Shown here one piece after another: positions 1 through 64,000 of a DNA stretch of 64,000 bases. A program made the position numbers and the translations under genes. How positions within the stretch are numbered: position 1 is the first letter of the stretch; every line of letters starts with the position of its first letter. This DNA is from Aphanomyces cochlioides. Lineage: Eukaryota; Oomycota; Saprolegniomycetes; Saprolegniales; Verrucalvaceae. The stretch lies in the NCBI GenBank assembly GCA_019828595.1, contig JAHQRK010000005.1, forward strand, positions 3,472,001 to 3,536,000, given 5' to 3'. Below the pieces are notes generated by a model that made no database searches, was not told the DNA's origin, and saw nothing but the letters and a program-made list of their open reading frames with translations.

Positions 1-825
1 ATTGATATTATGGGAGATATTCTCGAGTTGATCTCGATTAGAAGCCGCGAGGAATGTTTCGATATCATCCACGATTACTTCTCCTGGAGGAGTGATAAGT
101 ATAAAGTACACCGGTGTCCTGTCGACAGTGTGGCCACACGTTGTAGTCGACGTACTATCTCTACAATCTTATGATCTTCCAAAAGGTGTAGACATTTGAA
201 AGGTGTGAACTCGATAGCTTCTCAACTCATGGTAGCCCACTTCCCACTATTTTCCGTGCTTGGAGTGTTCAAAGACCAGCAGTACACTGTAAAATCAACG
301 AGAGAGAGCGCTCAAGGTGGCCATTCAAGCCACTTTGGCATTGCCGAGTCCAACATTTTTGACCGCAAATCAGTCGGACAGGCTAATAAAGTATGACCGA
401 CTGCCTTACCAGGTTTGAATGCAGGGATGTCAAGTACGTTCCATGTCAGAACCAAGATGGATGCATGTCTGTCTGGGTGACGTGAAATTATCGAAGCTGT
501 TGTGTGCCGCCACTGGTTCATCTGATTTCTCAAGTTGTAAACCACGTGTAGCGGCCACAACGATCTTCATTGACAAGAAAACCCTTGACGGATCGTGAGA
601 TCTGTGTGAAGCTGTGAAATTTATCAAAGTCTTCCACTGCCTCCGTTGCGCGTAGATGCGTGACGTGCTTGATATCACTTTGAAAGGCCAATGGTGAACA
701 TTTCAGCACTGATATGAGTGTTTCACACGATAGATGCCACTTCTCTCCACCACGCAAGTTGCATACGCGGTCGCGGGGTTTGCTCTATCGATTCTGATCA
801 TTCTTCAATTCACCAAGTCACCGAA
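1..825. other. No supported gene
   Basis: Only short frames in conflicting directions are open here and none shows a recognisable domain, signal peptide or splice structure. The last part is probably the promoter and 5' UTR of the acidic protein gene that starts at 826. Confidence 0.5.
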
Positions 826-1128
826 ATGTCCACCAAGCCAACCTGCAACCCACTCGTTCAGCCAAACACTTTTGTCGTGCCCACGGAGCCTCCGATGACA
901 TTGACCAAGTGCGAAATCGACTTGGAGCAAGACTTTGAAGATCACATGTTCTTCCACCGCGCAGAAGACTTGGACGATCTCATGTTCCCAAACTACCGCG
1001 AGGACACAGCCGAGAACCCATTCTATGAGGAAGTCAAGAAGGGCGAGGCGATTCTCTTCCGCCAAGACGCCTTTGACGACTTTCTCTTTTACTCTGAAGG
1101 CCATGCACTTGAAGCCCAGCAAGCTTAA
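826..1128 (+). CDS. Small acidic protein A (unknown family)
   Basis: This is a 100-residue protein of unknown function, rich in Asp, Glu and Phe. I chose the ATG at 826 (context gaaATGtcc) because its MST start matches the start of the paralogue at 1972, although the frame stays open upstream. The C-terminal half carries three related short motifs: EDHMFF, DDLMF and DDFLF, each followed by a charged stretch. The last 25 residues align closely with the protein at 1972-2223 (LFRQ..xDDFLFY...EA.QA), so the two arose by local duplication. There is no signal peptide or membrane segment. The motif spacing suggests a short linear interaction motif or an acidic activation-type region, but no function can be assigned. 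Confidence 0.7.
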   Translation: MSTKPTCNPLVQPNTFVVPTEPPMTLTKCEIDLEQDFEDHMFFHRAEDLDDLMFPNYREDTAENPFYEEVKKGEAILFRQDAFDDFLFYSEGHALEAQQA

Positions 1129-1402
1129 ACGCTCTCTCCTCCATCCACTCATTTTATTTCACTCTGCCTTTTAACACAATATAATTCACACATCTCAAGT
1201 GTCCTTCCACAAAAGTTTATCTCACAGGACGCCATCGAGCCACGAACTCTACCGCTACTGCCTTAACTCTACACGCAAATTGACAGAAAGATCGACTCTC
1301 CTCTCTTCTGAGCTGGTTTTCACTGGATTGGAATCGAAACAAGCGCAACAATCCTCGAAGTTTCTGCAATTGGGTTGGAAGTACCTAATGTAGTACACTG
1401 TA

Positions 1403-1504
1403 AGTACTTTTGCTTCAATTTACTCGTACCATTTTCAAGTTTTACTCTAATGTAAATCGATATAACTATGGAAAAGAATGAGTAATTTGAAGCAAAAAAG
1501 TACC
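1403..1504. repeat. Short inverted-repeat element between acidic paralogues
   Basis: An imperfect inverted repeat has arms at about 1403-1425 and 1480-1504 (AGTACTTTTGCTTCAATTTA against its near complement) around a ~55 bp core. It looks like a small MITE or foldback sequence. The rest of 1129-1971 contains no supported gene and probably holds the 3' UTR of protein A and the promoter of protein B. Confidence 0.4.
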
Positions 1505-1971
1505 TCACGACGTTGAATCAACTGCAGACTGCAGTCACTTCTTTGGCTCCGTTGGAAAATATCTTGTCTCTTTGAGATCCAACGCATTGCAGACACGACA
1601 CAAAGCGTCGATATCAGTGCTATCCACGCGGGAGTGGCGGTCTCTCGCTGCATTGACATCATCGTTGAGAGTCCGCCGTTCGAATCGCAGGAATTCAACG
1701 GCAAGGAGGACGAACACGATCCAGCAACAACCACAAAATCCCTACAATGTGAAGCATTTCAAGCACGTTAAGAGCTCGAAAGAGCTATCAACGGCCTCGT
1801 AGACGAAGCTGTGATCGCATCCAGTACGAATCCAAAGCAATCCGACCTGATAGCACGTCGAGAGAGTGAGACTTTTCGATCACACGCAGTTGATTGTAGT
1901 CCATCAGACGAGAAGAGTGCAATCCTTTCCGTCGTTGAAAGAGTCATTTTCCAACTTTCCTAGCTTTCAAC

Positions 1972-2223
1972 ATGTCGACCATCCAAGCTCGAATCAACAC
2001 CATCCTTGAAAAGTGCTCCTTGACGACGCCAAACGCAGCGCCTGTCAACACATTTGAATGCGACACCGATGAAGAAATCGACGACTTGATGTTTCACCGC
2101 GAGGACCGCGATCCCAACGCTGGCCACGACAAGAAGAACGAGACGCTCTTGTTCCGTCAAAACACGTTGGACGACTTTTTATTCTACCGCGGTGACCGCG
2201 CGACGGAAGCCGAGCAAGCTTAA
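1972..2223 (+). CDS. Small acidic protein B (paralogue of protein A)
   Basis: This 83-residue acidic protein starts MSTIQARINTILEK, with a short amphipathic N-terminus. It then carries two copies of the shared motif, IDDLMFHRED and LDDFLFYRGD, separated by a charged linker. The C-terminal tail LLFRQNTLDDFLFY...EAEQA parallels the paralogue 840 bp upstream on the same strand. There is no signal peptide, transmembrane segment or known domain. The N-terminal halves of the two proteins have diverged much more than the motif-bearing halves, which suggests the motif region carries the function. Function unknown. Confidence 0.7.
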   Translation: MSTIQARINTILEKCSLTTPNAAPVNTFECDTDEEIDDLMFHREDRDPNAGHDKKNETLLFRQNTLDDFLFYRGDRATEAEQA

Positions 2224-2997
2224 ACTTTATGCTTCCACGACATATTAAGACCAAAGATATAAAACTTTTCACCGAAGTGAGCATTTACTCTACAGTAGAA
2301 GGCAATGACTGCCTTCTCGTGGTGTCATTGAGGAAGGCACTGAGCTGCAGTGGCCTGTGATGTTCGCCACACTTTCCATTTAGCATTTCACCCAAGACAA
2401 AGGAGCTGTGGTCGTCAAGCTTCACACACTTACAGCCTTTTCGTCGACGCACAAAGTCCATTTCGAGTGCTAGAAGATGCTGGTCGTCGTAGCGGTCAAC
2501 AGCCACTACTGTTAATTGTCGTAGCAGGACGCTTGAGTCGATATTTAGTCAAGGAGAGCGTGGCTTCAAGAATCCTCTGCCGTTCGTCGTGATGCCTCTG
2601 CGTTGAATCAAGCCATTCGCACGAGTTGCTGATACGGACGCCAACAAATTGCTCACGCTTCATGGCAACTATCATTCCCTGCACAGAGCACACCCAGACA
2701 ATCGACATGCAGTACCGCAATGGCCCAAGGAGCTTTCGACGATGTCGTTGATCGAAATGATAAACCATAAAAAGTAATGCTCATATGTATTATGTTTGAC
2801 AAGAGTAATGCTGGTGGCATCACGATTTCCATTTCCCGTGTAGATCTATCGTCAATACATTTAAATTTTTGTATTCAATACAAGGAACACAATAGGGAAA
2901 CGGAAATCGTGCGGTTCTGTGCACCACTCAAATGTAGTAAACTCTCATTGGTTGAAATTCAGGTGCAAAGAACACGTTAGTCATTTCCAAGTTTGTC
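2224..2997. other. Intergenic, with a small inverted repeat
   Basis: No supported gene. An inverted repeat has arms at 2821-2836 (CACGATTTCCATTTCCC) and 2895-2911. It lies shortly upstream of the Crypton reading frame and might mark an element boundary, but no partner was found downstream of that Crypton. Confidence 0.4.
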
Positions 2998-5062
2998 ATG
3001 CCAGTCGAGGATTTCACGATCCAACGCGCGCGAGCCAAGCGGATCTCCGATAGCACGAGAAAAGGATACATATCGGGTCTCAGACAGATTGTAAAATGGA
3101 TAAAGGTATGTAATTTAATGTTACTGGGGCCATAAACCACGCGTAGGAAACAAATATGACTCATCTACTCACAGTGAATGATAACGGCGGCGAGATCATT
3201 GACCTCACAGTCTTTACTTACGAGCATTTCAAACAATTCATAATTCACACAAGGCAGTCAAAAGATTTGGAGCCAAATACGCTGTCAAAATATAGAAGTT
3301 CCATCAAATCACACTACAAAGACATGAGGATGCCGATTCCAGACGATTACGGCGAAGATCTCAAAGAAATCCTCTCAGGTAGAAGTCGTAATCATCAAAA
3401 ATTTATATTTATTAGGCATTAGAAAAATGCATGCTGAGAAGCTGCAAATTGGTGAAAAATTGTCAGGGGAAAGAAACCCCTTCATCATGCTCTTTACTCA
3501 AACCTTTGCGAAAAGTCCTTGCTCCTGAAAGATGGTGGCTTCACGCACCTTTTTTTAATCCTTACGTGGAATCTAATGTGTCGCTCCAAGTCAACAGAAA
3601 CAATTCATTTGAATCATATTTTGCTTGAAAATGACTCCATAGGAATATGCTTCTTCAAGACGAAAACACAACAAGATGGTAGCATATGCATCATAACTAT
3701 AGTTTATTAATTGTACTTCTTAGGTCTAAACTTGAAAGATCCCCGACATTGCTATGCAAATCCCATGTGTCCTCATACTTGTCTTTTTCTAGCCATTGGA
3801 GTCTATTTGGCATGTCATCCAGAACTTGGTGTTGGTGCGCTGTTCCCAGGATCAAACCAACGCGAAAGATTCGGCAAGTCGCTGGATAAGTTGCTTATTT
3901 CTTCTTCTAATGATTCACATATACGTCCTTCCAAGAAAGAAATTGGAACCCACTCCATTCGAAAAGGTGTAGCGACTTTTGCATGCTCAGGGCCCACAGC
4001 AGGTCCAACAATTGTAAGTGTGTGCTTGCGTTGCGGGTGGGCTTTAGGCAATGTTCTGGAGCGCTACTTTCGATATGAAAGTGCTGGAGACCAATTTTGT
4101 GGTCGTGTCGTTGCAGGCCTACCACTAGACTCACCTGAGTTTGCTGTTCTCCCTCCACAATTTACGCCATCCACCTCCGTCCAGAATGCCTTAGCTCTCA
4201 TGTTTCCCAACCTGTTTGTTCATGTATCACTTGTCCCTGTGCTTGAAATCTTGCTTGCCTCACTTGTTCACCACTCCGTTTACCTTTCTTCCAATTCGCC
4301 TAGTACACATGCCTTGCTCTCAACTCCACTGTTTCGAGATCCTCGGATGCTTGTTATTCTCCGCTCATGTCTTCTTAATGACATGGAGAAGTCTCCAATG
4401 AAGCCTTCTGGAATACCACCACACGTTCATCTTTATGGTGTAATTCAAAAAAATTTCAACTCAATTGAAGCCTTGCCTCAAATTGTACTTGATGGAATTT
4501 CCAAACTGCTTGAAGAGAAAGGCGTTATGGCTGGCAACATTACAAAGGAAGTACTTGAATCAACACTAGCACGTGCATTAAACTGTTTACACACTACAAC
4601 TAGCCTGGAATCAACGTCACTCAACAGCTCTAGCTCAAAACAACGTATGAAGCTTTCAGTTGGCGGGGTCGTTTTCATCATCTTCCTGAGTCATTCGTCT
4701 TTCCAAGTGTTGGTGTCTGTGCTGCATGGCATCTTTGGTGGTGTGGCAACGCGTCGCAACGCTGGTCTCCTCTTTGCCAAGCATCGTTTCATGATTTTTC
4801 CTGTCGCACCGTCAGAAATACTTACTATCAATGGAAATATGTCATGAAGAAAATGGTCAATCTCTTACAGGAGAGATCACACGATGTTCCACGGGCTGGC
4901 TCGGACGGCGATGTCGTACAGAGGGCCTTTGATCAAGCCATCAAACTTCTTCAACACGAAATCAAAACAACCAGAAAGAACAAACCACGTCGACTTGAGC
5001 AAATGAAAATCTCAACAATAAGTCGCCTCCTACATGAGAATGAGATGTTACGTGATGCATAA
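2998..5062 (+). pseudogene. Crypton-type tyrosine recombinase, copy 1 (decayed)
   Basis: This is a relic of a Crypton transposon, a DNA element that encodes a tyrosine recombinase. The start at 2998 opens a SAM-like N-terminal domain. Spliced pieces follow: exon 1 ends at 3105 (GT at 3106), exon 2 runs to about 3380, and further pieces follow. The conserved block TWNLMCRSKSTETIHL carries the first catalytic Arg, GTHSIRKG gives the H-x-x-R box, and RYFRYESAG holds the candidate nucleophilic Tyr. Near 4675 the frame shifts into a C-terminal WHLWWCGN block, which matches the C-terminal domain of the copy at 13.8-15.9 kb and resembles GCR1-type DNA-binding domains. There are at least two frameshifts, near 3520 and 4670, so I call it inactive. 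No terminal inverted repeats are visible, as expected for Cryptons. Confidence 0.8.
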
Positions 5063-5366
5063 CACAGAAGTTAAACCTTGTTTCTTGTCGTAATAAAGGA
5101 TTCATGCCTTTTCTTTGTTGTCTTGATATGTCCTTGTCGAAACAAGAGCGTCTTGAATTGCGTCGTGTGCGCATGGCCGAACACACAATGCAAAACCATT
5201 TCCATTTGGTCTTTTTCATCCAATCATTCAACGTCAAAATAGGTGATTCTCCCTGCATTACGATTTCCAGAGACTGCTGATCAAGCCAAGCGGCAATTCA
5301 GGCTTGGCAAAAGTATTTTTTAAATATTTTTTCATTTATATTTTTTAAAAATACTTCGAAGTACTA

Positions 5367-6098
5367 CAGGGAGCGACGTTGAATAACAGCGTGGCATAAT
5401 TAAATTTGAATTGACCAATCATAGATCTTTATTTCTGATAACAAAATTTTATTGGCTAAATTTTTCGCGGCACAATTTCCCATTCTTTTGAATTTGACAA
5501 CCGCGAAAATTGATAGCCTCGGATGAATGCTACCAAAACTCGACGTGCCAGACCTACCGTGGCTGAGAAGTTGCGCGCTGTTTCCATCGCTGAAAGCACA
5601 TCTGTTCGCGAAGCCGCAAGAATTACCGGGTGGAACGAGAGTTCCTTGCGTGAATGGATTCGTGACACTGACAAGTTGAAAAATTTCAAAGGCTCAAAGG
5701 CACGAAAGAAGAATACTGGCAACTGTGGGGCCAAGCCAATCATCCCTGACAGCTACGAACTTGCAATTTATGTCCGCGACTTAAGACGTGAAGAGAAGGC
5801 CGTGACGACCGCTCACCTTGAATGGATGCACGAATTCTCCTTCTTGAAGTTCTGCATGATTTAAATATGCTACCTTTAATACCTTGTGACCTTTGTTAAC
5901 TGTTTCGTTGTTTCAAGAATCATCTATGTGAATTTCCTCTTATCAACAAATAAATTGCTATAATCTATAATTTGTCAATGAACCAGCTGTCGTATTTTTA
6001 TTCAAGGGTTTGATTAGCTCGATATGATTGGCCATATAAGTCCAATTTCGTGGCCAATCAAAAAGCTCATACGCGCTGTTATTCAACGTCGCTCCCTG
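5367..6098 (+). mobile_element. pogo/Tc1-type deletion derivative, family I
   Basis: This is a 732 bp element with near-perfect terminal inverted repeats that start CAGGGAGCGACGTTGAATAA and extend about 27 bp. It is flanked by TA at 5365-5366 and 6099-6100, the target duplication of the Tc1/mariner/pogo superfamily. It keeps only the N-terminal DNA-binding part of a transposase (5523-5864), so it would depend on a full-length relative elsewhere. Confidence 0.85.
5523..5864 (+). pseudogene. Truncated pogo-like transposase, N-terminal HTH region
   Basis: This 113-residue frame lies inside the family I element. Residues about 10-50 form a psq/CENP-B-type helix-turn-helix (KLRAVSIAES...REAARITGWNESSLREWI), the usual N-terminal DNA-binding module of pogo transposases. 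The DDE catalytic domain is absent; the frame ends soon after the linker. It could still be expressed as a DNA-binding fragment, but I read it as the residue of an internal deletion. Confidence 0.7.
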
Positions 6099-6328
6099 TA
6101 GTACTATTAATAGCACAACCAATGTCAACATGTATTTTATTAGATTTTATTCCTTAGCTCAATCTGACATGATTTCCTCGGTGTAGGCCTCAAGTTTGAT
6201 GCATGCGCTTCACAATGGCATGCTGGCGTAGTCTCATATCATGTTTTTTCTTAAGAATACCAACGTCAATTTTGTATAGTTATTCAAGTCACTTTATGTT
6301 ATCTTATGATTAGAGGCAATTCCAAGTA

Positions 6329-6742
6329 CAGTAAAACCCCGAGTTAGTCACACCTTTCTAATTTTATATTTTATATAAATTGATACTTTATGTCCAATAA
6401 AATTTGAAAGGTGAAAGAATAAGTGGTGGCAACGCTAACTTTGAATCTCAATGCATCGCCAACGTATCAGTCTCGCCGACAAGCTCATGATCAAAGAAGA
6501 GCAATGGGCCCAAGCAGCGTGGCAAGAGGTCACTGAGTCAACAATTTCGAATTGTTGGCGCCATACAGCAATCCTCGATGAAGAACTGTATGAATTGGAT
6601 AACTCGATCAATGCAATTGAGCTTTAAATTTGCCGGGTTTAATGACATGAATGATAACATGACGTAACCTTATAGTCTTATACCTTTACAACTTTATAAC
6701 CTATACTCTGAAAATTGATGTGACTATCTCGGGGTTTTACTG
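6329..6742 (+). mobile_element. pogo-type deletion derivative, family II
   Basis: This is a 414 bp element with inverted ends CAGTAAAACCCCGAGTTAGT (one mismatch between the two ends over about 23 bp). It is flanked by TA at 6327-6328 and 6743-6744. Its terminal sequence differs from the other pogo-like elements in the window. It contains the last part of a transposase gene at 6463-6627. Confidence 0.85.
6463..6627 (+). pseudogene. C-terminal remnant of a pogo-like transposase
   Basis: The frame reads RISLADKLMIKEEQWAQAAW and then EVTESTISNCWRHT, ending at a TAA. It matches the C-terminal segment of the transposase at 10.2-11.5 kb (RWAQAAWENVSSATIQNCWK). Only this segment survives inside the 414 bp element. 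Confidence 0.65.
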
Positions 6743-7122
6743 TAGTTATCGAAAATGAACGGAGCCAATCAGAATCGTTTCCGTCGTTCTTTGAAATTCG
6801 TTTTTCATAAATCGGAAAATATCGTAATATATCCGTAAATTTTGCCTCATCGTAGTGCAGGGAGCCTGACATTTTCTGTTTGTTCAAAATTAACAGGAGT
6901 CATAAAAAAAAAGAAATCACTTTCAATTTGTATGTAATAAAATATGTTTGATATTTAAGGAAACCCAATAAGAATTCGTTGGGCTGTGAGCCTGACGATA
7001 ACATTACCCAATAGAATCTAGAGAAACTCACGATATTTGTCTGTGCTGTGTCTTATCACGAACAGTGTGAGTGTGAGCCGATAGTTTTTGGACTAGTGGC
7101 GACTTCGCTTTAGTCCAAAGCG

Positions 7123-7158
7123 TTCTTTGATTGCTTTCAAGATAAAGCAATCAAAGAA
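7123..7158. repeat. Perfect 15 bp hairpin
   Basis: TTCTTTGATTGCTTT at 7123-7137 pairs perfectly with 7144-7158 across a 6 bp loop. It lies in a ~1 kb stretch (6745-7742) with no supported gene, upstream of the Harbinger transposase, and may belong to the subterminal region of that element. Confidence 0.6.
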
Positions 7159-8614
7159 GGCTACGGGCTTCGTGTGGCGAAATAAGCCAGAGCAATTAAC
7201 TACTATGTGTGCAGATGACACCATCCAACAGCAATGGTATTGTAATTAGTGAACACGAGTGAAAACACTCACTGTTGCCTGGCACATGTTGGGCTTAAAC
7301 TAATAAATGAGTCTGTCGTTTCTTTGCGTTCTCGATTACGCGGTGCACGTGTGCCATCCACTCGATGAAATTGTGAATGCCTTCACTCCGACCATGTTGG
7401 CTCCTCACACGAACGACTACTAAGAGCCCTGGTGGTCGTTAATTAGCTTTTGCAAGTGCTAAAACATTTAAAAATACATTACATTGTCCTGCGGGCAGAC
7501 GAACATGACACTCATGCATCATTTTCATGGTCACTTCATGCTTGGACGCTGACGTGACGCATGAACGGAAAGTCAATTTTGGCCAACCGCGATATAGAAT
7601 GCATTTAATTGGACGAAAATGAAAGAGTAGTGCTCCCAACCCGACATTTTCCATTCACAAATCAAAGTATGATGGCGAGTCATGTTTTCATCGTGTTTTG
7701 ACATATTCTGTATTCCAAGTCCAGACCACCCATTTCACGGAGATGAACAACAGCAACATTGTCGTTGTTTCTGCGGTCCTTGGTGCGGCGAGGGTGGTGG
7801 CGACAAGAACAACACCAAGATCAACCCAGTATATCCTCCGTACGGACACGTGGAGCACAATTCAAGAATCGTGCATGTTCGATGGCTGGTTCATTCGAAA
7901 CCTGCGATGTACAAGACAAACGTTTTACCAAATTGTGGCTCGTGTGGAATCTCGGTGGCTGAGTGTGAACGAACGGATCCATCACAACGCAGTATTTTGG
8001 ATTTGCGATCGTGTAGCAGTGACGCTGCACTACTTGACATACAACGATGGATTTGCCTCGAGCGGTCAAGTGTTTGGCGTCAGTGCTACACGAGCGCATT
8101 GGTACGTCAACCAGGTTATGGGCGTCATTCATACCTACTTGGCAGAGACAATATCGCTGCCGAAATGTCATCAAGAGTGGATGGAGATTGCTCATGGTTT
8201 TGAAACTTTTGGTGGAATCCCAAATGTCGTTGGAGTCATAGACGGAAGTTTAATTCCTATCAAACGCTTTCAAGACTATGAGGGTTGGTATTGCCGTAAA
8301 GGCTTTCCTGCTTTCAATATCCAAGGTACTTGTTTGAGGAATACATCAACTCTATTCTAAGCCAAGCTTATTATTGTAGGTGTAGTTGATCACAAGTTAC
8401 GCTTTATGTCATATTCCATACGCTCGGGATCTCAAAACGACAAATCTCTCTTCAATCGATCTCAATTCGGTATGAACGTGCATAAGGTACCAATCGTGTA
8501 CTGTAAAACCTCTAATAAGATGGCACCCTGAAATAAAATAGCACTCCAGTTTCTAATACCTGTGTATATAAATATTTCAAACAATTAATATAATTTGAAG
8601 AAAGTGCATTGGTG

Positions 8615-9922
8615 TTAGGCATCATCCACAATCAACAGGTCATCAAATGCATCAACGATGGAATCATCGGCATCATTCGACAAGTCGACACACGTAGACG
8701 ACGTAGTATCTAGGGCAGCTCTGAACATTTGCCCAAGCGACTCATGCTTGAACAGGCCAAGCTCAGTATCATCTCCAAGGACACATCTGACAAAGCTTGT
8801 GGTAATGCTTTGGCGCGAGACTTGATTCCACGCGGTTTTCACCCATGAGCCGTATACATCACAAGTCGGAGCACGGACACGATTGCCCTGAGTATGGCTG
8901 TGCGATCCCGCGGCCTTCCAGTGGTCAATTTCTTTTACCAGACTAGTCTTCAAAGACTTGAACCACGCGTAGTCTGCTGGCTGTAAATATGGAGTCAGGC
9001 CACCAGGAATAACCACAAATAAGATGCTGTTAGCGTGCAACCATTCTTTCACTTTGTTGCTGATATGGCTCCGAGCAGAATCAAATATGAGCAATAACGG
9101 GCGCTTGTGATATCTGAATTCAAATTGAAGATACTTGATGAAGGCGTCCGAGTTCATCCATGCGTTTGCCACAGGCAAAATCACCAATCCATTGAATTCA
9201 ACAATGTCATTCGCTTCGGTTTGGCCAGGCTTGACGAGAAGGCATGGCTTTTTCTTTTCTCCATTCGCGTTTGCACAAAATACACCCGTGATGCGCATTT
9301 TCTCCAGACCAAATGAGCGAAAAGGTATGTCACGTGATCCTCGCAAGTCAATCGTGGTCTTGTTGGAATGATCGAAGAACACTGCCGACTCGTCGAGGTT
9401 GTAAATACAATCGTGAGCTACAGCATGATCACTGACAATTTTTCTCACGTTGTTGTAGAAGCTGATGGCACGTTCAATGATTTCACGGTCTTGAAGCACA
9501 GGCTTGCGGGTTGCATGGCGAAGAACAAGGTCATGTCGCTGTAGAAAGCTCTCGAGCCAATCGTTGCTGCAGGCCAAGGGTACGTCAAGCTCGTCTTTCA
9601 GCTGCATTCCCCAATCTTTGATCATCGTTCGTGTAACACGCCAGTGTAATGAACGCTCATAAATTATGCGCTCAAAGAGTATTTCATCCAGTTCACTACT
9701 CGTGAGACGGCGGCCGCCACCCGTTAACCTTGCTGCTGTTCGATCTTCTTCAAATCTTGCTCTCAATTCATCTTCTTGTTTGATCCATTTCTGAACGCTT
9801 CCCCTCAACGCGCCAAAGCGTCTCGCTGCATAAGAGATATTTGAAGTCTTTGCGAGCTCAATGGCTTTGAGCTTGATGCGCATTTCAAACTTCTTGTTTT
9901 TCTTCTTGCCTGCTCCCTTCAT
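8615..9922 (-). CDS. pogo-like (DDE_1) transposase of element 1
   Basis: Cut-and-paste DNA transposase, 435 residues from the ATG at 9922 (the frame stays open to 9976). An N-terminal psq-type HTH (about residues 15-55, LKAIELAKTSNISYAARRFG) is followed by a CENP-B-like second HTH and a DDE_1 catalytic core. The catalytic residues are the Asp in YNLDESAVFF, the Asp in LLLIFDSARSHIS and the Asp in LQPADYAW, with 35 residues between the last two. The Ser- and Asp-rich tail is typical. The frame is uninterrupted. The right terminal repeat of its element has been broken by element 2, so the copy probably cannot move, though the enzyme could act in trans. Confidence 0.85.
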   Translation of the reverse strand: MKGAGKKKNKKFEMRIKLKAIELAKTSNISYAARRFGALRGSVQKWIKQEDELRARFEEDRTAARLTGGGRRLTSSELDEILFERIIYERSLHWRVTRTMIKDWGMQLKDELDVPLACSNDWLESFLQRHDLVLRHATRKPVLQDREIIERAISFYNNVRKIVSDHAVAHDCIYNLDESAVFFDHSNKTTIDLRGSRDIPFRSFGLEKMRITGVFCANANGEKKKPCLLVKPGQTEANDIVEFNGLVILPVANAWMNSDAFIKYLQFEFRYHKRPLLLIFDSARSHISNKVKEWLHANSILFVVIPGGLTPYLQPADYAWFKSLKTSLVKEIDHWKAAGSHSHTQGNRVRAPTCDVYGSWVKTAWNQVSRQSITTSFVRCVLGDDTELGLFKHESLGQMFRAALDTTSSTCVDLSNDADDSIVDAFDDLLIVDDA

Positions 9923-10129
9923 GATGACTTCATTGTTGATGAATGAATGAATGGTCAGAGAAACAAATGTCCACAAACTGAATACTCTTTAAATTTTATA
10001 GTTTGCCTTGCTCAGGATGATAAATTTATGGGAGTAAATTAAATAGTGTGGCATCTTGAGAGTGCCATATTGACTACTATAGCATGCTACACTACAGGAG
10101 AAACCTCTCTCATTGGAACGACTAAAATT

Positions 10130-10170
10130 GATATAATACCTTTCATATGAAATATGAAAGGTATTATATC
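10130..10170. repeat. Subterminal perfect hairpin in element 2
   Basis: GATATAATACCTTTCATAT (10130-10148) pairs perfectly with 10152-10170 across a 3 bp loop. Only the left end carries it, so it is not a second terminal repeat. It could be a regulatory or folding feature of the element. Confidence 0.7.
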
Positions 10171-10213
10171 TCGACAAACATATTAAGTTTCGAAGTTCAA
10201 ATGAAAGAGTGCA

Positions 10214-11476
10214 TTAGACAGACAAAAATTGGATGGTTGGAGCGTCGGGACTAAGACTTTCGAGTTCGCTGGCCACTTCAGCTACCTGCTCACCAACAAG
10301 AAGCGTGTGCTTCCAGCAGTTTTGTATTGTGGCTGACGAGACGTTTTCCCAGGCTGCTTGGGCCCAACGAATTGCGACCAAGACGTCTACAATGAACAGG
10401 TCGGATATGTCCTTTCTGCTTGGCAGGCATCCTTGTGCTTTATGTCGCCGTCGTAGGACTTCAACCTTCTTCGCCAAGTCATTGTTCTGAAGCCTTTGGA
10501 TATGCTTTTTGAGAGAGGCAATGATGCCTCCGTCGAGAGGCTGCAAATGGGACGTCGTATTTGGCGGCAAATACTCAACACGGACGTTCGATAGCTCCTC
10601 GGTCACGCGATGTGGGGAGGCATTGTCAACCAAAAGAAGAGCTTGACGGTCATCCTTCTTCATATCGTCGTTGAATCGTGTCAACCACGCATTGAAGATG
10701 GATGTATTCATCCAGCCCTTCTTATTGGCATGATAATCGATGTTCAGCTCATTTGGAGTCAATCGACCGAAGCATCTTGGCGACTTGAATTGGCCAATAA
10801 ACAACAATGGGATCTTCTGCGAACCATCGGCATTTGTTGCGGCGGCCAGGGTAATACGTTTCTTTTGCTTCTTTTGACCACTCATGTTGTGTCTCGAAAT
10901 AGCACGATGCGGTGCAAGACAATAGAAGTACGCACTCTCGTCGAAGTTGAAGACATTGTGAGGCTCGTACAAGGCCATCAATTCATCGCAACGTTGGCGG
11001 CCGTCTTGTATGACATTGTCTTCGACCGCTGGTGATTCACCAAACACTCGACGCGAGCGGAATTGATGGCGTTGTAGGAACCTCCACATCCAACCATTGG
11101 AGAATTTCAAGCCATGGTCCTTGTCGTTTTCGTCACCAGCCAATTGCGCCATAGTCTTGAACACACTGCCACTTACAATCGGGCAATTCATGGCTTCACA
11201 ATCATTGATCCATTCGACGAGGTATGCCTCAATCAACGGTGATTTCACATTCCTTTGACCGCGCATGGTCGGTCTTGCTTTGACAGTTTCGACACTCGGT
11301 GGATTCTTGAGGATCCGTGAAATGGTTTGCTTTGAGGGGACACGATGCAGACGCATCTTTTCTGTTGCCCATTGGGCCAACTGCGAGCACGTCAGGGACG
11401 AATTTGCCTTGTGGTAATCATAAATGATACGCTTGTCTTTTATTGACAGACAGATATGACGTCTTGGCTGCTCCAT
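10214..11476 (-). CDS. pogo/Tigger-like (DDE_1) transposase of element 2
   Basis: The enzyme is 420 residues from the ATG at 11476 (MEQPRRHICLSIKDKR); the frame extends to 11584 but the upstream part looks like untranslated leader. An N-terminal HTH (residues about 8-55) is followed by a CENP-B-type HTH (NGWMWRFLQRHQFRSRR). The catalytic core has FNFDESAYFY, ALLLVDNASPHR and SHLQPLDGGI, with 30 residues between the second and third Asp, as in pogo/Tigger enzymes. The C-terminal RWAQAAWENVSSATIQNCWK block is shared with the relic at 6463. The frame is uninterrupted and both element ends are present. Confidence 0.88.
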   Translation of the reverse strand: MEQPRRHICLSIKDKRIIYDYHKANSSLTCSQLAQWATEKMRLHRVPSKQTISRILKNPPSVETVKARPTMRGQRNVKSPLIEAYLVEWINDCEAMNCPIVSGSVFKTMAQLAGDENDKDHGLKFSNGWMWRFLQRHQFRSRRVFGESPAVEDNVIQDGRQRCDELMALYEPHNVFNFDESAYFYCLAPHRAISRHNMSGQKKQKKRITLAAATNADGSQKIPLLFIGQFKSPRCFGRLTPNELNIDYHANKKGWMNTSIFNAWLTRFNDDMKKDDRQALLLVDNASPHRVTEELSNVRVEYLPPNTTSHLQPLDGGIIASLKKHIQRLQNNDLAKKVEVLRRRHKAQGCLPSRKDISDLFIVDVLVAIRWAQAAWENVSSATIQNCWKHTLLVGEQVAEVASELESLSPDAPTIQFLSV

Positions 11477-12324
11477 GTAAGACAACGAGATGACAAATGA
11501 CGTCTTTGGCTTTGACAACTTAAAATTTGAATTTTTGAATTGGACCACATGCAACTTTAAAAGTGACATACACCTTATAATCAAATGTATATAACTTGAT
11601 AAACTGATAAAGGGTATAGAGTTTGACAGAGTTCCAATGAGAGGGGTTTCTCCTGTATTGGAGGTTTTACAGTAGTATGATGTGAGCGCTAAATGAATAC
11701 TAGTATTTAGATCATGCCTCGGGGAACATATTTCCTTGGTGATGCGGGCTACAAGTTATACAAGCACCGTTCGACATTCGTTTACGGATGACAAATGACG
11801 AGTCACACTACAACTATATTCACAGCGGTACACGCTCAATCGTTGAGCGAGCGTTCGGACGGTGGAAAAATAAGTTTAGGATATTCAAGAGCCCTCTAGA
11901 TCATCGCACTCCAGAGGGTAAGAACAATCTACTGTAGCTGGCAACCGATAATGTCTTTATATCGTAGAAATGGCACGAGTGATTGAAGTTTCTATGATTC
12001 TACACAATTGGATTGTCGACTTGGATTAGGCTGAGGATGATGAGGAAGATGATTTGGCTTCCAATGAAGAGTGGATGCATATTGGCGGTGACATCACCAG
12101 ATCAAGCCAACGAAACCTAGTCGACGGAGAAGAAGCCATCAATGCGAGAAATGCATTGAAAACATATCTTTATAATTGTGTTAGAAAATAGACAACATGT
12201 AAGGTCATTTGAGAATGTGATATTATCGTCAACTGTTATTCATACGCTGAAGATGGCTTAGTAGTTCACGCTGAAGAGCATTGCCTTGGACAATATTCTC
12301 CAAGAGCGCAGAGTGGATCTTTTT

Positions 12325-13038
12325 TTACTCTTCCAGCGTCTCAAACAGAGTGTCAATTTTCTCACTTGATCGCAAAGCACCATTTCCAAGAGCAGCGGCA
12401 TCAACCAATCCTTTTGCTAATGTTTCGCCCAATTGAACAAGACCGTTTGCCACACTCGATGACCCTGTCTTTCGACGCTTTTCGTGTCTCTTAGATGAGG
12501 CGGACGACTCACTGCCAGCAATTTCGTTTTCAACATCCTGTGGCTGCTCCTCGTCGACAACAGTCGCACTTGATCCAAACTCGTTGTGTCCAAGCCCACG
12601 CTTATCACCCAGATACTCGACAACATGGTCCCAGTAGGCAGGGTAGATAGGACTGATTTCGACATTGTTTCCAGTAGTTTGTTCAGATACACGAATTCGT
12701 GAATACTCTTGCTTCAAATTGTGATACTTTGCTTTCGCTGCTGCATGAGTGACGGTAACTCCAGCGGATACACTGAGTCGCATGGCAATTTTTTCCCAGA
12801 GGATGGAAAGTTGTTGGTTGCTTTTCGAGCCTCGAAAAGACTGGTCAAACGTGCGCAAACGAAGCTCGATGAGCTCTTGCACCATATCAGATGTCCATAC
12901 TGTTTTCTTCTCACTAGTGGAGGGCAACGACGTTTCATTTTTGGCTTGGACTGAAGCAACACTTGCGGCCTCTAGCCGAGCGAGGCGCTCCGCCAGCTCC
13001 TTCTTTGTCAGCGCTTTGGCCTTGCCTTTCGAGGACAT
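12325..13038 (-). CDS. Myb/SANT-like DNA-binding protein (probable Harbinger accessory gene)
   Basis: A 237-residue protein from the ATG at 13038. Residues about 47-135 form a Myb/SANT-like trihelix domain (VWTSDMVQELIELRLR, later WEKIAMRLS and AKAKYHNLKQEYSRIR). A Lys/Arg-rich stretch follows (SSKRHEKRRK, probable nuclear signal), then a Leu/Ala-rich helix. PIF/Harbinger elements normally carry such a gene; its product helps bring the transposase to the nucleus and to the element ends. Its position just beyond the broken transposase gene, in the opposite orientation, fits that role. The coding frame is intact. Confidence 0.7.
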   Translation of the reverse strand: MSSKGKAKALTKKELAERLARLEAASVASVQAKNETSLPSTSEKKTVWTSDMVQELIELRLRTFDQSFRGSKSNQQLSILWEKIAMRLSVSAGVTVTHAAAKAKYHNLKQEYSRIRVSEQTTGNNVEISPIYPAYWDHVVEYLGDKRGLGHNEFGSSATVVDEEQPQDVENEIAGSESSASSKRHEKRRKTGSSSVANGLVQLGETLAKGLVDAAALGNGALRSSEKIDTLFETLEE

Positions 13039-13448
13039 TCCAACACTGCTGCCTTGGAATAATGAATAGCAACATATCATTGGACTCTTTTTAACTAATC
13101 ATATTATGCTATTCAAGCATGCAGTGGTCAAAAACGAGATGTGCAAGCACAACAAAGTTCACCACCAACCATGATCAGCCAATCAGACCCAAGACCAAAA
13201 CACGACCAAAAGACGACAATATCATGACGAAACAACGATGAACTCAGTTTGCGTTGTGATTTGTGTTTCAAATACAATTTTACTTGGAATTGCCTCTTAA
13301 TCTTATCATCCGAAATCTCAAATGACATAGTGTCAAGACAAAGCATGCACATTCAATCCTTTTTCCAATTCATTTTATCTCTGCCTCATGGTCATGGACC
13401 AACTGCAAGGCCAGCCACAGAGTCCACTATCAGTCTCCAGTTTTAAAC

Positions 13449-13642
13449 CTTGTAGCCTCAAGTGCATCATCTGAACGGGGATTTCCCTGCAAGGTTTCAT
13501 TCACTCGAAATTGCGCAGCCGCCTCAGCCACGACAAAGTTGAGAAGCTTGTTTACATCAAATCCAACTACAATGCCTTCAAGGAATTTTCCTTTGAGCTC
13601 AGCGACGCTGAAGACTCAGAAAACGATGACATGATGGCCTAG
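13449..13642 (+). pseudogene. hAT-family transposase C-terminal relic
   Basis: One frame reads LVASSASSERGF and, after a one-base shift near 13475, another reads GISLQGFIHSKLRSRLSHDK, then VEKLVYIKSNYNAF and an acidic end. This is the dimerisation motif found at the C-terminus of hAT transposases. Upstream parts are not recognisable, so it is a fragment. Confidence 0.6.
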
Positions 13643-13754
13643 TATGCTTAGAATAAATTAAGTGCATTTTCATACAATTAAATACAAGTTTTTTTGTAAA
13701 GAAAAAGGACAAAAAAATTGTTTTGTGACAAAGAGGAATACGCAATTTTATTGG

Positions 13755-15911
13755 TTAAAATGCATTAATATTTTGGTTGTGGATTTGGGACTTGCGCTTT
13801 TTGGTTGAGCGAGAGACGGCGAACCCATTCAACTCCCGTAGGAGTTTGGCAACGGTGAGAACCTTCAATTGAGCAAACCGTCGTTCACGCTTGCTGGCAG
13901 TAGAGTGTTTCAACGGCTCCCAGTATTCAACGGCGAGTGCAAACATCCTCGTCACGTCCAAGGACGAAGTGGGGATTTGGATGTTGGTTGGGAAATGCGA
14001 TCTGTAGAACTCAATGAGGTGTGTCATCAAGTATTTCCAAGCCGAGAACTCTTTAACTTTCTTGCGTGTAGACAAATCACGAGTATCAATCAGGCGATAC
14101 GGAGGTTGTTTGGATAAGCTGTTTCCCAGCCACCACAGACGCCACGCCGACGAGACGTCGACCGACGGAAACTCGAAGTTTTCGGGGAGACGACGAAGAC
14201 GTCCACCCCATGTGTACACACCAACTAATGCATGATCAACTGGGCTAATACTCGATTGTGTTGTAGGCTGATTATTCACAAAACTCGCAAGGGCTGTCGC
14301 GATCGTCGTTTCGAGCAGTTCTCGTGTAAAATTTCCGCTGGCAACCCCCTTCTCATCAAGTAATTCACTTATTCGCTTGACTACAATTTCAGGAATATTT
14401 AGAATGGCTTCATGACTCATGTGCAATTGATGATAAATCTCAACATGCGGCGAAATACCACTTGCTCGAATGACAGGAGATTCAAATCCAGATATCACAA
14501 AAGGTTTTAAGGACTCTAAAACATGACGGTTTTGAAAGACATGCGTAGATAACAAAGGATGAGTCGAGGCTAGAGTAGAAATCAAAAAATCGGAATGGTA
14601 CACTAGACTTGCGAGGCATAAGGAAAGAATACCACGCAAACTCTCCATATTCCATATTTTGGGAAACAATTCTCGCAGGCAATTGGAAACAACCTCTTGA
14701 TTCTCTGTGTTGTCAAAGTGAGGGGGAAGAATTGAAAACTCTCGTTTGTTTAAGGGTAGACCAGCGACGACTCGTCCAAGGTATTGAACACCAGCTGATT
14801 CATAACGAATATATCTTTCAATAACGTCACCAAGAGACCAACCACATCTAAGACAGACCGACACAATAGAAGGACCACCAGTACTTCCACTGCAGGCAAA
14901 AGTAAAAATACCCTTTCGTATCGAGTGTGTTCCAAAGGACAATGTCTTTGAGGTCGCCTTATCGTCTCCAATTATCGGGCCTATAAGTTTAGAAAATATC
15001 TTGCAAAATCTATCTTTTTGATTTGAGCCTGGAAAAATAGCAGACCCATCAAGCTGTGAACAACAAGCCAAGTAGACTGACAATGCTAGGACAACACAAG
15101 TGGTTGGGGACAGTGGGTTTGCAAAGCAATGCCGTGGCTCCTTGGGTTTTGAACCCTCCTGGTCAGTTTTACTTTGAAAAAATGTGACACCAAAGCTGTC
15201 ATCATGAAAAGATAAATGCTGAAAACGAATGGTTTCGGTCGACCGTGACCGACACATCAAATTCCAATCTAATGTCAAAAATAAATGGGCAAAGCCATTA
15301 TCCTGTAAATAAAGTGTAGCAGCACACATTTTCTCGTAAATGGAGTAGCTCAGGGGTCTCTTTCCAGTTTCTCTGCGAGAACCGGTTTGAGTTTCGGTTG
15401 CGATCATACGTTTGATACCTACACTCTCTTAGACTCATTTAAATGTTAAATTACCCTGGAAAACCTCCTTCATGTCGTCGTTATAGCCTACAGGGAGTGG
15501 TTTTGACTTGACTTTGTACAAAATTTTTATGGCGCTTCTGTATCCTGATAGTGTAGTGACCGCAACTTTCTGTTTTTTGTCATTTACAGTGTCCTGTAAG
15601 AATGCCAAGAAATCTGTGTATTGAAACTTGTCCAAGTCGATTTCTCCATCTAAAAGTAAATCCTCTTTTCCTACTGCTGAATAAACTTGTGCAATTTTCA
15701 TCGAAGTACCTTTTGCTCGGATCCATTTAATAATCTTGTTTATTCCATACTGATAGCCTTGCCGAGTACTTGCTCCAACTCGGTTCAAGCGAGCGAGCTC
15801 GATAGAAAACTCTTCACGAACGTCGGTTGCAAAGTGAAGCAATTCAGCTTGAAGTGCTGAATATCTACCAATCGAAATATTCCATTTAGCGTGCGACAAA
15901 CTGACTTCCAA
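13755..15911 (-). CDS. Crypton tyrosine recombinase, copy 2 (apparently intact)
   Basis: Two exons (15455-15911 and 13755-15418) joined across a 36 bp GT-AG intron give a 706-residue protein with no frame break. The N-terminal ~150 residues form a SAM-like core-binding domain (ASTRQGYQYGINKIIKWI). The catalytic region has WNLMCRSRSTETIRFQ (first Arg), GTHSIRKG (H-x-x-R) and RYIRYESAG (candidate Tyr). The last ~130 residues contain RRLPENFEF and WRLWWLGN followed by basic tail sequence, resembling the GCR1-type DNA-binding domain of Cryptons. Such enzymes excise and integrate their element as a circle. This copy could be the active parent of copy 1. Element ends were not found, as Cryptons lack inverted repeats. 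Confidence 0.85.
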
Positions 15912-16706
15912 AAGTCAACAAATTTTGGAACTCGATATTTATATTGTCTTTTTCGTCCAAATTTACAGTTTTGATCAAAATCGACGAAATTTGTGTGATC
16001 AATCTTGCAATAGTGAATTCAAGTATAATCGGAAGGTACATGAATTAGTGTGTGTGTGTTGGTGTGTTTTGTGTGTGTTTTAAACAAATTCTGGACACTG
16101 ATTGGCTGGTTCGATTTGGTGATTGATTCAAAGTTTGATCGATTTCAGCCAAGTTCGGAAATTTTGAGTAAATCAGACAATACTGACTCTTTGTATAAAA
16201 GAAAAATTTACTTTGAAGAAAAAACAAGACAAGTTGTCGTCCGAATCTCATATAAAACCCAAGTATGTCTTACAAAAGTGGGAGAAAGGAAGATTTTTTT
16301 GTATTTTGCCAACCCTGTCTGTGGAGGGGACAGTGGTTCCGTTCCTTCTTGAGTGGAGTACGTAGTACGAGGACATGTGTATTCTATTGTAAAGTCAGGA
16401 CTGATGCGCTGTCAACTCCAAGTCGACGGCAAATGCCACGACTACATCTCAAGGACTCTGCCCCCAAGCAGCACAAGCACAAGGTGCTCTAATCCTCGTC
16501 AGAGTCTTCGCATTTGGCGCTGTCGTCTTGGAAAGCTCGACGACTTTGCACTTTGTCGATACGCCCATGTGTTTCCCCCGACAGTCGCTGTTGGTTGTAG
16601 TAATGGGCGATCGAATCCCATCGGTCAGGATGAAATGCGTTGCTCCACGGCCTGCTCCTCTCCCGTGGAGTTTGCCACTTTCAATTTCGACGTAGGCGCA
16701 ACGTTC
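15912..16706. other. Intergenic; Crypton flank and GH7 promoter
   Basis: AT-rich to about 16260, then of more balanced composition. The frame of the cellulase stays open upstream to 16353, but this leader lacks a signal peptide and is probably untranslated. No other gene is supported. Confidence 0.5.
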
Positions 16707-18338
16707 ATGAAGATTCACTCGACTGTCGCCTTCCTCGCCTCTGCGCTCGTTGCGTTTGCTAGCGCCCAGCAAGTCGGCACCAACCAAGAGGAAGTTCATC
16801 CCGTCCTTCAGACTCAAACGTGCACCAAGGCCAGCGGATGCTCGACGCAGAATACCAAGATCGTGCTTGACTCCAACTGGCGATGGCTCCACCATGTCGG
16901 CAACTACAACGCCTGCCGAGACAACAGCGGCAACTGGGACAAGAGCGTCTGCGCCGATGGAGTCTCCTGCGCCAAGAACTGCGCGTACGAAGGCGTGGAC
17001 TACAAGGCGTCCGGCATCACTGCCAGCGGCCAAACTCTCAGTTTTGAGTTGAACAAGCGCATCTATCTCCTAGAAGACGACAACAACTACAAGCTCTTCA
17101 AGCTCCTCAACCAAGAGTTCTCTTTCGACATTGACCTTTCGCAAGCTGGCTGCAACTCCGACGCTGGCATCTACTTCGTCGAGATGGACAAGACCGGCGG
17201 CCGATCCGCCACAAACACTGCCGGCGCCGCTTACGGCACGGGCTACTGCGATGCTCAGTGCGGTGAAGGCGCTCCGTTCGTCAATGGCGCTGCCAACTTG
17301 AACGCCAACATCGGCACCTGCTGCACTGAAATGGACATCTTGGAAGGCAACAGCGTCAGTACATCGTTCACTTCGCATCCTTGCAACAAGCCCGGCGTCT
17401 ACTTCTGCACGACGCCTCAAGACTGCGGCGACGGCAATTATCACTACCAAGGCACGTGTGACCGAGATGGCTTCGGCATCAACCCATGGGCGATGAACAA
17501 CCACACGTTCTACGGTCCTGGTGCGTCCTACACGCTTGACTCGTCCAAGCCCCACACCGTCGTGACTCAATTCATCACAGACGACAACACAGCCAGCGGA
17601 AAGCTTGTCGAGATCAAGCGCTTCTTTGTCCAAAACGGCAAGAAGATCGACCATCCGAATGCCAACTGGCCTGGCATTAGCCCAGGAACCAACTCGATCA
17701 CGGACAAATCTTGCGCCGAGTCCAAGAAGGTCTTCAACTCTATCAATGATCATGCTGCCAAGGGCGGTCTTGCGACGATGGGCGAAGCGCTTCGTCGCGG
17801 TCTTGTCCTTGTCTTCTCTTCCTGGACGGGTCAGCTCGACTGGCTGGACGGCCCGATTGCCGGCAAGGACCCCAACCAGCCTGGTGGATCCATGGGTCCT
17901 TGCCCTGCGAATGCTCCAATTCCGACAGTAGCCCCCGTCACGTTCAGCAACCTCCGCGTTGGTGACATTGGCACGACGACTGGATTGCCTTCCAACCCGA
18001 CGCCAACCCCATCGACGACCAAAGCCACGTCGGCACCAACTGTGAAACCAACAAGTGCACCAACAACCGCGGCGCATACTGCCAAGCCTACGAGCGCCCC
18101 AACCACTGCCGCTCCCACGAGTGCACCAACAACAAAGACCCCTACAGCCAAGCCCACGACTGTCCCAACAATTGCCCCAACGACGTCAAAGCCCCCTGCG
18201 ACGAGCGCTCCATCGAGCGGAACTGTTGGTGCCTATGGTCAATGCGGTGGCAGTGGCTACTCTGGTCCAACTGCGTGCATCCAAGGCTACACTTGCCACG
18301 TCTACACGCAATGGTATTCCCAGTGCATTGCCAACTAA
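16707..18338 (+). CDS. Secreted GH7 cellulase (cellobiohydrolase/endoglucanase) with CBM1
   Basis: Extracellular glycoside hydrolase family 7 enzyme, 543 residues, which cleaves beta-1,4-glucan with retention of configuration. The ATG at 16707 is chosen because it begins a clear signal peptide (MKIHSTVAFLASALVAFASA). The GH7 domain covers about residues 20-440. The catalytic E-x-D-x-x-E is EMDILE at residues 208-213 (nucleophile Glu208, acid/base Glu213), preceded by the CC pair. A Thr/Pro/Ser-rich linker (about 445-505) leads to a C-terminal CBM1 with four Cys (YGQCGG...QWYSQCIAN). No introns. The paralogue at 19.9 kb is highly similar. Whether it is exo- or endo-acting depends on active-site loops I cannot judge. 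Confidence 0.93.
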   Translation: MKIHSTVAFLASALVAFASAQQVGTNQEEVHPVLQTQTCTKASGCSTQNTKIVLDSNWRWLHHVGNYNACRDNSGNWDKSVCADGVSCAKNCAYEGVDYKASGITASGQTLSFELNKRIYLLEDDNNYKLFKLLNQEFSFDIDLSQAGCNSDAGIYFVEMDKTGGRSATNTAGAAYGTGYCDAQCGEGAPFVNGAANLNANIGTCCTEMDILEGNSVSTSFTSHPCNKPGVYFCTTPQDCGDGNYHYQGTCDRDGFGINPWAMNNHTFYGPGASYTLDSSKPHTVVTQFITDDNTASGKLVEIKRFFVQNGKKIDHPNANWPGISPGTNSITDKSCAESKKVFNSINDHAAKGGLATMGEALRRGLVLVFSSWTGQLDWLDGPIAGKDPNQPGGSMGPCPANAPIPTVAPVTFSNLRVGDIGTTTGLPSNPTPTPSTTKATSAPTVKPTSAPTTAAHTAKPTSAPTTAAPTSAPTTKTPTAKPTTVPTIAPTTSKPPATSAPSSGTVGAYGQCGGSGYSGPTACIQGYTCHVYTQWYSQCIAN

Positions 18339-18412
18339 AGCTGCTTCAAGCTCGTCTCTCATGTTATATCTGTAAATCAATGAGTAATTTTACCCGTGCG
18401 TCTCATTCGTCC

Positions 18413-18651
18413 ATGCCGTTCGTCAACGGCGCTGCGGAATTGAACGCCAACATTCGCACTCGCAGCACTGAAATGGACATCTTGGAAGGCTATCGCTTCA
18501 GGTTCCCATCGCATCCATGCAGCAGCCCTCGACACCACCTCTGCACGACACCCCAACTACAGCCAAGCCCCCAGCACCAAACGCTCCTTCAGGTGGTTCA
18601 GTTGGTGCTGATGGACAATGTGGGAGTTCCGCCTACTCTGGTACGTCCTGA
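18413..18651 (+). pseudogene. GH7-CBM1 relic between the two cellulases
   Basis: A degraded and shortened third GH7 copy. It reads MPFVNGAAELNANI, RSTEMDILEG and PSHPC, matching the catalytic core of both neighbours. It then jumps to a Thr/Pro linker and GADGQCGSSAYSGTS in another frame, which matches the first half of the CBM1. Most of the gene is missing, and the Cys pair before the catalytic motif is lost. Confidence 0.85.
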
Positions 18652-19898
18652 CTGTACAGTACTAGTGAATCAGTCATCGAGTTTGGTGGGGAGGAGGACT
18701 CTCAGAATGTTTCACACGACTCGAGAGTGACAACGAGATCACTTTGTCAGGAAAGCACTCCAATGAGCTCTCAGTCGACAAACCAACAGCCAGCGTCCAA
18801 CTAGAGATATTCCCCTTTCGACTCGAGACGGGATACATTGGTGGTCAAACTACTCTCCGACGACGGAGTAGACGCAAACATTGACTAGTCAATGAAACCT
18901 ACTGGGCAAGCCACAGAATAGACACGTTTCGAAGATCCAACAAGGCTGTGGAGCACTTTGACGAGGACTTCATGACTCTACTGACGAGAACAATCCTCCG
19001 GGAATGAACTGAAGTGCCATGAAGAGAACAAGAAATGTTGCGGAAAGACCATAGACTGTTGCTTGACGTGGTTGTTGCTGACTCAAGTTGCTGATACGTG
19101 CTCAGTGCGTTGCGTACGCTCGAGGATCAACTATCATATCGTCCAAGAGAGTGTCATTGTACGTGACTGGTCCGCCTCCTCTGTAGCAGCCACGGGGGAT
19201 TTGATTATGCACGCAGTCAGGTTGATGCTCTTGCATCAACTATGGCTTGTGGCTGTCGACAGATTTGTGGCGAACTTTCCCCAGTGCGACGGATTACCCA
19301 AAGGCTGAACGACGTGAGTACTCGAGATTCCACGCCCAGCCAGACTCTACAGTAAAATATCGACCGACCACGAGAATGGATGAAGAAGAGGAGCAGCCCA
19401 TTCGTGGGCGAACTCCCTGCTGTGGAGGGACGCACGACGGTGTTGTTACCTACTGCTGCAGGCATCCCAAAGCACTGATCGAGCGAGGGGGAGGCTGGAA
19501 AACAGCGCACGGAGCTACAACATGTGACAACTTGACGATTCACGGAACGGTCAACAGACGTCGTGAGTAACACAAGTGCGTTTTTGTGGATTGCAGTCTT
19601 CTCTTTCGGTCGCTGGGGGATTAGAGCGCAACGTCGACTCAGTGCGAGCTTGACATGGTTCAAAGTAGAGGCTCAGCGTGATACGAACGTCATAGTAGCA
19701 TGAGCCCAAGAGGTCGTTTGCTCCATCCACGAAGCTGCGACTTCTGATTGCCGACAGGTGTCTCGAAGAACAGCCGCTGTTTGTTGTTGTACAGTATGGA
19801 AAATGCACCAAGTCGCTGTGCGGCCTGCTACAAATCTCGTGGCGTGTTGAGCCATTCTCCATTTTCCACACTCGACGAGAGGCAACTTGCAAGGACTC
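18652..19898. other. Intergenic between GH7 relic and second GH7 gene
   Basis: No supported gene. The open frames here are short and lack domain signal. The last few hundred bases should hold the promoter of the second cellulase. Confidence 0.5.
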
Positions 19899-21485
19899 AT
19901 GAAGCTCCACACGACGATCGCCTTCCTCGCGTCGGCCCTTGTGGCCTTCTCCAATGGCCAGCAGATCGGCGCCTACTCGCCTGAAGTCCACCCTGTGCTC
20001 CAAACCCAAACGTGCACCAAGGCGGGCGGATGCATCACGCAAGACTCCAAGATCGTGCTCGACTCTAACTGGCGCTGGGTCCATGAAGTCGGTGGCTATT
20101 ATGCCTGCCACAATCAAAACGGCTGGAACTCGACGATCTGCCCCGATGCGACCACGTGCGCCAAGAACTGCGCCTTCGAAGGCGTCGACTACAAGGCGAG
20201 TGGCATCATGACCAGCGGCTCCTCGCTCAGCTTTGAATTGAACAAGCGCATCTACATCTTGGAAGACGACAACAACTACAAGCTCTACAAGTTGCTCAAC
20301 CAAGAGCTCACGTTTGACGTCGATCTGTCCCAAGCGGGCTGCAACGTCAACGGCGCGTTGTACCTCGTCGAGATGGACAAGACTGGTGGTCGCTCTGCCA
20401 ACAACCCTGCCGGTGCGACCTACGGCACGGGCTACTGCGACGCTCAGTGCGGTGAAGGCGCTCCGTTCGTCAACGGCGCGGCCAACTTTAACTCCAACAT
20501 TGGCACCTGCTGCACTGAAATGGACATCTTGGAAGGCAACAGCATCAGTACTTCGTTCACGACGCACACGTGCAACAAGCCTGGTGTCTACTTCTGCACG
20601 ACGCCTCAAGACTGCGGCGACGGCAACTACCACTACCAAGGCACGTGTGACCGAGACGGCTGCGGTATCAACCCATGGGGCATGAACCAGCGCACGTTCT
20701 ACGGTCCTGGCTCTTCCTTCACGATCGATTCCACCAAGCCATACACCGTCGTGACTCAATTCATCACGGACGACAACACAGCCAACGGCAACCTCGTGGA
20801 AATCAAGCGCTTCTACGTCCAAAACGGCAAGACGGTCGAGAGCCCGAACGCCAACTGGCCAGGCTTCACCCAACCGAGCAGCTCGATCACCGACAGCTTC
20901 TGCGCCCAAGCCAAGACTGTCTTCAACTCTGTCAACGACCACGCTGCCAAAGGCGGCCTCACTGGTCTCGGCAACGCACTCCGCCGCGGTCTTGTCGTCA
21001 CCTTCTCCACTTGGACTGGCGATATCACTTGGCTCGACGGTACGTTTGCCGGCGCCGACCCCAACAAACCTGGCGGATCCTTTGGCTCGTGCCCATCCAA
21101 CGCTCCTACCCCCACCGTCGCCCCTGTGACTTTCAGCAACATCAAGGTCGGTGACATTGGAACTACTTTCCCAGCCATCACAACGCCAACTCCATCGACA
21201 ACCAAGGCCACGTCGGCTCCAACCACTGCCGCTCCAACGACTGCCCCAACCACCACGAAAGCCACACCGGCACCGACGACTGCTGCTGCTACGACTAAAA
21301 CCCCAACGACTACTACTCCTACAACGAAGCCAACGACTGCTCCAACGACCAGCACCCCTTCGAGCGGTGCTGTCGGTGCTTATGGACAATGCGGTGGTGC
21401 CAACTACAAGGGCGCAACTACCTGCATCTCTGGCTACAACTGCCACGTCTACTCGGAATGGTACTCTCAGTGCATCCCCAACTAA
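19899..21485 (+). CDS. Secreted GH7 cellulase with CBM1, second copy
   Basis: A 528-residue paralogue of the enzyme at 16.7 kb. The start at 19899 opens a signal peptide (MKLHTTIAFLASALVAFSNG). The GH7 domain covers about residues 20-430, with EMDILE at 207-212 as catalytic motif. The linker is a Thr/Ala/Pro repeat (about 435-488), with fewer Lys-Pro-Thr repeats than the first copy. It ends in a four-Cys CBM1 (YGQCGGANYKG...EWYSQCIPN). It is intronless and has much higher G/C at third positions than nearby intergenic DNA. Two working copies plus a relic indicate an unequal-crossover family. Confidence 0.93.
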   Translation: MKLHTTIAFLASALVAFSNGQQIGAYSPEVHPVLQTQTCTKAGGCITQDSKIVLDSNWRWVHEVGGYYACHNQNGWNSTICPDATTCAKNCAFEGVDYKASGIMTSGSSLSFELNKRIYILEDDNNYKLYKLLNQELTFDVDLSQAGCNVNGALYLVEMDKTGGRSANNPAGATYGTGYCDAQCGEGAPFVNGAANFNSNIGTCCTEMDILEGNSISTSFTTHTCNKPGVYFCTTPQDCGDGNYHYQGTCDRDGCGINPWGMNQRTFYGPGSSFTIDSTKPYTVVTQFITDDNTANGNLVEIKRFYVQNGKTVESPNANWPGFTQPSSSITDSFCAQAKTVFNSVNDHAAKGGLTGLGNALRRGLVVTFSTWTGDITWLDGTFAGADPNKPGGSFGSCPSNAPTPTVAPVTFSNIKVGDIGTTFPAITTPTPSTTKATSAPTTAAPTTAPTTTKATPAPTTAAATTKTPTTTTPTTKPTTAPTTSTPSSGAVGAYGQCGGANYKGATTCISGYNCHVYSEWYSQCIPN

Positions 21486-21680
21486 ACTCCTCTGTCAAAC
21501 GCCCGTTCCTAGTTGTCCATGTGTAAATCGACCAGCAATGTTCATCGTGTTCGATTCAATCTTCTTCTCGTCTTCCAGCGTTACGCTCAACTTACTGCAG
21601 TCATCCAGCATCAAGTACTAGCTCTAGGAGCAGTCGACGTCTCCATTAAAAGCCATTTCGTCGTCAAGATGTATCGCCGT

Positions 21681-22145
21681 TCAAAGGCATTTCTGCAACC
21701 TGTAACAGCTGTTACAGTGCTGAAACGGCTGTAACTGCTGTAACCGTTGGGCAAAGTTGAGGAACTGACCGGCGCAATTGCCCGAGTTGAACGCGCCGGC
21801 GTACATGCCAATGTTGTTGTCTTCAACCAAACCGATGACAAAGACGATCATGGGCATTTGAAGCGCAAAGACCGTTTGCTGCGAAAGAGAGACCAAGACG
21901 ACGATGACCTGGTCGACGACGACAACCTTGCAGAAAGCCATGACGATCAAGAGCACTTGAGGGACACAGGCGATTACAATCACCCACTTGGCGCCGATCT
22001 TGCGCACGAGGAATGGCATGGCGGCCAAGTAGACCCAGCCAACGATGTTGTAGATCGTATCGGTGAAACCACCAGCAAGCTGCACGCCGTCGTTGTAGTC
22101 CTTTTGGCGTTGGGTGCATTCAGGGTGGCCAGCAGTGCTCACCAA
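21681..22145 (-). pseudogene. MFS sugar-transporter fragment (SLC45/SUT-like C-terminus)
   Basis: About 130 residues resemble the C-terminal half of sucrose/SLC45-type MFS transporters: NDGVQLAGGFTDTIYNIVG, FLVRKIGAKWVIVIA, QMPMIVFVIGLVEDNNIGMY and AFNSGNCAGQFLNF. It ends abruptly in low-complexity sequence (repeats of a ctgtaac/ctgctg type near 21700-21745) instead of the last helix. No N-terminal half is present upstream. I read it as a truncated, non-functional copy. Confidence 0.55.
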
Positions 22146-22603
22146 TGCAAATTTGGAAATGAAATCTTGACCGACGTGCAGACTCGAGCAACGCGATCAA
22201 GTTGGAACTTCAACGAGGCGACATGAACCAGAGGCCGCATGTAGTTGAACACACTATGATCGAGGCGTGGCGATACCTCGGTGAGTCTGGGCGATTTTTT
22301 GTCAAGTTCAAACAGCTTGTACGCTGTCTACCGTCGAGCGACATCAAGCGTCATGTGTCGTGAAGCGCTGCTACGTTTTCGCAAGCGGCTTCTAGGTGAA
22401 CGTGGGTGGTAGATGCTCTTCCAGCTGTGCGAAACTCCAGCTCCACCCTGTTGCCGAGAAGGCGAGGAGCGCTCTTCAGCGACGTCTTGGAACGCACGCT
22501 GCGCGTCCATATCGCTCGTGTTCGAACCGCGCAGTTGGACATACATTTGGTCTACCGTGGCGAGAAAAGTCGTCGAAGGGAAAACGAGGAAACATTGGAG
22601 GTG

Positions 22604-22659
22604 GATATCCTGTTGCTGAAGAAAGAGCCACGATATCCTGTTGCTGAAGAAAGAGCCAC
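22604..22659. repeat. Perfect 28 bp tandem duplication
   Basis: The unit at 22604-22631 is repeated exactly at 22632-22659. The surrounding region 22146-24941 holds several open frames of 60-210 codons on both strands, none with a recognisable domain. I see no supportable gene there. Confidence 0.8.
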
Positions 22660-24941
22660 ATATGCTTGAGGAGAGCGATGGCGCCCATGATAAAGTAGAT
22701 CGTAGCTTGTATTCCGAGCTGCAGGTGATATCTCATGAAGCCAACAGGAGTGCTTACCCGCAGATGCCGTCTGTTCCTTCTCATCGATATATCTCAAGAG
22801 TCTATTCACCGCTTGATATACTTCATGGAGCGAATAATCAAGATGATGGCTTTGCGCTAGAGGCTTTTTGGTACTGACAGCCCAGAGAAGGTGGTTGCTA
22901 TAGAAACAAAGGCGTCGTTCCAAAGTTATAGTCGCTACGATGTACAGCGTCACATGGTCGCATAGGAAACCAACCGAAATCTATGGAGACCTTGAAAGAT
23001 TTCCCAACTCCACTGATGTTGAGAATCGCTCAACAAGACTGGAGGTTCAAGGAATTTTGGTCTGAAATTACGTTTTCCCCGTCGCCTCCACTGAATTTCG
23101 ACCCGCTCCTTGAAGGACACACAAGAGCACTCCACATGGTTAAACGTCGCCTCTCAGCTGCAAATTCATTTTGTCTTGAGGCACAAAAGCTCATTCTGGA
23201 CCGCGGCTCGCATTATTCGTTGGCTTCATGGCAGAGTTTCGCCTCAAATCTCTCGTGTGGTGCACTGGCATTGTCGTTCCATAAACCTGTCATCCACTCT
23301 AATTTCAGCTCAGAATTTATTTAGTGTTAAATATAATACAATTAGACTAAAATAGTGTTGATTGTACTGTACACCACCGCGGCGACAATTTTTTTCCGTG
23401 GCGAGGGAAAAACTCTCCATCTTGGGACTGACGAGGTTACAAAAGGAAATCCATATCGCCCTGTCAATGTGGATGGTGGCGTTCTTTCCTTTGAGATTCA
23501 AATGGCCCCACAACAAGCGATCTGAGTGCCGCTGGCCACTTCAAGTAGCTCCCTTGACTGACAGAGTAGCTCGGAATCGAGGAATTCTATCATTTCAGTA
23601 CAATTCGGATAATGTTTCGTTATCCACCGCTATGATTGGCATCCGTCAAATCATAACGAAACGACCACGCACTACACGAACGATGCAACCTTATTATACG
23701 TACTCCCGTTGTAGTGAGCCAGAGGTGGAGAGTCAAACTATTATCCCAGAGGACAACTACCTTTGATGAGGGCGATCCCCCCTTGGAATTTCCCCCGTTC
23801 AATATTTCAAAGGCAACGAGTTCTAGAGGTTATATGTATTGGCCACCACGGAGCTAGCTATGTAGCCTTGTACGGGTTTCAACCTGGGCTTCTTACGCAT
23901 TTGCACGGTTTATGCTGTCGAGTTGACAACATCGTGGTTGAAATCTATCCGGATAACATGGTACCTGAGGAAATTCCTCGCTGGGAATGTATCTCCCAGT
24001 GAAAAGTGATAGGTTTGCACTGACTCTGCCCAAATATTTCACCAAGAACGTCTCCTGTTCGATCGTGTTCGATGCTGAATTCCTCCTCTCCATATTTAAT
24101 CCGAACAAAACAGACTGTGCTGTCATCTCTATACAATTACACAGAGCCTGCCACTCTGTAGCGTGTTTAGCTCACTCTGCTAAAGCTAACAGCTGTAAAC
24201 TTGAAAAGACTCGTTCTCGAAAATTTGCGGCTTTCGGCATTACCACCTGGAACGAACACATCAACGTTGGGAGATCTGTCACACATCCACGTCGATACAA
24301 AACGCACGTCTCGACGAATGCGATGCCACGGAGAAACGCCCACCAAGGCAAACAGAGTCCTTTTCGAATGTCCCAAGCTCTTTCTTTAGATATTGCTGCC
24401 ATCTTGCCGTGAGGGAAGGAAACCCCCCCGAGAATTTCCATCAAGTGATGGTCTCGCCATCTTTTCTCTGCAAGAAAGCCTTAAAACATTGAACTTCAAC
24501 AAGTCAACTCGCCTACATAAAAAACGCACCGGATTCGATACACGACGATATTCCTCATTTAAACAGTTCCATCCCATTCGTCACCATCACAATCTTAGAG
24601 CTTTGATCGCTAAGCTTTGAGTTTTTATCTTTGGGAGTGTTTTTAGCTCGAAAAAATGTGGAAGATCCACGTCGATATGGCTGATGTTCTATGGGTCGAT
24701 CTTGGAATCTCCAGCCTGGCTGTGGAGATTTTAAATTTTAGCCAATCAAATTGTCGATCCGAAGACGTGTTTTTTCCACATTTGCTGAATTGGGTGCGTG
24801 TTTCTATGAAGGATATCTTTGCGACAAAAAAGTTGGCGGCTGCCCAAATGACTTGGAGTTTGTATACTCTGTCGATCCGACAATAGAAATGGGATGCCAC
24901 AACTCGGCATTCCTCAATATTCCTGGAACCCCACAAGAAAG

Positions 24942-25448
24942 ATGGTCGATCTCACCGCCTTCACCACGTACCCTGCCAACCGCGTCGTCCTCGCGCGTCT
25001 CGGCGTGCTCATCACGACGATTATCTCGTTTTTCTGCAGCACCAAAGTCACTGGCCCAAGCTACGGTGACTACTGCTTCCTCGTCAGCTTTATTGCAATT
25101 GCCTACACGTTGTTGCATTCCTACTATGTGACCTACTTGAACGCTGTGCCGGTTGTCCATCTTCACCAACTCGTGACGGATGGTATCCTTGCCGTCTTGC
25201 TTTTGGCTGGTGGCATTGCCTTGGCTGCGTCGAACTGGGCCTCGTGGGGCTTGCCTGCTGCCGGCACGGTCACGATTGTCTTCTTGTTCATCGCGACCTT
25301 TTTCCAAGTCGCTGTAGTTGTGCTGCTTTACATCAGTGCTGCTCCTGCTGCTGGCCATGTCACGGAAACGCCTGCCAACGACTACGTCACTGTCAACACC
25401 CCTGTGTCGGATGAACCTGTCGTCAAGACCGTCGACCAAACTGCGTAA
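24942..25448 (+). CDS. Four-helix membrane protein 1 (tetraspan, MARVEL-like)
   Basis: A 168-residue integral membrane protein, first of the plus-strand array. The ATG at 24942 (MVDLTAFTTYPANRVVLARL) is preferred over an upstream one because it places the first helix as in the paralogues. Four hydrophobic segments lie at about 18-38, 43-63, 75-95 and 107-130. The family signature CSTKVTGPSYGDYCFLVSF joins helices 1 and 2, and the tail is Thr/Val-rich and cytosolic-looking (TVNTPVSDEP). The topology resembles MARVEL/tetraspan proteins, but that is fold-level resemblance only. Function unknown. It is the most divergent plus-strand member. Confidence 0.75.
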   Translation: MVDLTAFTTYPANRVVLARLGVLITTIISFFCSTKVTGPSYGDYCFLVSFIAIAYTLLHSYYVTYLNAVPVVHLHQLVTDGILAVLLLAGGIALAASNWASWGLPAAGTVTIVFLFIATFFQVAVVVLLYISAAPAAGHVTETPANDYVTVNTPVSDEPVVKTVDQTA

Positions 25449-27487
25449 TTTAGTGGACTAAAGTATTCAATGCACTCTGCACCTTGTGCACTTGTACTGT
25501 CATGACTCATGTCTTTCAACTTGTCCATCAAGAGATGAACTTCTCGATTGCATCCCATCACTGCCTGACTCAAACCTGACATTTCCATCAAGAGAAGACG
25601 GACGTGCACCCTACGTCTTCTCCGCCTCCTCCATCGCCTTGGATCTAGATGAAAACAGCACAACCACATGGAGAGATTGCGTCATGGCTACCTTTCCCAC
25701 TGATGATGGTCAAGTCGATGTCAACCAAGGAGTCCAATTCCACCCGCAATACCCAGCTACTTCATTCTCAAGTTCCCATCCTCTCCCAAGTAATTGGCTT
25801 CACTTCACAAAGCCAAGAGATGATGCCGACGAAATTTTCCAAAGCGCAAAATATAGCGGACGTGCGCGTGATAATCGAAATAAACCTTGAAAACCTAACA
25901 TAGTTGCAAGGTTTATTTAGGTTTATTTGTGTGTTCAGGTTAGGTTATTAGGTTGTTTTAACGCCAGTGCAGATGAAACACTGCTCTGACCTCGACAGCC
26001 TTCGGTGGCTATCGACGCCAGGGACTCTAGATGGCCAAAAGACGATCGCTCCACTTGGCCCTGACCTTGTCAACTGGTTTGCTTGTACTGAGAGGCCAAC
26101 GATAGCTTCAAACTCGACTGGATTCTTTTCTTTTGTCACCTCTTGCGACGATCTCACAGCCAGAAACCCCCAACGACTCTCATCTTTCCTCGAGTACATC
26201 AAAAGAGAGCTGTCGACTCACAAAGCCCCATGGAAATCGTCCCAAGAGTTGTTGACAATACCATATTTGACATGTTATAGCGGTGTGTTTTCCATTCGAA
26301 AACCTCCTAAATATAGTATTTTTGAGCAACTGTCAAAAAACTTATTTGAAAGGTATTTAATTCTTAAGGTGCTTCAACATTGATTGCACTGATAGCCTAT
26401 ATGTCTTGAATATTGAAAAATCATGAAATATTTTATTTCATGATATTGATATAGAGTTGTGTTCGTATGTCCCGAATAATTTAATAGAATTATTTTTATT
26501 AAATTAATCGGTTTTAAAAACTATGAAGCCATTTTCTTCAAGACGAATGAATCAGTCGGCTCCATGCGCACGCTTCGGTAGAGTCGACTGCTAGGTGTAA
26601 CTAGGCTAAAAAGCTCCAGTACATAAGCTGCTTCATTCAATGCATATGTACGTCATGGTTCGTTGCACGTGTGAGCGGTGGACTGCAGTGAACCTACGAC
26701 CAATGCTCCTCGATCCATGCTCCCCGACCACAAAAACAAATATCATGATAAAAATATACATGGTCAGACCTGAATATTAATATCATGATATCCATGGCCT
26801 GTTTTCATGATATTTCGAGTGTCTCCGAACACACGAAAATTACAAAATATCACAATAATTTCATGACATCCGAACACGTCATAAAATAATAATAAACAAA
26901 TCATAAAATACAGAAATTCTGAAATGATCTGACAAAGGCAAATTCTGTAGTCACATGCTGTGTAGTCACAGGATTGAGAGATTAGACCCAACTTTGACAG
27001 GTCACGCCCTGTCAAAGACATGGCCATTAAGCGCATAATGATCATTTTCCAAATTGCGTCCATCAGTACACTCTTAGGTCAATTGAATTTGAAAAAACCT
27101 CAGCATTTGATTTTTATTGAATATTAGAGGTATTTCCGTCAAAGTTTTCCTGTGCATTCAAATTCCATTTTGTGCACCTTAAAAATACACAGCTATATTG
27201 TCAAATATGGTACGTTTGCCGTCATCTCTTTAATGTAGATATGAACCGCCAGCGCCATGTCATCCATACAACATTCCGTCTTACTCGGTCATCTTTCTCG
27301 TCCTTGACATTATTCACGCCGGAGCAAACGATGATTGGCTGGATTTCGTTCCTAGAGCCTTTGGAGCTCCACACAGTTGTCACTTGCGACCTTGATGCCA
27401 ACATACATTTCAACATTGCAGAGTGAAGGAAGCGCCCCCCGACAGACAGCCATAAAATTCATTTTCGAATTGTCGTTGTGATTCTCA
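25449..27487. other. AT-rich intergenic region
   Basis: No supported gene. A perfect hairpin (11 bp arms, 3 bp loop) lies at 26420-26444, and several degenerate TCATGATAT repeats occur to about 26860. That may be an old MITE, but no clean ends were found. Confidence 0.45.
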
Positions 27488-27967
27488 ATGGGGTTCCTCA
27501 CGAAGAGGCGCGCTGTGATTGCTCGCTGGTTTGTCGTCTTGACGGCGTTGGTTGCGTTTGTTGGCTCGACCAAACTCACTGGGTTCCCAGGCGGCGACTT
27601 GTGTTTCCTCGCGTCCTTCGTCGTCTTTGCATACAGCGCACTCCAAGCATATTCGATGACCCACGAGAAGATCCTTCTCCTCTCTCGCACAGCGCAGCTT
27701 GTCTTTGATGTGCTGATCGCTGTCTTGATGATTGCTGGCGAATTTACCTGCTTCATGATCGGATTGCCGTTCACTGACTCATACTACCTCGGCCTCATCG
27801 TCACGATCATCGTCTTCTTTGCCTGCATCGCTCAGATTATTGTCGTGGCGTACATTCGCGCTACGCCAGCGGCAGGAACCAACGTCAACGATCTCTCCTG
27901 CGACTTGATCATTGCCGCTTCCCCAACGACTGCCAACGAAGTCTACGATGCCAAGCCCGTCGCTTAA
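27488..27967 (+). CDS. Four-helix membrane protein 2
   Basis: A 159-residue member of the array. The start MGFLTKRRAVIARWFVVL is shared with the next copies ([AT]FLT.R..[VL].AR), which fixes the ATG. Four hydrophobic helices lie at about 11-30, 38-58, 67-90 and 97-120. The inter-helix signature is GSTKLTGFPGGDLCFLAS, then YSALQAYSMTHEKILLLSR before helix 3. The tail ends ATPAAGTN...DLIIAASPTTANE, matching the tails of the broken copies downstream. Intact, intronless. Function unknown. Confidence 0.8.
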   Translation: MGFLTKRRAVIARWFVVLTALVAFVGSTKLTGFPGGDLCFLASFVVFAYSALQAYSMTHEKILLLSRTAQLVFDVLIAVLMIAGEFTCFMIGLPFTDSYYLGLIVTIIVFFACIAQIIVVAYIRATPAAGTNVNDLSCDLIIAASPTTANEVYDAKPVA

Positions 27968-28578
27968 ACAGAGAAGAGATCAAGGCATGTTCTATCACAA
28001 GTAAAAGAATTCTTGTCTTGTTGGATTTGAGATCGCACTGCGAGGCATCATTAAACTCTGTACATAGCTCCCCACCTGAAGGGGGAACTGCTGGAAAGAA
28101 CACCACGACGTGGGTCTCGACGCGGCTGCATAATAGTCAAATGGTCAACAACTAGCTTTCCCCTTCCTTGACAAGCGAGTGTTGTAGTCTTTGGCCTCAT
28201 GTTGTGGCTATGCACTGCGAAATCTCTTCAACCACCATCACGATATCGCTCTCTAAGGCCAAGTTGACGACATGGAGCCATGAAACTGTCAAAGCCGTTA
28301 GCTTGCACTCCATGTCATCCACTTTGTCAAGATTTGTCGTTCTATGGCCTCCACAACGTCAAGATCTTCTGGGTTGACTCTGGCAACGACAACTCTCTCG
28401 CCTATTAGTAATCCATGGCTGGTTATGGCTCCTGGAACCAACGGAGGCACTCTATGACAAATGTCAAGACAACTTACGACCGCCATGCCAACAAACACTT
28501 TGGCTGCAGAGTGAAGGGATCAGCCCACTCTGCCAGGTTGAGCTCATGGATTCCATTTTGAAAATTTCCTTGCAAGCC

Positions 28579-29045
28579 ATGACCTTCCTCACTCAAAGAC
28601 GCAGCGTCATCGCTCGCTGCCTCGTTGCTCTCTTGTCTCTAGTCGCGTTCATTCGCTCCATGCGGATGACTGGATTCGTTGGGATAGACTTTTTCTTCAT
28701 CTCGTCCTTTTTTATCTTTGGCTACAGCACACTCCAAGCCTACTCCAAGTCGTACCACAAGATCCTTCTCCTAAGATAGCGGAGATTGTCGTGGATGTCC
28801 TCACCGCCATTTCGTTGGTGATCTGCACAGTCGCGTTCACTATCTTTGTGTATGGCTTTGGCGAAGGCGGCTTGGCTATTTATGCCACAGCTTGCATCTT
28901 TCAAATCTTTGTCATTGCGTGCCACTGCGCTACGCCAGCGCCAAGTTCGAATACTGAGGATCAAACCCGCGATTTCATCATCGCCGATTCCCCAACAGCC
29001 ATCAAAGATGCCTTTAATGCCCAACAAGTCAAGTTCATTGCTTAA
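28579..29045 (+). pseudogene. Four-helix membrane protein 3 (frameshifted)
   Basis: A close relative of copy 2. The first half (MTFLTQRRSVIARCLVAL...YSTLQAYSKSYHKILLLR) stops at a TAG near 28777. The second half resumes a few bases later in another frame (IVVDVLTAISLVICTVAF...ADSPTAIKDAFN). Comparison with intact copies suggests loss of four bases in a CTCT repeat just before the stop. The flanking codons are still well preserved, so the break looks recent. Confidence 0.8.
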
Positions 29046-29232
29046 GTTGATGTTGCTGAATCATGTAGTGTATCTAAACCATTCAATGAGCTCTTGTCTC
29101 GTCGACGCGGGGACGAGTGCTACCTGCCATCAGCTTTGTCACGATATCCCAGCATGAATTTTGCCATGTCTGTGTCCCCCGTGGAAGATGAATGCCAAGC
29201 TGCCAGTGATTCATACTGAAACATCCGCTGCC

Positions 29233-29695
29233 ATGGCTTTCCTCACTGAGAGACAAGCCGTCCTTGCTCGTTGGTTTGTCGCGGTCTTGTCTCTCTCCGC
29301 ATTTGTTGGCTCCACGCAGTTGACTGAACACGCGCAGGGCGACTGAGCCAGCGCAGCTTGTCCTGGATGTCCTCACCGCCCTTTTGTTGGTCGCTGTCAT
29401 TCTTTACTTGCTGGGATCGATGTATTCTATCTACTTGTTTGACCTTAGCCTCGGCGGCTTGATCGTTGTCGCCATGGCTTGCTTCTTTCAGATCTTTGTC
29501 GTCACCAGCCATTGTGGTTCTTCACCAGCGCCAAGCACGAATGACCAAGATCAAACGCGCGACTTGACCATTCTCGACTCCCCAACGGCCATCAGTGAAG
29601 CGCACAGCATTCAGCAAGTCAAGACCATGTCGTGGTTTTCGTCAATATCTACAACATTAAAACGAGTTCGAGTTGTGTTTTCGCTGTCAGCCTAA
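29233..29695 (+). pseudogene. Four-helix membrane protein 4 (internal deletion)
   Basis: Starts MAFLTERQAVLARWFVAVLS and reaches GSTQLTEHAQGD, then hits a stop. The sequence continues at AQLVLDVLTALLL, so roughly 110 bases covering helix 2 and its following loop are missing compared with copy 2. The third and fourth helices and the tail (DLTILDSPTAISEAHS) remain. It cannot give the normal four-helix product. Confidence 0.8.
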
Positions 29696-30021
29696 AAAGA
29701 TGGCAGCTAAACAATCAGCCAAGTCGCGAGCAGAGGCCTGGAAATGCCACAGGAATGAATGGATGGCTCCCAATCATCCATTCTTTGAATTGGATGAGAT
29801 CAAACACTCCGGCGCATACATCGCTCTCGGTCCCATTAGGTAACAATGACGAGGTGGCTGTGTTGTCTTTGACTTTTAGGAGTCTAGGAGGTCGTCCTCC
29901 TAGTTCAAGTCAACTTACGACCGTGAATCCAGTCGCCAGTGCATGAAAACAAAGTCTGATTGAGCATGAATAGCACATATGACATCCGACCATTTTGGAA
30001 TTTTCATTGTCCAGCGCAGCC

Positions 30022-30492
30022 ATGGCCATCCTTCTCTCTGAAAAGCTCTCCCTTGCTGCTCGCTGGCTCGTCGTCGCCACGTCACTCACCGCGTTCCTTG
30101 GCTGCACGAAATTGAGTGGCTACGCATCCACAGACTTTTGTTTCCTCGCGACGTTTGTTGTCGTCATTTACAGCACACTCCAAGCCTACTCCATGAGCTT
30201 CACAAAGGTGTTGGCTCTCTCTCGCAAGGCCCAACTCGTCGTGGATGTCCTCTGTGGTCTGTTGATGCTCGCCAGTGGAATTATCCTTTACTTGAAGGGA
30301 GTACCATACTACTTCGCCCATGACGAGTGGAACCTCGCCAAGATTGTCAGCTACGTTGCTGCCTTCTTCCAAGGCCTCGTCGTGCTATGCCATTGCATTG
30401 CGGCAGCGCCAGATGCGAGTGATGACAACCAAGCTGACAGCTACGGCGTTGGCAATACCCCAACGTCTATCGCCCCAGTCAAGCAAGTCTAA
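30022..30492 (+). CDS. Four-helix membrane protein 5
   Basis: A 156-residue intact member. The ATG at 30022 is the one aligned with the other copies (MAILLSEKLSLAARWLVV). Helices lie at about 12-30, 40-58, 68-90 and 105-125. The signature is GCTKLSGYASTDFCFLAT and YSTLQAYSMSFTKVLALSRK. The tail (DASDDNQADS...NTPTSIAPVKQV) is shorter than in copy 2. It is the last plus-strand gene before the array changes orientation. Function unknown. Confidence 0.8.
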   Translation: MAILLSEKLSLAARWLVVATSLTAFLGCTKLSGYASTDFCFLATFVVVIYSTLQAYSMSFTKVLALSRKAQLVVDVLCGLLMLASGIILYLKGVPYYFAHDEWNLAKIVSYVAAFFQGLVVLCHCIAAAPDASDDNQADSYGVGNTPTSIAPVKQV

Positions 30493-30573
30493 GGAGTCAA
30501 CTGAGCTCATAAATGTAGTGTTATTTGCATATATCTACAACATGCAAACGAGCTCTTCGCTTGTCGAGGTATG

Positions 30574-31113
30574 TTATAGCTCGCAAGACGCAACGTCAGC
30601 GGCAGGTTGGTAGTCGGCGCGAGGCGTGGTGACACTGGCTGGGTCCAAAGGCGTCGTGGAACCGTAGACAGAGCGGCCATAGTAGAGCACTCCGAGCATC
30701 AAGAGTTGGTCCAGCACACCGATGAACAAAAAGACGATGCACGAGTAGAAAGCGCTGCAATTGAATGCCGTTCGAACACCCGATCGACACAAGATACGCC
30801 ACGAGCTGGAAGCCAAGGCAATGCCACCTGCCAGGAGACAAACCAGCAACACGGAGTCGACGACAAGCTGCGTCGAGTAGAGCAAGAGCTGTCCGCCTCG
30901 GATTTGCTTGGTCATGGCTTCAAAGGTCCAAACGCTGGCGTAGACAAACACAATAAAACTGATCAAGTAAGCGTAGTCGCCAGGGCTAACACCTGTCGTG
31001 GCAGTCGCAGTGATAAACGCAATCAGCATAATCACGGCCTGGGCGCCACGGAGACCAATATGCAGCGGGACATTGTGCGTGACTGCAATGTGCTCAAGGA
31101 TAGCTCGTGTCAT
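30574..31113 (-). CDS. Four-helix membrane protein 6
   Basis: A 179-residue member on the opposite strand, intronless, starting at 31113 (MTRAILEHIAVTHNVPLHIG) with a longer frame upstream. Four hydrophobic segments lie at about 18-38, 46-66, 78-103 and 120-145. Residues ATATTGVSPGDYAYLISF correspond to the TK.TG...D.CFL.SF signature. The loop between helices 3 and 4 carries extra Cys (WRILCRSG...FNCSAF). The tail is Thr/Pro-rich. It is convergent with copy 5, with about 80 bp between the stops. Function unknown. Confidence 0.75.
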   Translation of the reverse strand: MTRAILEHIAVTHNVPLHIGLRGAQAVIMLIAFITATATTGVSPGDYAYLISFIVFVYASVWTFEAMTKQIRGGQLLLYSTQLVVDSVLLVCLLAGGIALASSSWRILCRSGVRTAFNCSAFYSCIVFLFIGVLDQLLMLGVLYYGRSVYGSTTPLDPASVTTPRADYQPAADVASCEL

Positions 31114-31344
31114 CGTTCGCTTCTCGTCGGAAATCTGCAACTGGCCGGGGAGTTTCGACTGCTTTGCATCTGCCCGTTGCAAACATCATCTTCGACATGG
31201 CGGTTGAAAGCAGCGGAATCGGAACAGCCAATCAAATGTGTCAGAACAAAATAGCGGCTATTGATTGGACTAAATTTGAAACGGTCACCAATCAAATCAC
31301 TTCGTTATGCCCATCACTTAACAACGTTAAAACCTACTCGTCAA

Positions 31345-31921
31345 CTACGCAACGGTTGCTACAGGCTTGGTAAGAAGGACTGGAAGCTCCAATGACACTT
31401 CTTTCGTCGCTCGCTCGGGCTTCTCACGCTCCCCTCGCATAGCAAAGCACGCTTGAATCAAAGTTATCACGACTGGAAGACCGAACAGCAGGGATTCCAC
31501 CATCGTAAACGTAAAAGTCCAGCCTAATCGCTCGCATTGGATATGAGCCTTGTGGCGACAGAGTGTGAATGCCTCGTCTTTTGATAAAAGGACAGTCGCG
31601 ACAAGAAGTAACAGGCAAAGAGTAGTGTCCGCCAGGATTTCCAAATAGCCCCTAGTGTTGGCATCAGAAGTCAATCTCATGAAGGGATTACCTGGCAGGG
31701 ACAAAATCTCCGTACTCGCCACGCTCGCAAAAGATAAAGAGCACGCTGCTATAGATTGTAGCCACACAAGAGAGCAGAAATGCAAAGTTGAACGCGTAGG
31801 AAGTCTCGAGAGCCGAAGCTGAAAGGCTTTGGTCGCGGTGGTGCGTTAGGTATGTGCCAGCGAAGCATAGCATCGCGACAAGCGCAAAGAGGAACTGGAG
31901 AAGGCGATAGAGACTCAACAT
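31345..31921 (-). CDS. Four-helix membrane protein 7 (one 40 bp intron)
   Basis: Two exons (31692-31921 and 31345-31651) joined across a 40 bp GT-AG intron encode 178 residues. The start MLSLYRLLQFLFALVAML is at 31921; a longer upstream frame exists. Helices lie at about 5-25, 42-65, 78-100 and 118-142. The charged tail (MRGEREKPERATKEVSLELP) ends LLTKPVATVA. The intron falls between helices 2 and 3, as in the minus-strand relatives at 32.8 and 35.4 kb, which supports the splice model. Function unknown. Confidence 0.75.
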
Positions 31922-32125
31922 GACCAATTGCACACTGAATTGGTCGCAGAAAGGGCTGCAAAAAGCCGTTGGATCGAATTGGCCACTCGTCCCAAGTTTG
32001 ATGCGAAAGGACATCCGAAACTATTCCGAATGACATGTAGTGCTCGTCCGTCGTCCTAACCACCGCCAGCGGCCATAAACTCAATGCAAAGGTCTTTTAT
32101 TACCACAGACTGGATGGCTAGATAG

Positions 32126-32502
32126 CTACACGGTCTTGTTGGCAAGCTGTGGAGAATCAAAACATGTCGATGGGGATGTAACAACTACCTGTTCGCGGGT
32201 GCGCAACGCGAGTAACCTTCCGATAGCAAGCAGCAGTAGAACCATGAGAACAACAGTACACGATATTTGACTACAAGGAGCCAAGTCAGAGTGAACTTTG
32301 GATCGAATTTACTCACGAATGCACTCTTCGCTCGGGGGAGACGTAAACTGTCCAGAGGAACAGACGATTGCCGGAATTGAAAGGAGGGAGAGCACAACAT
32401 ACCGTGGAGGAGATAACCATGAAGTTGATCATCGCACAGGGAGGTAGACGCGTGGAATCCATTGGAACATGACAAAATGAAGCATAACAGACGTAGGAAC
32501 AT
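32126..32502 (-). pseudogene. Four-helix membrane protein 8 (degenerate or unresolved)
   Basis: Pieces of the family are visible in different frames: VYVSPERRVHS before a good donor (GTGAGT near 32317), then SCTVVLMVLLLLAIGRLL as last helix, a second donor, and a tiny last exon ending LANKTV at 32126. The upstream part, which should hold helices 1-2, contains an ~8 base difference from the copy at 34.5-34.9 kb that breaks the frame. No complete product can be assembled, so I class it as a probable pseudogene. Confidence 0.5.
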
Positions 32503-32828
32503 GGGCGAAGCTGCTTATTCAAGGCAACAGGAAGAACTTTAATAGACAATGAGATCGCCAAGACTTGGGGGATTCAAGTCGGAGAGCAGACAACGCAATG
32601 ATTGTTGCAGTGCCTTCGGGGAAAATCATAGTTATTAATCTTTTAAGCTCGCTCCAGGCGCGATGAAAATAGACTACAATGTCAGCGTCACGAAAACAGG
32701 CAACCGTCCGTTGGAGTGAAACAGACAACGATGCAATGCCAATTCCAAGAACATTTTAAACTGACGGTCAAACTACATGGACCTAATTGAGAGCTCTGTG
32801 ACTTTGGCGCTGCTACTGACGTCATGAA

Positions 32829-33403
32829 CTAGACTGTCTTGGTGGGAAGCTGCGGGGAGCTAAAGCCAATGCATTTCGGCGTCGATGCTGGTGTTCTTGG
32901 TTCCTTGTCAACTCCTCTCGCTGGACGTAAGAGCCCAATTGACACGATCATCAATAGCAACGCGTCGACCGAGAACGCAATGCTTAAGGCCAATTTCAAA
33001 TGTTCGCAGCGTTGCGACGCGTCCTGTCGACATCGCGAGGACTCATCCGTTGCGTCGGTTGCGCTCACAGCCACAGCAGCGAGACCCAGCGCAATGCTAA
33101 GTGCTGCATTCGTGCGGGCTTGGCAATTGAGGCTACGTCAAACCATGAACAGATTGGAGACTTGGCAGCAGCTTACCTGCATGTGACGTCGTCTGGACAA
33201 TAGAGATGATAAAAAGCAACACATGCGTGCGATATCGTCCCGAGCGCAAGAACGAATACGGGGAAAAGATGCCAACGAACGAATGAGAGTGGAGCGCTCG
33301 GTTCTTCAGCGGTGGCGAGGACGTCGAAAGAAGCAGTTGCGACCATCGCAGCGGCTGACACGACGCCCACGACAACGTACATCCACGCAATCCACGTCGA
33401 CAT
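32829..33403 (-). CDS. Four-helix membrane protein 9 (one 44 bp intron)
   Basis: Exons 33177-33403 and 32829-33132, with a 44 bp GT-AG intron, encode 176 residues. The start at 33403 (MSTWIAWMYVVVGVVSAAAM) matches the start of the 35.4 kb copy; the frame upstream is read-through from a neighbouring relic. Helices lie at about 3-25, 48-70, 80-100 and 123-145. Cys pairs flank the third helix (SLNCQARTNA; SRCRQDASQRCEH). The C-terminus is PKCIGFSSPQLPTKTV. It is nearly collinear with the 35.4 kb protein, including intron length and phase, so both models support each other. Function unknown. Confidence 0.8.
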
Positions 33404-33559
33404 TGTGGCAAACAATGCAAGTTGACCAGAGGAAGCAAACACCCGTTGGAGCGAAAAGATGAAATCATTCTCAACGGGTATTTCTACTGCAAACTGTCGT
33501 CTTGGGCGAGAGCAGCGTTGATAGACCATGACAGAGACAAAGGTATTTTCCACATTGAT

Positions 33560-33977
33560 TTCAGTACAAGAGTCTGCACCGATAATGCTGAGGACAGCAA
33601 GATAGAGTAGAATCGCTGCAGTGGCGGACAAACCACCGGACAGAGCGATTATCAATAGCAACACGTCGACCAAGTAGAAAAGAAGTTGGCTGCAGCGTCG
33701 CATCTCTTCCTGTAGACAGCCGAAGCAAGCGTTAGATGTGCTCACAGCAGCAAGCACTAAAACGACGCTAATCGCTAGAATTGGGCGTTGAGACGACATA
33801 ATGCCATGAACAGATTGAAAACTTCATGCAGCTTCCCACAAGCGACGTAGTATGAGTCCCCATCAAAACAAGGGATGCGAAGAAAATATAATAAAAAGCA
33901 GATGACTGCGGATCTGTTGAATGTTCGATGCCGCACAAAGCAACGACAACGTACGTCCACGCAAACCATGTCAACAT
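33560..33977 (-). pseudogene. Four-helix membrane protein 10 (dead splice sites)
   Basis: The first half is intact (MLTWFAWTYVVVALCGIEHS at 33977) and the second half is also readable (QRPILAISVVLVLAAVS... LLFYLVDVLLLIIALSG). At the place of the intron, however, the donor GGTAAGC of copy 9 reads GGGAAGC and the acceptor TAG reads TCG. The normal stop is also lost, so the second half reads on into the 5' flank of copy 9. This is a clear case of pseudogenisation by loss of both splice sites. Confidence 0.75.
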
Positions 33978-34049
33978 GGTGGCAAACAATGCAAAGTATA
34001 CCACTCGAGGCAAACACCCGTTGGAGCAAACTTGTCAAACTGTCGACAA

Positions 34050-34256
34050 CTAAATAGGTATCAACCGTCGTTTCGTCAAGCTGCGGTCAACTACATCGTC
34101 TTGGTTGGCTGGGAAGTGAGCACCGTCCAACTCGGACAAGTTTAGCGTGACTGGACTGGTTTCAGCCACCCTCGTTGTCAATAGCGAGGAAGAAACCAAC
34201 ACTAACAAAATCGCGACAAAAGACAAGCAAGCGACCCTTAATTTTGATTGGTCCAT
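34050..34256 (-). pseudogene. Fragment of the four-helix family
   Basis: Only one hydrophobic segment (CLSFVAILLVLVSSSLL) and, in another frame, a family-type C-terminus (SQPTKTM, stop near 34097) remain. It reads as the decayed last exon of a minus-strand family member. Confidence 0.4.
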
Positions 34257-34471
34257 TTATGAAACTACCACCAATCAAAACATGAGATTGGAAATATCTT
34301 TATCCAGTTGGACCTTAAAGTCCGTTAGAAGTATTGGCTTTCGTTAATAGCGAAGTGGGGAGATCATAGGCCGAGAAAGCTCTCCAGACCGCCAGCTTGC
34401 TCAGAGTGATGAAGAATAGCATAAAATCAACGACTTATCTCGTGAATTATCACGAACTGGATGGCTAGATA

Positions 34472-34896
34472 TCAACGTGGTTTTGTTGGCAAGCTGTGGA
34501 GAATGAAAACGTGTTGACGTTGGCGCTGACTTCGGGGTCGTGGGATCCTCCTGGCGTGAACAGACTTGGAGGCGACTATGAAGGCCAAAAGAATTGAGGA
34601 GACGACGTTCAAACCGATGGCTGGTAACAAGATAATACGACAGAAGAGCGGAGTAACGTTCTTGGTCAGAGCGACCACCAGGTCGAGTTTACCCACGAAT
34701 GTAATCTTCGCTCGGGGAAGACGTAAACTGTGCAGACGATTGCCGGAATTGAAAGGAGGGAGAGCACAACAGACCAACCCATGCATGGCTTTTCTTTACT
34801 AGGGGTTTTCCGTGGTGGAGGAAGTAGATCATCGCAGCCGACGAGGCGAGACGGACTAGGAGGTAGACGCGTGGAATCCATTGAAAAACATGGCAA
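34472..34896 (-). pseudogene. Four-helix membrane protein 11 (degenerate)
   Basis: Contains MGWSVVLSLLSIPAIVCTVY, VFPERRLHS and a later VSSILLAFIVASKSVH segment, ending near LANKTT. It parallels the degenerate copy at 32.1-32.5 kb in sequence and order. Frames change between the pieces, and the donor after RRLHS is weaker (GTGGGT). Probably not functional. Confidence 0.45.
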
Positions 34897-35089
34897 AATG
34901 AAGAATTACAGACGTAGGAACATAGGCAGAAGCTGCTTATTCAACCCAACTGGAAGAAGTTTGATAGACAACAACATCCTCCTCGTCAAGACTAGGCGAA
35001 TTCTGATCGAATAGGGCGGAGAGCAGTAAACGCAATGATAGTTGCATTGCCGTCACGGCCAGCCAAAGTTAAGTTAGGTTCGCTCATGG

Positions 35090-35362
35090 CTACACTGCTG
35101 TTGTGGAGAGCTGAGGATGCCGCGCCAACGGCTCCATCTCGGCTGCGCGCACTTCTGAAATGAGCACCACGACTTGGCCCGCCAAGAGAATCGACGCAAT
35201 CAAGAAGAGAATGATCGCACAGAGCAAGAAATAGCCATCGTGTGCATGCACATTCTTGTGATCGTTGGGAAACGCGTCGAGTAGAAGCAAATCCACAGCG
35301 ATCAGTAAGAAAAGAATGCTCAGAGTTGCCGCCGCGCCAACTTTAAAACCAGAGCTACACAC
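35090..35362 (-). pseudogene. Half copy of the four-helix family (second exon only)
   Basis: A 90-residue frame with two helices (ATLSILFLLIAVDLLLLDAF and LLCAIILFLIASILLAG) and a charged tail. A splice acceptor (GTGTAG) lies directly before the region that aligns with exon 2 of the relatives. No exon 1 exists between it and the next gene at 35436. It is either a 5'-truncated duplicate or a two-helix derivative. Confidence 0.5.
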
Positions 35363-35435
35363 GAGTCCAGATCAAATTTGTAGCTGACTGTCAAACTACA
35401 TGGACCTAGTTGGGAGCGCTGTGACTGTAGCGTTG

Positions 35436-36010
35436 CTACTGGGGGATTGTCTTGGTGGGAAGCTGCGGGGAGCTAAAGCCAATGCATTTCGGCGTTGATT
35501 CTGGTGTCCTTGGCTTTGTGTCGACTTCTCTAGCTGGAAGTACGTGCCCGATCGATGCGATTGTCAATAGCAACGCGTAGACCGAGCAGAAAATGCTCAT
35601 GGCCAATTTTAAGTGGTCGCAGCGTTGCGACGCTTCCTTTCGACACCGCGAGGACTCATCAGTTGTATCGATTGTGCTCATAGACACAGCAACGAGCACC
35701 AGCGCAATGGCAAAAGCAGCATTCGTACAGATTTGGCATTTAAGACTACATGAAGCTATGAGCAGTTTGGAATCTCGAGCGCAGATTACCCGCAAGCGAC
35801 GTCCTCATCGCGGGAGAGACTACACCAAGCAAAACATGCATGGAAAATTGCCCCCAACGAAACATAGTATGCGAGAAGAACATACCAAAGAGCAGATGAC
35901 TGCGGGGCTTTTGAATGTTCAGTGTAGTTGATCCAAGACAAAGCTACGGCATTTGCAGTGACCGAGGCGAGAACCGCGGCAGCGTAAGTCCACGTCATCC
36001 ATGTCGACAT
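35436..36010 (-). CDS. Four-helix membrane protein 12 (one 44 bp intron)
   Basis: Exons 35790-36010 and 35436-35745, joined across a 44 bp GT-AG intron, give 176 residues, the same length as the 32.8 kb protein. The start at 36010 is MSTWMTWTYAAAVLASVTAN. Helices lie at about 3-25, 45-66, 80-100 and 123-145. Shared landmarks are CTNAAFAIALVLVAVS, DTTDESSRCRKEASQRCDH and the C-terminus CIGFSSPQLPTKTIPQ. Intron position and phase are the same in both genes. Function unknown. Confidence 0.8.
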
Positions 36011-36193
36011 TGCGGCAAAAAAGCAAAGTTCACCAAGGAGCAAACAACTTGATAGAATTTCTAACTGTCGACAAAAAGTTCTCAACGGGCGTGTGTTTAT
36101 TGAGCCAACTACGTTAGCTGGGAGCAGAGCGCCGTGAAACTTTGTGGCGCTTGGCGTAGCTAGTCTGGTGTCGTGACGTTGGCTTGGTGGGTT

Positions 36194-36397
36194 TCAGTCC
36201 AACAGCACGGCCATCGCAATAGCCAAAAGCAAGGAAGAAATCAAAGCTAAAACAATCGCTGATACAAAGGAATTTGCATGCTTGCGGAAGTGGGCTGGAC
36301 TGTCAAGCGCAGCAGCAGAGAGTTTGGAAGATTCATTGTCTGTACGTGGTAGCCGAAGAAGACTGTTTTGGACGCTGAGCGATACTAAAGACCACAA
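36194..36397 (-). pseudogene. Fragment of the four-helix family
   Basis: A 67-residue frame with one C-terminal hydrophobic helix (FVSAIVLALISSLLLAIAMA). It sits at the end of the minus-strand array and resembles the fragment at 34.05-34.26 kb. It is most likely the last remnant of another tandem copy. Confidence 0.4.
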
Positions 36398-36803
36398 GCT
36401 TTGTCGCTAGCTCTGGAATTGTTGCTCCTTGTTGGTCTCCTCAGACATCGCAATCAAAGCTAAGTCTCATTAAAAGACAGTCCATACTTGATGCGTACAC
36501 TCTCCATTTCATTGTTAACTTTTATAAAGATTGCTGACATTTGATTGGTCCATTTATGAAACCACCACCAATCAAACATAAACTTGTGGAAGTTAATCTT
36601 TATCCAGTTGGACAAAGAGCGAAAAGTTAGATTCATTACCACCGCGAGAAGATCAAAGGCTGAGGAAGCAACGCATGCAAGGCGGGGAAGCTCTCTAAAG
36701 GTCTCAGGCATGGAGTGCTGTCATGGTAAATGTAGCTTTGAGTGAACGGTCGTAAGATAGGTCCACGCAGTAAGTTACGATATCCGGACATCGTGGACAA
36801 TTA

Positions 36804-36811
36804 TCCGGATA
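36804..36811 (+). promoter_or_regulatory. TCCGGATA motif, TRMO 5' flank
   Basis: Part of palindrome TATCCGGATA (36802-36811), only 6 bp before the TRMO start codon; a second partial copy lies at 36781. The same octamer occurs before several other conserved genes here. Confidence 0.4.
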
Positions 36812-36817
36812 CGCTTG

Positions 36818-38020
36818 ATGTTGCATCCTGTTCCTCTGGCTGTCGCGGTGTCGGTCGCGGCGACTGGTTTATGGCTATGGAGACGCCTGAGGACTCTCCA
36901 GGATGAGCTTGACAAGTGTAAAGAAAATCTTGCGAAGAAAGAGCTTGCAAGGCAAGAAGAGCGAGTGGGTCGCACGGCTGCGGAAAAGGTAAGCATGAGA
37001 GACGCCTCGAGCAGCTTGACACGCTTCGTAGGAACTACGACTCGTCCTGGCAGCGAAATTGAATGTCTCGGCTGGGTATTATGTACAGCCGATTGGCGCG
37101 GTGGAGTCGTGCTTTTCGCAGTGTCTTGGAACTCCTCGTCAAGGATTGTTGGCGCCGCATACTCGAGCCCGCATTGTCTTCAATCGAAGCATTTCACCAG
37201 AAGCATTGGATGGTCTGAATGCATTTGGACATGTTTGGATCACATTTGTCTTTCACTGCAACACGAATGGCAAGAACGCGCGTGCACATGAAGGTCTTCG
37301 ACCTGATAGCCACGGCCACACTTCAGGGTAGATTGTCCTCAACTCGACCAGCTTGACTCAATTCGTTCCAGGCTAAAATCTCTCCACCGATGCTGAAGAA
37401 GCGGGTCGGCGTCTTCGCCACGCGCACACCACATCGTCCGAACCCCATTGGGATTACATTGGCCAAGATTGATAAAGTTGATGGGCGAATTCTGTGGATC
37501 TCCGCAATTGACTTGGTCGAAGGAACTCCAGTCTTGGACATCAAGCCCTACGTTCCAAGTATGAGCTCTATCTCCATGCATAGCCTCTGAAGAGAATCTC
37601 CGTAGTGTACGACAGTCTGCCGCAAAGCGCCGTGCCCGCTTGGATTGCTGAGACTTATGGCACACAGAGGTAATGGATTCGATTGACGGCTGTGTGACTG
37701 TTGCTTAGCTCTGTTCGCTTTGCTGAAGAATGCGCCGCACAAATCAAAGCGTGCTGTCGGATGTCCAAGTTCTACAAGGATGAACCAGAGAAATTGCGCT
37801 CAGGTGAGCTGGGGACGGACGTCGAGCCTGAACGATTGATATACGAAGTTTAGCCATTGAAGAAGTGCTCGCTGTGGACGTTCGAAGTCAAATGCAGACT
37901 GCGAAAATGCAGAAGTCGACGAATCTACTGGTGTTTGACAACGCCCGCGTGGAATATGAAGTCGAAAGTGATGCGTCGGTTGTCGTACTTGGAGTGCATC
38001 GAGTCGAAACCTCTTCATGA
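36818..38020 (+). CDS. TRMO: tRNA methyltransferase O (TrmO/TsaA family)
   Basis: Enzyme family that N6-methylates t6A37 of certain tRNAs using S-adenosylmethionine. Six exons: 36818-36988, 37032-37327, 37372-37558, 37606-37669, 37709-37803 and 37854-38020, with introns of 39-54 bp. Family landmarks are YYVQPIGAVESCF, LNAFGHVWITFVFH, GVFATRTPHRPNPIGIT and DLVEGTPVLDIKPYVP, and at the end AIEEVLAVDVRS. The first exon encodes a hydrophobic segment (PLAVAVSVAATGLWLW) and a charged helix before the catalytic domain, suggesting membrane anchoring. One problem: exons 2 and 3 do not join in frame with standard splice sites (about 37327/37372), so either a base is missing or the gene is damaged. Confidence 0.8.
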
Positions 38021-38680
38021 CCTACTCCAGGCTAGTCCCGATGAAAGAATAGATCTCCATCACACGAAATACATAATGCCATCGCTGTAGATACGTATTA
38101 GTCCCTGGCGCCCTTGCTAAAGACCGTATGCCATCACACCTCCACGGCGTTCTCATCGACGCAGCACAAAGACAATGCACATACCGTACAACTTCTCGTG
38201 TTGTTCATCATGTTCTTGCGGCAGTGACCGACTATCCCTGTTTTCATGGCGGAAGCTAGCTCGAAACCAGTCCATATTGACTTCCTGGTCTTAGAAGATC
38301 ATTTGACTCGGAGTCGTGGACTTCAACATGCGTCTTGTTGCACCCGCACACACCAGAACGCTGTACTTCATCATCGCCGTTTCGACTGCACCTGGAGAAG
38401 CAGAAGCGCGATGAGGCAGGCGTGTATATATATAGCAGTTTAATGATGGAATTCGCGGCCTTTCGATCGTTTTCTCTGCCTCTCGGACCTTGATGGGCAG
38501 CTCATGTCGGTTGGGTCATGACATTGCGATTTGCTCCTTTCCGGTTAAACATTTTGCCGCACTTAATCGAGTCAGTTTCGTAAACAGACAAGAAAATAAA
38601 GAATAAACTCGATAAAGTGCGCCGTATGCGACTGCCCTAGTCGACACTGCGCCATTTTCAGCCACAGCATCAAGCGCATC
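38021..38680. other. Intergenic between TRMO and ETFA
   Basis: No supported gene. It should contain the ETFA promoter. Confidence 0.5.
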
Positions 38681-39713
38681 ATGTTCCAAGTAAGATCTCA
38701 CGTCGCGATATCTCGTCATCTTGACGCTTCTGTAGACCACGCTCCGCACTCTCTCTAGCCGAGTCACTTCTCGCTTTGCCTCGACCTTAGTTGTGGCCGA
38801 ACACAACGGTGAAAGCCTCACTGGAGGCACCCTCAGCGCCATCACCGCTGCCTCCAAGATCGGCGGTGATATCACTGTCTTGGTTGCTGGATCCAACTCT
38901 GCCAATGTTGCTCAGGCTGCTGCCTCCGTGCAAGGTGTCAAGTCTGTCCTCCACGCCGATGCTGCTCAATTTGACCACTCTCTTGCCGAAGAAATCAGCT
39001 CCTTGGTCGTGACTGTGCAAAAGGCATCCAACTTTACGCACATTGTCGCCCCTTCCAGCAACATCTCCAAGAACTTCCTTCCTCGTGTCGGCGCCGCTTT
39101 GGATGTCTCTCCTTTCACGGATGTTTTGGCCGTCGTGGATGAAAACACCTTCCAACGCCCCATGTACGCTGGAAACGCTATTGCCACCGTCACGTCCTCG
39201 GATGTTGTCAAGTTGTTGACTGTGCGCCCCACTGGCTTCGACAAGGCTGCCACGACTGGAGGTGCTGGTGCCGTGAGTGCCGCCCCTGCTGCTCCTGTTG
39301 CCGGCTTGTCTCGCTTTGTGTCTGAAGAAACTTCCTCGTCGGACCGTCCTGATTTGACCTCTGCCCGTGTCGTTGTCTCTGGTGGCCGTGGTATGAAGAG
39401 CGGCGAAAACTTTGCTTTGCTCAACACCTTGGCCGATAAGTTGAAGGGTGCTGTTGGTGCCTCTCGTGCTGCCGTCGACGCTGGTTTCGTGCCAAACGAA
39501 TTGCAAGTTGGTCAAACCGGTAAGGTCGTCGCCCCTGAACTCTACATTGCCGTTGGTATCTCCGGCGCCATCCAGCACTTGGCTGGTATGAAGGATAGCA
39601 AGACCATCGTTGCCATCAACAAGGATGGTGAAGCCCCCATCTTCCAAGTTGCTGACTATGGTTTGGTCGAAGATCTCTTCAATGCCGTTCCAGAATTGAC
39701 TGAAAAAATTTAA
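38681..39713 (+). CDS. ETFA: Electron transfer flavoprotein alpha subunit
   Basis: The mitochondrial matrix FAD-binding subunit that passes electrons from acyl-CoA and other dehydrogenases to ETF-ubiquinone oxidoreductase. A 9-base first exon (38681-38689) is joined to 38736-39713 across a 46 bp intron, giving 328 residues. The spliced N-terminus, [19 protein letters not shown], is a typical arginine-rich mitochondrial presequence, which supports the micro-exon. The N-terminal nucleotide-fold domain is followed by the C-terminal FAD-binding domain with [33 protein letters not shown] and [20 protein letters not shown]. Length is normal for the family. The beta subunit is not in this window. 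Confidence 0.95.
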
Positions 39714-39729
39714 GAGCAAAACATCCGGA

Positions 39730-39737
39730 TCCGGATA
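39730..39737 (+). promoter_or_regulatory. TCCGGATA motif between ETFA and IQUB
   Basis: Lies in an overlapping pair ATCCGGATCCGGATAA (39723-39738), just after the ETFA stop and about 130 bp before the IQUB start. It is the same octamer as in the TRMO, DYNLRB, TPR and YL1 flanks. Confidence 0.3.
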
Positions 39738-39864
39738 AAGATCGCGCCTTTTTCTACATCTTTCAATTTCGTGTTTCTCCTCGTAATGGACAGCGCGCAC
39801 GGACAGAAAGTACAGCAATGACACCGACGATAGAAAGACGTCAAGAAGGAAAGAGAGGTGATTG

Positions 39865-41593
39865 ATGGAAGATAGACCTGAAGCAGTTACGTTAGTCGGT
39901 TTCAAGGGGAAAGTGCAGTGTCGGTTTCACATGGGCAACGAGATGGACGAGTCGCGCGTCGAGACCGAGTGCCATGTAGTATTTATCCTGCAACCCGATG
40001 GTTTCCGTCACCGAATTGTTGCAACGGCGAATACGACGCTAAAACAGATCAAGGAACAAGTCATCTCGGAGCTCAAGCTGACCAGCAACTCCCTCTCGAT
40101 CCCTGAACTCGACGATGGTACATTCTTTCCTCAAGATCGTTGTAACATTTGGTAGCATGCGCGGCGAATGGAATCCATCCTGCCGACTTCACCCTCGCTA
40201 ACGCTGGTCTCATCTTGAACAGCGACCAGGAAATTATCCTGAATGCGACTGTTGCTGCCAGGAAGATTGGATCCAGTGAATACGTAATGCCATCCGAAAT
40301 TGACGTCACTGTTACCACAGGTGATTTAAAAGCAGCCTCTGCTGTCAAAACTCAATGAGAGTTGTAGATCAAGGAGCACCGCTAAAGACATTCACGGTGC
40401 ATATACTCAAGTTTACGGGTCACAAACCTTACTTGGGTGGCTACCGACACAAGATAACAGATCAAGTCTTTCACCATGCCACGGCACAGGTACTTGTTGT
40501 CTACCTTACAGTTGCTGAAATATGTAGACTGTGGTGACGAAGCAGAAGATTAGACGTGGGCCAGCTCGATTCCATCGAGAGACGCAGACCCACAAAACAG
40601 TGACAAAGTCAGCTCAGACTGTACGCGAACATGGGACGCAAATGACTCGCAATGACCTTCTCGTGGATGAGCGAGGAGATCGCAAGATTGTGCCAAATGC
40701 GTATTTTGACTCGGCACAACTCGATTGCCTCAGAATGGATGCTTGTTTACGACTGCAATGCCAATGGAGAGCGTACAGGATTTATGATATCATTTCGTTA
40801 CAAGTTAGGATTGTAGATACCGCGCACGATGCTTTGTTCATGCGATTCGACAGAAAAAACTCGAAGCATACTCCAAGGATGAACAATTCGCTGTGGAAAC
40901 TAAAGCAATGCTGGCGAACAAGCAGCGTCAAGAAATTGATCGACGGATGCATCCCATGTCGCAGCATGATTTTGAAGTTCTTTACAATGAATTGGATCAG
41001 TGGAGGCTTTACGAGACGAAGAAAGTTCAAGAGCAGACCAATTTGGATGAAAAAGAAAGGACGGCTGCACTTGCTGCAATATTGGCCAAAGAAACGAAAC
41101 TCCTTCAGACAATTGATCGGTTGAAAGCCACTGCTACGTCTAAAAATCGCAGCGCTCGTATTGAGGCCATGCTTGATGTATTGTCTCGGCCCAAGCAATG
41201 GCAAATGAGTGATGGCATCATCAAACCTGTCGACACGCCATACACGGTTTGTCTTGGCCCATGCGTACCGTGAATATTGAGTCTTTGACCTAGGTCCGTG
41301 CCAAGGAACTGAGCGAACTCTACCATGGCTTGAAGCTTCCTTTGCAGAGTGTCGAAGAACGTCTCGAAGTGCTATTGCATGTCAAGTGGACAGTCAAAGA
41401 ATTTGAATGCCCTCTCACACAAGAGCTCATGGAGCTCATCGACCGTGAAGCCGACATGCTCAACCGTGGTCGCCCTGTGCAATCTGTCGAAGGTCTTCGC
41501 AAGCGCATTGCCAACTTGTTCCTCCAGTTCATCGAAAACCCAACGTTCAACCCTGAGGCTGCTAGACTCCGCTCTGTCATTGGCAACTCGTAA
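39865..41593 (+). CDS. IQUB: IQ and ubiquitin-like domain protein (cilium-associated)
   Basis: Axonemal protein family of motile cilia, linked to radial spokes in animals. Six exons (39865-40117, 40156-40320, 40368-40489, 40528-40803, 40854-41246, 41294-41593) with introns of 38-50 bp give 502 residues. An N-terminal ubiquitin-like domain (about 25-105) is followed by KPYLGGYRHKITDQVFHHAT, the family signature. An IQ-type segment (RLQCQWRAYR) comes next, then a long helical region (DFEVLYNELDQWRLYETKKV), and the C-terminal NPEAARLR block. Each join restores the family sequence. It is shorter than animal IQUB, mainly before the ubiquitin-like domain. The gene ends 9 bp from the convergent DYNLRB stop. 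Confidence 0.88.
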
Positions 41594-41602
41594 CGCAATA
41601 TA

Positions 41603-41976
41603 TTACGCCATGTCTGTTACTTCATGGTCCGTGCCTGCATTTGGGTTTTGGATCACGATGAGCGCATACTCTTTATCAGGAGCGATCATGATTTCGTGTT
41701 TCTTGGATCGGATACGCAAGAATGTCATGTCGTTGCTCGGGTCCAATGTTCGAATCGTGCTCTTGGCTTTCGCAGCGAGTTGAGAGAGAAGCGCTGCGTG
41801 GTCGATCGCAAACTCTTCATCATTTGTGCTCGAATAGATGGGAACACCGTCGTTGTTTACAATTAGCACGGCTTGGACGCCCTTGTGGCTTTTGATTCGC
41901 TTGATCGTTTCCTCAGCTTCATACCCAGACTACGCATGGACCATTAGACACCGTCATGTTCCCACACACCGACCAT
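41603..41976 (-). CDS. DYNLRB: Dynein light chain, roadblock type
   Basis: A subunit that dimerises at the base of the dynein intermediate chains, used in cytoplasmic and ciliary dyneins. Exon 1 appears to be the ATG alone (41974-41976), followed by a 44 bp GT-AG intron and exon 2 (41603-41929), for 109 residues. The spliced start [18 protein letters not shown] matches the family, and the unspliced frame has a stop, so the join is needed. The rest ([41 protein letters not shown]) is typical Robl/LC7. The neighbour IQUB is also ciliary. Palindrome CTTATCCGGATAAG lies 40 bp upstream of the start. Confidence 0.9.
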
Positions 41977-42015
41977 TCTGCTTTGGCGATTTGGAGGATT
42001 TTCGAAAGTCAAGCG

Positions 42016-42029
42016 CTTATCCGGATAAG
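42016..42029. promoter_or_regulatory. Palindrome CTTATCCGGATAAG upstream of DYNLRB
   Basis: A perfect 14 bp palindrome 40 bp before the DYNLRB start codon and 25 bp after the TPR gene stop. It contains the recurrent TCCGGATA octamer on both strands. Confidence 0.45.
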
Positions 42030-42053
42030 ATTTCCTTTCATTTTAGAAAGTCG

Positions 42054-43182
42054 CTACAGCTCATCCTTTGCCACAAGTTCATCCTTGGCCATGGCTTGCT
42101 TCTTCTGGATGCGCTCTTCCAGTTGCTTGATGTTGGTTTCGCCTTGACTGACCAGTGGATGGAACTCGCCATGGTTCTTCAACGCGATCTTCTGAGCTTT
42201 CTTGAGGTATTCTAGCGCTTTTGTCTCGGAGCTGAGGTATGTATTGATCTAGGGGCACGTATATCCATTGAGGATAGAGCAACAAAGAAGAACGTACGCC
42301 AGCCATCAAGTTGAGGGTAAAAGCGTACGCCATGGACGTTGCACCTTCACGGCGTTTCATGATACCGCTTGCCACAGTCGCGTACGTCAATGCCTCCTTG
42401 AGTTTATTTCTCTTCATCAAGCATGATGCCAAACCTTGGTAGATCTCGCCAACACCAGCTTCATGGGCAGATGCGGCAAGATTTTTCGGGATACTTAGGT
42501 GTCATGGTCAATAGCTACGAGTGTGGTATGGATTACCTTTCCCCAAGACCCAGGTCACTGAGAACATCCTTGTACGCTTGAATGGCGTCGTCAAACTTAT
42601 TCAGCTTTTCGTATGACTCTCCAATGCGACGAGCAGCATCAACGACTGTCTCGTGGCCTTTCCCAAGACCCTTTTCCGCATGGGATTTGAGATCCGAGTA
42701 ACTCTTGATCGCATCTTCATGCCTACAATCAAGTCAGTCAATAAAGCTGCAAATACATATGCGCACTGATCCAATGCAAGATGAACTTCGCCAAGATTAC
42801 GGAGTGCCAACGAGTACGAGGGATGGGATGGTCCAAAGAGGCGCTTCGAGAGGTCTACTGCTTGCTCAAGCACTCGTTTGGCTGAAAGGAATTGCTTGTC
42901 CGCCATGAGGACATTGCCCAACTCGCTAAGTGATTGAGCCATAAGCGAGGCGTCTGCTGCACGCTTCTTTGGATCAGTACGGGATTCGTGCAAGTCACGA
43001 AGTCCACGGATTGCTTTGTCCAATTTGGTAATGGCCTCGCCGTAATTCTTTTTGTCTTTCAGCTTGAGTGCGTCATTGCGGAGAATTCGAATCTCCACCA
43101 AGGCTGGATCGTCGTCCTTCACGGGAGGATTTCCATTCACAACCAGGACAAGAGTCACCGCCAGCAAGATGAACCACCGCAT
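42054..43182 (-). CDS. Secreted or luminal TPR-repeat protein
   Basis: Four exons (42767-43182, 42537-42722, 42298-42493, 42054-42248) with introns of 43-49 bp give 330 residues. The start at 43182 opens a clear signal peptide (MRWFILLAVTLVLVVNGNPP); an upstream in-frame ATG at 43227 is less likely. After it come tandem TPR-like helix pairs: ALKLKDKKNYGEAITKLDKA, SLSELGNVLMADKQFLSAKR, DAARRIGESYEKLNKFDDAI and YATVASGIMK, resembling kinesin-light-chain-type TPRs. It probably acts as a protein-binding scaffold in the secretory pathway or outside the cell. A signal peptide on such repeats is uncommon. Partner unknown. Confidence 0.8.
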
Positions 43183-43210
43183 GCTGGAAGTTCGAGTTCT
43201 TGGTCCGATT

Positions 43211-43246
43211 TCCGGATAAGAGTGCATCCGGATAAGCCTCCGGATA
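43211..43246 (-). promoter_or_regulatory. Three TCCGGATA copies upstream of the TPR gene
   Basis: The octamer occurs at 43211-43218, 43227-43234 and 43239-43246, 29-64 bp before the start codon of the minus-strand TPR gene. Another copy lies at 43518-43525. The rest of 43247-43903 is AT-rich, with no supported gene. Confidence 0.45.
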
Positions 43247-43903
43247 ATTTAGAAGAATCAACAAATAAATTAAAGGAACACTTCGTTTTTGTATTCTGAA
43301 ATATTCCAGTTTTCAATACTAATCTTGATTTTTGTATTGTCTTTTCGATTCAAAATTCGAATCGCCGGTTGATTTAATCGATTTTACAAATCGATTTGTG
43401 TGTGTTTTGACGTGTGTTTGTCGTGTATTTTAGCATTACTAAATACACTTTAGTAGCTATTACTTAGCATTCGGATGTGTGAACTACACCTATTATCCGG
43501 ATTGTAGCATGATTTTGTCCGGATAAGCTCTGGGTTCCGGTTAATTTGACAAATAACCGGATATATATCGATTCCAAAAATGAAGAAATCGGGATAAAAT
43601 TCGAGTTTTTGCCCGAAAAGACAATTTTTAACCCCCTATTAATTAGGGGATTTCAAAGTAATATAAATAAAAAATATATATATTTTGAAATAGTTGTGGT
43701 TTGTGAAATATATGAGCCGGATACCTACAGCGAGTGTGAAATGTGAAATTTCACAGTGTGTATAGACGGGATATATTTCTACTTGAAATTTGTATTGAAT
43801 GAAAATATCATGATATATATTCGCTTTGTGAAACAGGCATATCCGTAATTTTGTTTGCATTTTGCCCCACAGACGTGAACCTGCCTGGAAGTCGACAGGC
43901 ACA

Positions 43904-46111
43904 ATGAGCTACAACGAAGATGGCACACATCAATGGGAGAATGACGACGACGTTGTCGAAATGCGTCTCTCGACAAATACACGCTACCAGTACAATACTA
44001 TTCTGCGGAGATTTCAAAGTTGGCTAGAGATGAACCATCCCGCGTGCGTCGAAAGTGGCAAAATTCGACTGCCTCTCGATCCCAGACTCTGCAAACAGTT
44101 TTTGTCGTACGAATCTACCGCGGTGGGAAAGAATAGAGCTTCGAAAACAAAGTTCAAGTCGTCTTCAGCCATCAATGGATGCAGGAGCGCAATTGCACAT
44201 CTCTATAAAGAGTCAAAGGTTAAGATGTCCGATGAGATGGCGACTCTGCTTTCTGGTACTCTAATCTATGTTTAATGTGCTATACTTATGTAGATTTCTC
44301 GAGTGGATACAAACGAAAGGTAGCGAAATTGAAAGAGGAAGGAGAAATGCCGATAGGTGAAGGGAAGAATGCAATGACAATAGATGGTAGTGTTTACCGC
44401 AGATTATATCTAACCTGTCTAAGGCTATTACTTCTTGTCAAGAAAGGCAATCCAGCGAGGAGAGAGCTACAAGGACTATCCCAATGCTCATGCCTTCTTG
44501 GTGTTTTGCTGGAACCTGGTTGCTCGTTGCGCAACAGTCGGTTCGATCCGATTTGATCATATATCTTGGGAAGGTACTGTTGACCGCATTGATTACATTT
44601 GACATGATGTAGTTGATGCATTGGTGGTTCAATATGCAATGATGAAAAATGACCAAGATGGAAAGAATTGCTCACCTCGCAGAGTCTTCGCAAATCCGCA
44701 AGATCCATTTATTTGTCCCATCTTAAGGTAGCACAGCCACATCACACTGGATTCTATAGTCCCTCGTAGTCTAGCACTCCTAGTATTTACCCGAGGAGCC
44801 CAACGACAAGGTTCCTCGACTCTCATCTTTGGTGAAAATGCAAAAGATCGATTTTCCGCTTGGCTGTCTAAAACATGCTTGCGCTACCGTGATGAAATGC
44901 TTAGTCTAGGAATATCAGCGGAGGAAGTTGGAACCCATTCTTTCAGAAAAGGCGTAGTGAGTAGTCTCTCCAACAACCCTGGTGGTCCAGCACATGCGTC
45001 AGTGTGTCTACGAGCAGGGTGGTCGCTCGGGCCAGTTCAAGGCCGATACATCTTCTCTGGACCGGGCGGTGACCAGTTTGTTGGACGAGCGGCAGCAGGC
45101 TTGTGTGTTCCTGTTGTCTAATCTAAATGACTGCTAGGATTGAATGTCTACACTAAAGATTTTGCAAGTCTCCCACCTCATTTTGTGGGGCAAATCCTCA
45201 ATTTACACGAATGGGAGACGATTTTACCTGGCTACGTGGACTTCTATCCCTCCTCGTTCCGTTCTGCCATACCCTTTATGCTTGCATCCTTGGTTCAGCA
45301 TCAAAACTGGCTGCGAGAGACACTGGATGAGAAGCACCCCTTGTTCTTTTCTCCTGTATGGATATCTGGCCTTTTGCCAAAGCTAGCTCACCGAGTGGAA
45401 GTTGGCTGTTTGTCTAATGAGAAGACCAAAATGAAAGCCACCGGAATTCCTCCTCATGTCATTATATCCGACCAAATTAGTACGCTCCAGCGACAAATGC
45501 GCGATATCATTTCGAGTATGAACGACATGCCATCGTCCGTCGCAGATCTTGTGTTGGCTCGGCTCAACAACATCGAATCTATCCAACCCCCAGAGGGCTT
45601 AGATCCATCTATAATCGATCAGCTATGCTCGAAAATCGTACATGAGATCCAAAAAATGAATCAGCAAAACGCCGACAATTTGCGCTCTCAACCGGCTGAG
45701 CTACCTCCTAGCTCGTCTGAAGTCCAATCTCCATGGTGGTCAAAAGAAAACCAATCTCAAATTGCAAGTGCAACTTGTCCTAAAGGCAAATTGTTTGATA
45801 TGTGGAATTTATGGTGGGGTGGCTTACCTGCTCAAAAGCTGCCACCTTTGCGACTTCGGTCGGCAAAAGACTTTTCTCGCTCGGTCGATCGTGTGAGCTA
45901 TTCAAAGCTCTCAAAAGTCATGAAAACACTCTTGTCGCACTCGGATGTAGATCCCCTTCATGTCCCGGGCCTCGACAATCCATCTCGAGCTGCTCTCTTC
46001 GTGACGTGCGTCGACCGTCTTGCGAGCGACTTGAACCTTGGGACGAAGAAAGAGCGGAAACTCGACGAAAATGATGCACTCTACAGTGTATGCACTTATT
46101 GTGAAGCATGA
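43904..46111 (+). pseudogene. Crypton tyrosine recombinase, copy 3 (nearly intact)
   Basis: Starts at 43904 (MSYNEDGTHQWENDDD) with a SAM-like domain (STNTRYQYNTILRRFQSWLE). Introns are recognisable near 44256-44293, 44572-44620, 44711-44770 and 45104-45137. Catalytic blocks are FCWNLVARCATVGSIRF (Arg), GTHSFRKG (H-x-x-R) and GRYIFSGPGGDQF (candidate Tyr). The C-terminal part has a coiled region (LQRQMRDIISSMND) and MWNLWWGG, the GCR1-like domain. It is only distantly related to copies 1 and 2. A frameshift near 44440, between YLTCLRLLLL and ESYKDYPNAHAF, is not explained by an intron, so I class it as probably inactive. Confidence 0.75.
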
Positions 46112-46352
46112 GGATCGTCGAGGCTAACCATAGCGAGCGCTTTGTGTATCTTCAGTGTCCTTGCCTTCATGCCACGCCCACAACCAGAGTCAAAATGCAA
46201 GAGGAACAAATTGATTTGCCTCTTTAATTTAGTATTATATATTGAGGGTTTCATGAGGATTTCACAAACCCCTTTATATCTGTAATTCTTATTTTTTTCT
46301 GAAAAGATCTCAAAATTGTGACCTTCCAAGGTTGTCAAATCTTTGGCGGCCG

Positions 46353-46855
46353 ATGGAAGTGCAAGCGACTGTCGTGGAGCATCACCCGATGCGAGTGCTG
46401 GAGAACCGCCTCCCCTTTCGCGACTACGTTCTGGTACTGTTTGTATTCTATTTGGCATCATTTGCAGTCACGTGGTATCGAATTTGGTGGGATACGGTTC
46501 TTGCTACTGTCGTGACTGCAGCAGGCGTGGCTGCATTGTGGTTCCCCATGACGAAAGAAGCATTTTTCCTCGATCTAGTAATTCTTCCTGCAACCTCGAC
46601 TCCCTCATTCTTGTCTAGTTTTACTATGGATCCTTCTGCAGTGTCGGACTCCATGTGATAACGATTGGATTTCTCAGCTACGACCTTGTCCTCTCGGACA
46701 TCGACAAAACTCTCGGCATCCAGTCATCCCTTGAGGCAGCTCATGCCACTTGGGGTTACTTTATGACTCTCATTGTGATTGTGGTCATTCAATCGATTCT
46801 AGCAGTACTGCCTCCATCATCGACATTGTTCCTTCTCACGAAGTACGTTCGTTAG
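46353..46855 (+). CDS. Predicted membrane protein (exon structure unresolved)
   Basis: The first part (MEVQATVVEHHPMRVLENRL) leads to two helices (DYVLVLFVFYLASFAVTWY and DTVLATVVTAAGVAALWF). After a probable intron in about 46578-46645 the frame VITIGFLSYDLVLSDIDK and a further helix (FMTLIVIVVIQSILAVLP) follow, ending at 46855. An alternative last frame reaches 46986. No family recognised. The exact join could not be fixed: the canonical donor at 46580 leads out of frame. It is likely a three- to four-helix protein of unknown role. Confidence 0.4.
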
Positions 46856-46998
46856 GCCGTGACTCTGAATTACTGCTTTCGTCTTCGCTTGGAAATCCAG
46901 CGGAACAGCCTCATGAGCGCAGTCTATCCAGGCTACACAGCTCGTCCAGCATAAGCAAAGAAATCACAAAACTAAGTCTACTTTAAGTTACGTGGAAT

Positions 46999-47326
46999 TT
47001 ACGCAATGAAAGTGCCGTCGATCACATTGGCATTTGTTGCGGGTGTTGGGGCAGCAGTAGGTGCACTTGTTGGAGCCGCCGTCGCTGCAGCATCGGACTC
47101 GACAACATCGTCGTCATCATCGTCATCATCATCATCGTCGTCGTCGTCATCGTCATCGTCGTCGTCATCATCATCGTCATCATCGTCATCATCGTCATCG
47201 TCGTCGTCATCATCATCGTCATCGTCGTCATCATCATCGTCATCGTCGTCATCATCATCGTCATCATCATCGTCATCATCGTCATCATCGTCGTCGTCGT
47301 CGTCGTCGTCGTCATCATCATCGTCG

Positions 47327-47362
<36 letters not shown>

Positions 47363-47754
47363 TCATCATCGTCGTCATCATCATCATCATCGTCGTCATC
47401 GTCGTCGTCCTTCTTGGCCTCGGTGGCAGCTTCAGATTCAGACGCCTCCACTTTGGCAGCAGCTAGACGACGTTCGGCGAAGGCGTCATCTTCATCATCG
47501 TCATCATCGTCATCATCGTCGTCATCGTCATCATCGTCGTCATCGTCATCATCGTCGTCATCGTCATCATCGTCGTCATCATCGTCGTCATCGTCGTCCT
47601 TCTTGGCGACAGATTGGTCGGCTTCGGCCGAGAGAGTGCGAAAGGCGTCAACTTGAGCTTGACCAGCTTCGACTTGTGCGACGGCGGCGTTGTCAGCTAC
47701 TTGGGCCGAAGCAATGGCAAGAGCACAGGCGATGATGGCGGCGAAGACCTTCAT
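46999..47754 (-). CDS. Secreted poly-aspartate protein 1
   Basis: A 251-residue protein with a signal peptide (MKVFAAIIACALAIASA) and a short N-terminal domain (18-52, helical, ends VAKK). An uninterrupted run of 35 Asp (53-87) is followed by a spacer (EDDAFAERRLAAAKVEASES, to about 115), then an uninterrupted run of 101 Asp (116-216) and an Ala/Thr/Pro tail ending VIDGTFIA. Codons alternate irregularly between GAC and GAT with no other codon inside the runs, so the repeat is kept at protein level. Two paralogues follow at 52.1 and 55.0 kb with the same layout but a different tail. The acidity suggests calcium or other metal binding outside the cell or in a vesicle; that is inference. Confidence 0.85.
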
Positions 47755-49107
47755 GAGTCTGTTCGATGGCTAATTCGGAAGTGAGCCAGTCGCGCTCGAC
47801 AATGCAACAGGCAGAGGAGATCGTCAAATTGACATGAAAAGGTCCAAAAGAACGACAAAAATATCCTAACTAGGAGAAAATTCGGACTTCCAACTGCAAA
47901 TCGTGTTGTCGATCGGCGGCAAATGTTCGACGCACGGCTGAGTTGTGCCACTCTGGCCTGAAGCCACCAATCGACGACGAAAACTGCGTTGTCTGCTCGT
48001 GCCAAGAGTGCCTCTGCTCACGAGCAAGGACACATGAGCTTTCAGGAACCCATTTTTCAGCCGACTTACCACGCAGCACCACCTGACGAACACCGGAGAA
48101 AGTGACCGGAGTAGAAGCGACATCCATGGAAGATGGATTCAAGGGGGATGTCCATCAGGGTGTAAGCTGGCGTTTGCACGTTGAGCTGTGTGTGGCAGCC
48201 TCGTGCCGATCGGTTGTGTCATGAGCACTTCTGGTGGTTGTAGAATGAAAAGCAAGTGTCTGCTGTTTAGAGTTAAAAGGTGGTTTCATTCTTTCGTCAG
48301 CCAAGTTTGATTTCGCATCACACGCATGCCATTTGACACCTTTTCCACCCAGCGTTGTAACCCATGAAGGTTTGAGAATCTACAAATGTACTCGGTTGCT
48401 TCTTGGTTAAACAAGAGCAGATCCATACGCAGTAATGGCAGCGAGCAGAAGAAGACTGTGGCCATGCTAAGCGATGACAGCTCACGAAATGTGCATGATC
48501 TCAGCGATGGAAGTTGATGGCTCTGGTTGGCTAGACTTCTCTGCTGGACTGTCTGTGGTCAAATGCAAGATGGAGATGCGACTGAAGACTATCAAGTTTG
48601 ATTCCAGTGTGCTATGTTGATGGCATGAATTCCGCGAAGTTCACCGGCCAGGAAGGTTAGATGGAAAACACTTTTGATAGCTATCTTTGCTTTCGCTTGC
48701 TGTGCTCTCATTTTCAATTGCACGTGAGCGAGATGCCTTTCACATCATTCCGTTCACTTGAAGACACGACTGACTTTGAATCCACAATTGACTGCCTAAG
48801 ATGGAGGAGTGAGCTAAAGCCATAGGCATCTCAGTTGTGGTAACCTTGACGACGAGATCCACAAGTTTTTCGACTGTCTTGTTAGCTTTCTCCTTTGTAC
48901 CCATCGGAGAGTTCAAGCTGCTTGTGCCGGTAATTGTAAGAAGGGTGCCAACGACGTAATTTTAGTCGTCGGATGTGGTGGTGCCCGGATCCAAAAACCG
49001 AGTCGGCGAGTACTGAACGCATGAAAATTTATACCTTTATTAATAAATAAATTTACAAGTATCGAATATGTGAGTATTCTGTGTCTACTACCTTGAGAAT
49101 CCAAATA
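47755..49107. other. Intergenic upstream of poly-Asp gene 1
   Basis: No supported gene; short frames only. The part next to 47755 should contain the promoter of the minus-strand poly-Asp gene. Confidence 0.5.
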
Positions 49108-50659
49108 CAGTCCGCGCGACATGGCTATACGATCACCCCGTCTTGAGGCTGTTCAATTTTAACCAATCACTTCTGGGCATCATAGCCAAATGCATAATGA
49201 AGTATTTTGATTTGCCAATATTATGGTGCCATCAGGGATAAAATTGATGGTGTTGACTCTGAGATATTTGCCTTCAAGTGAGCACAGGTATGTCAACGCG
49301 CGACATGGCTATACGATCAAGACGAATAACGCAGTCCCCTGACGCAATGCAAGCGTCATTCGTCAAGATCGTAGTCACAAATAACGCGTTAATCAATTTA
49401 CGTGACTTGACGCTCACTTTATTAAACATGTAGATGCCTAGAGGAAAGAAACTGACCGAGAAGGAGCAGGCCCAAATAGAGGCCTGGAATGTCGCCAACA
49501 AGTCTCAACGGTGGATTGCAAAGCAGCTTGGACGTTCACAAAGCTGTCTCTCAGCCTTCCTAACTTCTCCCGACACGTATGGCTCAGTAAAACGGACTGG
49601 ACCGACGTCAAGGCTGAACCCCACGGCAGTCCGCGCTCTCATTCGAGACGCCTGCAAAGGCAAATCGACGGCTGCACAGCTCCAAGCCGAAAACAAGTTG
49701 CCAATAGGCAAAAGACAAGACCAGAGAATCCTCCGATCAAGTGACCGTCTCAACTGGGAGAAGAGAAAGTCTGGTCCCTGGATGACAGCACAGCACTGTC
49801 GAAACCGAGTTGAATGGGCGACCCTCCGTATTACTGAGGAATGTCTGTGGCGTCAGATTATCTTCTCTGATAAAAAGAAGTTTAATCTTGACGGCCCAGA
49901 CGGTCTTCAGTACTACTGGCGGGATCTCCGGAAGGAGCCCCAGTATTTCAGCAAACAACAGAGTGGTGGTGGGTCTGTCATGGTTTGGGGTGGCTTTGCT
50001 GGTAGGGGGAAAACTCCTCTTGCATTTTTAGAGGGAAAACAAGACTCCACGAAGTACAGTTCGACTTTGGAGAATTTTCTCCTCCTCTCTGCGGCTCGAA
50101 TTGGGGGTGACTCTTGGGTCCTCCAGCAGGACAATGCGCCAATCCATTTTTCCAAGGCGACTAAAGATTGGATGGCCGCCAACAATATTCGTTTGTTGCC
50201 ATGGCCTGCACGTTCTCCTGATTTGAATCCTATGGAGAATGCGTGGGGCCAAATGGTGCGCACAGTTTACAAGAATGGCCGCACCTACAGTAGTCGGTCC
50301 GATTTGAAGATTGCAATTCAAAATGCGTGGAACCAGGTCAGCCAAAGCTCTCTCGACAAACTCCTTGCCTCAATGAATAAGCGTTGCGTCGAAATTGTAG
50401 CATTGAAAGGCCGTAGCATTGAAAGGCCGTAGCATTGACTATTAACTCAGTTAATGTCATGATCGTATAGCCATGTCGTGGGTCATTGAAGTAATATGTA
50501 GTTTGGTTAGCTTCTAACACACAAATGTCACTTACATGCATTGCATTCGAGCTCTCATGTTAAACTATCACTGTTCACCTCATCTAGCAGCATTTAATAT
50601 GGCGAGGAGACCAAAAATGGCTCCCAAAAGGGGTGATCATATAGCCATGTCGCGGACTG
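49108..50659 (+). mobile_element. Tc1-like transposon with IR/DR ends
   Basis: A 1552 bp element flanked by TA (49106-49107 and 50660-50661). Ends begin CAGTCCGCGCGACATGGCTA. The core GCGACATGGCTATACGATCA occurs twice at each end: at 49116 and 49300 on the left, and in inverted orientation near 50460 and 50634 on the right (spacing 184 and 174 bp). This double binding-site layout is the IR/DR structure known from Sleeping Beauty-type Tc1 elements. It encloses one transposase gene. Confidence 0.9.
49434..50432 (+). CDS. Tc1-family transposase (DD34E)
   Basis: Transposase of 332 residues. The N-terminal paired-like HTH pair (about 1-110; KEQAQIEAWNVANKSQRWIA) binds the inverted repeats. The catalytic core has FSDKKKFNLDG (first Asp), VLQQDNAPIH (second Asp) and PDLNPMENAWG (Glu), with exactly 34 residues between the last two. 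The glycine-rich VMVWGGFAGRG box is present. The frame is uninterrupted and the element ends are well preserved, so this copy may be recent or active. The final 12 codons include a small tandem repeat (KGRSIE-type). Confidence 0.93.
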   Translation: MPRGKKLTEKEQAQIEAWNVANKSQRWIAKQLGRSQSCLSAFLTSPDTYGSVKRTGPTSRLNPTAVRALIRDACKGKSTAAQLQAENKLPIGKRQDQRILRSSDRLNWEKRKSGPWMTAQHCRNRVEWATLRITEECLWRQIIFSDKKKFNLDGPDGLQYYWRDLRKEPQYFSKQQSGGGSVMVWGGFAGRGKTPLAFLEGKQDSTKYSSTLENFLLLSAARIGGDSWVLQQDNAPIHFSKATKDWMAANNIRLLPWPARSPDLNPMENAWGQMVRTVYKNGRTYSSRSDLKIAIQNAWNQVSQSSLDKLLASMNKRCVEIVALKGRSIERP

Positions 50660-52050
50660 TAATCGTGACATATTGAGAATTTTCTTCAAGTCAATTATTA
50701 ATATGTCTTCGGAAAGTAATTAGGGGTAATCAAAGCTCTCAAATTGTGTCGCTTTTATCGTAATTTTATTCAAATTAAAAGCAACAATATTGAAAGAAAT
50801 CACTCCAAGAAAAGTGAACTTGAGCAGGGGGAATCAAAGCTGAAGCAAAATGGTCAGTGAAAATGAAAGTTGTTTAAACCACATAAGACGATGCCGCGGA
50901 TGTCAGTAAAGACTCTATCCTTACAGCTATCAAGGTTTGTGTTATGTAGCTTGCTCTTCGGCATCCGTTGACGCTGCTTAAGCTCCACAGAGCCTTGTCT
51001 TGGAAGAGGCATGGATCATAGTACCCATTTGACTATGCTATAATAAAGTTCATATATATATAACCAATAAAGCAGCTTTTATTTTCAAAAGCACCTCCGG
51101 AGACGCTTTAATTTCTCAGCTCAAATAAAGCGGATTTTTCGTTATTTTATTTCAGAAATAAAAGCGAGCCGAAAATTTTAAAGCGAGAGCTTTGATTTGA
51201 TTACCCCTATTGACTCTCCTGTAGAAGGAAGAGATTACGTGACTACGCAGTGTACAACCAACGACATCATTGCGAGTTTTCCTGACAGACCTGTTGATTT
51301 CTCATGGATAAATGAAGCAACAAGGTCCCATATAGTCAATTTCATGATTTGTTTCGCTTTTGACATCGTTTTACGATATCCCTCCAGTCAGGTAACGACC
51401 ACAACTTGATATCTTGAAAATATGATATCATTTTTACATAAGTTTTCAAGTTCACAATGGTTTATGTAGAAGGTCCTAACAAGATAATTTATACCTTCAA
51501 AACATTATATATTCTACCCTGTTCCAAAGCATACAGATATCAGTATCTAACTTGGAAATGAGTACCTCTCTACGTGAATATTTTCCGACCAAAGTACACC
51601 TTTCACCACTCGCAGACTCGACTGTATCTATGTTATCACGAGCCTTGGATCGTCTTCTGCTGCGACTGCACCCAAGGAAAACGTATCCTGTTACAACAGT
51701 CGAAGCTGATGGTCGAGTAGTGTCCTGACTACTCGAAGTCCATCCAAAAGTACAAAAGTCTCAACTTGTCGGCCCGGTGCTACTACACTCACGCATGTCC
51801 CAAAGCAGCATCGACTCTTCGTTAAAATGTTCACTGGCCAGCGCGTTTCAACCCTTTGTTTTACGGCGGGGGACCCATTCTAGTCTCCATATGACTGCAT
51901 GTGGCCACCATCTTTCACTTGTTTGCGATACTAAAATATATATAAGAGTATATTATACTCTTCCCCATTCGTTCTCACAATTGGCAACCCAATGTGTTTT
52001 GGATCACGGCGGCATACGCTCCATTGCTCATTTTCCAAAACGATTCCTCC
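50660..52050. other. AT-rich intergenic; duplicated promoter of poly-Asp gene 2
   Basis: No supported gene. From about 51780 to 52050 the sequence is clearly similar to 54800-55031, the flank of poly-Asp gene 3. Shared pieces include GCATGTCCCAAAGCAGCA, CCATATGACTG.GTGTGGCCACC and GATCCTCC/GATTCCTCC directly before ATG. Promoter and gene were therefore duplicated together. Confidence 0.6.
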
Positions 52051-52728
52051 ATGAAACTCTTTACTATTGTCCTCGCCTGCGCCCTCGCCCTCGCCACCGC
52101 TCAAACGGCAGACTCTCCTGTCATGGTCCAAATCCAAGAGGCTGAAACTCAACTTGACGCTGTTCGTGGTCTGGCTGGTGAGGCTCAAGAAGCTGTCGCT
52201 AAGAAGGACGACGATGACGATGATGACGATGACGATGATGACGACGACGATGACGACGATGATGACGATGATGATGATGACGATGACGATGATGACGATG
52301 ATGACGACGACGATGATGACGACGATGATGATGACGACGATGATGATGATGACGATGACGATGATGACGATGATGACGACGACGATGATGACGACGATGA
52401 CTTCGCTGAACGTCGTCTGGCTGCCGCTGAAGTGGAGGCGTCTGAATCTGAAGCTGCTGTCGAAGCCAAGAAGAAGGACGACGATGACGACGATGACGAC
52501 GACGATGATGATGACGACGACGATGATGATGACGACGACGATGATGATGACGACGACGATGATGACGATGACGACGACGATGATGATGACGACGATGATG
52601 ATGACGATGACGATGACGATGTCGCTGCTGATGTCACCGCAGGTGCAAAAGACTACGAAACCTCCAATGAGGCCGTCATCAAGAAGCTCGAGAAGAAATC
52701 TGGCTCGGAGATCCAATCCGACCTTTAA
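52051..52728 (+). CDS. Secreted poly-aspartate protein 2
   Basis: A 225-residue protein. Signal peptide MKLFTIVLACALALATA; N-terminal domain to residue 52 (SPVMVQIQEAETQLDAVRGL, ending VAKK). An uninterrupted 65-Asp run (53-117) is followed by a spacer (FAERRLAAAEVEASESEAAV, to 142), a 48-Asp run (143-190), and a conserved tail with KKLEKKSGSEIQSDL. The start at 52051 is preferred because it aligns with both paralogues. Spacer and N-terminal domain are nearly identical to protein 3, and the tail is shared with protein 3 but not with protein 1. Function unknown; a secreted metal- or cation-binding polyanion is the simplest reading. Confidence 0.85.
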   Translation: MKLFTIVLACALALATAQTADSPVMVQIQEAETQLDAVRGLAGEAQEAVAKKDDDDDDDDDDDDDDDDDDDDDDDDDDDDDDDDDDDDDDDDDDDDDDDDDDDDDDDDDDDDDDDDDFAERRLAAAEVEASESEAAVEAKKKDDDDDDDDDDDDDDDDDDDDDDDDDDDDDDDDDDDDDDDDDDDDDDDDVAADVTAGAKDYETSNEAVIKKLEKKSGSEIQSDL

Positions 52729-55031
52729 GGAGAGCTTAAGAAAAATATGTATTGACAATTTTCATCCGACTGCAACCCCGCAATGTTCACAAAACTGTGT
52801 CACCCATTCAACATTGACGCAGCTGGGACGGTGCCTATAATGAACGCAGTGAACTGTGCCATGTGCATGGCATCGGTATTTGCTGCTCACCATTCTTGCC
52901 GTGATGTTGTTATCCTCTTTGTCGCTTCTTTTCGACTGTATCAAAGCCACTTGGACTGGTCTAAGAGCGACAGGAATTTTGAGAGACTGAAGCAGCTTCG
53001 TCCTCTTTCGTCATGGTCAGACAGACTGCAAACGCACAAGCGACGCTAACGGCTCGTGATATCCTCATGGATCCATGAGCACAAGCGACCAGACCAAGAC
53101 TGCTGAGCTTCTCGATAAGACGGCCATCCATGATGCAACATCTATTCTTCTCTCAAGTGTCTCCATCATTTTGGATAAGTCGCATGTTGCATTCTGGTGG
53201 AGTGTCTCGACAGCAAATGTTCGACGCAAGCTCTCCATGGCTACCGGTACAATGCTCAACGAGCGGGACGTCTGAGCTCGCTGAACATCCATGTTTTCAG
53301 CGGAGTGTTGTGGATTTACCAGCATCAGCCCCCGTTCGCGGAGATCTGGTCAAACGGCGACGGCAATCGTTCTGCTATCGGCAGTGAGCATTCAAGATTT
53401 CTACCTTCTCTGATGGCGGGCTTTGTGATTGATAACTTGGGGCATGCTCAGGGAAGTTTTGGCAGTTCATGACGCGAATAAGGATCAAAGCGATAGCTAT
53501 AGATGACTTGTTTCCTGGACTTTCGTTGCGCGATGTGTCTATACTCGAATGCAAGGCGTAGATTTGAGCAAAGAGTGCGAAGACAACGACTAGCGTGCTG
53601 ACTTCAGCGTAGCTAAGCAAAGATAATCGACGCACCTGACTCAACAGCTCTGTAGATTAGACATCGATCCTGAAGGCTGGCTATCTTTGTTTCAACTGCG
53701 GCAAGAACAGTGTGGAATCGATAGTGAGTGAACGACAGCAAGGGCCACTGCAGTCTTTGCAAGCTTGTTAGAGACACTCACATGTAGGGCCTCCGAGAGA
53801 TTCTTGTCAAGATCTCCTCCGCTTTAGAACTGTGATAAAAGCAGTGCTTTTGCCGTTCATGCTCGTCGACTGTTGTGCATCCAAGCACGAAGAATCGTCC
53901 CTGTCGTTGTATTCACACGAGAGATCAGTCCATCCTCCTCATCGTGAAATGTCTGCTTAATGCAGTGTGTTTTCAGTAGATGGAGAACTTGATGTTATAC
54001 TCTCGAGTAAATCAAATGATTTACAATTTTGATAAGTTAATCTTTTATTTCACATTATTATTCAAAACAGTATGAATATTTGTATGAAATTTAATAAATT
54101 TTCTTCGGAGAGAAAACGCAAATCCACAGATTTACTGGAAGGAGAGCCAATCAAACATCAAAGAATTCACAAAAATTTCCCCAATTATGATCGATGTTGC
54201 ACTGCGAAGCAAGCAAAAACCGAAGCAGAAGCCTGTGCTCAAAGGCTATGCATCGAACAGTGAACAGGTAAATGTGGTTAGTCTTGACCAGCACGGCAAC
54301 TTCCTTCGGCCGAGCTCTGAGGCTAAAGATGGGACAACATTAAACTTATCGACTGGTGAACGTTGTGCCATCTTTAACTCCAGAGCTTGGCCATTTTCTT
54401 TCAGTTCCAGAGATGTGTCGTGCATGTAGATTATGGAAGGACATATTTTAGTTTGTGCTACTTGCGCAATCAATACATTGTTCCTTTAGCGGAATCAAAA
54501 GCCGCTTACCTTATATGCGTACTTCTCTGGATCGTTCCATCAATCTGATCCAGAGAAGCACTGCGCTGCAAGCTGCGTGCAGAAAGTTTGGCTAGACTTC
54601 ATGTAGTGATCGGGCTGGTGCCTTTCCAAATTAACTATTTCAGCCAATCTCAACACATCATCCAACTCATTGCACTCTAATTGGACGATAATCTTGTGTA
54701 AATCCACCGATTTACGTTTTCTGACAAGTCATTTAATCGAGACAACACTGTTGCTCCAAACTGGCCATGCGATGGTTTGAACAACCAAAACAAAGGACTC
54801 CACGAAGATGATTTCAGCGCATGTCCCAAAGCAGCAGTGACTCTTCGTCCAAATGTGCATGGGTTTCTGTGGTGGAGGACTCTGTCTCGTTGCCATATGA
54901 CTGTGTGTGGCCACCCAGACAACCTGGTTGGACTATGCACATACTGTCGCCCAATCGTCCTCACGATTGACAACCCGAAAAGTTTTCGATCACGCCGGCA
55001 TAAGCCTCTCATTTTCAAAAACAGATCCTCC
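52729..55031. other. Intergenic between poly-Asp genes 2 and 3
   Basis: No well supported gene. A minus-strand frame at 53375-53644 has a hydrophobic segment (VSTLVVVFALFAQIYALHSS) and could be the first exon of a small membrane or secreted protein continuing towards 53065, but the join is uncertain. The last 230 bp are the duplicated promoter described for gene 2. Confidence 0.35.
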
Positions 55032-55742
55032 ATGAAAGTCTTCGCTCTTGTCCTTGCCAGCGCTCTTGCCTTCGCCACCGCTCGATCAGCGGACTCTCCA
55101 GTCATGGTCCAAATTGAAGACGCTGAAACTCAAGTCGACGTTGTCCGTGCTTTGGCTGCTGAGGCTCAAGAAGCTGTCGCCAAGAAGGACGACGATGACG
55201 ACGATGACGATGATGACGACGATGATGACGATGATGACGATGACGATGACGACGATGATGACGATGATGAAGATGACGCCTTCGCCGAACGTCGTCTCGC
55301 TGCTGCCAAAGTGGAGGCGTCTGAATCTGAAGCAGCCATCGAGGCCAAGAAGGACGACGACGATGATGATGACGATGATGACGATGACGACGATGACGAC
55401 GATGACGATGACGACGATGACGATGATGATGATGACGATGATGATGACGACGACGATGACGATGACGACGATGACGACGATGATGACGATGACGACGATG
55501 ATGACGATGACGACGATGATGACGATGATGAAGATGACGCCTTCGCCGAACGTCGTCTCGCTGCTGCCAAAGTGGAGGCGTCTGAATCTGAAGCAGCCAT
55601 CGAGGCCAAGAAGGACGACGACGATGATGATGACGATGATGACGATGACGACGATGACGACGATGACGATGACGACGATGACGATGATGATGATGACGAT
55701 GATGATGACGACGACGATGACGATGACGACGATGACGATGAT

Positions 55743-55774
<32 letters not shown>

Positions 55775-55910
55775 TGACGATGACGACGATGATGATTTTG
55801 CTGGCGACGAAACGACAGGAGCAAACGACTACGAACATGAAAACATCTCTGTGGTGAAGAAGCTCGAGAAGAAATCAGGATCGGAAATCCAAGCCGACGC
55901 TGATCTTTAA
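55032..55910 (+). CDS. Secreted poly-aspartate protein 3
   Basis: A 292-residue protein and the longest of the trio. Signal peptide MKVFALVLASALAFATA; N-terminal domain to 52 (VMVQIEDAETQVDVVRALAA). Asp runs of 27 (53-79), 59 (108-166) and 61 (195-255) are separated by two identical 28-residue spacers (EDDAFAERRLAAAKVEASES...AKK). The tail is FAGDETTGANDYEHENIS and then KKLEKKSGSEIQADADL. The spacer-plus-run unit is duplicated at DNA level with a 261 bp period, including the same GAC/GAT order, so one unit was added recently. No interrupting residues occur inside any run. Function unknown. Confidence 0.85.
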
Positions 55911-56230
55911 ACGATATAAAAATAATATTTTCATCCTCTTTGGACTTGGAGCCTCCAGTCGGCCATGCTCGTCGTCACCACTTCATTTGACTGCTACTCC
56001 ATGGAGAGTCTCCTGACACAAACGATGAAACGATCAATCCATACCTGCCTGGGATGTTGTCGATGTTGCCAGTTGAAAAACGATATGACGACTGGATTTT
56101 TTTATGTAAGTTCCCATATCTCAATACAAAAATCAAGATAAATTGACCTATACTATGAATTATATTTTTATACTTGGTTTTATTATGTAGGTTTTCATAT
56201 TTTCATTTTTTTCGCTGGAGTGAAAGTGCC

Positions 56231-56563
56231 ATGAGGATGTCACTTGCTGCCATGATAGCTTGTATGTTTGCCGTCAACAGTCTCTCTACAGGAACTTCAG
56301 CTCTGAAGGAAGACTTAGCAGCGTCTCTGACGCATGTAGATGACGCTGATTCGGATATTCACCGCTCTTTGACGAGTCCAAGTGGCCTTGATGATGAGGA
56401 GCCAGAGAACAACGAGGGTGATCATGACATTGACGAAGAAGAAATCGCACGACAAAACGACCCAGAGTGGCAAGAATGGCGAGCAAACACTGATATCGAG
56501 TACATTCCACCGTCGTTGGCTGACGAGGAATACGACGAGTACATTGAAGCTGATGCATTGTAA
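56231..56563 (+). CDS. Small secreted acidic protein
   Basis: A 110-residue protein. The ATG at 56231 begins a signal peptide (MRMSLAAMIACMFAVNSLST); the frame is open further upstream without such a signal. The mature part is rich in Asp and Glu, with short acidic clusters (HVDDADSDIH, DDEEPENNEG, DIDEEEIARQ, DEEYDEYIEADAL) and one PEWQEWR segment. There is no cysteine pattern and no known domain. It lies just after the poly-Asp genes and shares secretion and acidity but no sequence with them. Function unknown. Confidence 0.65.
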   Translation: MRMSLAAMIACMFAVNSLSTGTSALKEDLAASLTHVDDADSDIHRSLTSPSGLDDEEPENNEGDHDIDEEEIARQNDPEWQEWRANTDIEYIPPSLADEEYDEYIEADAL

Positions 56564-57233
56564 TCCGGATCCTTCATTTGAACAGTGCAAGTCTTCTCCT
56601 GGCCAACGCGCAACACTGAATAGCACAGCAAAGTCGAACGTTCGACTGCACTGTCAATCACCATGCATATGAGCTTCTCACTGAGGACGGTGGAACTTTT
56701 TAAGCTGCTGTTCGTTTGCAGTCAATGACTTACCGTCGAGTTCCTCCGAGTGCTTGATTGCTCATTGGAACACTCCTTCAAACCTCTATACTAGACGAGC
56801 ACTGTCATCATCATCGCATGTTCACAGTCCTCGTGGATTCCAAAATGCTCCATCAACTCAAAGTTCATATGCAATGGAACAACCAGAGTCTTCGCGCTTA
56901 TACCGTCGAGCATCGTGCATTTGGATTGATCACTCAAGCCACGCTGCGTATCAATGACGATGCTGCGGTCCTTTTTCCTCGAGCGGCGGACCTCACTGCA
57001 ATCTTCCATCCATGCGCTAACTCAGCTGGAATTCATCTCCATCTAGAATCATCTATATGGCATGTGCTTGTACTTTAATGCCTTGCCGTCAATCCTTTCG
57101 TCCGTGGACAAGTTCTTGCCTCGAAGGAAAGCCATGATGGACACTTGACAGCAGTGAAACATGATGATTATTCTCACACATTTGAAATGTCCATAGTATT
57201 CTCATCCGGATATGTTCCATTTATCCATCCTGG
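56564..57233. other. Intergenic upstream of YL1
   Basis: No supported gene. TCCGGATA at 57205-57212 lies 21 bp before the YL1 start codon. Confidence 0.5.
57205..57212 (+). promoter_or_regulatory. TCCGGATA motif upstream of YL1
   Basis: The same octamer and a similar distance to ATG as at TRMO, DYNLRB and the TPR gene. Confidence 0.4.
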
Positions 57234-57941
57234 ATGAGTGACCAGTATGTGCTGCCGAATCGGTCGAGTCGTGGGTCGCGCATTCATAAGCTAATCGGCG
57301 AAGCTGCTGAAGCTGACGAAGCTTTCTGGGGCCATGAAGTATGGCAAGAAGAGGAAGACGAAGACTACTCTAGCGAAGAAGAGGAGGAAGACGTTGTCGA
57401 CTCGGATTTCGACGAGGACGAAGACCCGGACGAAGATGTCCACGATGGTGAAGTTGAATTGAAGCGACAAGTAAATCCCAAGAAACGCGCGCCAAAGACT
57501 ATCGTGAGCAAATCTGCGACCTCCAGTGCGCCGAGGAAACCCCGAACGACGACTTCTTCCTCCGCCGAGCCCTTTATTCCCCAGTTGATGGGAGTCCGAT
57601 CCTCCACAGTCCAGAAACGAGTGCTGTCCCAAGAACTCCAACAAAAGTACGCTGACGAAGCGCGCAGTATGCAGGAAAAGGTCACGAAACCTGTGGTGCG
57701 AATGACACAAGCGCAGTTGCTTCAGGAAGCCGTGCAGACCGAAGTCGAAAACTTGGCGTCTCTCAATCGTCTCGAACGTCTCGAGGAAGAGAAGCGCATG
57801 ATCGATGAGATCATGCCCAAGGCCAAATTTACAGGACCTGTCGTGCGATACTATAGTGCGATCGGCAAACCCAAACTCATTAGTTTCTTGAATGTCGAGA
57901 GCTTTCCAGACGTATTTACCAAACGACAAAAGGTCGAATAG
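57234..57941 (+). CDS. VPS72: YL1 nuclear protein / VPS72 homologue (short form)
   Basis: A subunit of SWR1/SRCAP-type chromatin remodelers that binds H2A.Z-H2B. It has 235 residues and no introns. The N-terminal YL1 domain is clear: RSSRGSRIHKLI, EADEAFWGHEVW, then an acidic stretch with DVVDSDFDEDED (histone-binding type), a basic segment (NPKKRAPKTIVSKS), and the helix TQAQLLQEAVQTEVENL...LERLEEEKR. It ends after GPVVRYYSAIGKPKLISF and DVFTKRQKVE. The short C-terminal YL1_C domain of the family is missing; either it was lost or it is encoded by an exon I cannot see. The stop is 2 bp from that of the convergent MPDU1 gene. Confidence 0.82.
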   Translation: MSDQYVLPNRSSRGSRIHKLIGEAAEADEAFWGHEVWQEEEDEDYSSEEEEEDVVDSDFDEDEDPDEDVHDGEVELKRQVNPKKRAPKTIVSKSATSSAPRKPRTTTSSSAEPFIPQLMGVRSSTVQKRVLSQELQQKYADEARSMQEKVTKPVVRMTQAQLLQEAVQTEVENLASLNRLERLEEEKRMIDEIMPKAKFTGPVVRYYSAIGKPKLISFLNVESFPDVFTKRQKVE

Positions 57942-57943
57942 AT

Positions 57944-58743
57944 TTAATGCTTCTTCTTCTGTGCTTCCTTGGCCAAGACGGCGTCCGTGGCTTTCCAGTA
58001 GATGAGGATTTGAGTCAAGAGCGTGCCATTGAGAAGCATCGAAATGGCAAAGCCAAGCAAAACAACTTGGTCCCCCGTTTCTTGAAGTGTCGTGAACAAA
58101 CGAGCCGCCGAACCGCCAAAGTTGAGGAACAACGTCAAGAACGCCAATTGACCAGTGTGTCCTTGTCGAAAGTTCGAGATGATCTACAGATAGATGAGAA
58201 AGAATCTCATAAAACGACGAGCACCTGGGGAATGCGAGCGGCGACAGACAATGGAATGCTTGCCGAAGGGAGAACCCAGTCGAATTCAGAGGGAAGGTGA
58301 TACATACCTGCTCCCAAGCCCACAAATGTGACGACGCCCAAGAGTTGCGTCGTCTTGGGAGCACTCGAGTAATACCAGAGGAGGACGACGAGGAGGACGT
58401 TTTGCACCAAAATGACCGCCGATTCACCCCACGTGCTGATGGGATATCCACGGATTACGTTGTAAATGACACTCGCAAGGAAAGTGACAACTTCAAGGTA
58501 GAAAGACGAGGGACTGAGACCCGCGACGTTCCCAGCCGCTACAATCTTGAGGATTTGAGGCAATTTCAAGATGAAGCTGCCAACAATGATGAGATAACCG
58601 AGGACCTTGGACACGACCGCCTTGCCACACTCAACTTGGAGGAAATCGAAACGCGTGAAGTACGCATCAAAGCACTCGGGCGTGAAGACTCCATAGAGGA
58701 GCGTAGCAGACGCTTCTGGGGCGGGAGCCATCTTGGTGGTCAA
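57944..58743 (-). CDS. MPDU1: MPDU1 homologue (PQ-loop membrane protein)
   Basis: ER membrane protein needed for use of dolichol-phosphate mannose/glucose as sugar donors. Exons 58225-58743 and 57944-58183 with a 41 bp intron give 252 residues. The two PQ-loop repeats are visible: ILKLPQILKIVAAGNVAGLS in the first half and ARIPQ joined by splicing to IISNFRQGHTGQLAFLT in the second. NFGGSARLFTTLQETGDQ-type sequence and ILIYWKATDA complete the family pattern, with about seven helices. The C-terminus KEAQKKKH is a dibasic ER-type signal. Either ATG at 58743 or 58731 could start translation. Confidence 0.9.
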
Positions 58744-58871
58744 CTGACGAGTGAGGGATTTCTCTGCGTCACAAATAAAATATATTTTCTAACAATTGAT
58801 TTTCCAATATATTTATTTTGGAAACAATTATTTGCAACACGTTGACCGCGATCTCCTCGTTATGCGTTGTA

Positions 58872-59527
58872 TTACATGGTTAGCATCTTGCGGAAATCTG
58901 ACAGATTGAGCTGGCCATCTTTGTCAGCGTCAGCAGTGGCAACGAGAACACGAAGGTCGTCGTCGTTGAGTTTACCATACCCGAGGCTTTCGAAGAGTCG
59001 AGAGAGCACGTCAAAACTTACAAAACTACGAAAATTGGGGCTTCACATGGGGGGGAACCATGGTTCTTACCCTGTGCCTTCAGGATCATACGCACGAAAT
59101 GCCTCGGCAACAGGATCAAAATCTGCAATGTCGTTTTCAAGAAGCAACTCGCAAAGTGATTGTTCCGTGAGCTCGCCCTCGTTGTTGAGCAAGACGCGAT
59201 AGTCGCGTGGTGTCATGTCCTTATAGAAAAGGCTGAGGCGGCTCTGACACAAGATAAGCTAGAGACTATGCCAACACTCACTTACCTTGAGATTATCCAA
59301 CGTAATGCATCCTTTATGTTCCACGTCAAAGAAATCAAACGCGGCCCGGATTTGCTCTCTCGTGATCAAAACACCTCCATGCGCCTGGAGAATGGTCAAA
59401 TCATCATTCCAACACTGAGCCATGGGAATACATTGCGTAGCACTTGGTCTGAGATCGTTGACTCGACTGCAAATGGCGAAGCCTCTTCATGTGGCGCTCC
59501 AACTTTCTTTGTGCCAGGGCTCTTCAT
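58872..59527 (-). CDS. EF-hand calcium-binding protein
   Basis: Four exons (59432-59527, 59286-59384, 59071-59243, 58872-59025) with introns of 42-47 bp give 173 residues. EF-hand-like motifs are AFDFFDVEHKGCITLDNLK (degenerate), AYDPEGTGFVSFDVLSRLF and TADADKDGQLNLSDFRKML; the last is a canonical Ca2+-binding loop. The layout resembles calmodulin/centrin-like proteins, but the N-terminal extension (MKSPGTKKVGAPHEEASPFA) is unlike calmodulin. The start is fixed by an upstream in-frame stop. A centrin-like or axonemal role is possible given the ciliary genes nearby. Confidence 0.75.
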
Positions 59528-59668
59528 CCCGTTTCAACAACTCACTGTCAGTGGTTAAACGTTTTACCTTTTGAAACCGTTACCAGTTCCAGCATAACCC
59601 CTGAACCCCCTCTCTCAAGAACCCTTTCGTCAATGATTAACCCCTGCACCCCCAAATTCTTTCAATTG

Positions 59669-59905
59669 TCAACCGGGCGACATTCGGACTATTTTCATGT
59701 CGATGATGCCGTTGTCGCATCGTCTCTCGATCTCATCCGACAACCGCAGGCAAAGCACAAGATGAGAAGCTTCAGGTCCCTCGGATGGTTTCCAAGAAGC
59801 CATGCAAAATGCAATTTGCATCCGTGAATCCATGTACCCAATCCTACCCTTCTCGACATTCAACTTGGCCACTGTAGCCCTCTTTGCCTCCTCCAACTCT
59901 TGCAA
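59669..59905 (-). CDS. Hypothetical small protein
   Basis: A 78-residue frame starting MQELEEAKRATVAKLNVEKG, with a helical N-terminus and a mixed second half (IAFCMASWKPSEGPEASHLV). No domain recognised. It could be an exon of a longer minus-strand gene. Weak evidence; the remaining bases of 59528-60246 show no other gene. Confidence 0.25.
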   Translation of the reverse strand: MQELEEAKRATVAKLNVEKGRIGYMDSRMQIAFCMASWKPSEGPEASHLVLCLRLSDEIERRCDNGIIDMKIVRMSPG

Positions 59906-60246
59906 GTCGACTTACAGCCAACAACCATTATTAGCCACGCCAGGAGAGAGTCAAAGGAGGACGTTCCAGTTGGCTCTCGCACTCTCGGGCGGTTAAATAT
60001 ACACTAGCTAGCGTCCAGTCGAAGAGGCTCGCCCCTGCATGTTGTCACCATTTGGCGTACATTTCGCAGCACGGCCTCCAGCTTGAGCTATACTTAAGCC
60101 CCGGCCATCTGGTCTACACGAAAACGCTCTGCAGATTACAAGTGCAGATTACAAGCGGAATTCAGAGTCGAGCCGAGCCATATGACGCTAAAGCATGCAC
60201 GTATCGCCCTCTTGTTCATCGTCTAATTCGCCTTGTACCGCTGAAG

Positions 60247-60525
60247 ATGGCCCAAACAAGCCCGTGGAGTAAAGAAGTCGTGCCTGTACTAGGCAAAGCC
60301 GCCTCGACATCCAGCATTTGCCAGTCGTGCCAGCTTCCCATCGCCCAAGGCCATATCCGCGTCGGCCTCATCTTTCACCACATGAACGGCTATATTGGCC
60401 TTGACTGGCATCACTTGGCATGCTGCGAAACGCCCGAGCAGCTTCCATTCGTCGAAGGCTACGACCTCCTCACGCCGCAAGACCAAGACGTGATCCGAGC
60501 ACTCGCGACAACGACGTCATCATGA
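60247..60525 (+). CDS. Single PARP-type zinc finger protein
   Basis: A 92-residue protein consisting almost entirely of one zf-PARP-like domain. The zinc ligands are CQSCQLPI (two Cys) and WHHLACC (His and Cys), with the family's RVG...W.H..C pattern in between (GHIRVGLIFHHMNG). Such fingers recognise DNA nicks and ends in PARP1 and DNA ligase III. The ATG at 60247 is preferred because upstream sequence has no domain. Here no catalytic domain follows within the frame, and the next gene is an unrelated GTPase. It may be an adaptor, or a module derived from a repair protein. Confidence 0.7.
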   Translation: MAQTSPWSKEVVPVLGKAASTSSICQSCQLPIAQGHIRVGLIFHHMNGYIGLDWHHLACCETPEQLPFVEGYDLLTPQDQDVIRALATTTSS

Positions 60526-60657
60526 GCGCGACCTTGTCTTGAGCCTTATTTATAATAACTTCCATTCTTACTCCCTCTTGCAGTACTTGGAGATGTGTAT
60601 GAGATTGGAAACGTTAGCGAGATCCTGAAACCGTCGTTTATTTCTCGACGGGAGTCG

Positions 60658-61197
60658 ATGGGCACGGCGTTGTCGCGCAAACTCGCTCGGATATGGACAC
60701 GCAACGACCGCCGGGTCCTGCTGTTAGGTCTCGATTCCGCCGGGAAGACGACGATTCTATACCATCTCCGCTTGCACAAAGTGATCCCAACCGTGCCGAC
60801 GCTCGATTTCAACGCGGAAACGCTGCATCTCCACGGCCTCACGCTTAATCTATGGGATGTGGGCGGCCAAGACACGCTACGTCCATATTGGCGGCACCAT
60901 TTCACAGGCACACAAGGAATTGTGTTTGTCATTGATAGTTCTGACAAAGAGCGCGTCGAATTGGCCAAAGCCGAGCTGCATGGCGTTCTCCACGACGATC
61001 AACTGCGTGAAGCATGCCTGCTCATTTTGCTCAACAAGCAAGATCTCGCTGAAGGGCAGAGAGATGTCGTCTCCCAACTCGATCTCACTGAAATTTGCCA
61101 AACCCGCAAGTACAAGATCCAGCCAACAGTAGCTACTACAGGCGAAGGACTCGAAGAAGGCTTTGCATGGCTCTGCGACAACATGACACCTCTCTAG
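60658..61197 (+). CDS. ARF-like small GTPase
   Basis: A 179-residue GTPase of the ARF/ARL family, which acts in membrane traffic or cilium transport. The start at 60658 gives MGTALSRKLARIW, with Gly2 for N-myristoylation and an amphipathic helix. The nucleotide motifs are GLDSAGKTT (P-loop), PTLDF (switch I Thr in TVPTL), WDVGGQ (switch II), NKQDL and ATTGEGL. An insert-free, standard ARF length supports a functional protein. The ARL subtype cannot be fixed by eye. Confidence 0.9.
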   Translation: MGTALSRKLARIWTRNDRRVLLLGLDSAGKTTILYHLRLHKVIPTVPTLDFNAETLHLHGLTLNLWDVGGQDTLRPYWRHHFTGTQGIVFVIDSSDKERVELAKAELHGVLHDDQLREACLLILLNKQDLAEGQRDVVSQLDLTEICQTRKYKIQPTVATTGEGLEEGFAWLCDNMTPL

Positions 61198-61366
61198 AAG
61201 CTCTCCATCGAGATCTTCTCTTCCTTCCACACTCTGAAGATGGCAGAAATTGTTGTAAAAAATCAAATAATCCAATATTTTAATTGATTTTCTCTTTATT
61301 TTTCATCAAATTCCTCCGGATTTTTTCAGAAATTGGACGAAAACCAGTGAAAAATTGCCGCCAGAT

Positions 61367-61852
61367 ATGCCCCAAGCCAGCGCGCAACACCGTCCCAAGA
61401 ATGGAAAGAAACAGAACCACGCGTACAGAGTTGGAAGAGAGATGGCTCACGTCCTTGGAGAACGAAAGATTCATCTTGTTGTACGCGTCGTTTCGCTGAT
61501 CGGAGAGCGATTAGCGCGAAGTGTGTTGTCAGAGACGCTTGCGATGCACAAGGAAGGCAAGACGTTGAAGACAGTCACAGGGCGGCCACGAACGCTCGGT
61601 GGCGCATTCTTTACATTACTGAAAGAACGTGTGACGAAGGAGACGTATAAGGAAATCTACGCGTTGGAGGAGCAAAAGAAGAAGGAACTCAAGAATAGCA
61701 AAGTCCGTGCCGAGCGAATCAAGACTGAGAATGCTCTCATGGGAGGATTCAATACCCAACTGCACTTGGAGGACCAGCACGATGAACTTGAAGAAGGTGA
61801 GGACGAAAACGATGACATGATCGAAGATCGCGGCGACATGGATCAAGGTTAA
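61367..61852 (+). CDS. PHAX RNA-binding-domain protein
   Basis: A 161-residue protein. Residues about 20-95 match the PHAX RNA-binding domain: YRVGREMAHVLGERKIHLVV, GERLARSVLSETLAMHKEG, and the TGRPRTLGGAFFTLLKERV box. PHAX adapts capped snRNAs to the nuclear exporter CRM1. A charged helix (EEQKKKELKNSKVRAERIK) and an acidic tail follow. The ATG at 61367 is the first in the frame. It is smaller than animal PHAX, which carries long flanking regions. Confidence 0.8.
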   Translation: MPQASAQHRPKNGKKQNHAYRVGREMAHVLGERKIHLVVRVVSLIGERLARSVLSETLAMHKEGKTLKTVTGRPRTLGGAFFTLLKERVTKETYKEIYALEEQKKKELKNSKVRAERIKTENALMGGFNTQLHLEDQHDELEEGEDENDDMIEDRGDMDQG

Positions 61853-61896
61853 AGAGTAAAAACACCATGGTTCTATGAGGTATTACATCAACTGTT

Positions 61897-62517
61897 CTAG
61901 TTGTGCTTTCGGCAGACCAAGAGATGAACGCCGTAGCCCAAGACAGCCAAAGCAGTCGTCCACATGAAAGGGCAAGCAGGAAGGACGTGGTAAGGGCACT
62001 TTTTCGCCACCTTCGTGCCAGTGCGGGCACGCAAATGGGCCATTTCAATTGCAGTTTGGGCCCATTCAACGCCGTGGTTGTGGCCGCCTTCTTCCAAACC
62101 AGCTCGGATGCGAGCTTGGGTTTCGTTGAGCACGGTGAGGACGCCAAACAAGACTGGCACGCCGGTTTCAAGGTTGAGCTTCATGATACCTTGCGTCACT
62201 GCTTCGCAGATGTACTCGAAGTGCATCGTATCGCCCTTGATCAAGCAGCCAATGCAGATGACAGCATCCACATTTTCCGATTGGATCAAGCGACTCGCCG
62301 AGTATGGCAATTCGTATGCGCCGGGCACTTTGTAGAGCACGATGTCGTCGACGGCGACACCAGCTTCAGTCAAAGTGCGCACGGCGCCTTCACGCAACGA
62401 GTCGATGATCTCCTTGTTCCACTCGGTCGTACAGATACCAATGCGGAGGCCACGGCCGTCCAATTTCCTCGAGCTCAGCGCTTCCAACGCGACTTTCTTG
62501 ACACCTTCGGCGTGCAT
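61897..62517 (-). CDS. RIB4: 6,7-dimethyl-8-ribityllumazine synthase
   Basis: The riboflavin-pathway enzyme that condenses 5-amino-6-ribitylamino-uracil with dihydroxybutanone phosphate. A 206-residue intronless frame. Family motifs: IGICTTEWNKEIIDSL, KVPGAYELPYSA, CLIKGDTMHFEYICEAVTQG, and VPVLFGVLTVLNETQARIRA followed by NHGVEWA. The catalytic domain ends near residue 170. A C-terminal extension follows with a hydrophobic stretch (CPFMWTTALAVLGYGVHLLV), unusual for this soluble icosahedral/pentameric enzyme and possibly a membrane tail. Confidence 0.93.
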   Translation of the reverse strand: MHAEGVKKVALEALSSRKLDGRGLRIGICTTEWNKEIIDSLREGAVRTLTEAGVAVDDIVLYKVPGAYELPYSASRLIQSENVDAVICIGCLIKGDTMHFEYICEAVTQGIMKLNLETGVPVLFGVLTVLNETQARIRAGLEEGGHNHGVEWAQTAIEMAHLRARTGTKVAKKCPYHVLPACPFMWTTALAVLGYGVHLLVCRKHN

Positions 62518-62650
62518 CTTCCTCGGGCCCTTTCTTTGAATGGGTTTCCTTCGAAGCCTCTCGTTTTTTATTATTCTTAAAACTGTAATATGTTATATTT
62601 TGTGAAAAATAATATTTATATCCTCTATGAATGAATATATTCATGGTTTC

Positions 62651-63472
62651 TTACTGCTGGCGGCATTGAGGATCGCCTTCGCGCTTGAGTCGTTCCTTCA
62701 AGGATTTGCGCTCGTCTTCAATGACTTGATCAGGCTTTTCGTACTGGAATACATCAGATGAGGTATGAAATATGACTGGGCAATACCTGAATCACGAGCG
62801 TGTTGTTGCTGTGCGAATGAGACAGCGATGTACCGTCCAGACGCAAATTGGCGCGTGCCATCGCTGGAATGCGGAAACGTTTGAAGTACTTCTTGTTGAT
62901 TGTGCGAATGACAATTTCTTGCGTCGTGTCGTCAATCGAGATGAGATACGTCTCTTTGGGATATGGTAGATTGCGAACCCGCCATTCCCAAACATCTTCT
63001 GCTTCACGACAGAGAAAGATGGGCTACATCGACAAAGTCAACGGATGGCAAGAGCGATGAAACGTACATTGACACCGCTCAATGAAATCCCAATGTCCTT
63101 CTCGCTGCTTCCGTCACCCTAAACATCGTTAGCAACGACGCATGATTTTGTGCACACAGACAGGTGTAGCTTCGCCGATTTCGTACATCCATTTCCCATC
63201 CCCTCCAAGAGTAGTAGGAGCTTTCCATCGCCGAACTATACAACGCATCGTTAATGAGCCGAGGCGTCGGTTGCTCAACAAACCCAAGAGCTGCGGTCGA
63301 CCATCGGCAGTGTACTCCTCAACCATTTCGACTCCATCCGAGTACGTCGTGTGAATCCGCGATCTTCCGCCTGCCACAGCGCACGTCGACGTTCCTCCAG
63401 AATGCTTCTGGAACTGCCATCGAGATTCAATCCATTGACATCCACGAGGAAGCTTACCATTGCCTTGCTCAT
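62651..63472 (-). CDS. DPCD: DPCD homologue (cilium-related)
   Basis: A conserved protein linked to motile cilia in animals and a client/adaptor of the R2TP chaperone system. Five exons (63458-63472, 63162-63413, 63068-63118, 62787-63023, 62651-62743) with introns of 43-49 bp give 215 residues, close to the animal length. The first exon encodes only MSKAM. Matches to the family: RIHTTYSDGVEMVEEY, VRNLPYPKETYLISIDD, IVIRTINKKYFKRFRIP, NNTLVIQ joined to YEKPDQVIEDE, and the acidic/Cys end REGDPQCRQQ. All joins restore this sequence in frame. Divergent from PIGO, with a 218 bp shared upstream region. Confidence 0.92.
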
Positions 63473-63690
63473 CTCACTTCTTCGCCAAACGATCTTTTTG
63501 ACCGAAGGGTCGCCAATTCCCAAAGTTTCTTCTGATATTGCTGACCAAAATAAAAATTAATATGCTAAATTTATATTTATTAATTAATATTTATTGATTT
63601 AAGATTTAGAATATTATTCACATTTAAGCTAATTACATATTATTTGTTGGCTTTCCTCTAAGAATTAATATTGCATTTCGCATTTGAAAC

Positions 63691-64000
63691 ATGAGATCGA
63701 AGGCGGCAGACCTTTGGGTCCTCTTGGTTCTGCACGGCGCGGCGCTCTTTCTCTTCACAAATGGCTTCTTCCTCACTCGATATGAAGCCACAGACGTCAG
63801 TCCATGCTCTCAGATGGCTGCTTTCTCAACGATGCAGCATTTGCGGCACCATGAACCATCAACCTCAGGATGCTGGAGCAATGTGAAGTTCCCAAGAGTC
63901 GTGTACATTGTAATCGACGCCTTGCGGTTTGACTTTATGCACGAAGCATCGCTGGATGAGCAAAAGCAGAAGTCTAGAGATGGCGGCAAGTTCTTCTTGA
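63691..64000 (+). CDS. PIGO: GPI ethanolamine phosphate transferase 3 (PIGO), 5' end
   Basis: N-terminal part, cut by the window end. PIGO adds the bridging ethanolamine phosphate to the third mannose of GPI anchors in the ER. Visible are the signal-anchor helix (LWVLLVLHGAALFLFTNGFF), LTRYEATDVSPCS, the CW pair, and VVYIVIDALRFDFMHEAS, which holds the first metal-binding Asp of the alkaline-phosphatase-like catalytic domain. The start at 63691 is the first ATG after an AT-rich bidirectional promoter shared with DPCD. Confidence 0.88.
   Translation, partial: MRSKAADLWVLLVLHGAALFLFTNGFFLTRYEATDVSPCSQMAAFSTMQHLRHHEPSTSGCWSNVKFPRVVYIVIDALRFDFMHEASLDEQKQKSRDGGKFFL

Follow-up and report, generated by a model that had tools for sequence, protein, structure and literature searches.

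Pure poly-aspartate tracts as a possible modular appendage of secreted-looking proteins in Aphanomyces cochlioides

Within the 76.2 Mb genome of the root-rot water mould Aphanomyces cochlioides, at least 20 genes carry uninterrupted runs of 23-101 aspartate (Asp) residues. Poly-Asp here may be a modular, presumably disordered, cation-binding polyanionic appendage of Aphanomyces secreted, partly wall-directed proteins, a reading to which we assign a probability of roughly 0.45. If it holds, a single-residue tract behaves as a domain, reused across the secretome and kept pure despite fast turnover of its DNA.

Three poly-Asp genes in the window

The window, the whole 64,000-nucleotide stretch of contig JAHQRK010000005.1 that was analysed, carries three such genes, A, B and C. 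Their open reading frames and runs, with run lengths from the codon tables, are as follows.

46999..47754, minus strand: gene A, 251 aa, secreted-looking, Asp runs of 35 and 101 (ORF and codon table)
47599..47754, minus strand: gene A N-terminal part, a signal-peptide-like start and then about 35 residues with VAKK at the end
47494..47598, minus strand: gene A Asp run of 35, GAY only
47410..47493, minus strand: gene A spacer, EDDAFAERRLAAAKVEASESEAATEAKK
47107..47409, minus strand: gene A Asp run of 101, GAY only
52051..52728, plus strand: gene B, 225 aa, secreted-looking, Asp runs of 65 and 48 (ORF and codon table)
52207..52401, plus strand: gene B Asp run of 65
52402..52476, plus strand: gene B spacer, FAERRLAAAEVEASESEAAVEAKKK
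52477..52620, plus strand: gene B Asp run of 48
55032..55910, plus strand: gene C, 292 aa, secreted-looking, Asp runs of 27, 59 and 61 (ORF and codon table)
55188..55268, plus strand: gene C Asp run of 27
55353..55529, plus strand: gene C Asp run of 59, its first 41 third positions identical to those of the run of 61
55614..55796, plus strand: gene C Asp run of 61
55188..55796, plus strand: gene C internal tandem repeat of the run-spacer unit, period 261 bp, 2.3 copies, 95% matches

A sequence-only reading had described three paralogues with these runs, a signal peptide, an N-terminal part ending in VAKK and a spacer; the runs and the common parts (the start being signal-peptide-like) were all found, the spacer, FAERRLAAA[KE]VEASESEA, twice in gene C. 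Its statement that the runs hold no Glu or other residue stands for the run codons, 396 of 396 in A, B and C being GAC or GAT, but at three homologous tract ends, those of run 1 in A and of runs 1 and 2 in C, Glu is present in the form ...D(n)EDDA-FAERR. By simple arithmetic, the chance of Asp runs this long in random sequence is negligible. Homology with A and B places the start of gene C at Met 55032 and not at the in-frame ATG further upstream, 54897. In a profile scan, genes A, B and C each matched 0 Pfam-A families at E <= 0.01.

On the strand opposite gene A, a poly-Ser frame is open at 47006-47656. An antisense poly-Ser gene there was rejected on the third-position pattern, which favours Asp: third positions of C or T fit constraint on Asp, because constraint on opposite-strand Ser (TCN) would permit any base there.

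A wider gene set in the genome

Genes D and E, on contig C5, are close relatives of the trio, and at least 15 pure-Asp genes exist beyond A-E. Runs range from 23 to 101 across the genes found in the genome, and the proposal of a real family of proteins that differ in run length is supported. To treat the trio as a unit was too narrow, for the three paralogues are real but make up only a corner of the larger set. Poly-Asp seems to be a module of negative charge that can be reused, and not a three-gene oddity. All 19 of the poly-Asp genes with a complete N-terminus are secreted-looking by a crude hydropathy test. ER-retention tails were considered and rejected: genes B and C end in DL, which is not known as such a signal and is absent from A, D and E.

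One genome search gave 46 matches, most of whose loci were read, and the count of 20 is a lower bound, some weaker matches and a mostly-CBM1 set (at least 191 matches) lying outside it. Also uncounted are at least 10 loci with mixed Asp/Glu (L043-L045, L050, L051, L055, L058, L061-L063), those with no acidic tract by the criteria used (L052, L057, L060, L064) and L049, which has a run of 15.

Domains joined to the tract and possible function

Trypsin domains are joined to the tract in three genes and astacin domains in three, other carriers being PAN, CBM1 or elicitin-like proteins and some having no known domain; altogether proteases and proteins with a binding or elicitin-like domain account for nine of the 20. 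Profile scores are 162.9 for Trypsin in L066 (cut-off 20.6), 64.1, 82.3 and 73.7 for Astacin (M12A) in L041, L046 and L068 (cut-off 22.5), 25.3 bits for CBM_1 in L037 (cut-off 20.6) and 22.5 for PAN_1 in L042 (cut-off 21.4). L048 reaches 24.4 bits with the Elicitin profile, just under the cut-off of 25, and L069 and L070 are called trypsins by alignment to L066 only. L032 and L039 are run-spacer proteins without other Pfam domains. An RXLR effector was considered for L037 and rejected at 19.7 bits, below the cut-off of 26.9; no match to the RXLR profile is listed for the remaining 16 poly-Asp proteins of the scan, of which L049 is one.

At the same point after homologous trypsin domains, three genes have poly-D-YAGRL and two have a Pro/Thr-rich stretch, a swap of tails. 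Closely similar trypsins bear 23, 27 and 48 Asp; with their Pro/Thr-tailed relatives, these natural proteins offer a direct way to examine what a poly-acid tail does.

The 23-101 carboxylates of a tract would bind Ca2+ and other cations, either extracellularly or within secretory vesicles, and could let their carrier protein condense inside the latter. After release, the carrier would adhere via cation bridges to acidic polymers of the cellulose/pectin wall, or to basic surfaces, the tract serving as a charge-based binding tail with a job like that of a CBM. The domain-free A-E might serve in the poly-Asp system as polyanions, either soluble or held at the wall. Calcium or basic proteins may be the partner of the tract, and a role as cation buffer would be plausible on chemical grounds only. 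More tentatively still, it is possible that an Aphanomyces lineage added pure poly-Asp, with recurrent junctions, to many unrelated secreted proteins, the homopolymer being a truly portable module: a tail that serves through its charge in targeting, packaging or retention and replaces a folded binding domain. Selection would then act on which residue is present and roughly how long the tract is, and not on order.

Secreted poly-Asp could instead act as a polyanionic decoy, absorbing cationic host defence peptides, histones or basic proteases and shielding the hyphae. Extreme negative charge, secretion-like starts and the chemistry are consistent with this, and A-C, L032 and L039, the repeated run-spacer proteins in which Pfam finds no other domain, would suit such a sponge. 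A decoy leaves unexplained, however, both the tract on trypsin, astacin, CBM1 and PAN proteins and the near-exclusive use of Asp over Glu, and we regard it as unlikely.

Codon mixing and turnover within tracts

Across 27 tracts there are 1682 Asp codons, GAC and GAT being about equal in number, and nine interruptions, none of them Gly or Asn; the third position of GAN codons in these tracts is C or T in 1682 of 1687. For the coding tracts, a plain microsatellite, in which replacement has the same freedom as silent change, is contradicted by this absence of Gly/Asn replacements. The order of GAC and GAT is more repetitive than shuffles in seven of the 11 runs of A-E, and the 27 tracts together give 303 LZ phrases vs 343 in shuffles; the 101-Asp run of gene A is as complex in order as its shuffles (LZ 18 vs 18.1). 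Because of the repetitive order in those seven runs, independent silent changes are fewer than raw mixing suggests. The earlier argument that silent mixing means selection on Asp identity holds in outline, but slippage must be allowed for; constraint on Asp identity is supported.

The two closest trypsin paralogues differ at 11 residues, an identity of 96.5% over the part that precedes the tract, and bear 27 and 23 Asp, both tracts pure. The GAC/GAT orders of the two closest trypsins are unrelated, 73% of shuffles attaining the score. Asp-only identity is held while tract length and GAC/GAT order change fast.

Slippage-expanded GAY microsatellites, tolerated in the disordered ends of secreted proteins and forming a functionless tract, would agree with this fast turnover of length and order, with the repetitive codon order and with the 261-bp repeat in gene C. 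Slippage affects codon positions 1 and 2 as well; third positions are a C/T mix throughout, yet Gly/Asn replacements number zero, and the restriction to secreted-looking proteins and the recurrent borders would be unexpected; mutation as the sole driver is improbable.

Comparison with known systems

Calsequestrin and asporin have acidic Asp-rich stretches linked with calcium binding, which are much shorter than the tracts here or mixed Asp/Glu. Oomycete CBEL-type wall lectins have CBM1 and PAN/Apple, which also occur among the poly-Asp carriers, here on separate genes; CBEL is not known to have a poly-Asp tract. Aspein is an animal biomineral protein, and we know of no FAERRL-type spacer in it, nor of its tract being common to proteases, CBM1 or PAN proteins. 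As described in PMC9496343, aspein of the pearl oyster shell matrix is extracellular and consists of a signal peptide, an uncharged N-terminal region and Asp-rich (DA and poly-D) domains, the last lacking conservation between species. The order of signal peptide and then poly-D is common to aspein and the poly-Asp genes, judged here by the hydropathy test of N-termini. This likeness of plan would agree with mineral modulators, proteins that would steer or dissolve calcium salts such as calcium oxalate in roots, but nothing points specifically to such a role. Nine of the 20 carriers, however, are the proteases or proteins with binding or elicitin-like domains noted above, and we know of no mineralised structure in A. 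cochlioides; a role of this kind is very improbable.

Also comparable are the modular secreted proteases of Aphanomyces euteiches, with an extra C-terminal module (CBM1, PAN, ML or CAP) according to PMC10084794. Genus, secretion and an added module are shared, the appended module here being a homopolymer; the terms 'acidic' and 'DDDD' are absent from the main text of that paper. No oomycete poly-Asp protein appears in the literature searched, which includes the main texts of PMC8780586, PMC5907361, PMC4316629, PMC10084794, PMC13327255 and PMC3681718.

Tract borders

Lys occupies position -2 of 25 of the 28 tracts and, when the first tract of each gene is taken alone, of 16 of 19, whereas sequence outside the runs has 8.9% Lys; F, V or Y stands at +1 in 19 of 28. 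The commonest border form is K[KSN]-Dn-[FYV][AV][EG]. Unrelated proteins have the same run edges, and common descent of some members may be partly responsible. The recurrent KK-D(n)-FAERR-L borders of A-D would suit a proprotein, cut by Kex2-like proteases at Lys-Lys before and Arg-Arg after runs to free poly-Asp peptides, but 14 of 28 tracts are directly preceded by Ser, Asn, Gln or Thr and many runs have no Arg-Arg after them, which leaves such processing highly unlikely.

Flanking sequence and searches

Purifying selection in the Asp frame prevails in the flanks of close pairs. N-terminal parts give dN/dS of about 0.3 for both B-C and D-E, and the spacer of B vs D gives dN 0.04 and dS 0.63. 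For the N-terminal parts of A-D and A-E dN is near dS, and the D-E spacer gives dN 0.17 vs dS 0.28. By these estimates, constraint on the flanks and on the closest trypsins is uneven across pairs.

With the whole gene B protein as query, none of 2963 candidates scored at E <= 10, probably through composition bias. Residues 1-53 of gene B had no match at E <= 10 among 25 candidates, all about 0.55 to 1.75 times the length of B. The protein set searched with these residues contains deposited proteins of A. cochlioides; because it gave nothing, poly-Asp proteins may be missing from annotations, and the poly-Asp genes may have been overlooked through repeat masking that hides them from gene prediction. 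A GH7 gene neighbours the trio and was used as a control in the protein search, with a result that supports an oomycete origin. A solved relative of the N-terminal and spacer part was rejected, the five-sequence masked profile matching only OXA1L chains at E 0.38, a chance level.

Core-promoter-like matches

Upstream of the trio are three matches resembling the oomycete core promoter, the score of each, taken alone, lying within background.

47771..47786, minus strand: core-promoter-like match, 12/15, at -32 of gene A
52026..52041, plus strand: core-promoter-like GCTCATTTTCCAAAAC, 12/15, at -25 of gene B
55007..55022, plus strand: core-promoter-like TCTCATTTTCAAAAAC, 10/15, at -25 of gene C

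The corresponding matches of genes D and E are 14/15 and 15/15. L049, with its run of 15 in a mixed acidic region, has no match at the usual place. Except for D and E, single matches score like random stretches, and what seems striking is the common position only: the best match lies at -24 to -34 in 15 of the 16 poly-Asp genes examined.

Poly-Asp genes of the window and of the genome

The window spans bases 3472001-3536000 on contig C45 in the genome (76.2 Mb, 94 contigs) of Aphanomyces cochlioides, a member of the Saprolegniales (oomycetes) and the agent of sugar-beet root rot. The three open reading frames and all seven Asp runs of the sequence-only reading are present, and GAC or GAT accounts for 396/396 run codons of these genes (A-C). 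That reading called them a trio; the three stand, but they are not the whole set, which numbers at least 20 genes in the genome. Two close relatives, D and E, lie 11 kb apart on contig C5 and were found by searching with the non-Asp parts. Native gene B as query gave 46 matches in the same genome. The 20 genes, from loci fetched after several genome searches, each carry at least one unbroken Asp run of at least 23 and are a lower bound, only the best candidates having been scored and some weak matches left unfetched. Locus L049, with a run of 15, falls outside the set, and mixed Asp/Glu proteins fetched alongside have no Asp run longer than 14.

Table. Poly-Asp genes (A-E and L-numbered loci of the same genome) and their Asp runs
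A, 46999-47754, minus strand: 35, 101
B, 52051-52728, plus strand: 65, 48
C, 55032-55910, plus strand: 27, 59, 61
D: 79, 71
E: 69, 69
L032: 54, 58
L037: 100
L038: 41
L039: 75, 68
L040: 31
L041: 30
L042: 53, 80
L046: 23
L047: 45
L048: 87
L066: 48
L067: 45, 16, 52, with a single Val between runs
L068: 62
L069: 27
L070: 23

In a crude hydropathy test, N-terminal hydrophobic cores reached 2.46-3.11 in 17 proteins (A-E, ten further members from L032-L048, L049 and L067), against at most 1.08 in six mixed Asp/Glu controls from the fetched loci. By eye, L066, L068 and L069 have signal-like starts; the stretch fetched for L070 narrowly misses its start but includes most of a hydrophobic core.

Carrier domains and tract borders

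Pfam places CBM1 in L037, Astacin in L041, L046 and L068, PAN_1 in L042 and Trypsin in L066, while Elicitin scores slightly below cut-off in L048 and L040 has sub-threshold matches alone, to acidic families. The scan, which covered A-C and the L-numbered loci named so far in this paragraph and in this sentence, gave no Pfam family at E <= 0.01 for A, B or C and no domain for L032, L038, L039, L047 or L067. The trypsin domain of L066 can be aligned with L069 and L070, and in all three the Asp run is a C-terminal tail ending YAGRL. In two other trypsin-like reading frames of this genome, both close to E, a Pro/Thr-rich tail takes the same place. According to PMC10084794, A. euteiches has secreted proteases with extra C-terminal modules; poly-Asp looks like another such tail.

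Tract borders were counted with L049 and without L069 and L070. Position -2 is occupied by Lys in 25/28 tracts and, taking the first tract of each gene, in 16/19 (elsewhere in these proteins Lys makes up 8.9%). Position -1 is Lys in 14, Ser in 7, Asn in 4, Gln in 2 and Thr in 1, and Phe, Val or Tyr directly follows 19/28 tracts. Descent accounts for common borders among related members; the trypsin (SKS-D-YAG), CBM1 (KKS-D-YAG), astacin (KKS-D) and elicitin-like (SKK-D-VVE) carriers are otherwise unrelated.

The astacin protease L041 (C23:3.232 Mb) has a strongly basic Lys/Arg-rich tail immediately before its 30-Asp run; these two oppositely charged segments make a natural pair and could fold back on each other. 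RxL-type motifs (RSLR, RRLEE, RRLTE, RRLAD), which may be chance occurrences or processing sites, adjoin Asp runs in L037 (C56:3.268 Mb), L032, D (L012), E (L013) and L039; Pfam RXLR on L037 was under cut-off.

Tract turnover and selection

By a simple counting method on short sequences, dS and dN are 0.40 and 0.12 for the N-terminal parts of B-C, 0.61 and 0.19 for those of D-E, and 0.63 and 0.04 for the B-D spacer; dN is about equal to dS in the A-D and A-E N-terminal parts, and the D-E spacer gives dN 0.17 vs dS 0.28. The non-Asp flanks of close pairs are thus constrained in the Asp frame, though not uniformly, and conservation between the window and C5 loci is highest in the spacer.

The 27 tracts of 19 sequences, L069 and L070 not among them, hold 902 GAT and 780 GAC codons; the interruptions are GAA in five cases, GTC in three and TAT in one. 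Transitions at positions 2 and 1 of GAY would produce Gly (GGY) and Asn (AAY) respectively, and neither is present.

Tolerated repeat growth is a rival explanation. TRF reads gene C as tandemly repeated (period 261 bp, 95% matches), and the first 41 third positions are identical between its last two runs. GAC/GAT order over the 27 tracts is simpler than in shuffles (303 vs 343 LZ phrases); within A-E the difference is significant for 7 of 11 runs, so part of the mixing was copied by slippage. Before the tract, L069 and L070 differ at 24/687 bases (11 residues), but the order within their tracts shows no similarity beyond that of shuffles, 73% of which reach the same score; the tracts therefore turn over fast and stay pure. 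Selection for Asp explains this combination and slippage alone does not, provided that mutation has no third-position bias of its own.

Possible function

The poly-Asp architecture is evident from the sequence. In the best reading, the tract would be a disordered polyanionic module on secreted, partly wall-directed proteins. It would act through cation binding, probably of Ca2+, as its chemistry and companions (CBM1, PAN, proteases) suggest, and this binding would serve packaging and wall adhesion. Besides tolerated repeat growth, the competing explanations are that the proteins soak up cationic defence peptides, that they modulate minerals, or that they are precursors that get processed. Aspein, as described in PMC9496343, is alike in general plan but different in setting. 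The open-licence main texts searched yielded no report of oomycete poly-Asp proteins.

Expression signals and annotation

Upstream regions were scored against a 16-nt core-promoter consensus, GCTCATTYYNCAWTTT. E matches at 15/15 and D at 14/15, both with TCATTCT, whereas the best of 4000 random window stretches reaches 13. Scores of the remaining 14 genes, 9-12, do not rise above background. By raw count, 15/16 genes have their best match at -24 to -34. According to PMC3599244, the oomycete core promoter element INR, defined in P. infestans, is YCAYTYY (commonest form TCATTCT), is flanked by the FPR, MWTTTNC, and occurs mostly within 50-100 nt of the start codon; it has been detected in Saprolegnia as well. 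The promoter-like matches favour real, transcribed genes, short of proof of expression.

A search with residues 1-53 of B, scored on 25 candidates from a 5.8-billion-protein set, gave no hit at E <= 10. The set does contain A. cochlioides proteins: as a control, the window's GH7 gene at 19899-21485 matched Aphanomyces proteins in it, including AC1031_017769 of A. cochlioides. Gene B is probably absent from the deposited proteins, or held there at very different length, perhaps because simple repeats were masked before gene prediction.

Neighbouring features

49117-50650, between A and B: Tc1/mariner-like element, transposase reading frame with inverted ends
16404-21485: two adjoining GH7 cellobiohydrolase-like reading frames

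The transposase frame (49434-50432) matches DDE_3 and HTH_Tnp_Tc3_1 (Pfam), and the element has inverted CGACATGGCTATACGATC-type ends plus a second, inner pair. The first GH7 frame was recognized by eye alone; the second has GH7 and CBM1 (Pfam) and 92% identity to an A. euteiches protein.

Immediately downstream of C, 56231-56563 encodes a secreted-looking protein of 110 aa; its body is rich in Asp and Glu mixed together, which sets it apart from the pure-Asp proteins. The reading frames at 3765-4847, 13755-15407 and 45278-46111 appear related by eye, with GTHSIRKG common to the first two; the third has no Pfam match. They are perhaps tyrosine-recombinase (Crypton-like) elements. Several small multi-pass membrane protein frames, similar by eye, lie in series at 24894-30492 (plus) and 30574-31113 (minus) and may be paralogues clustered locally.
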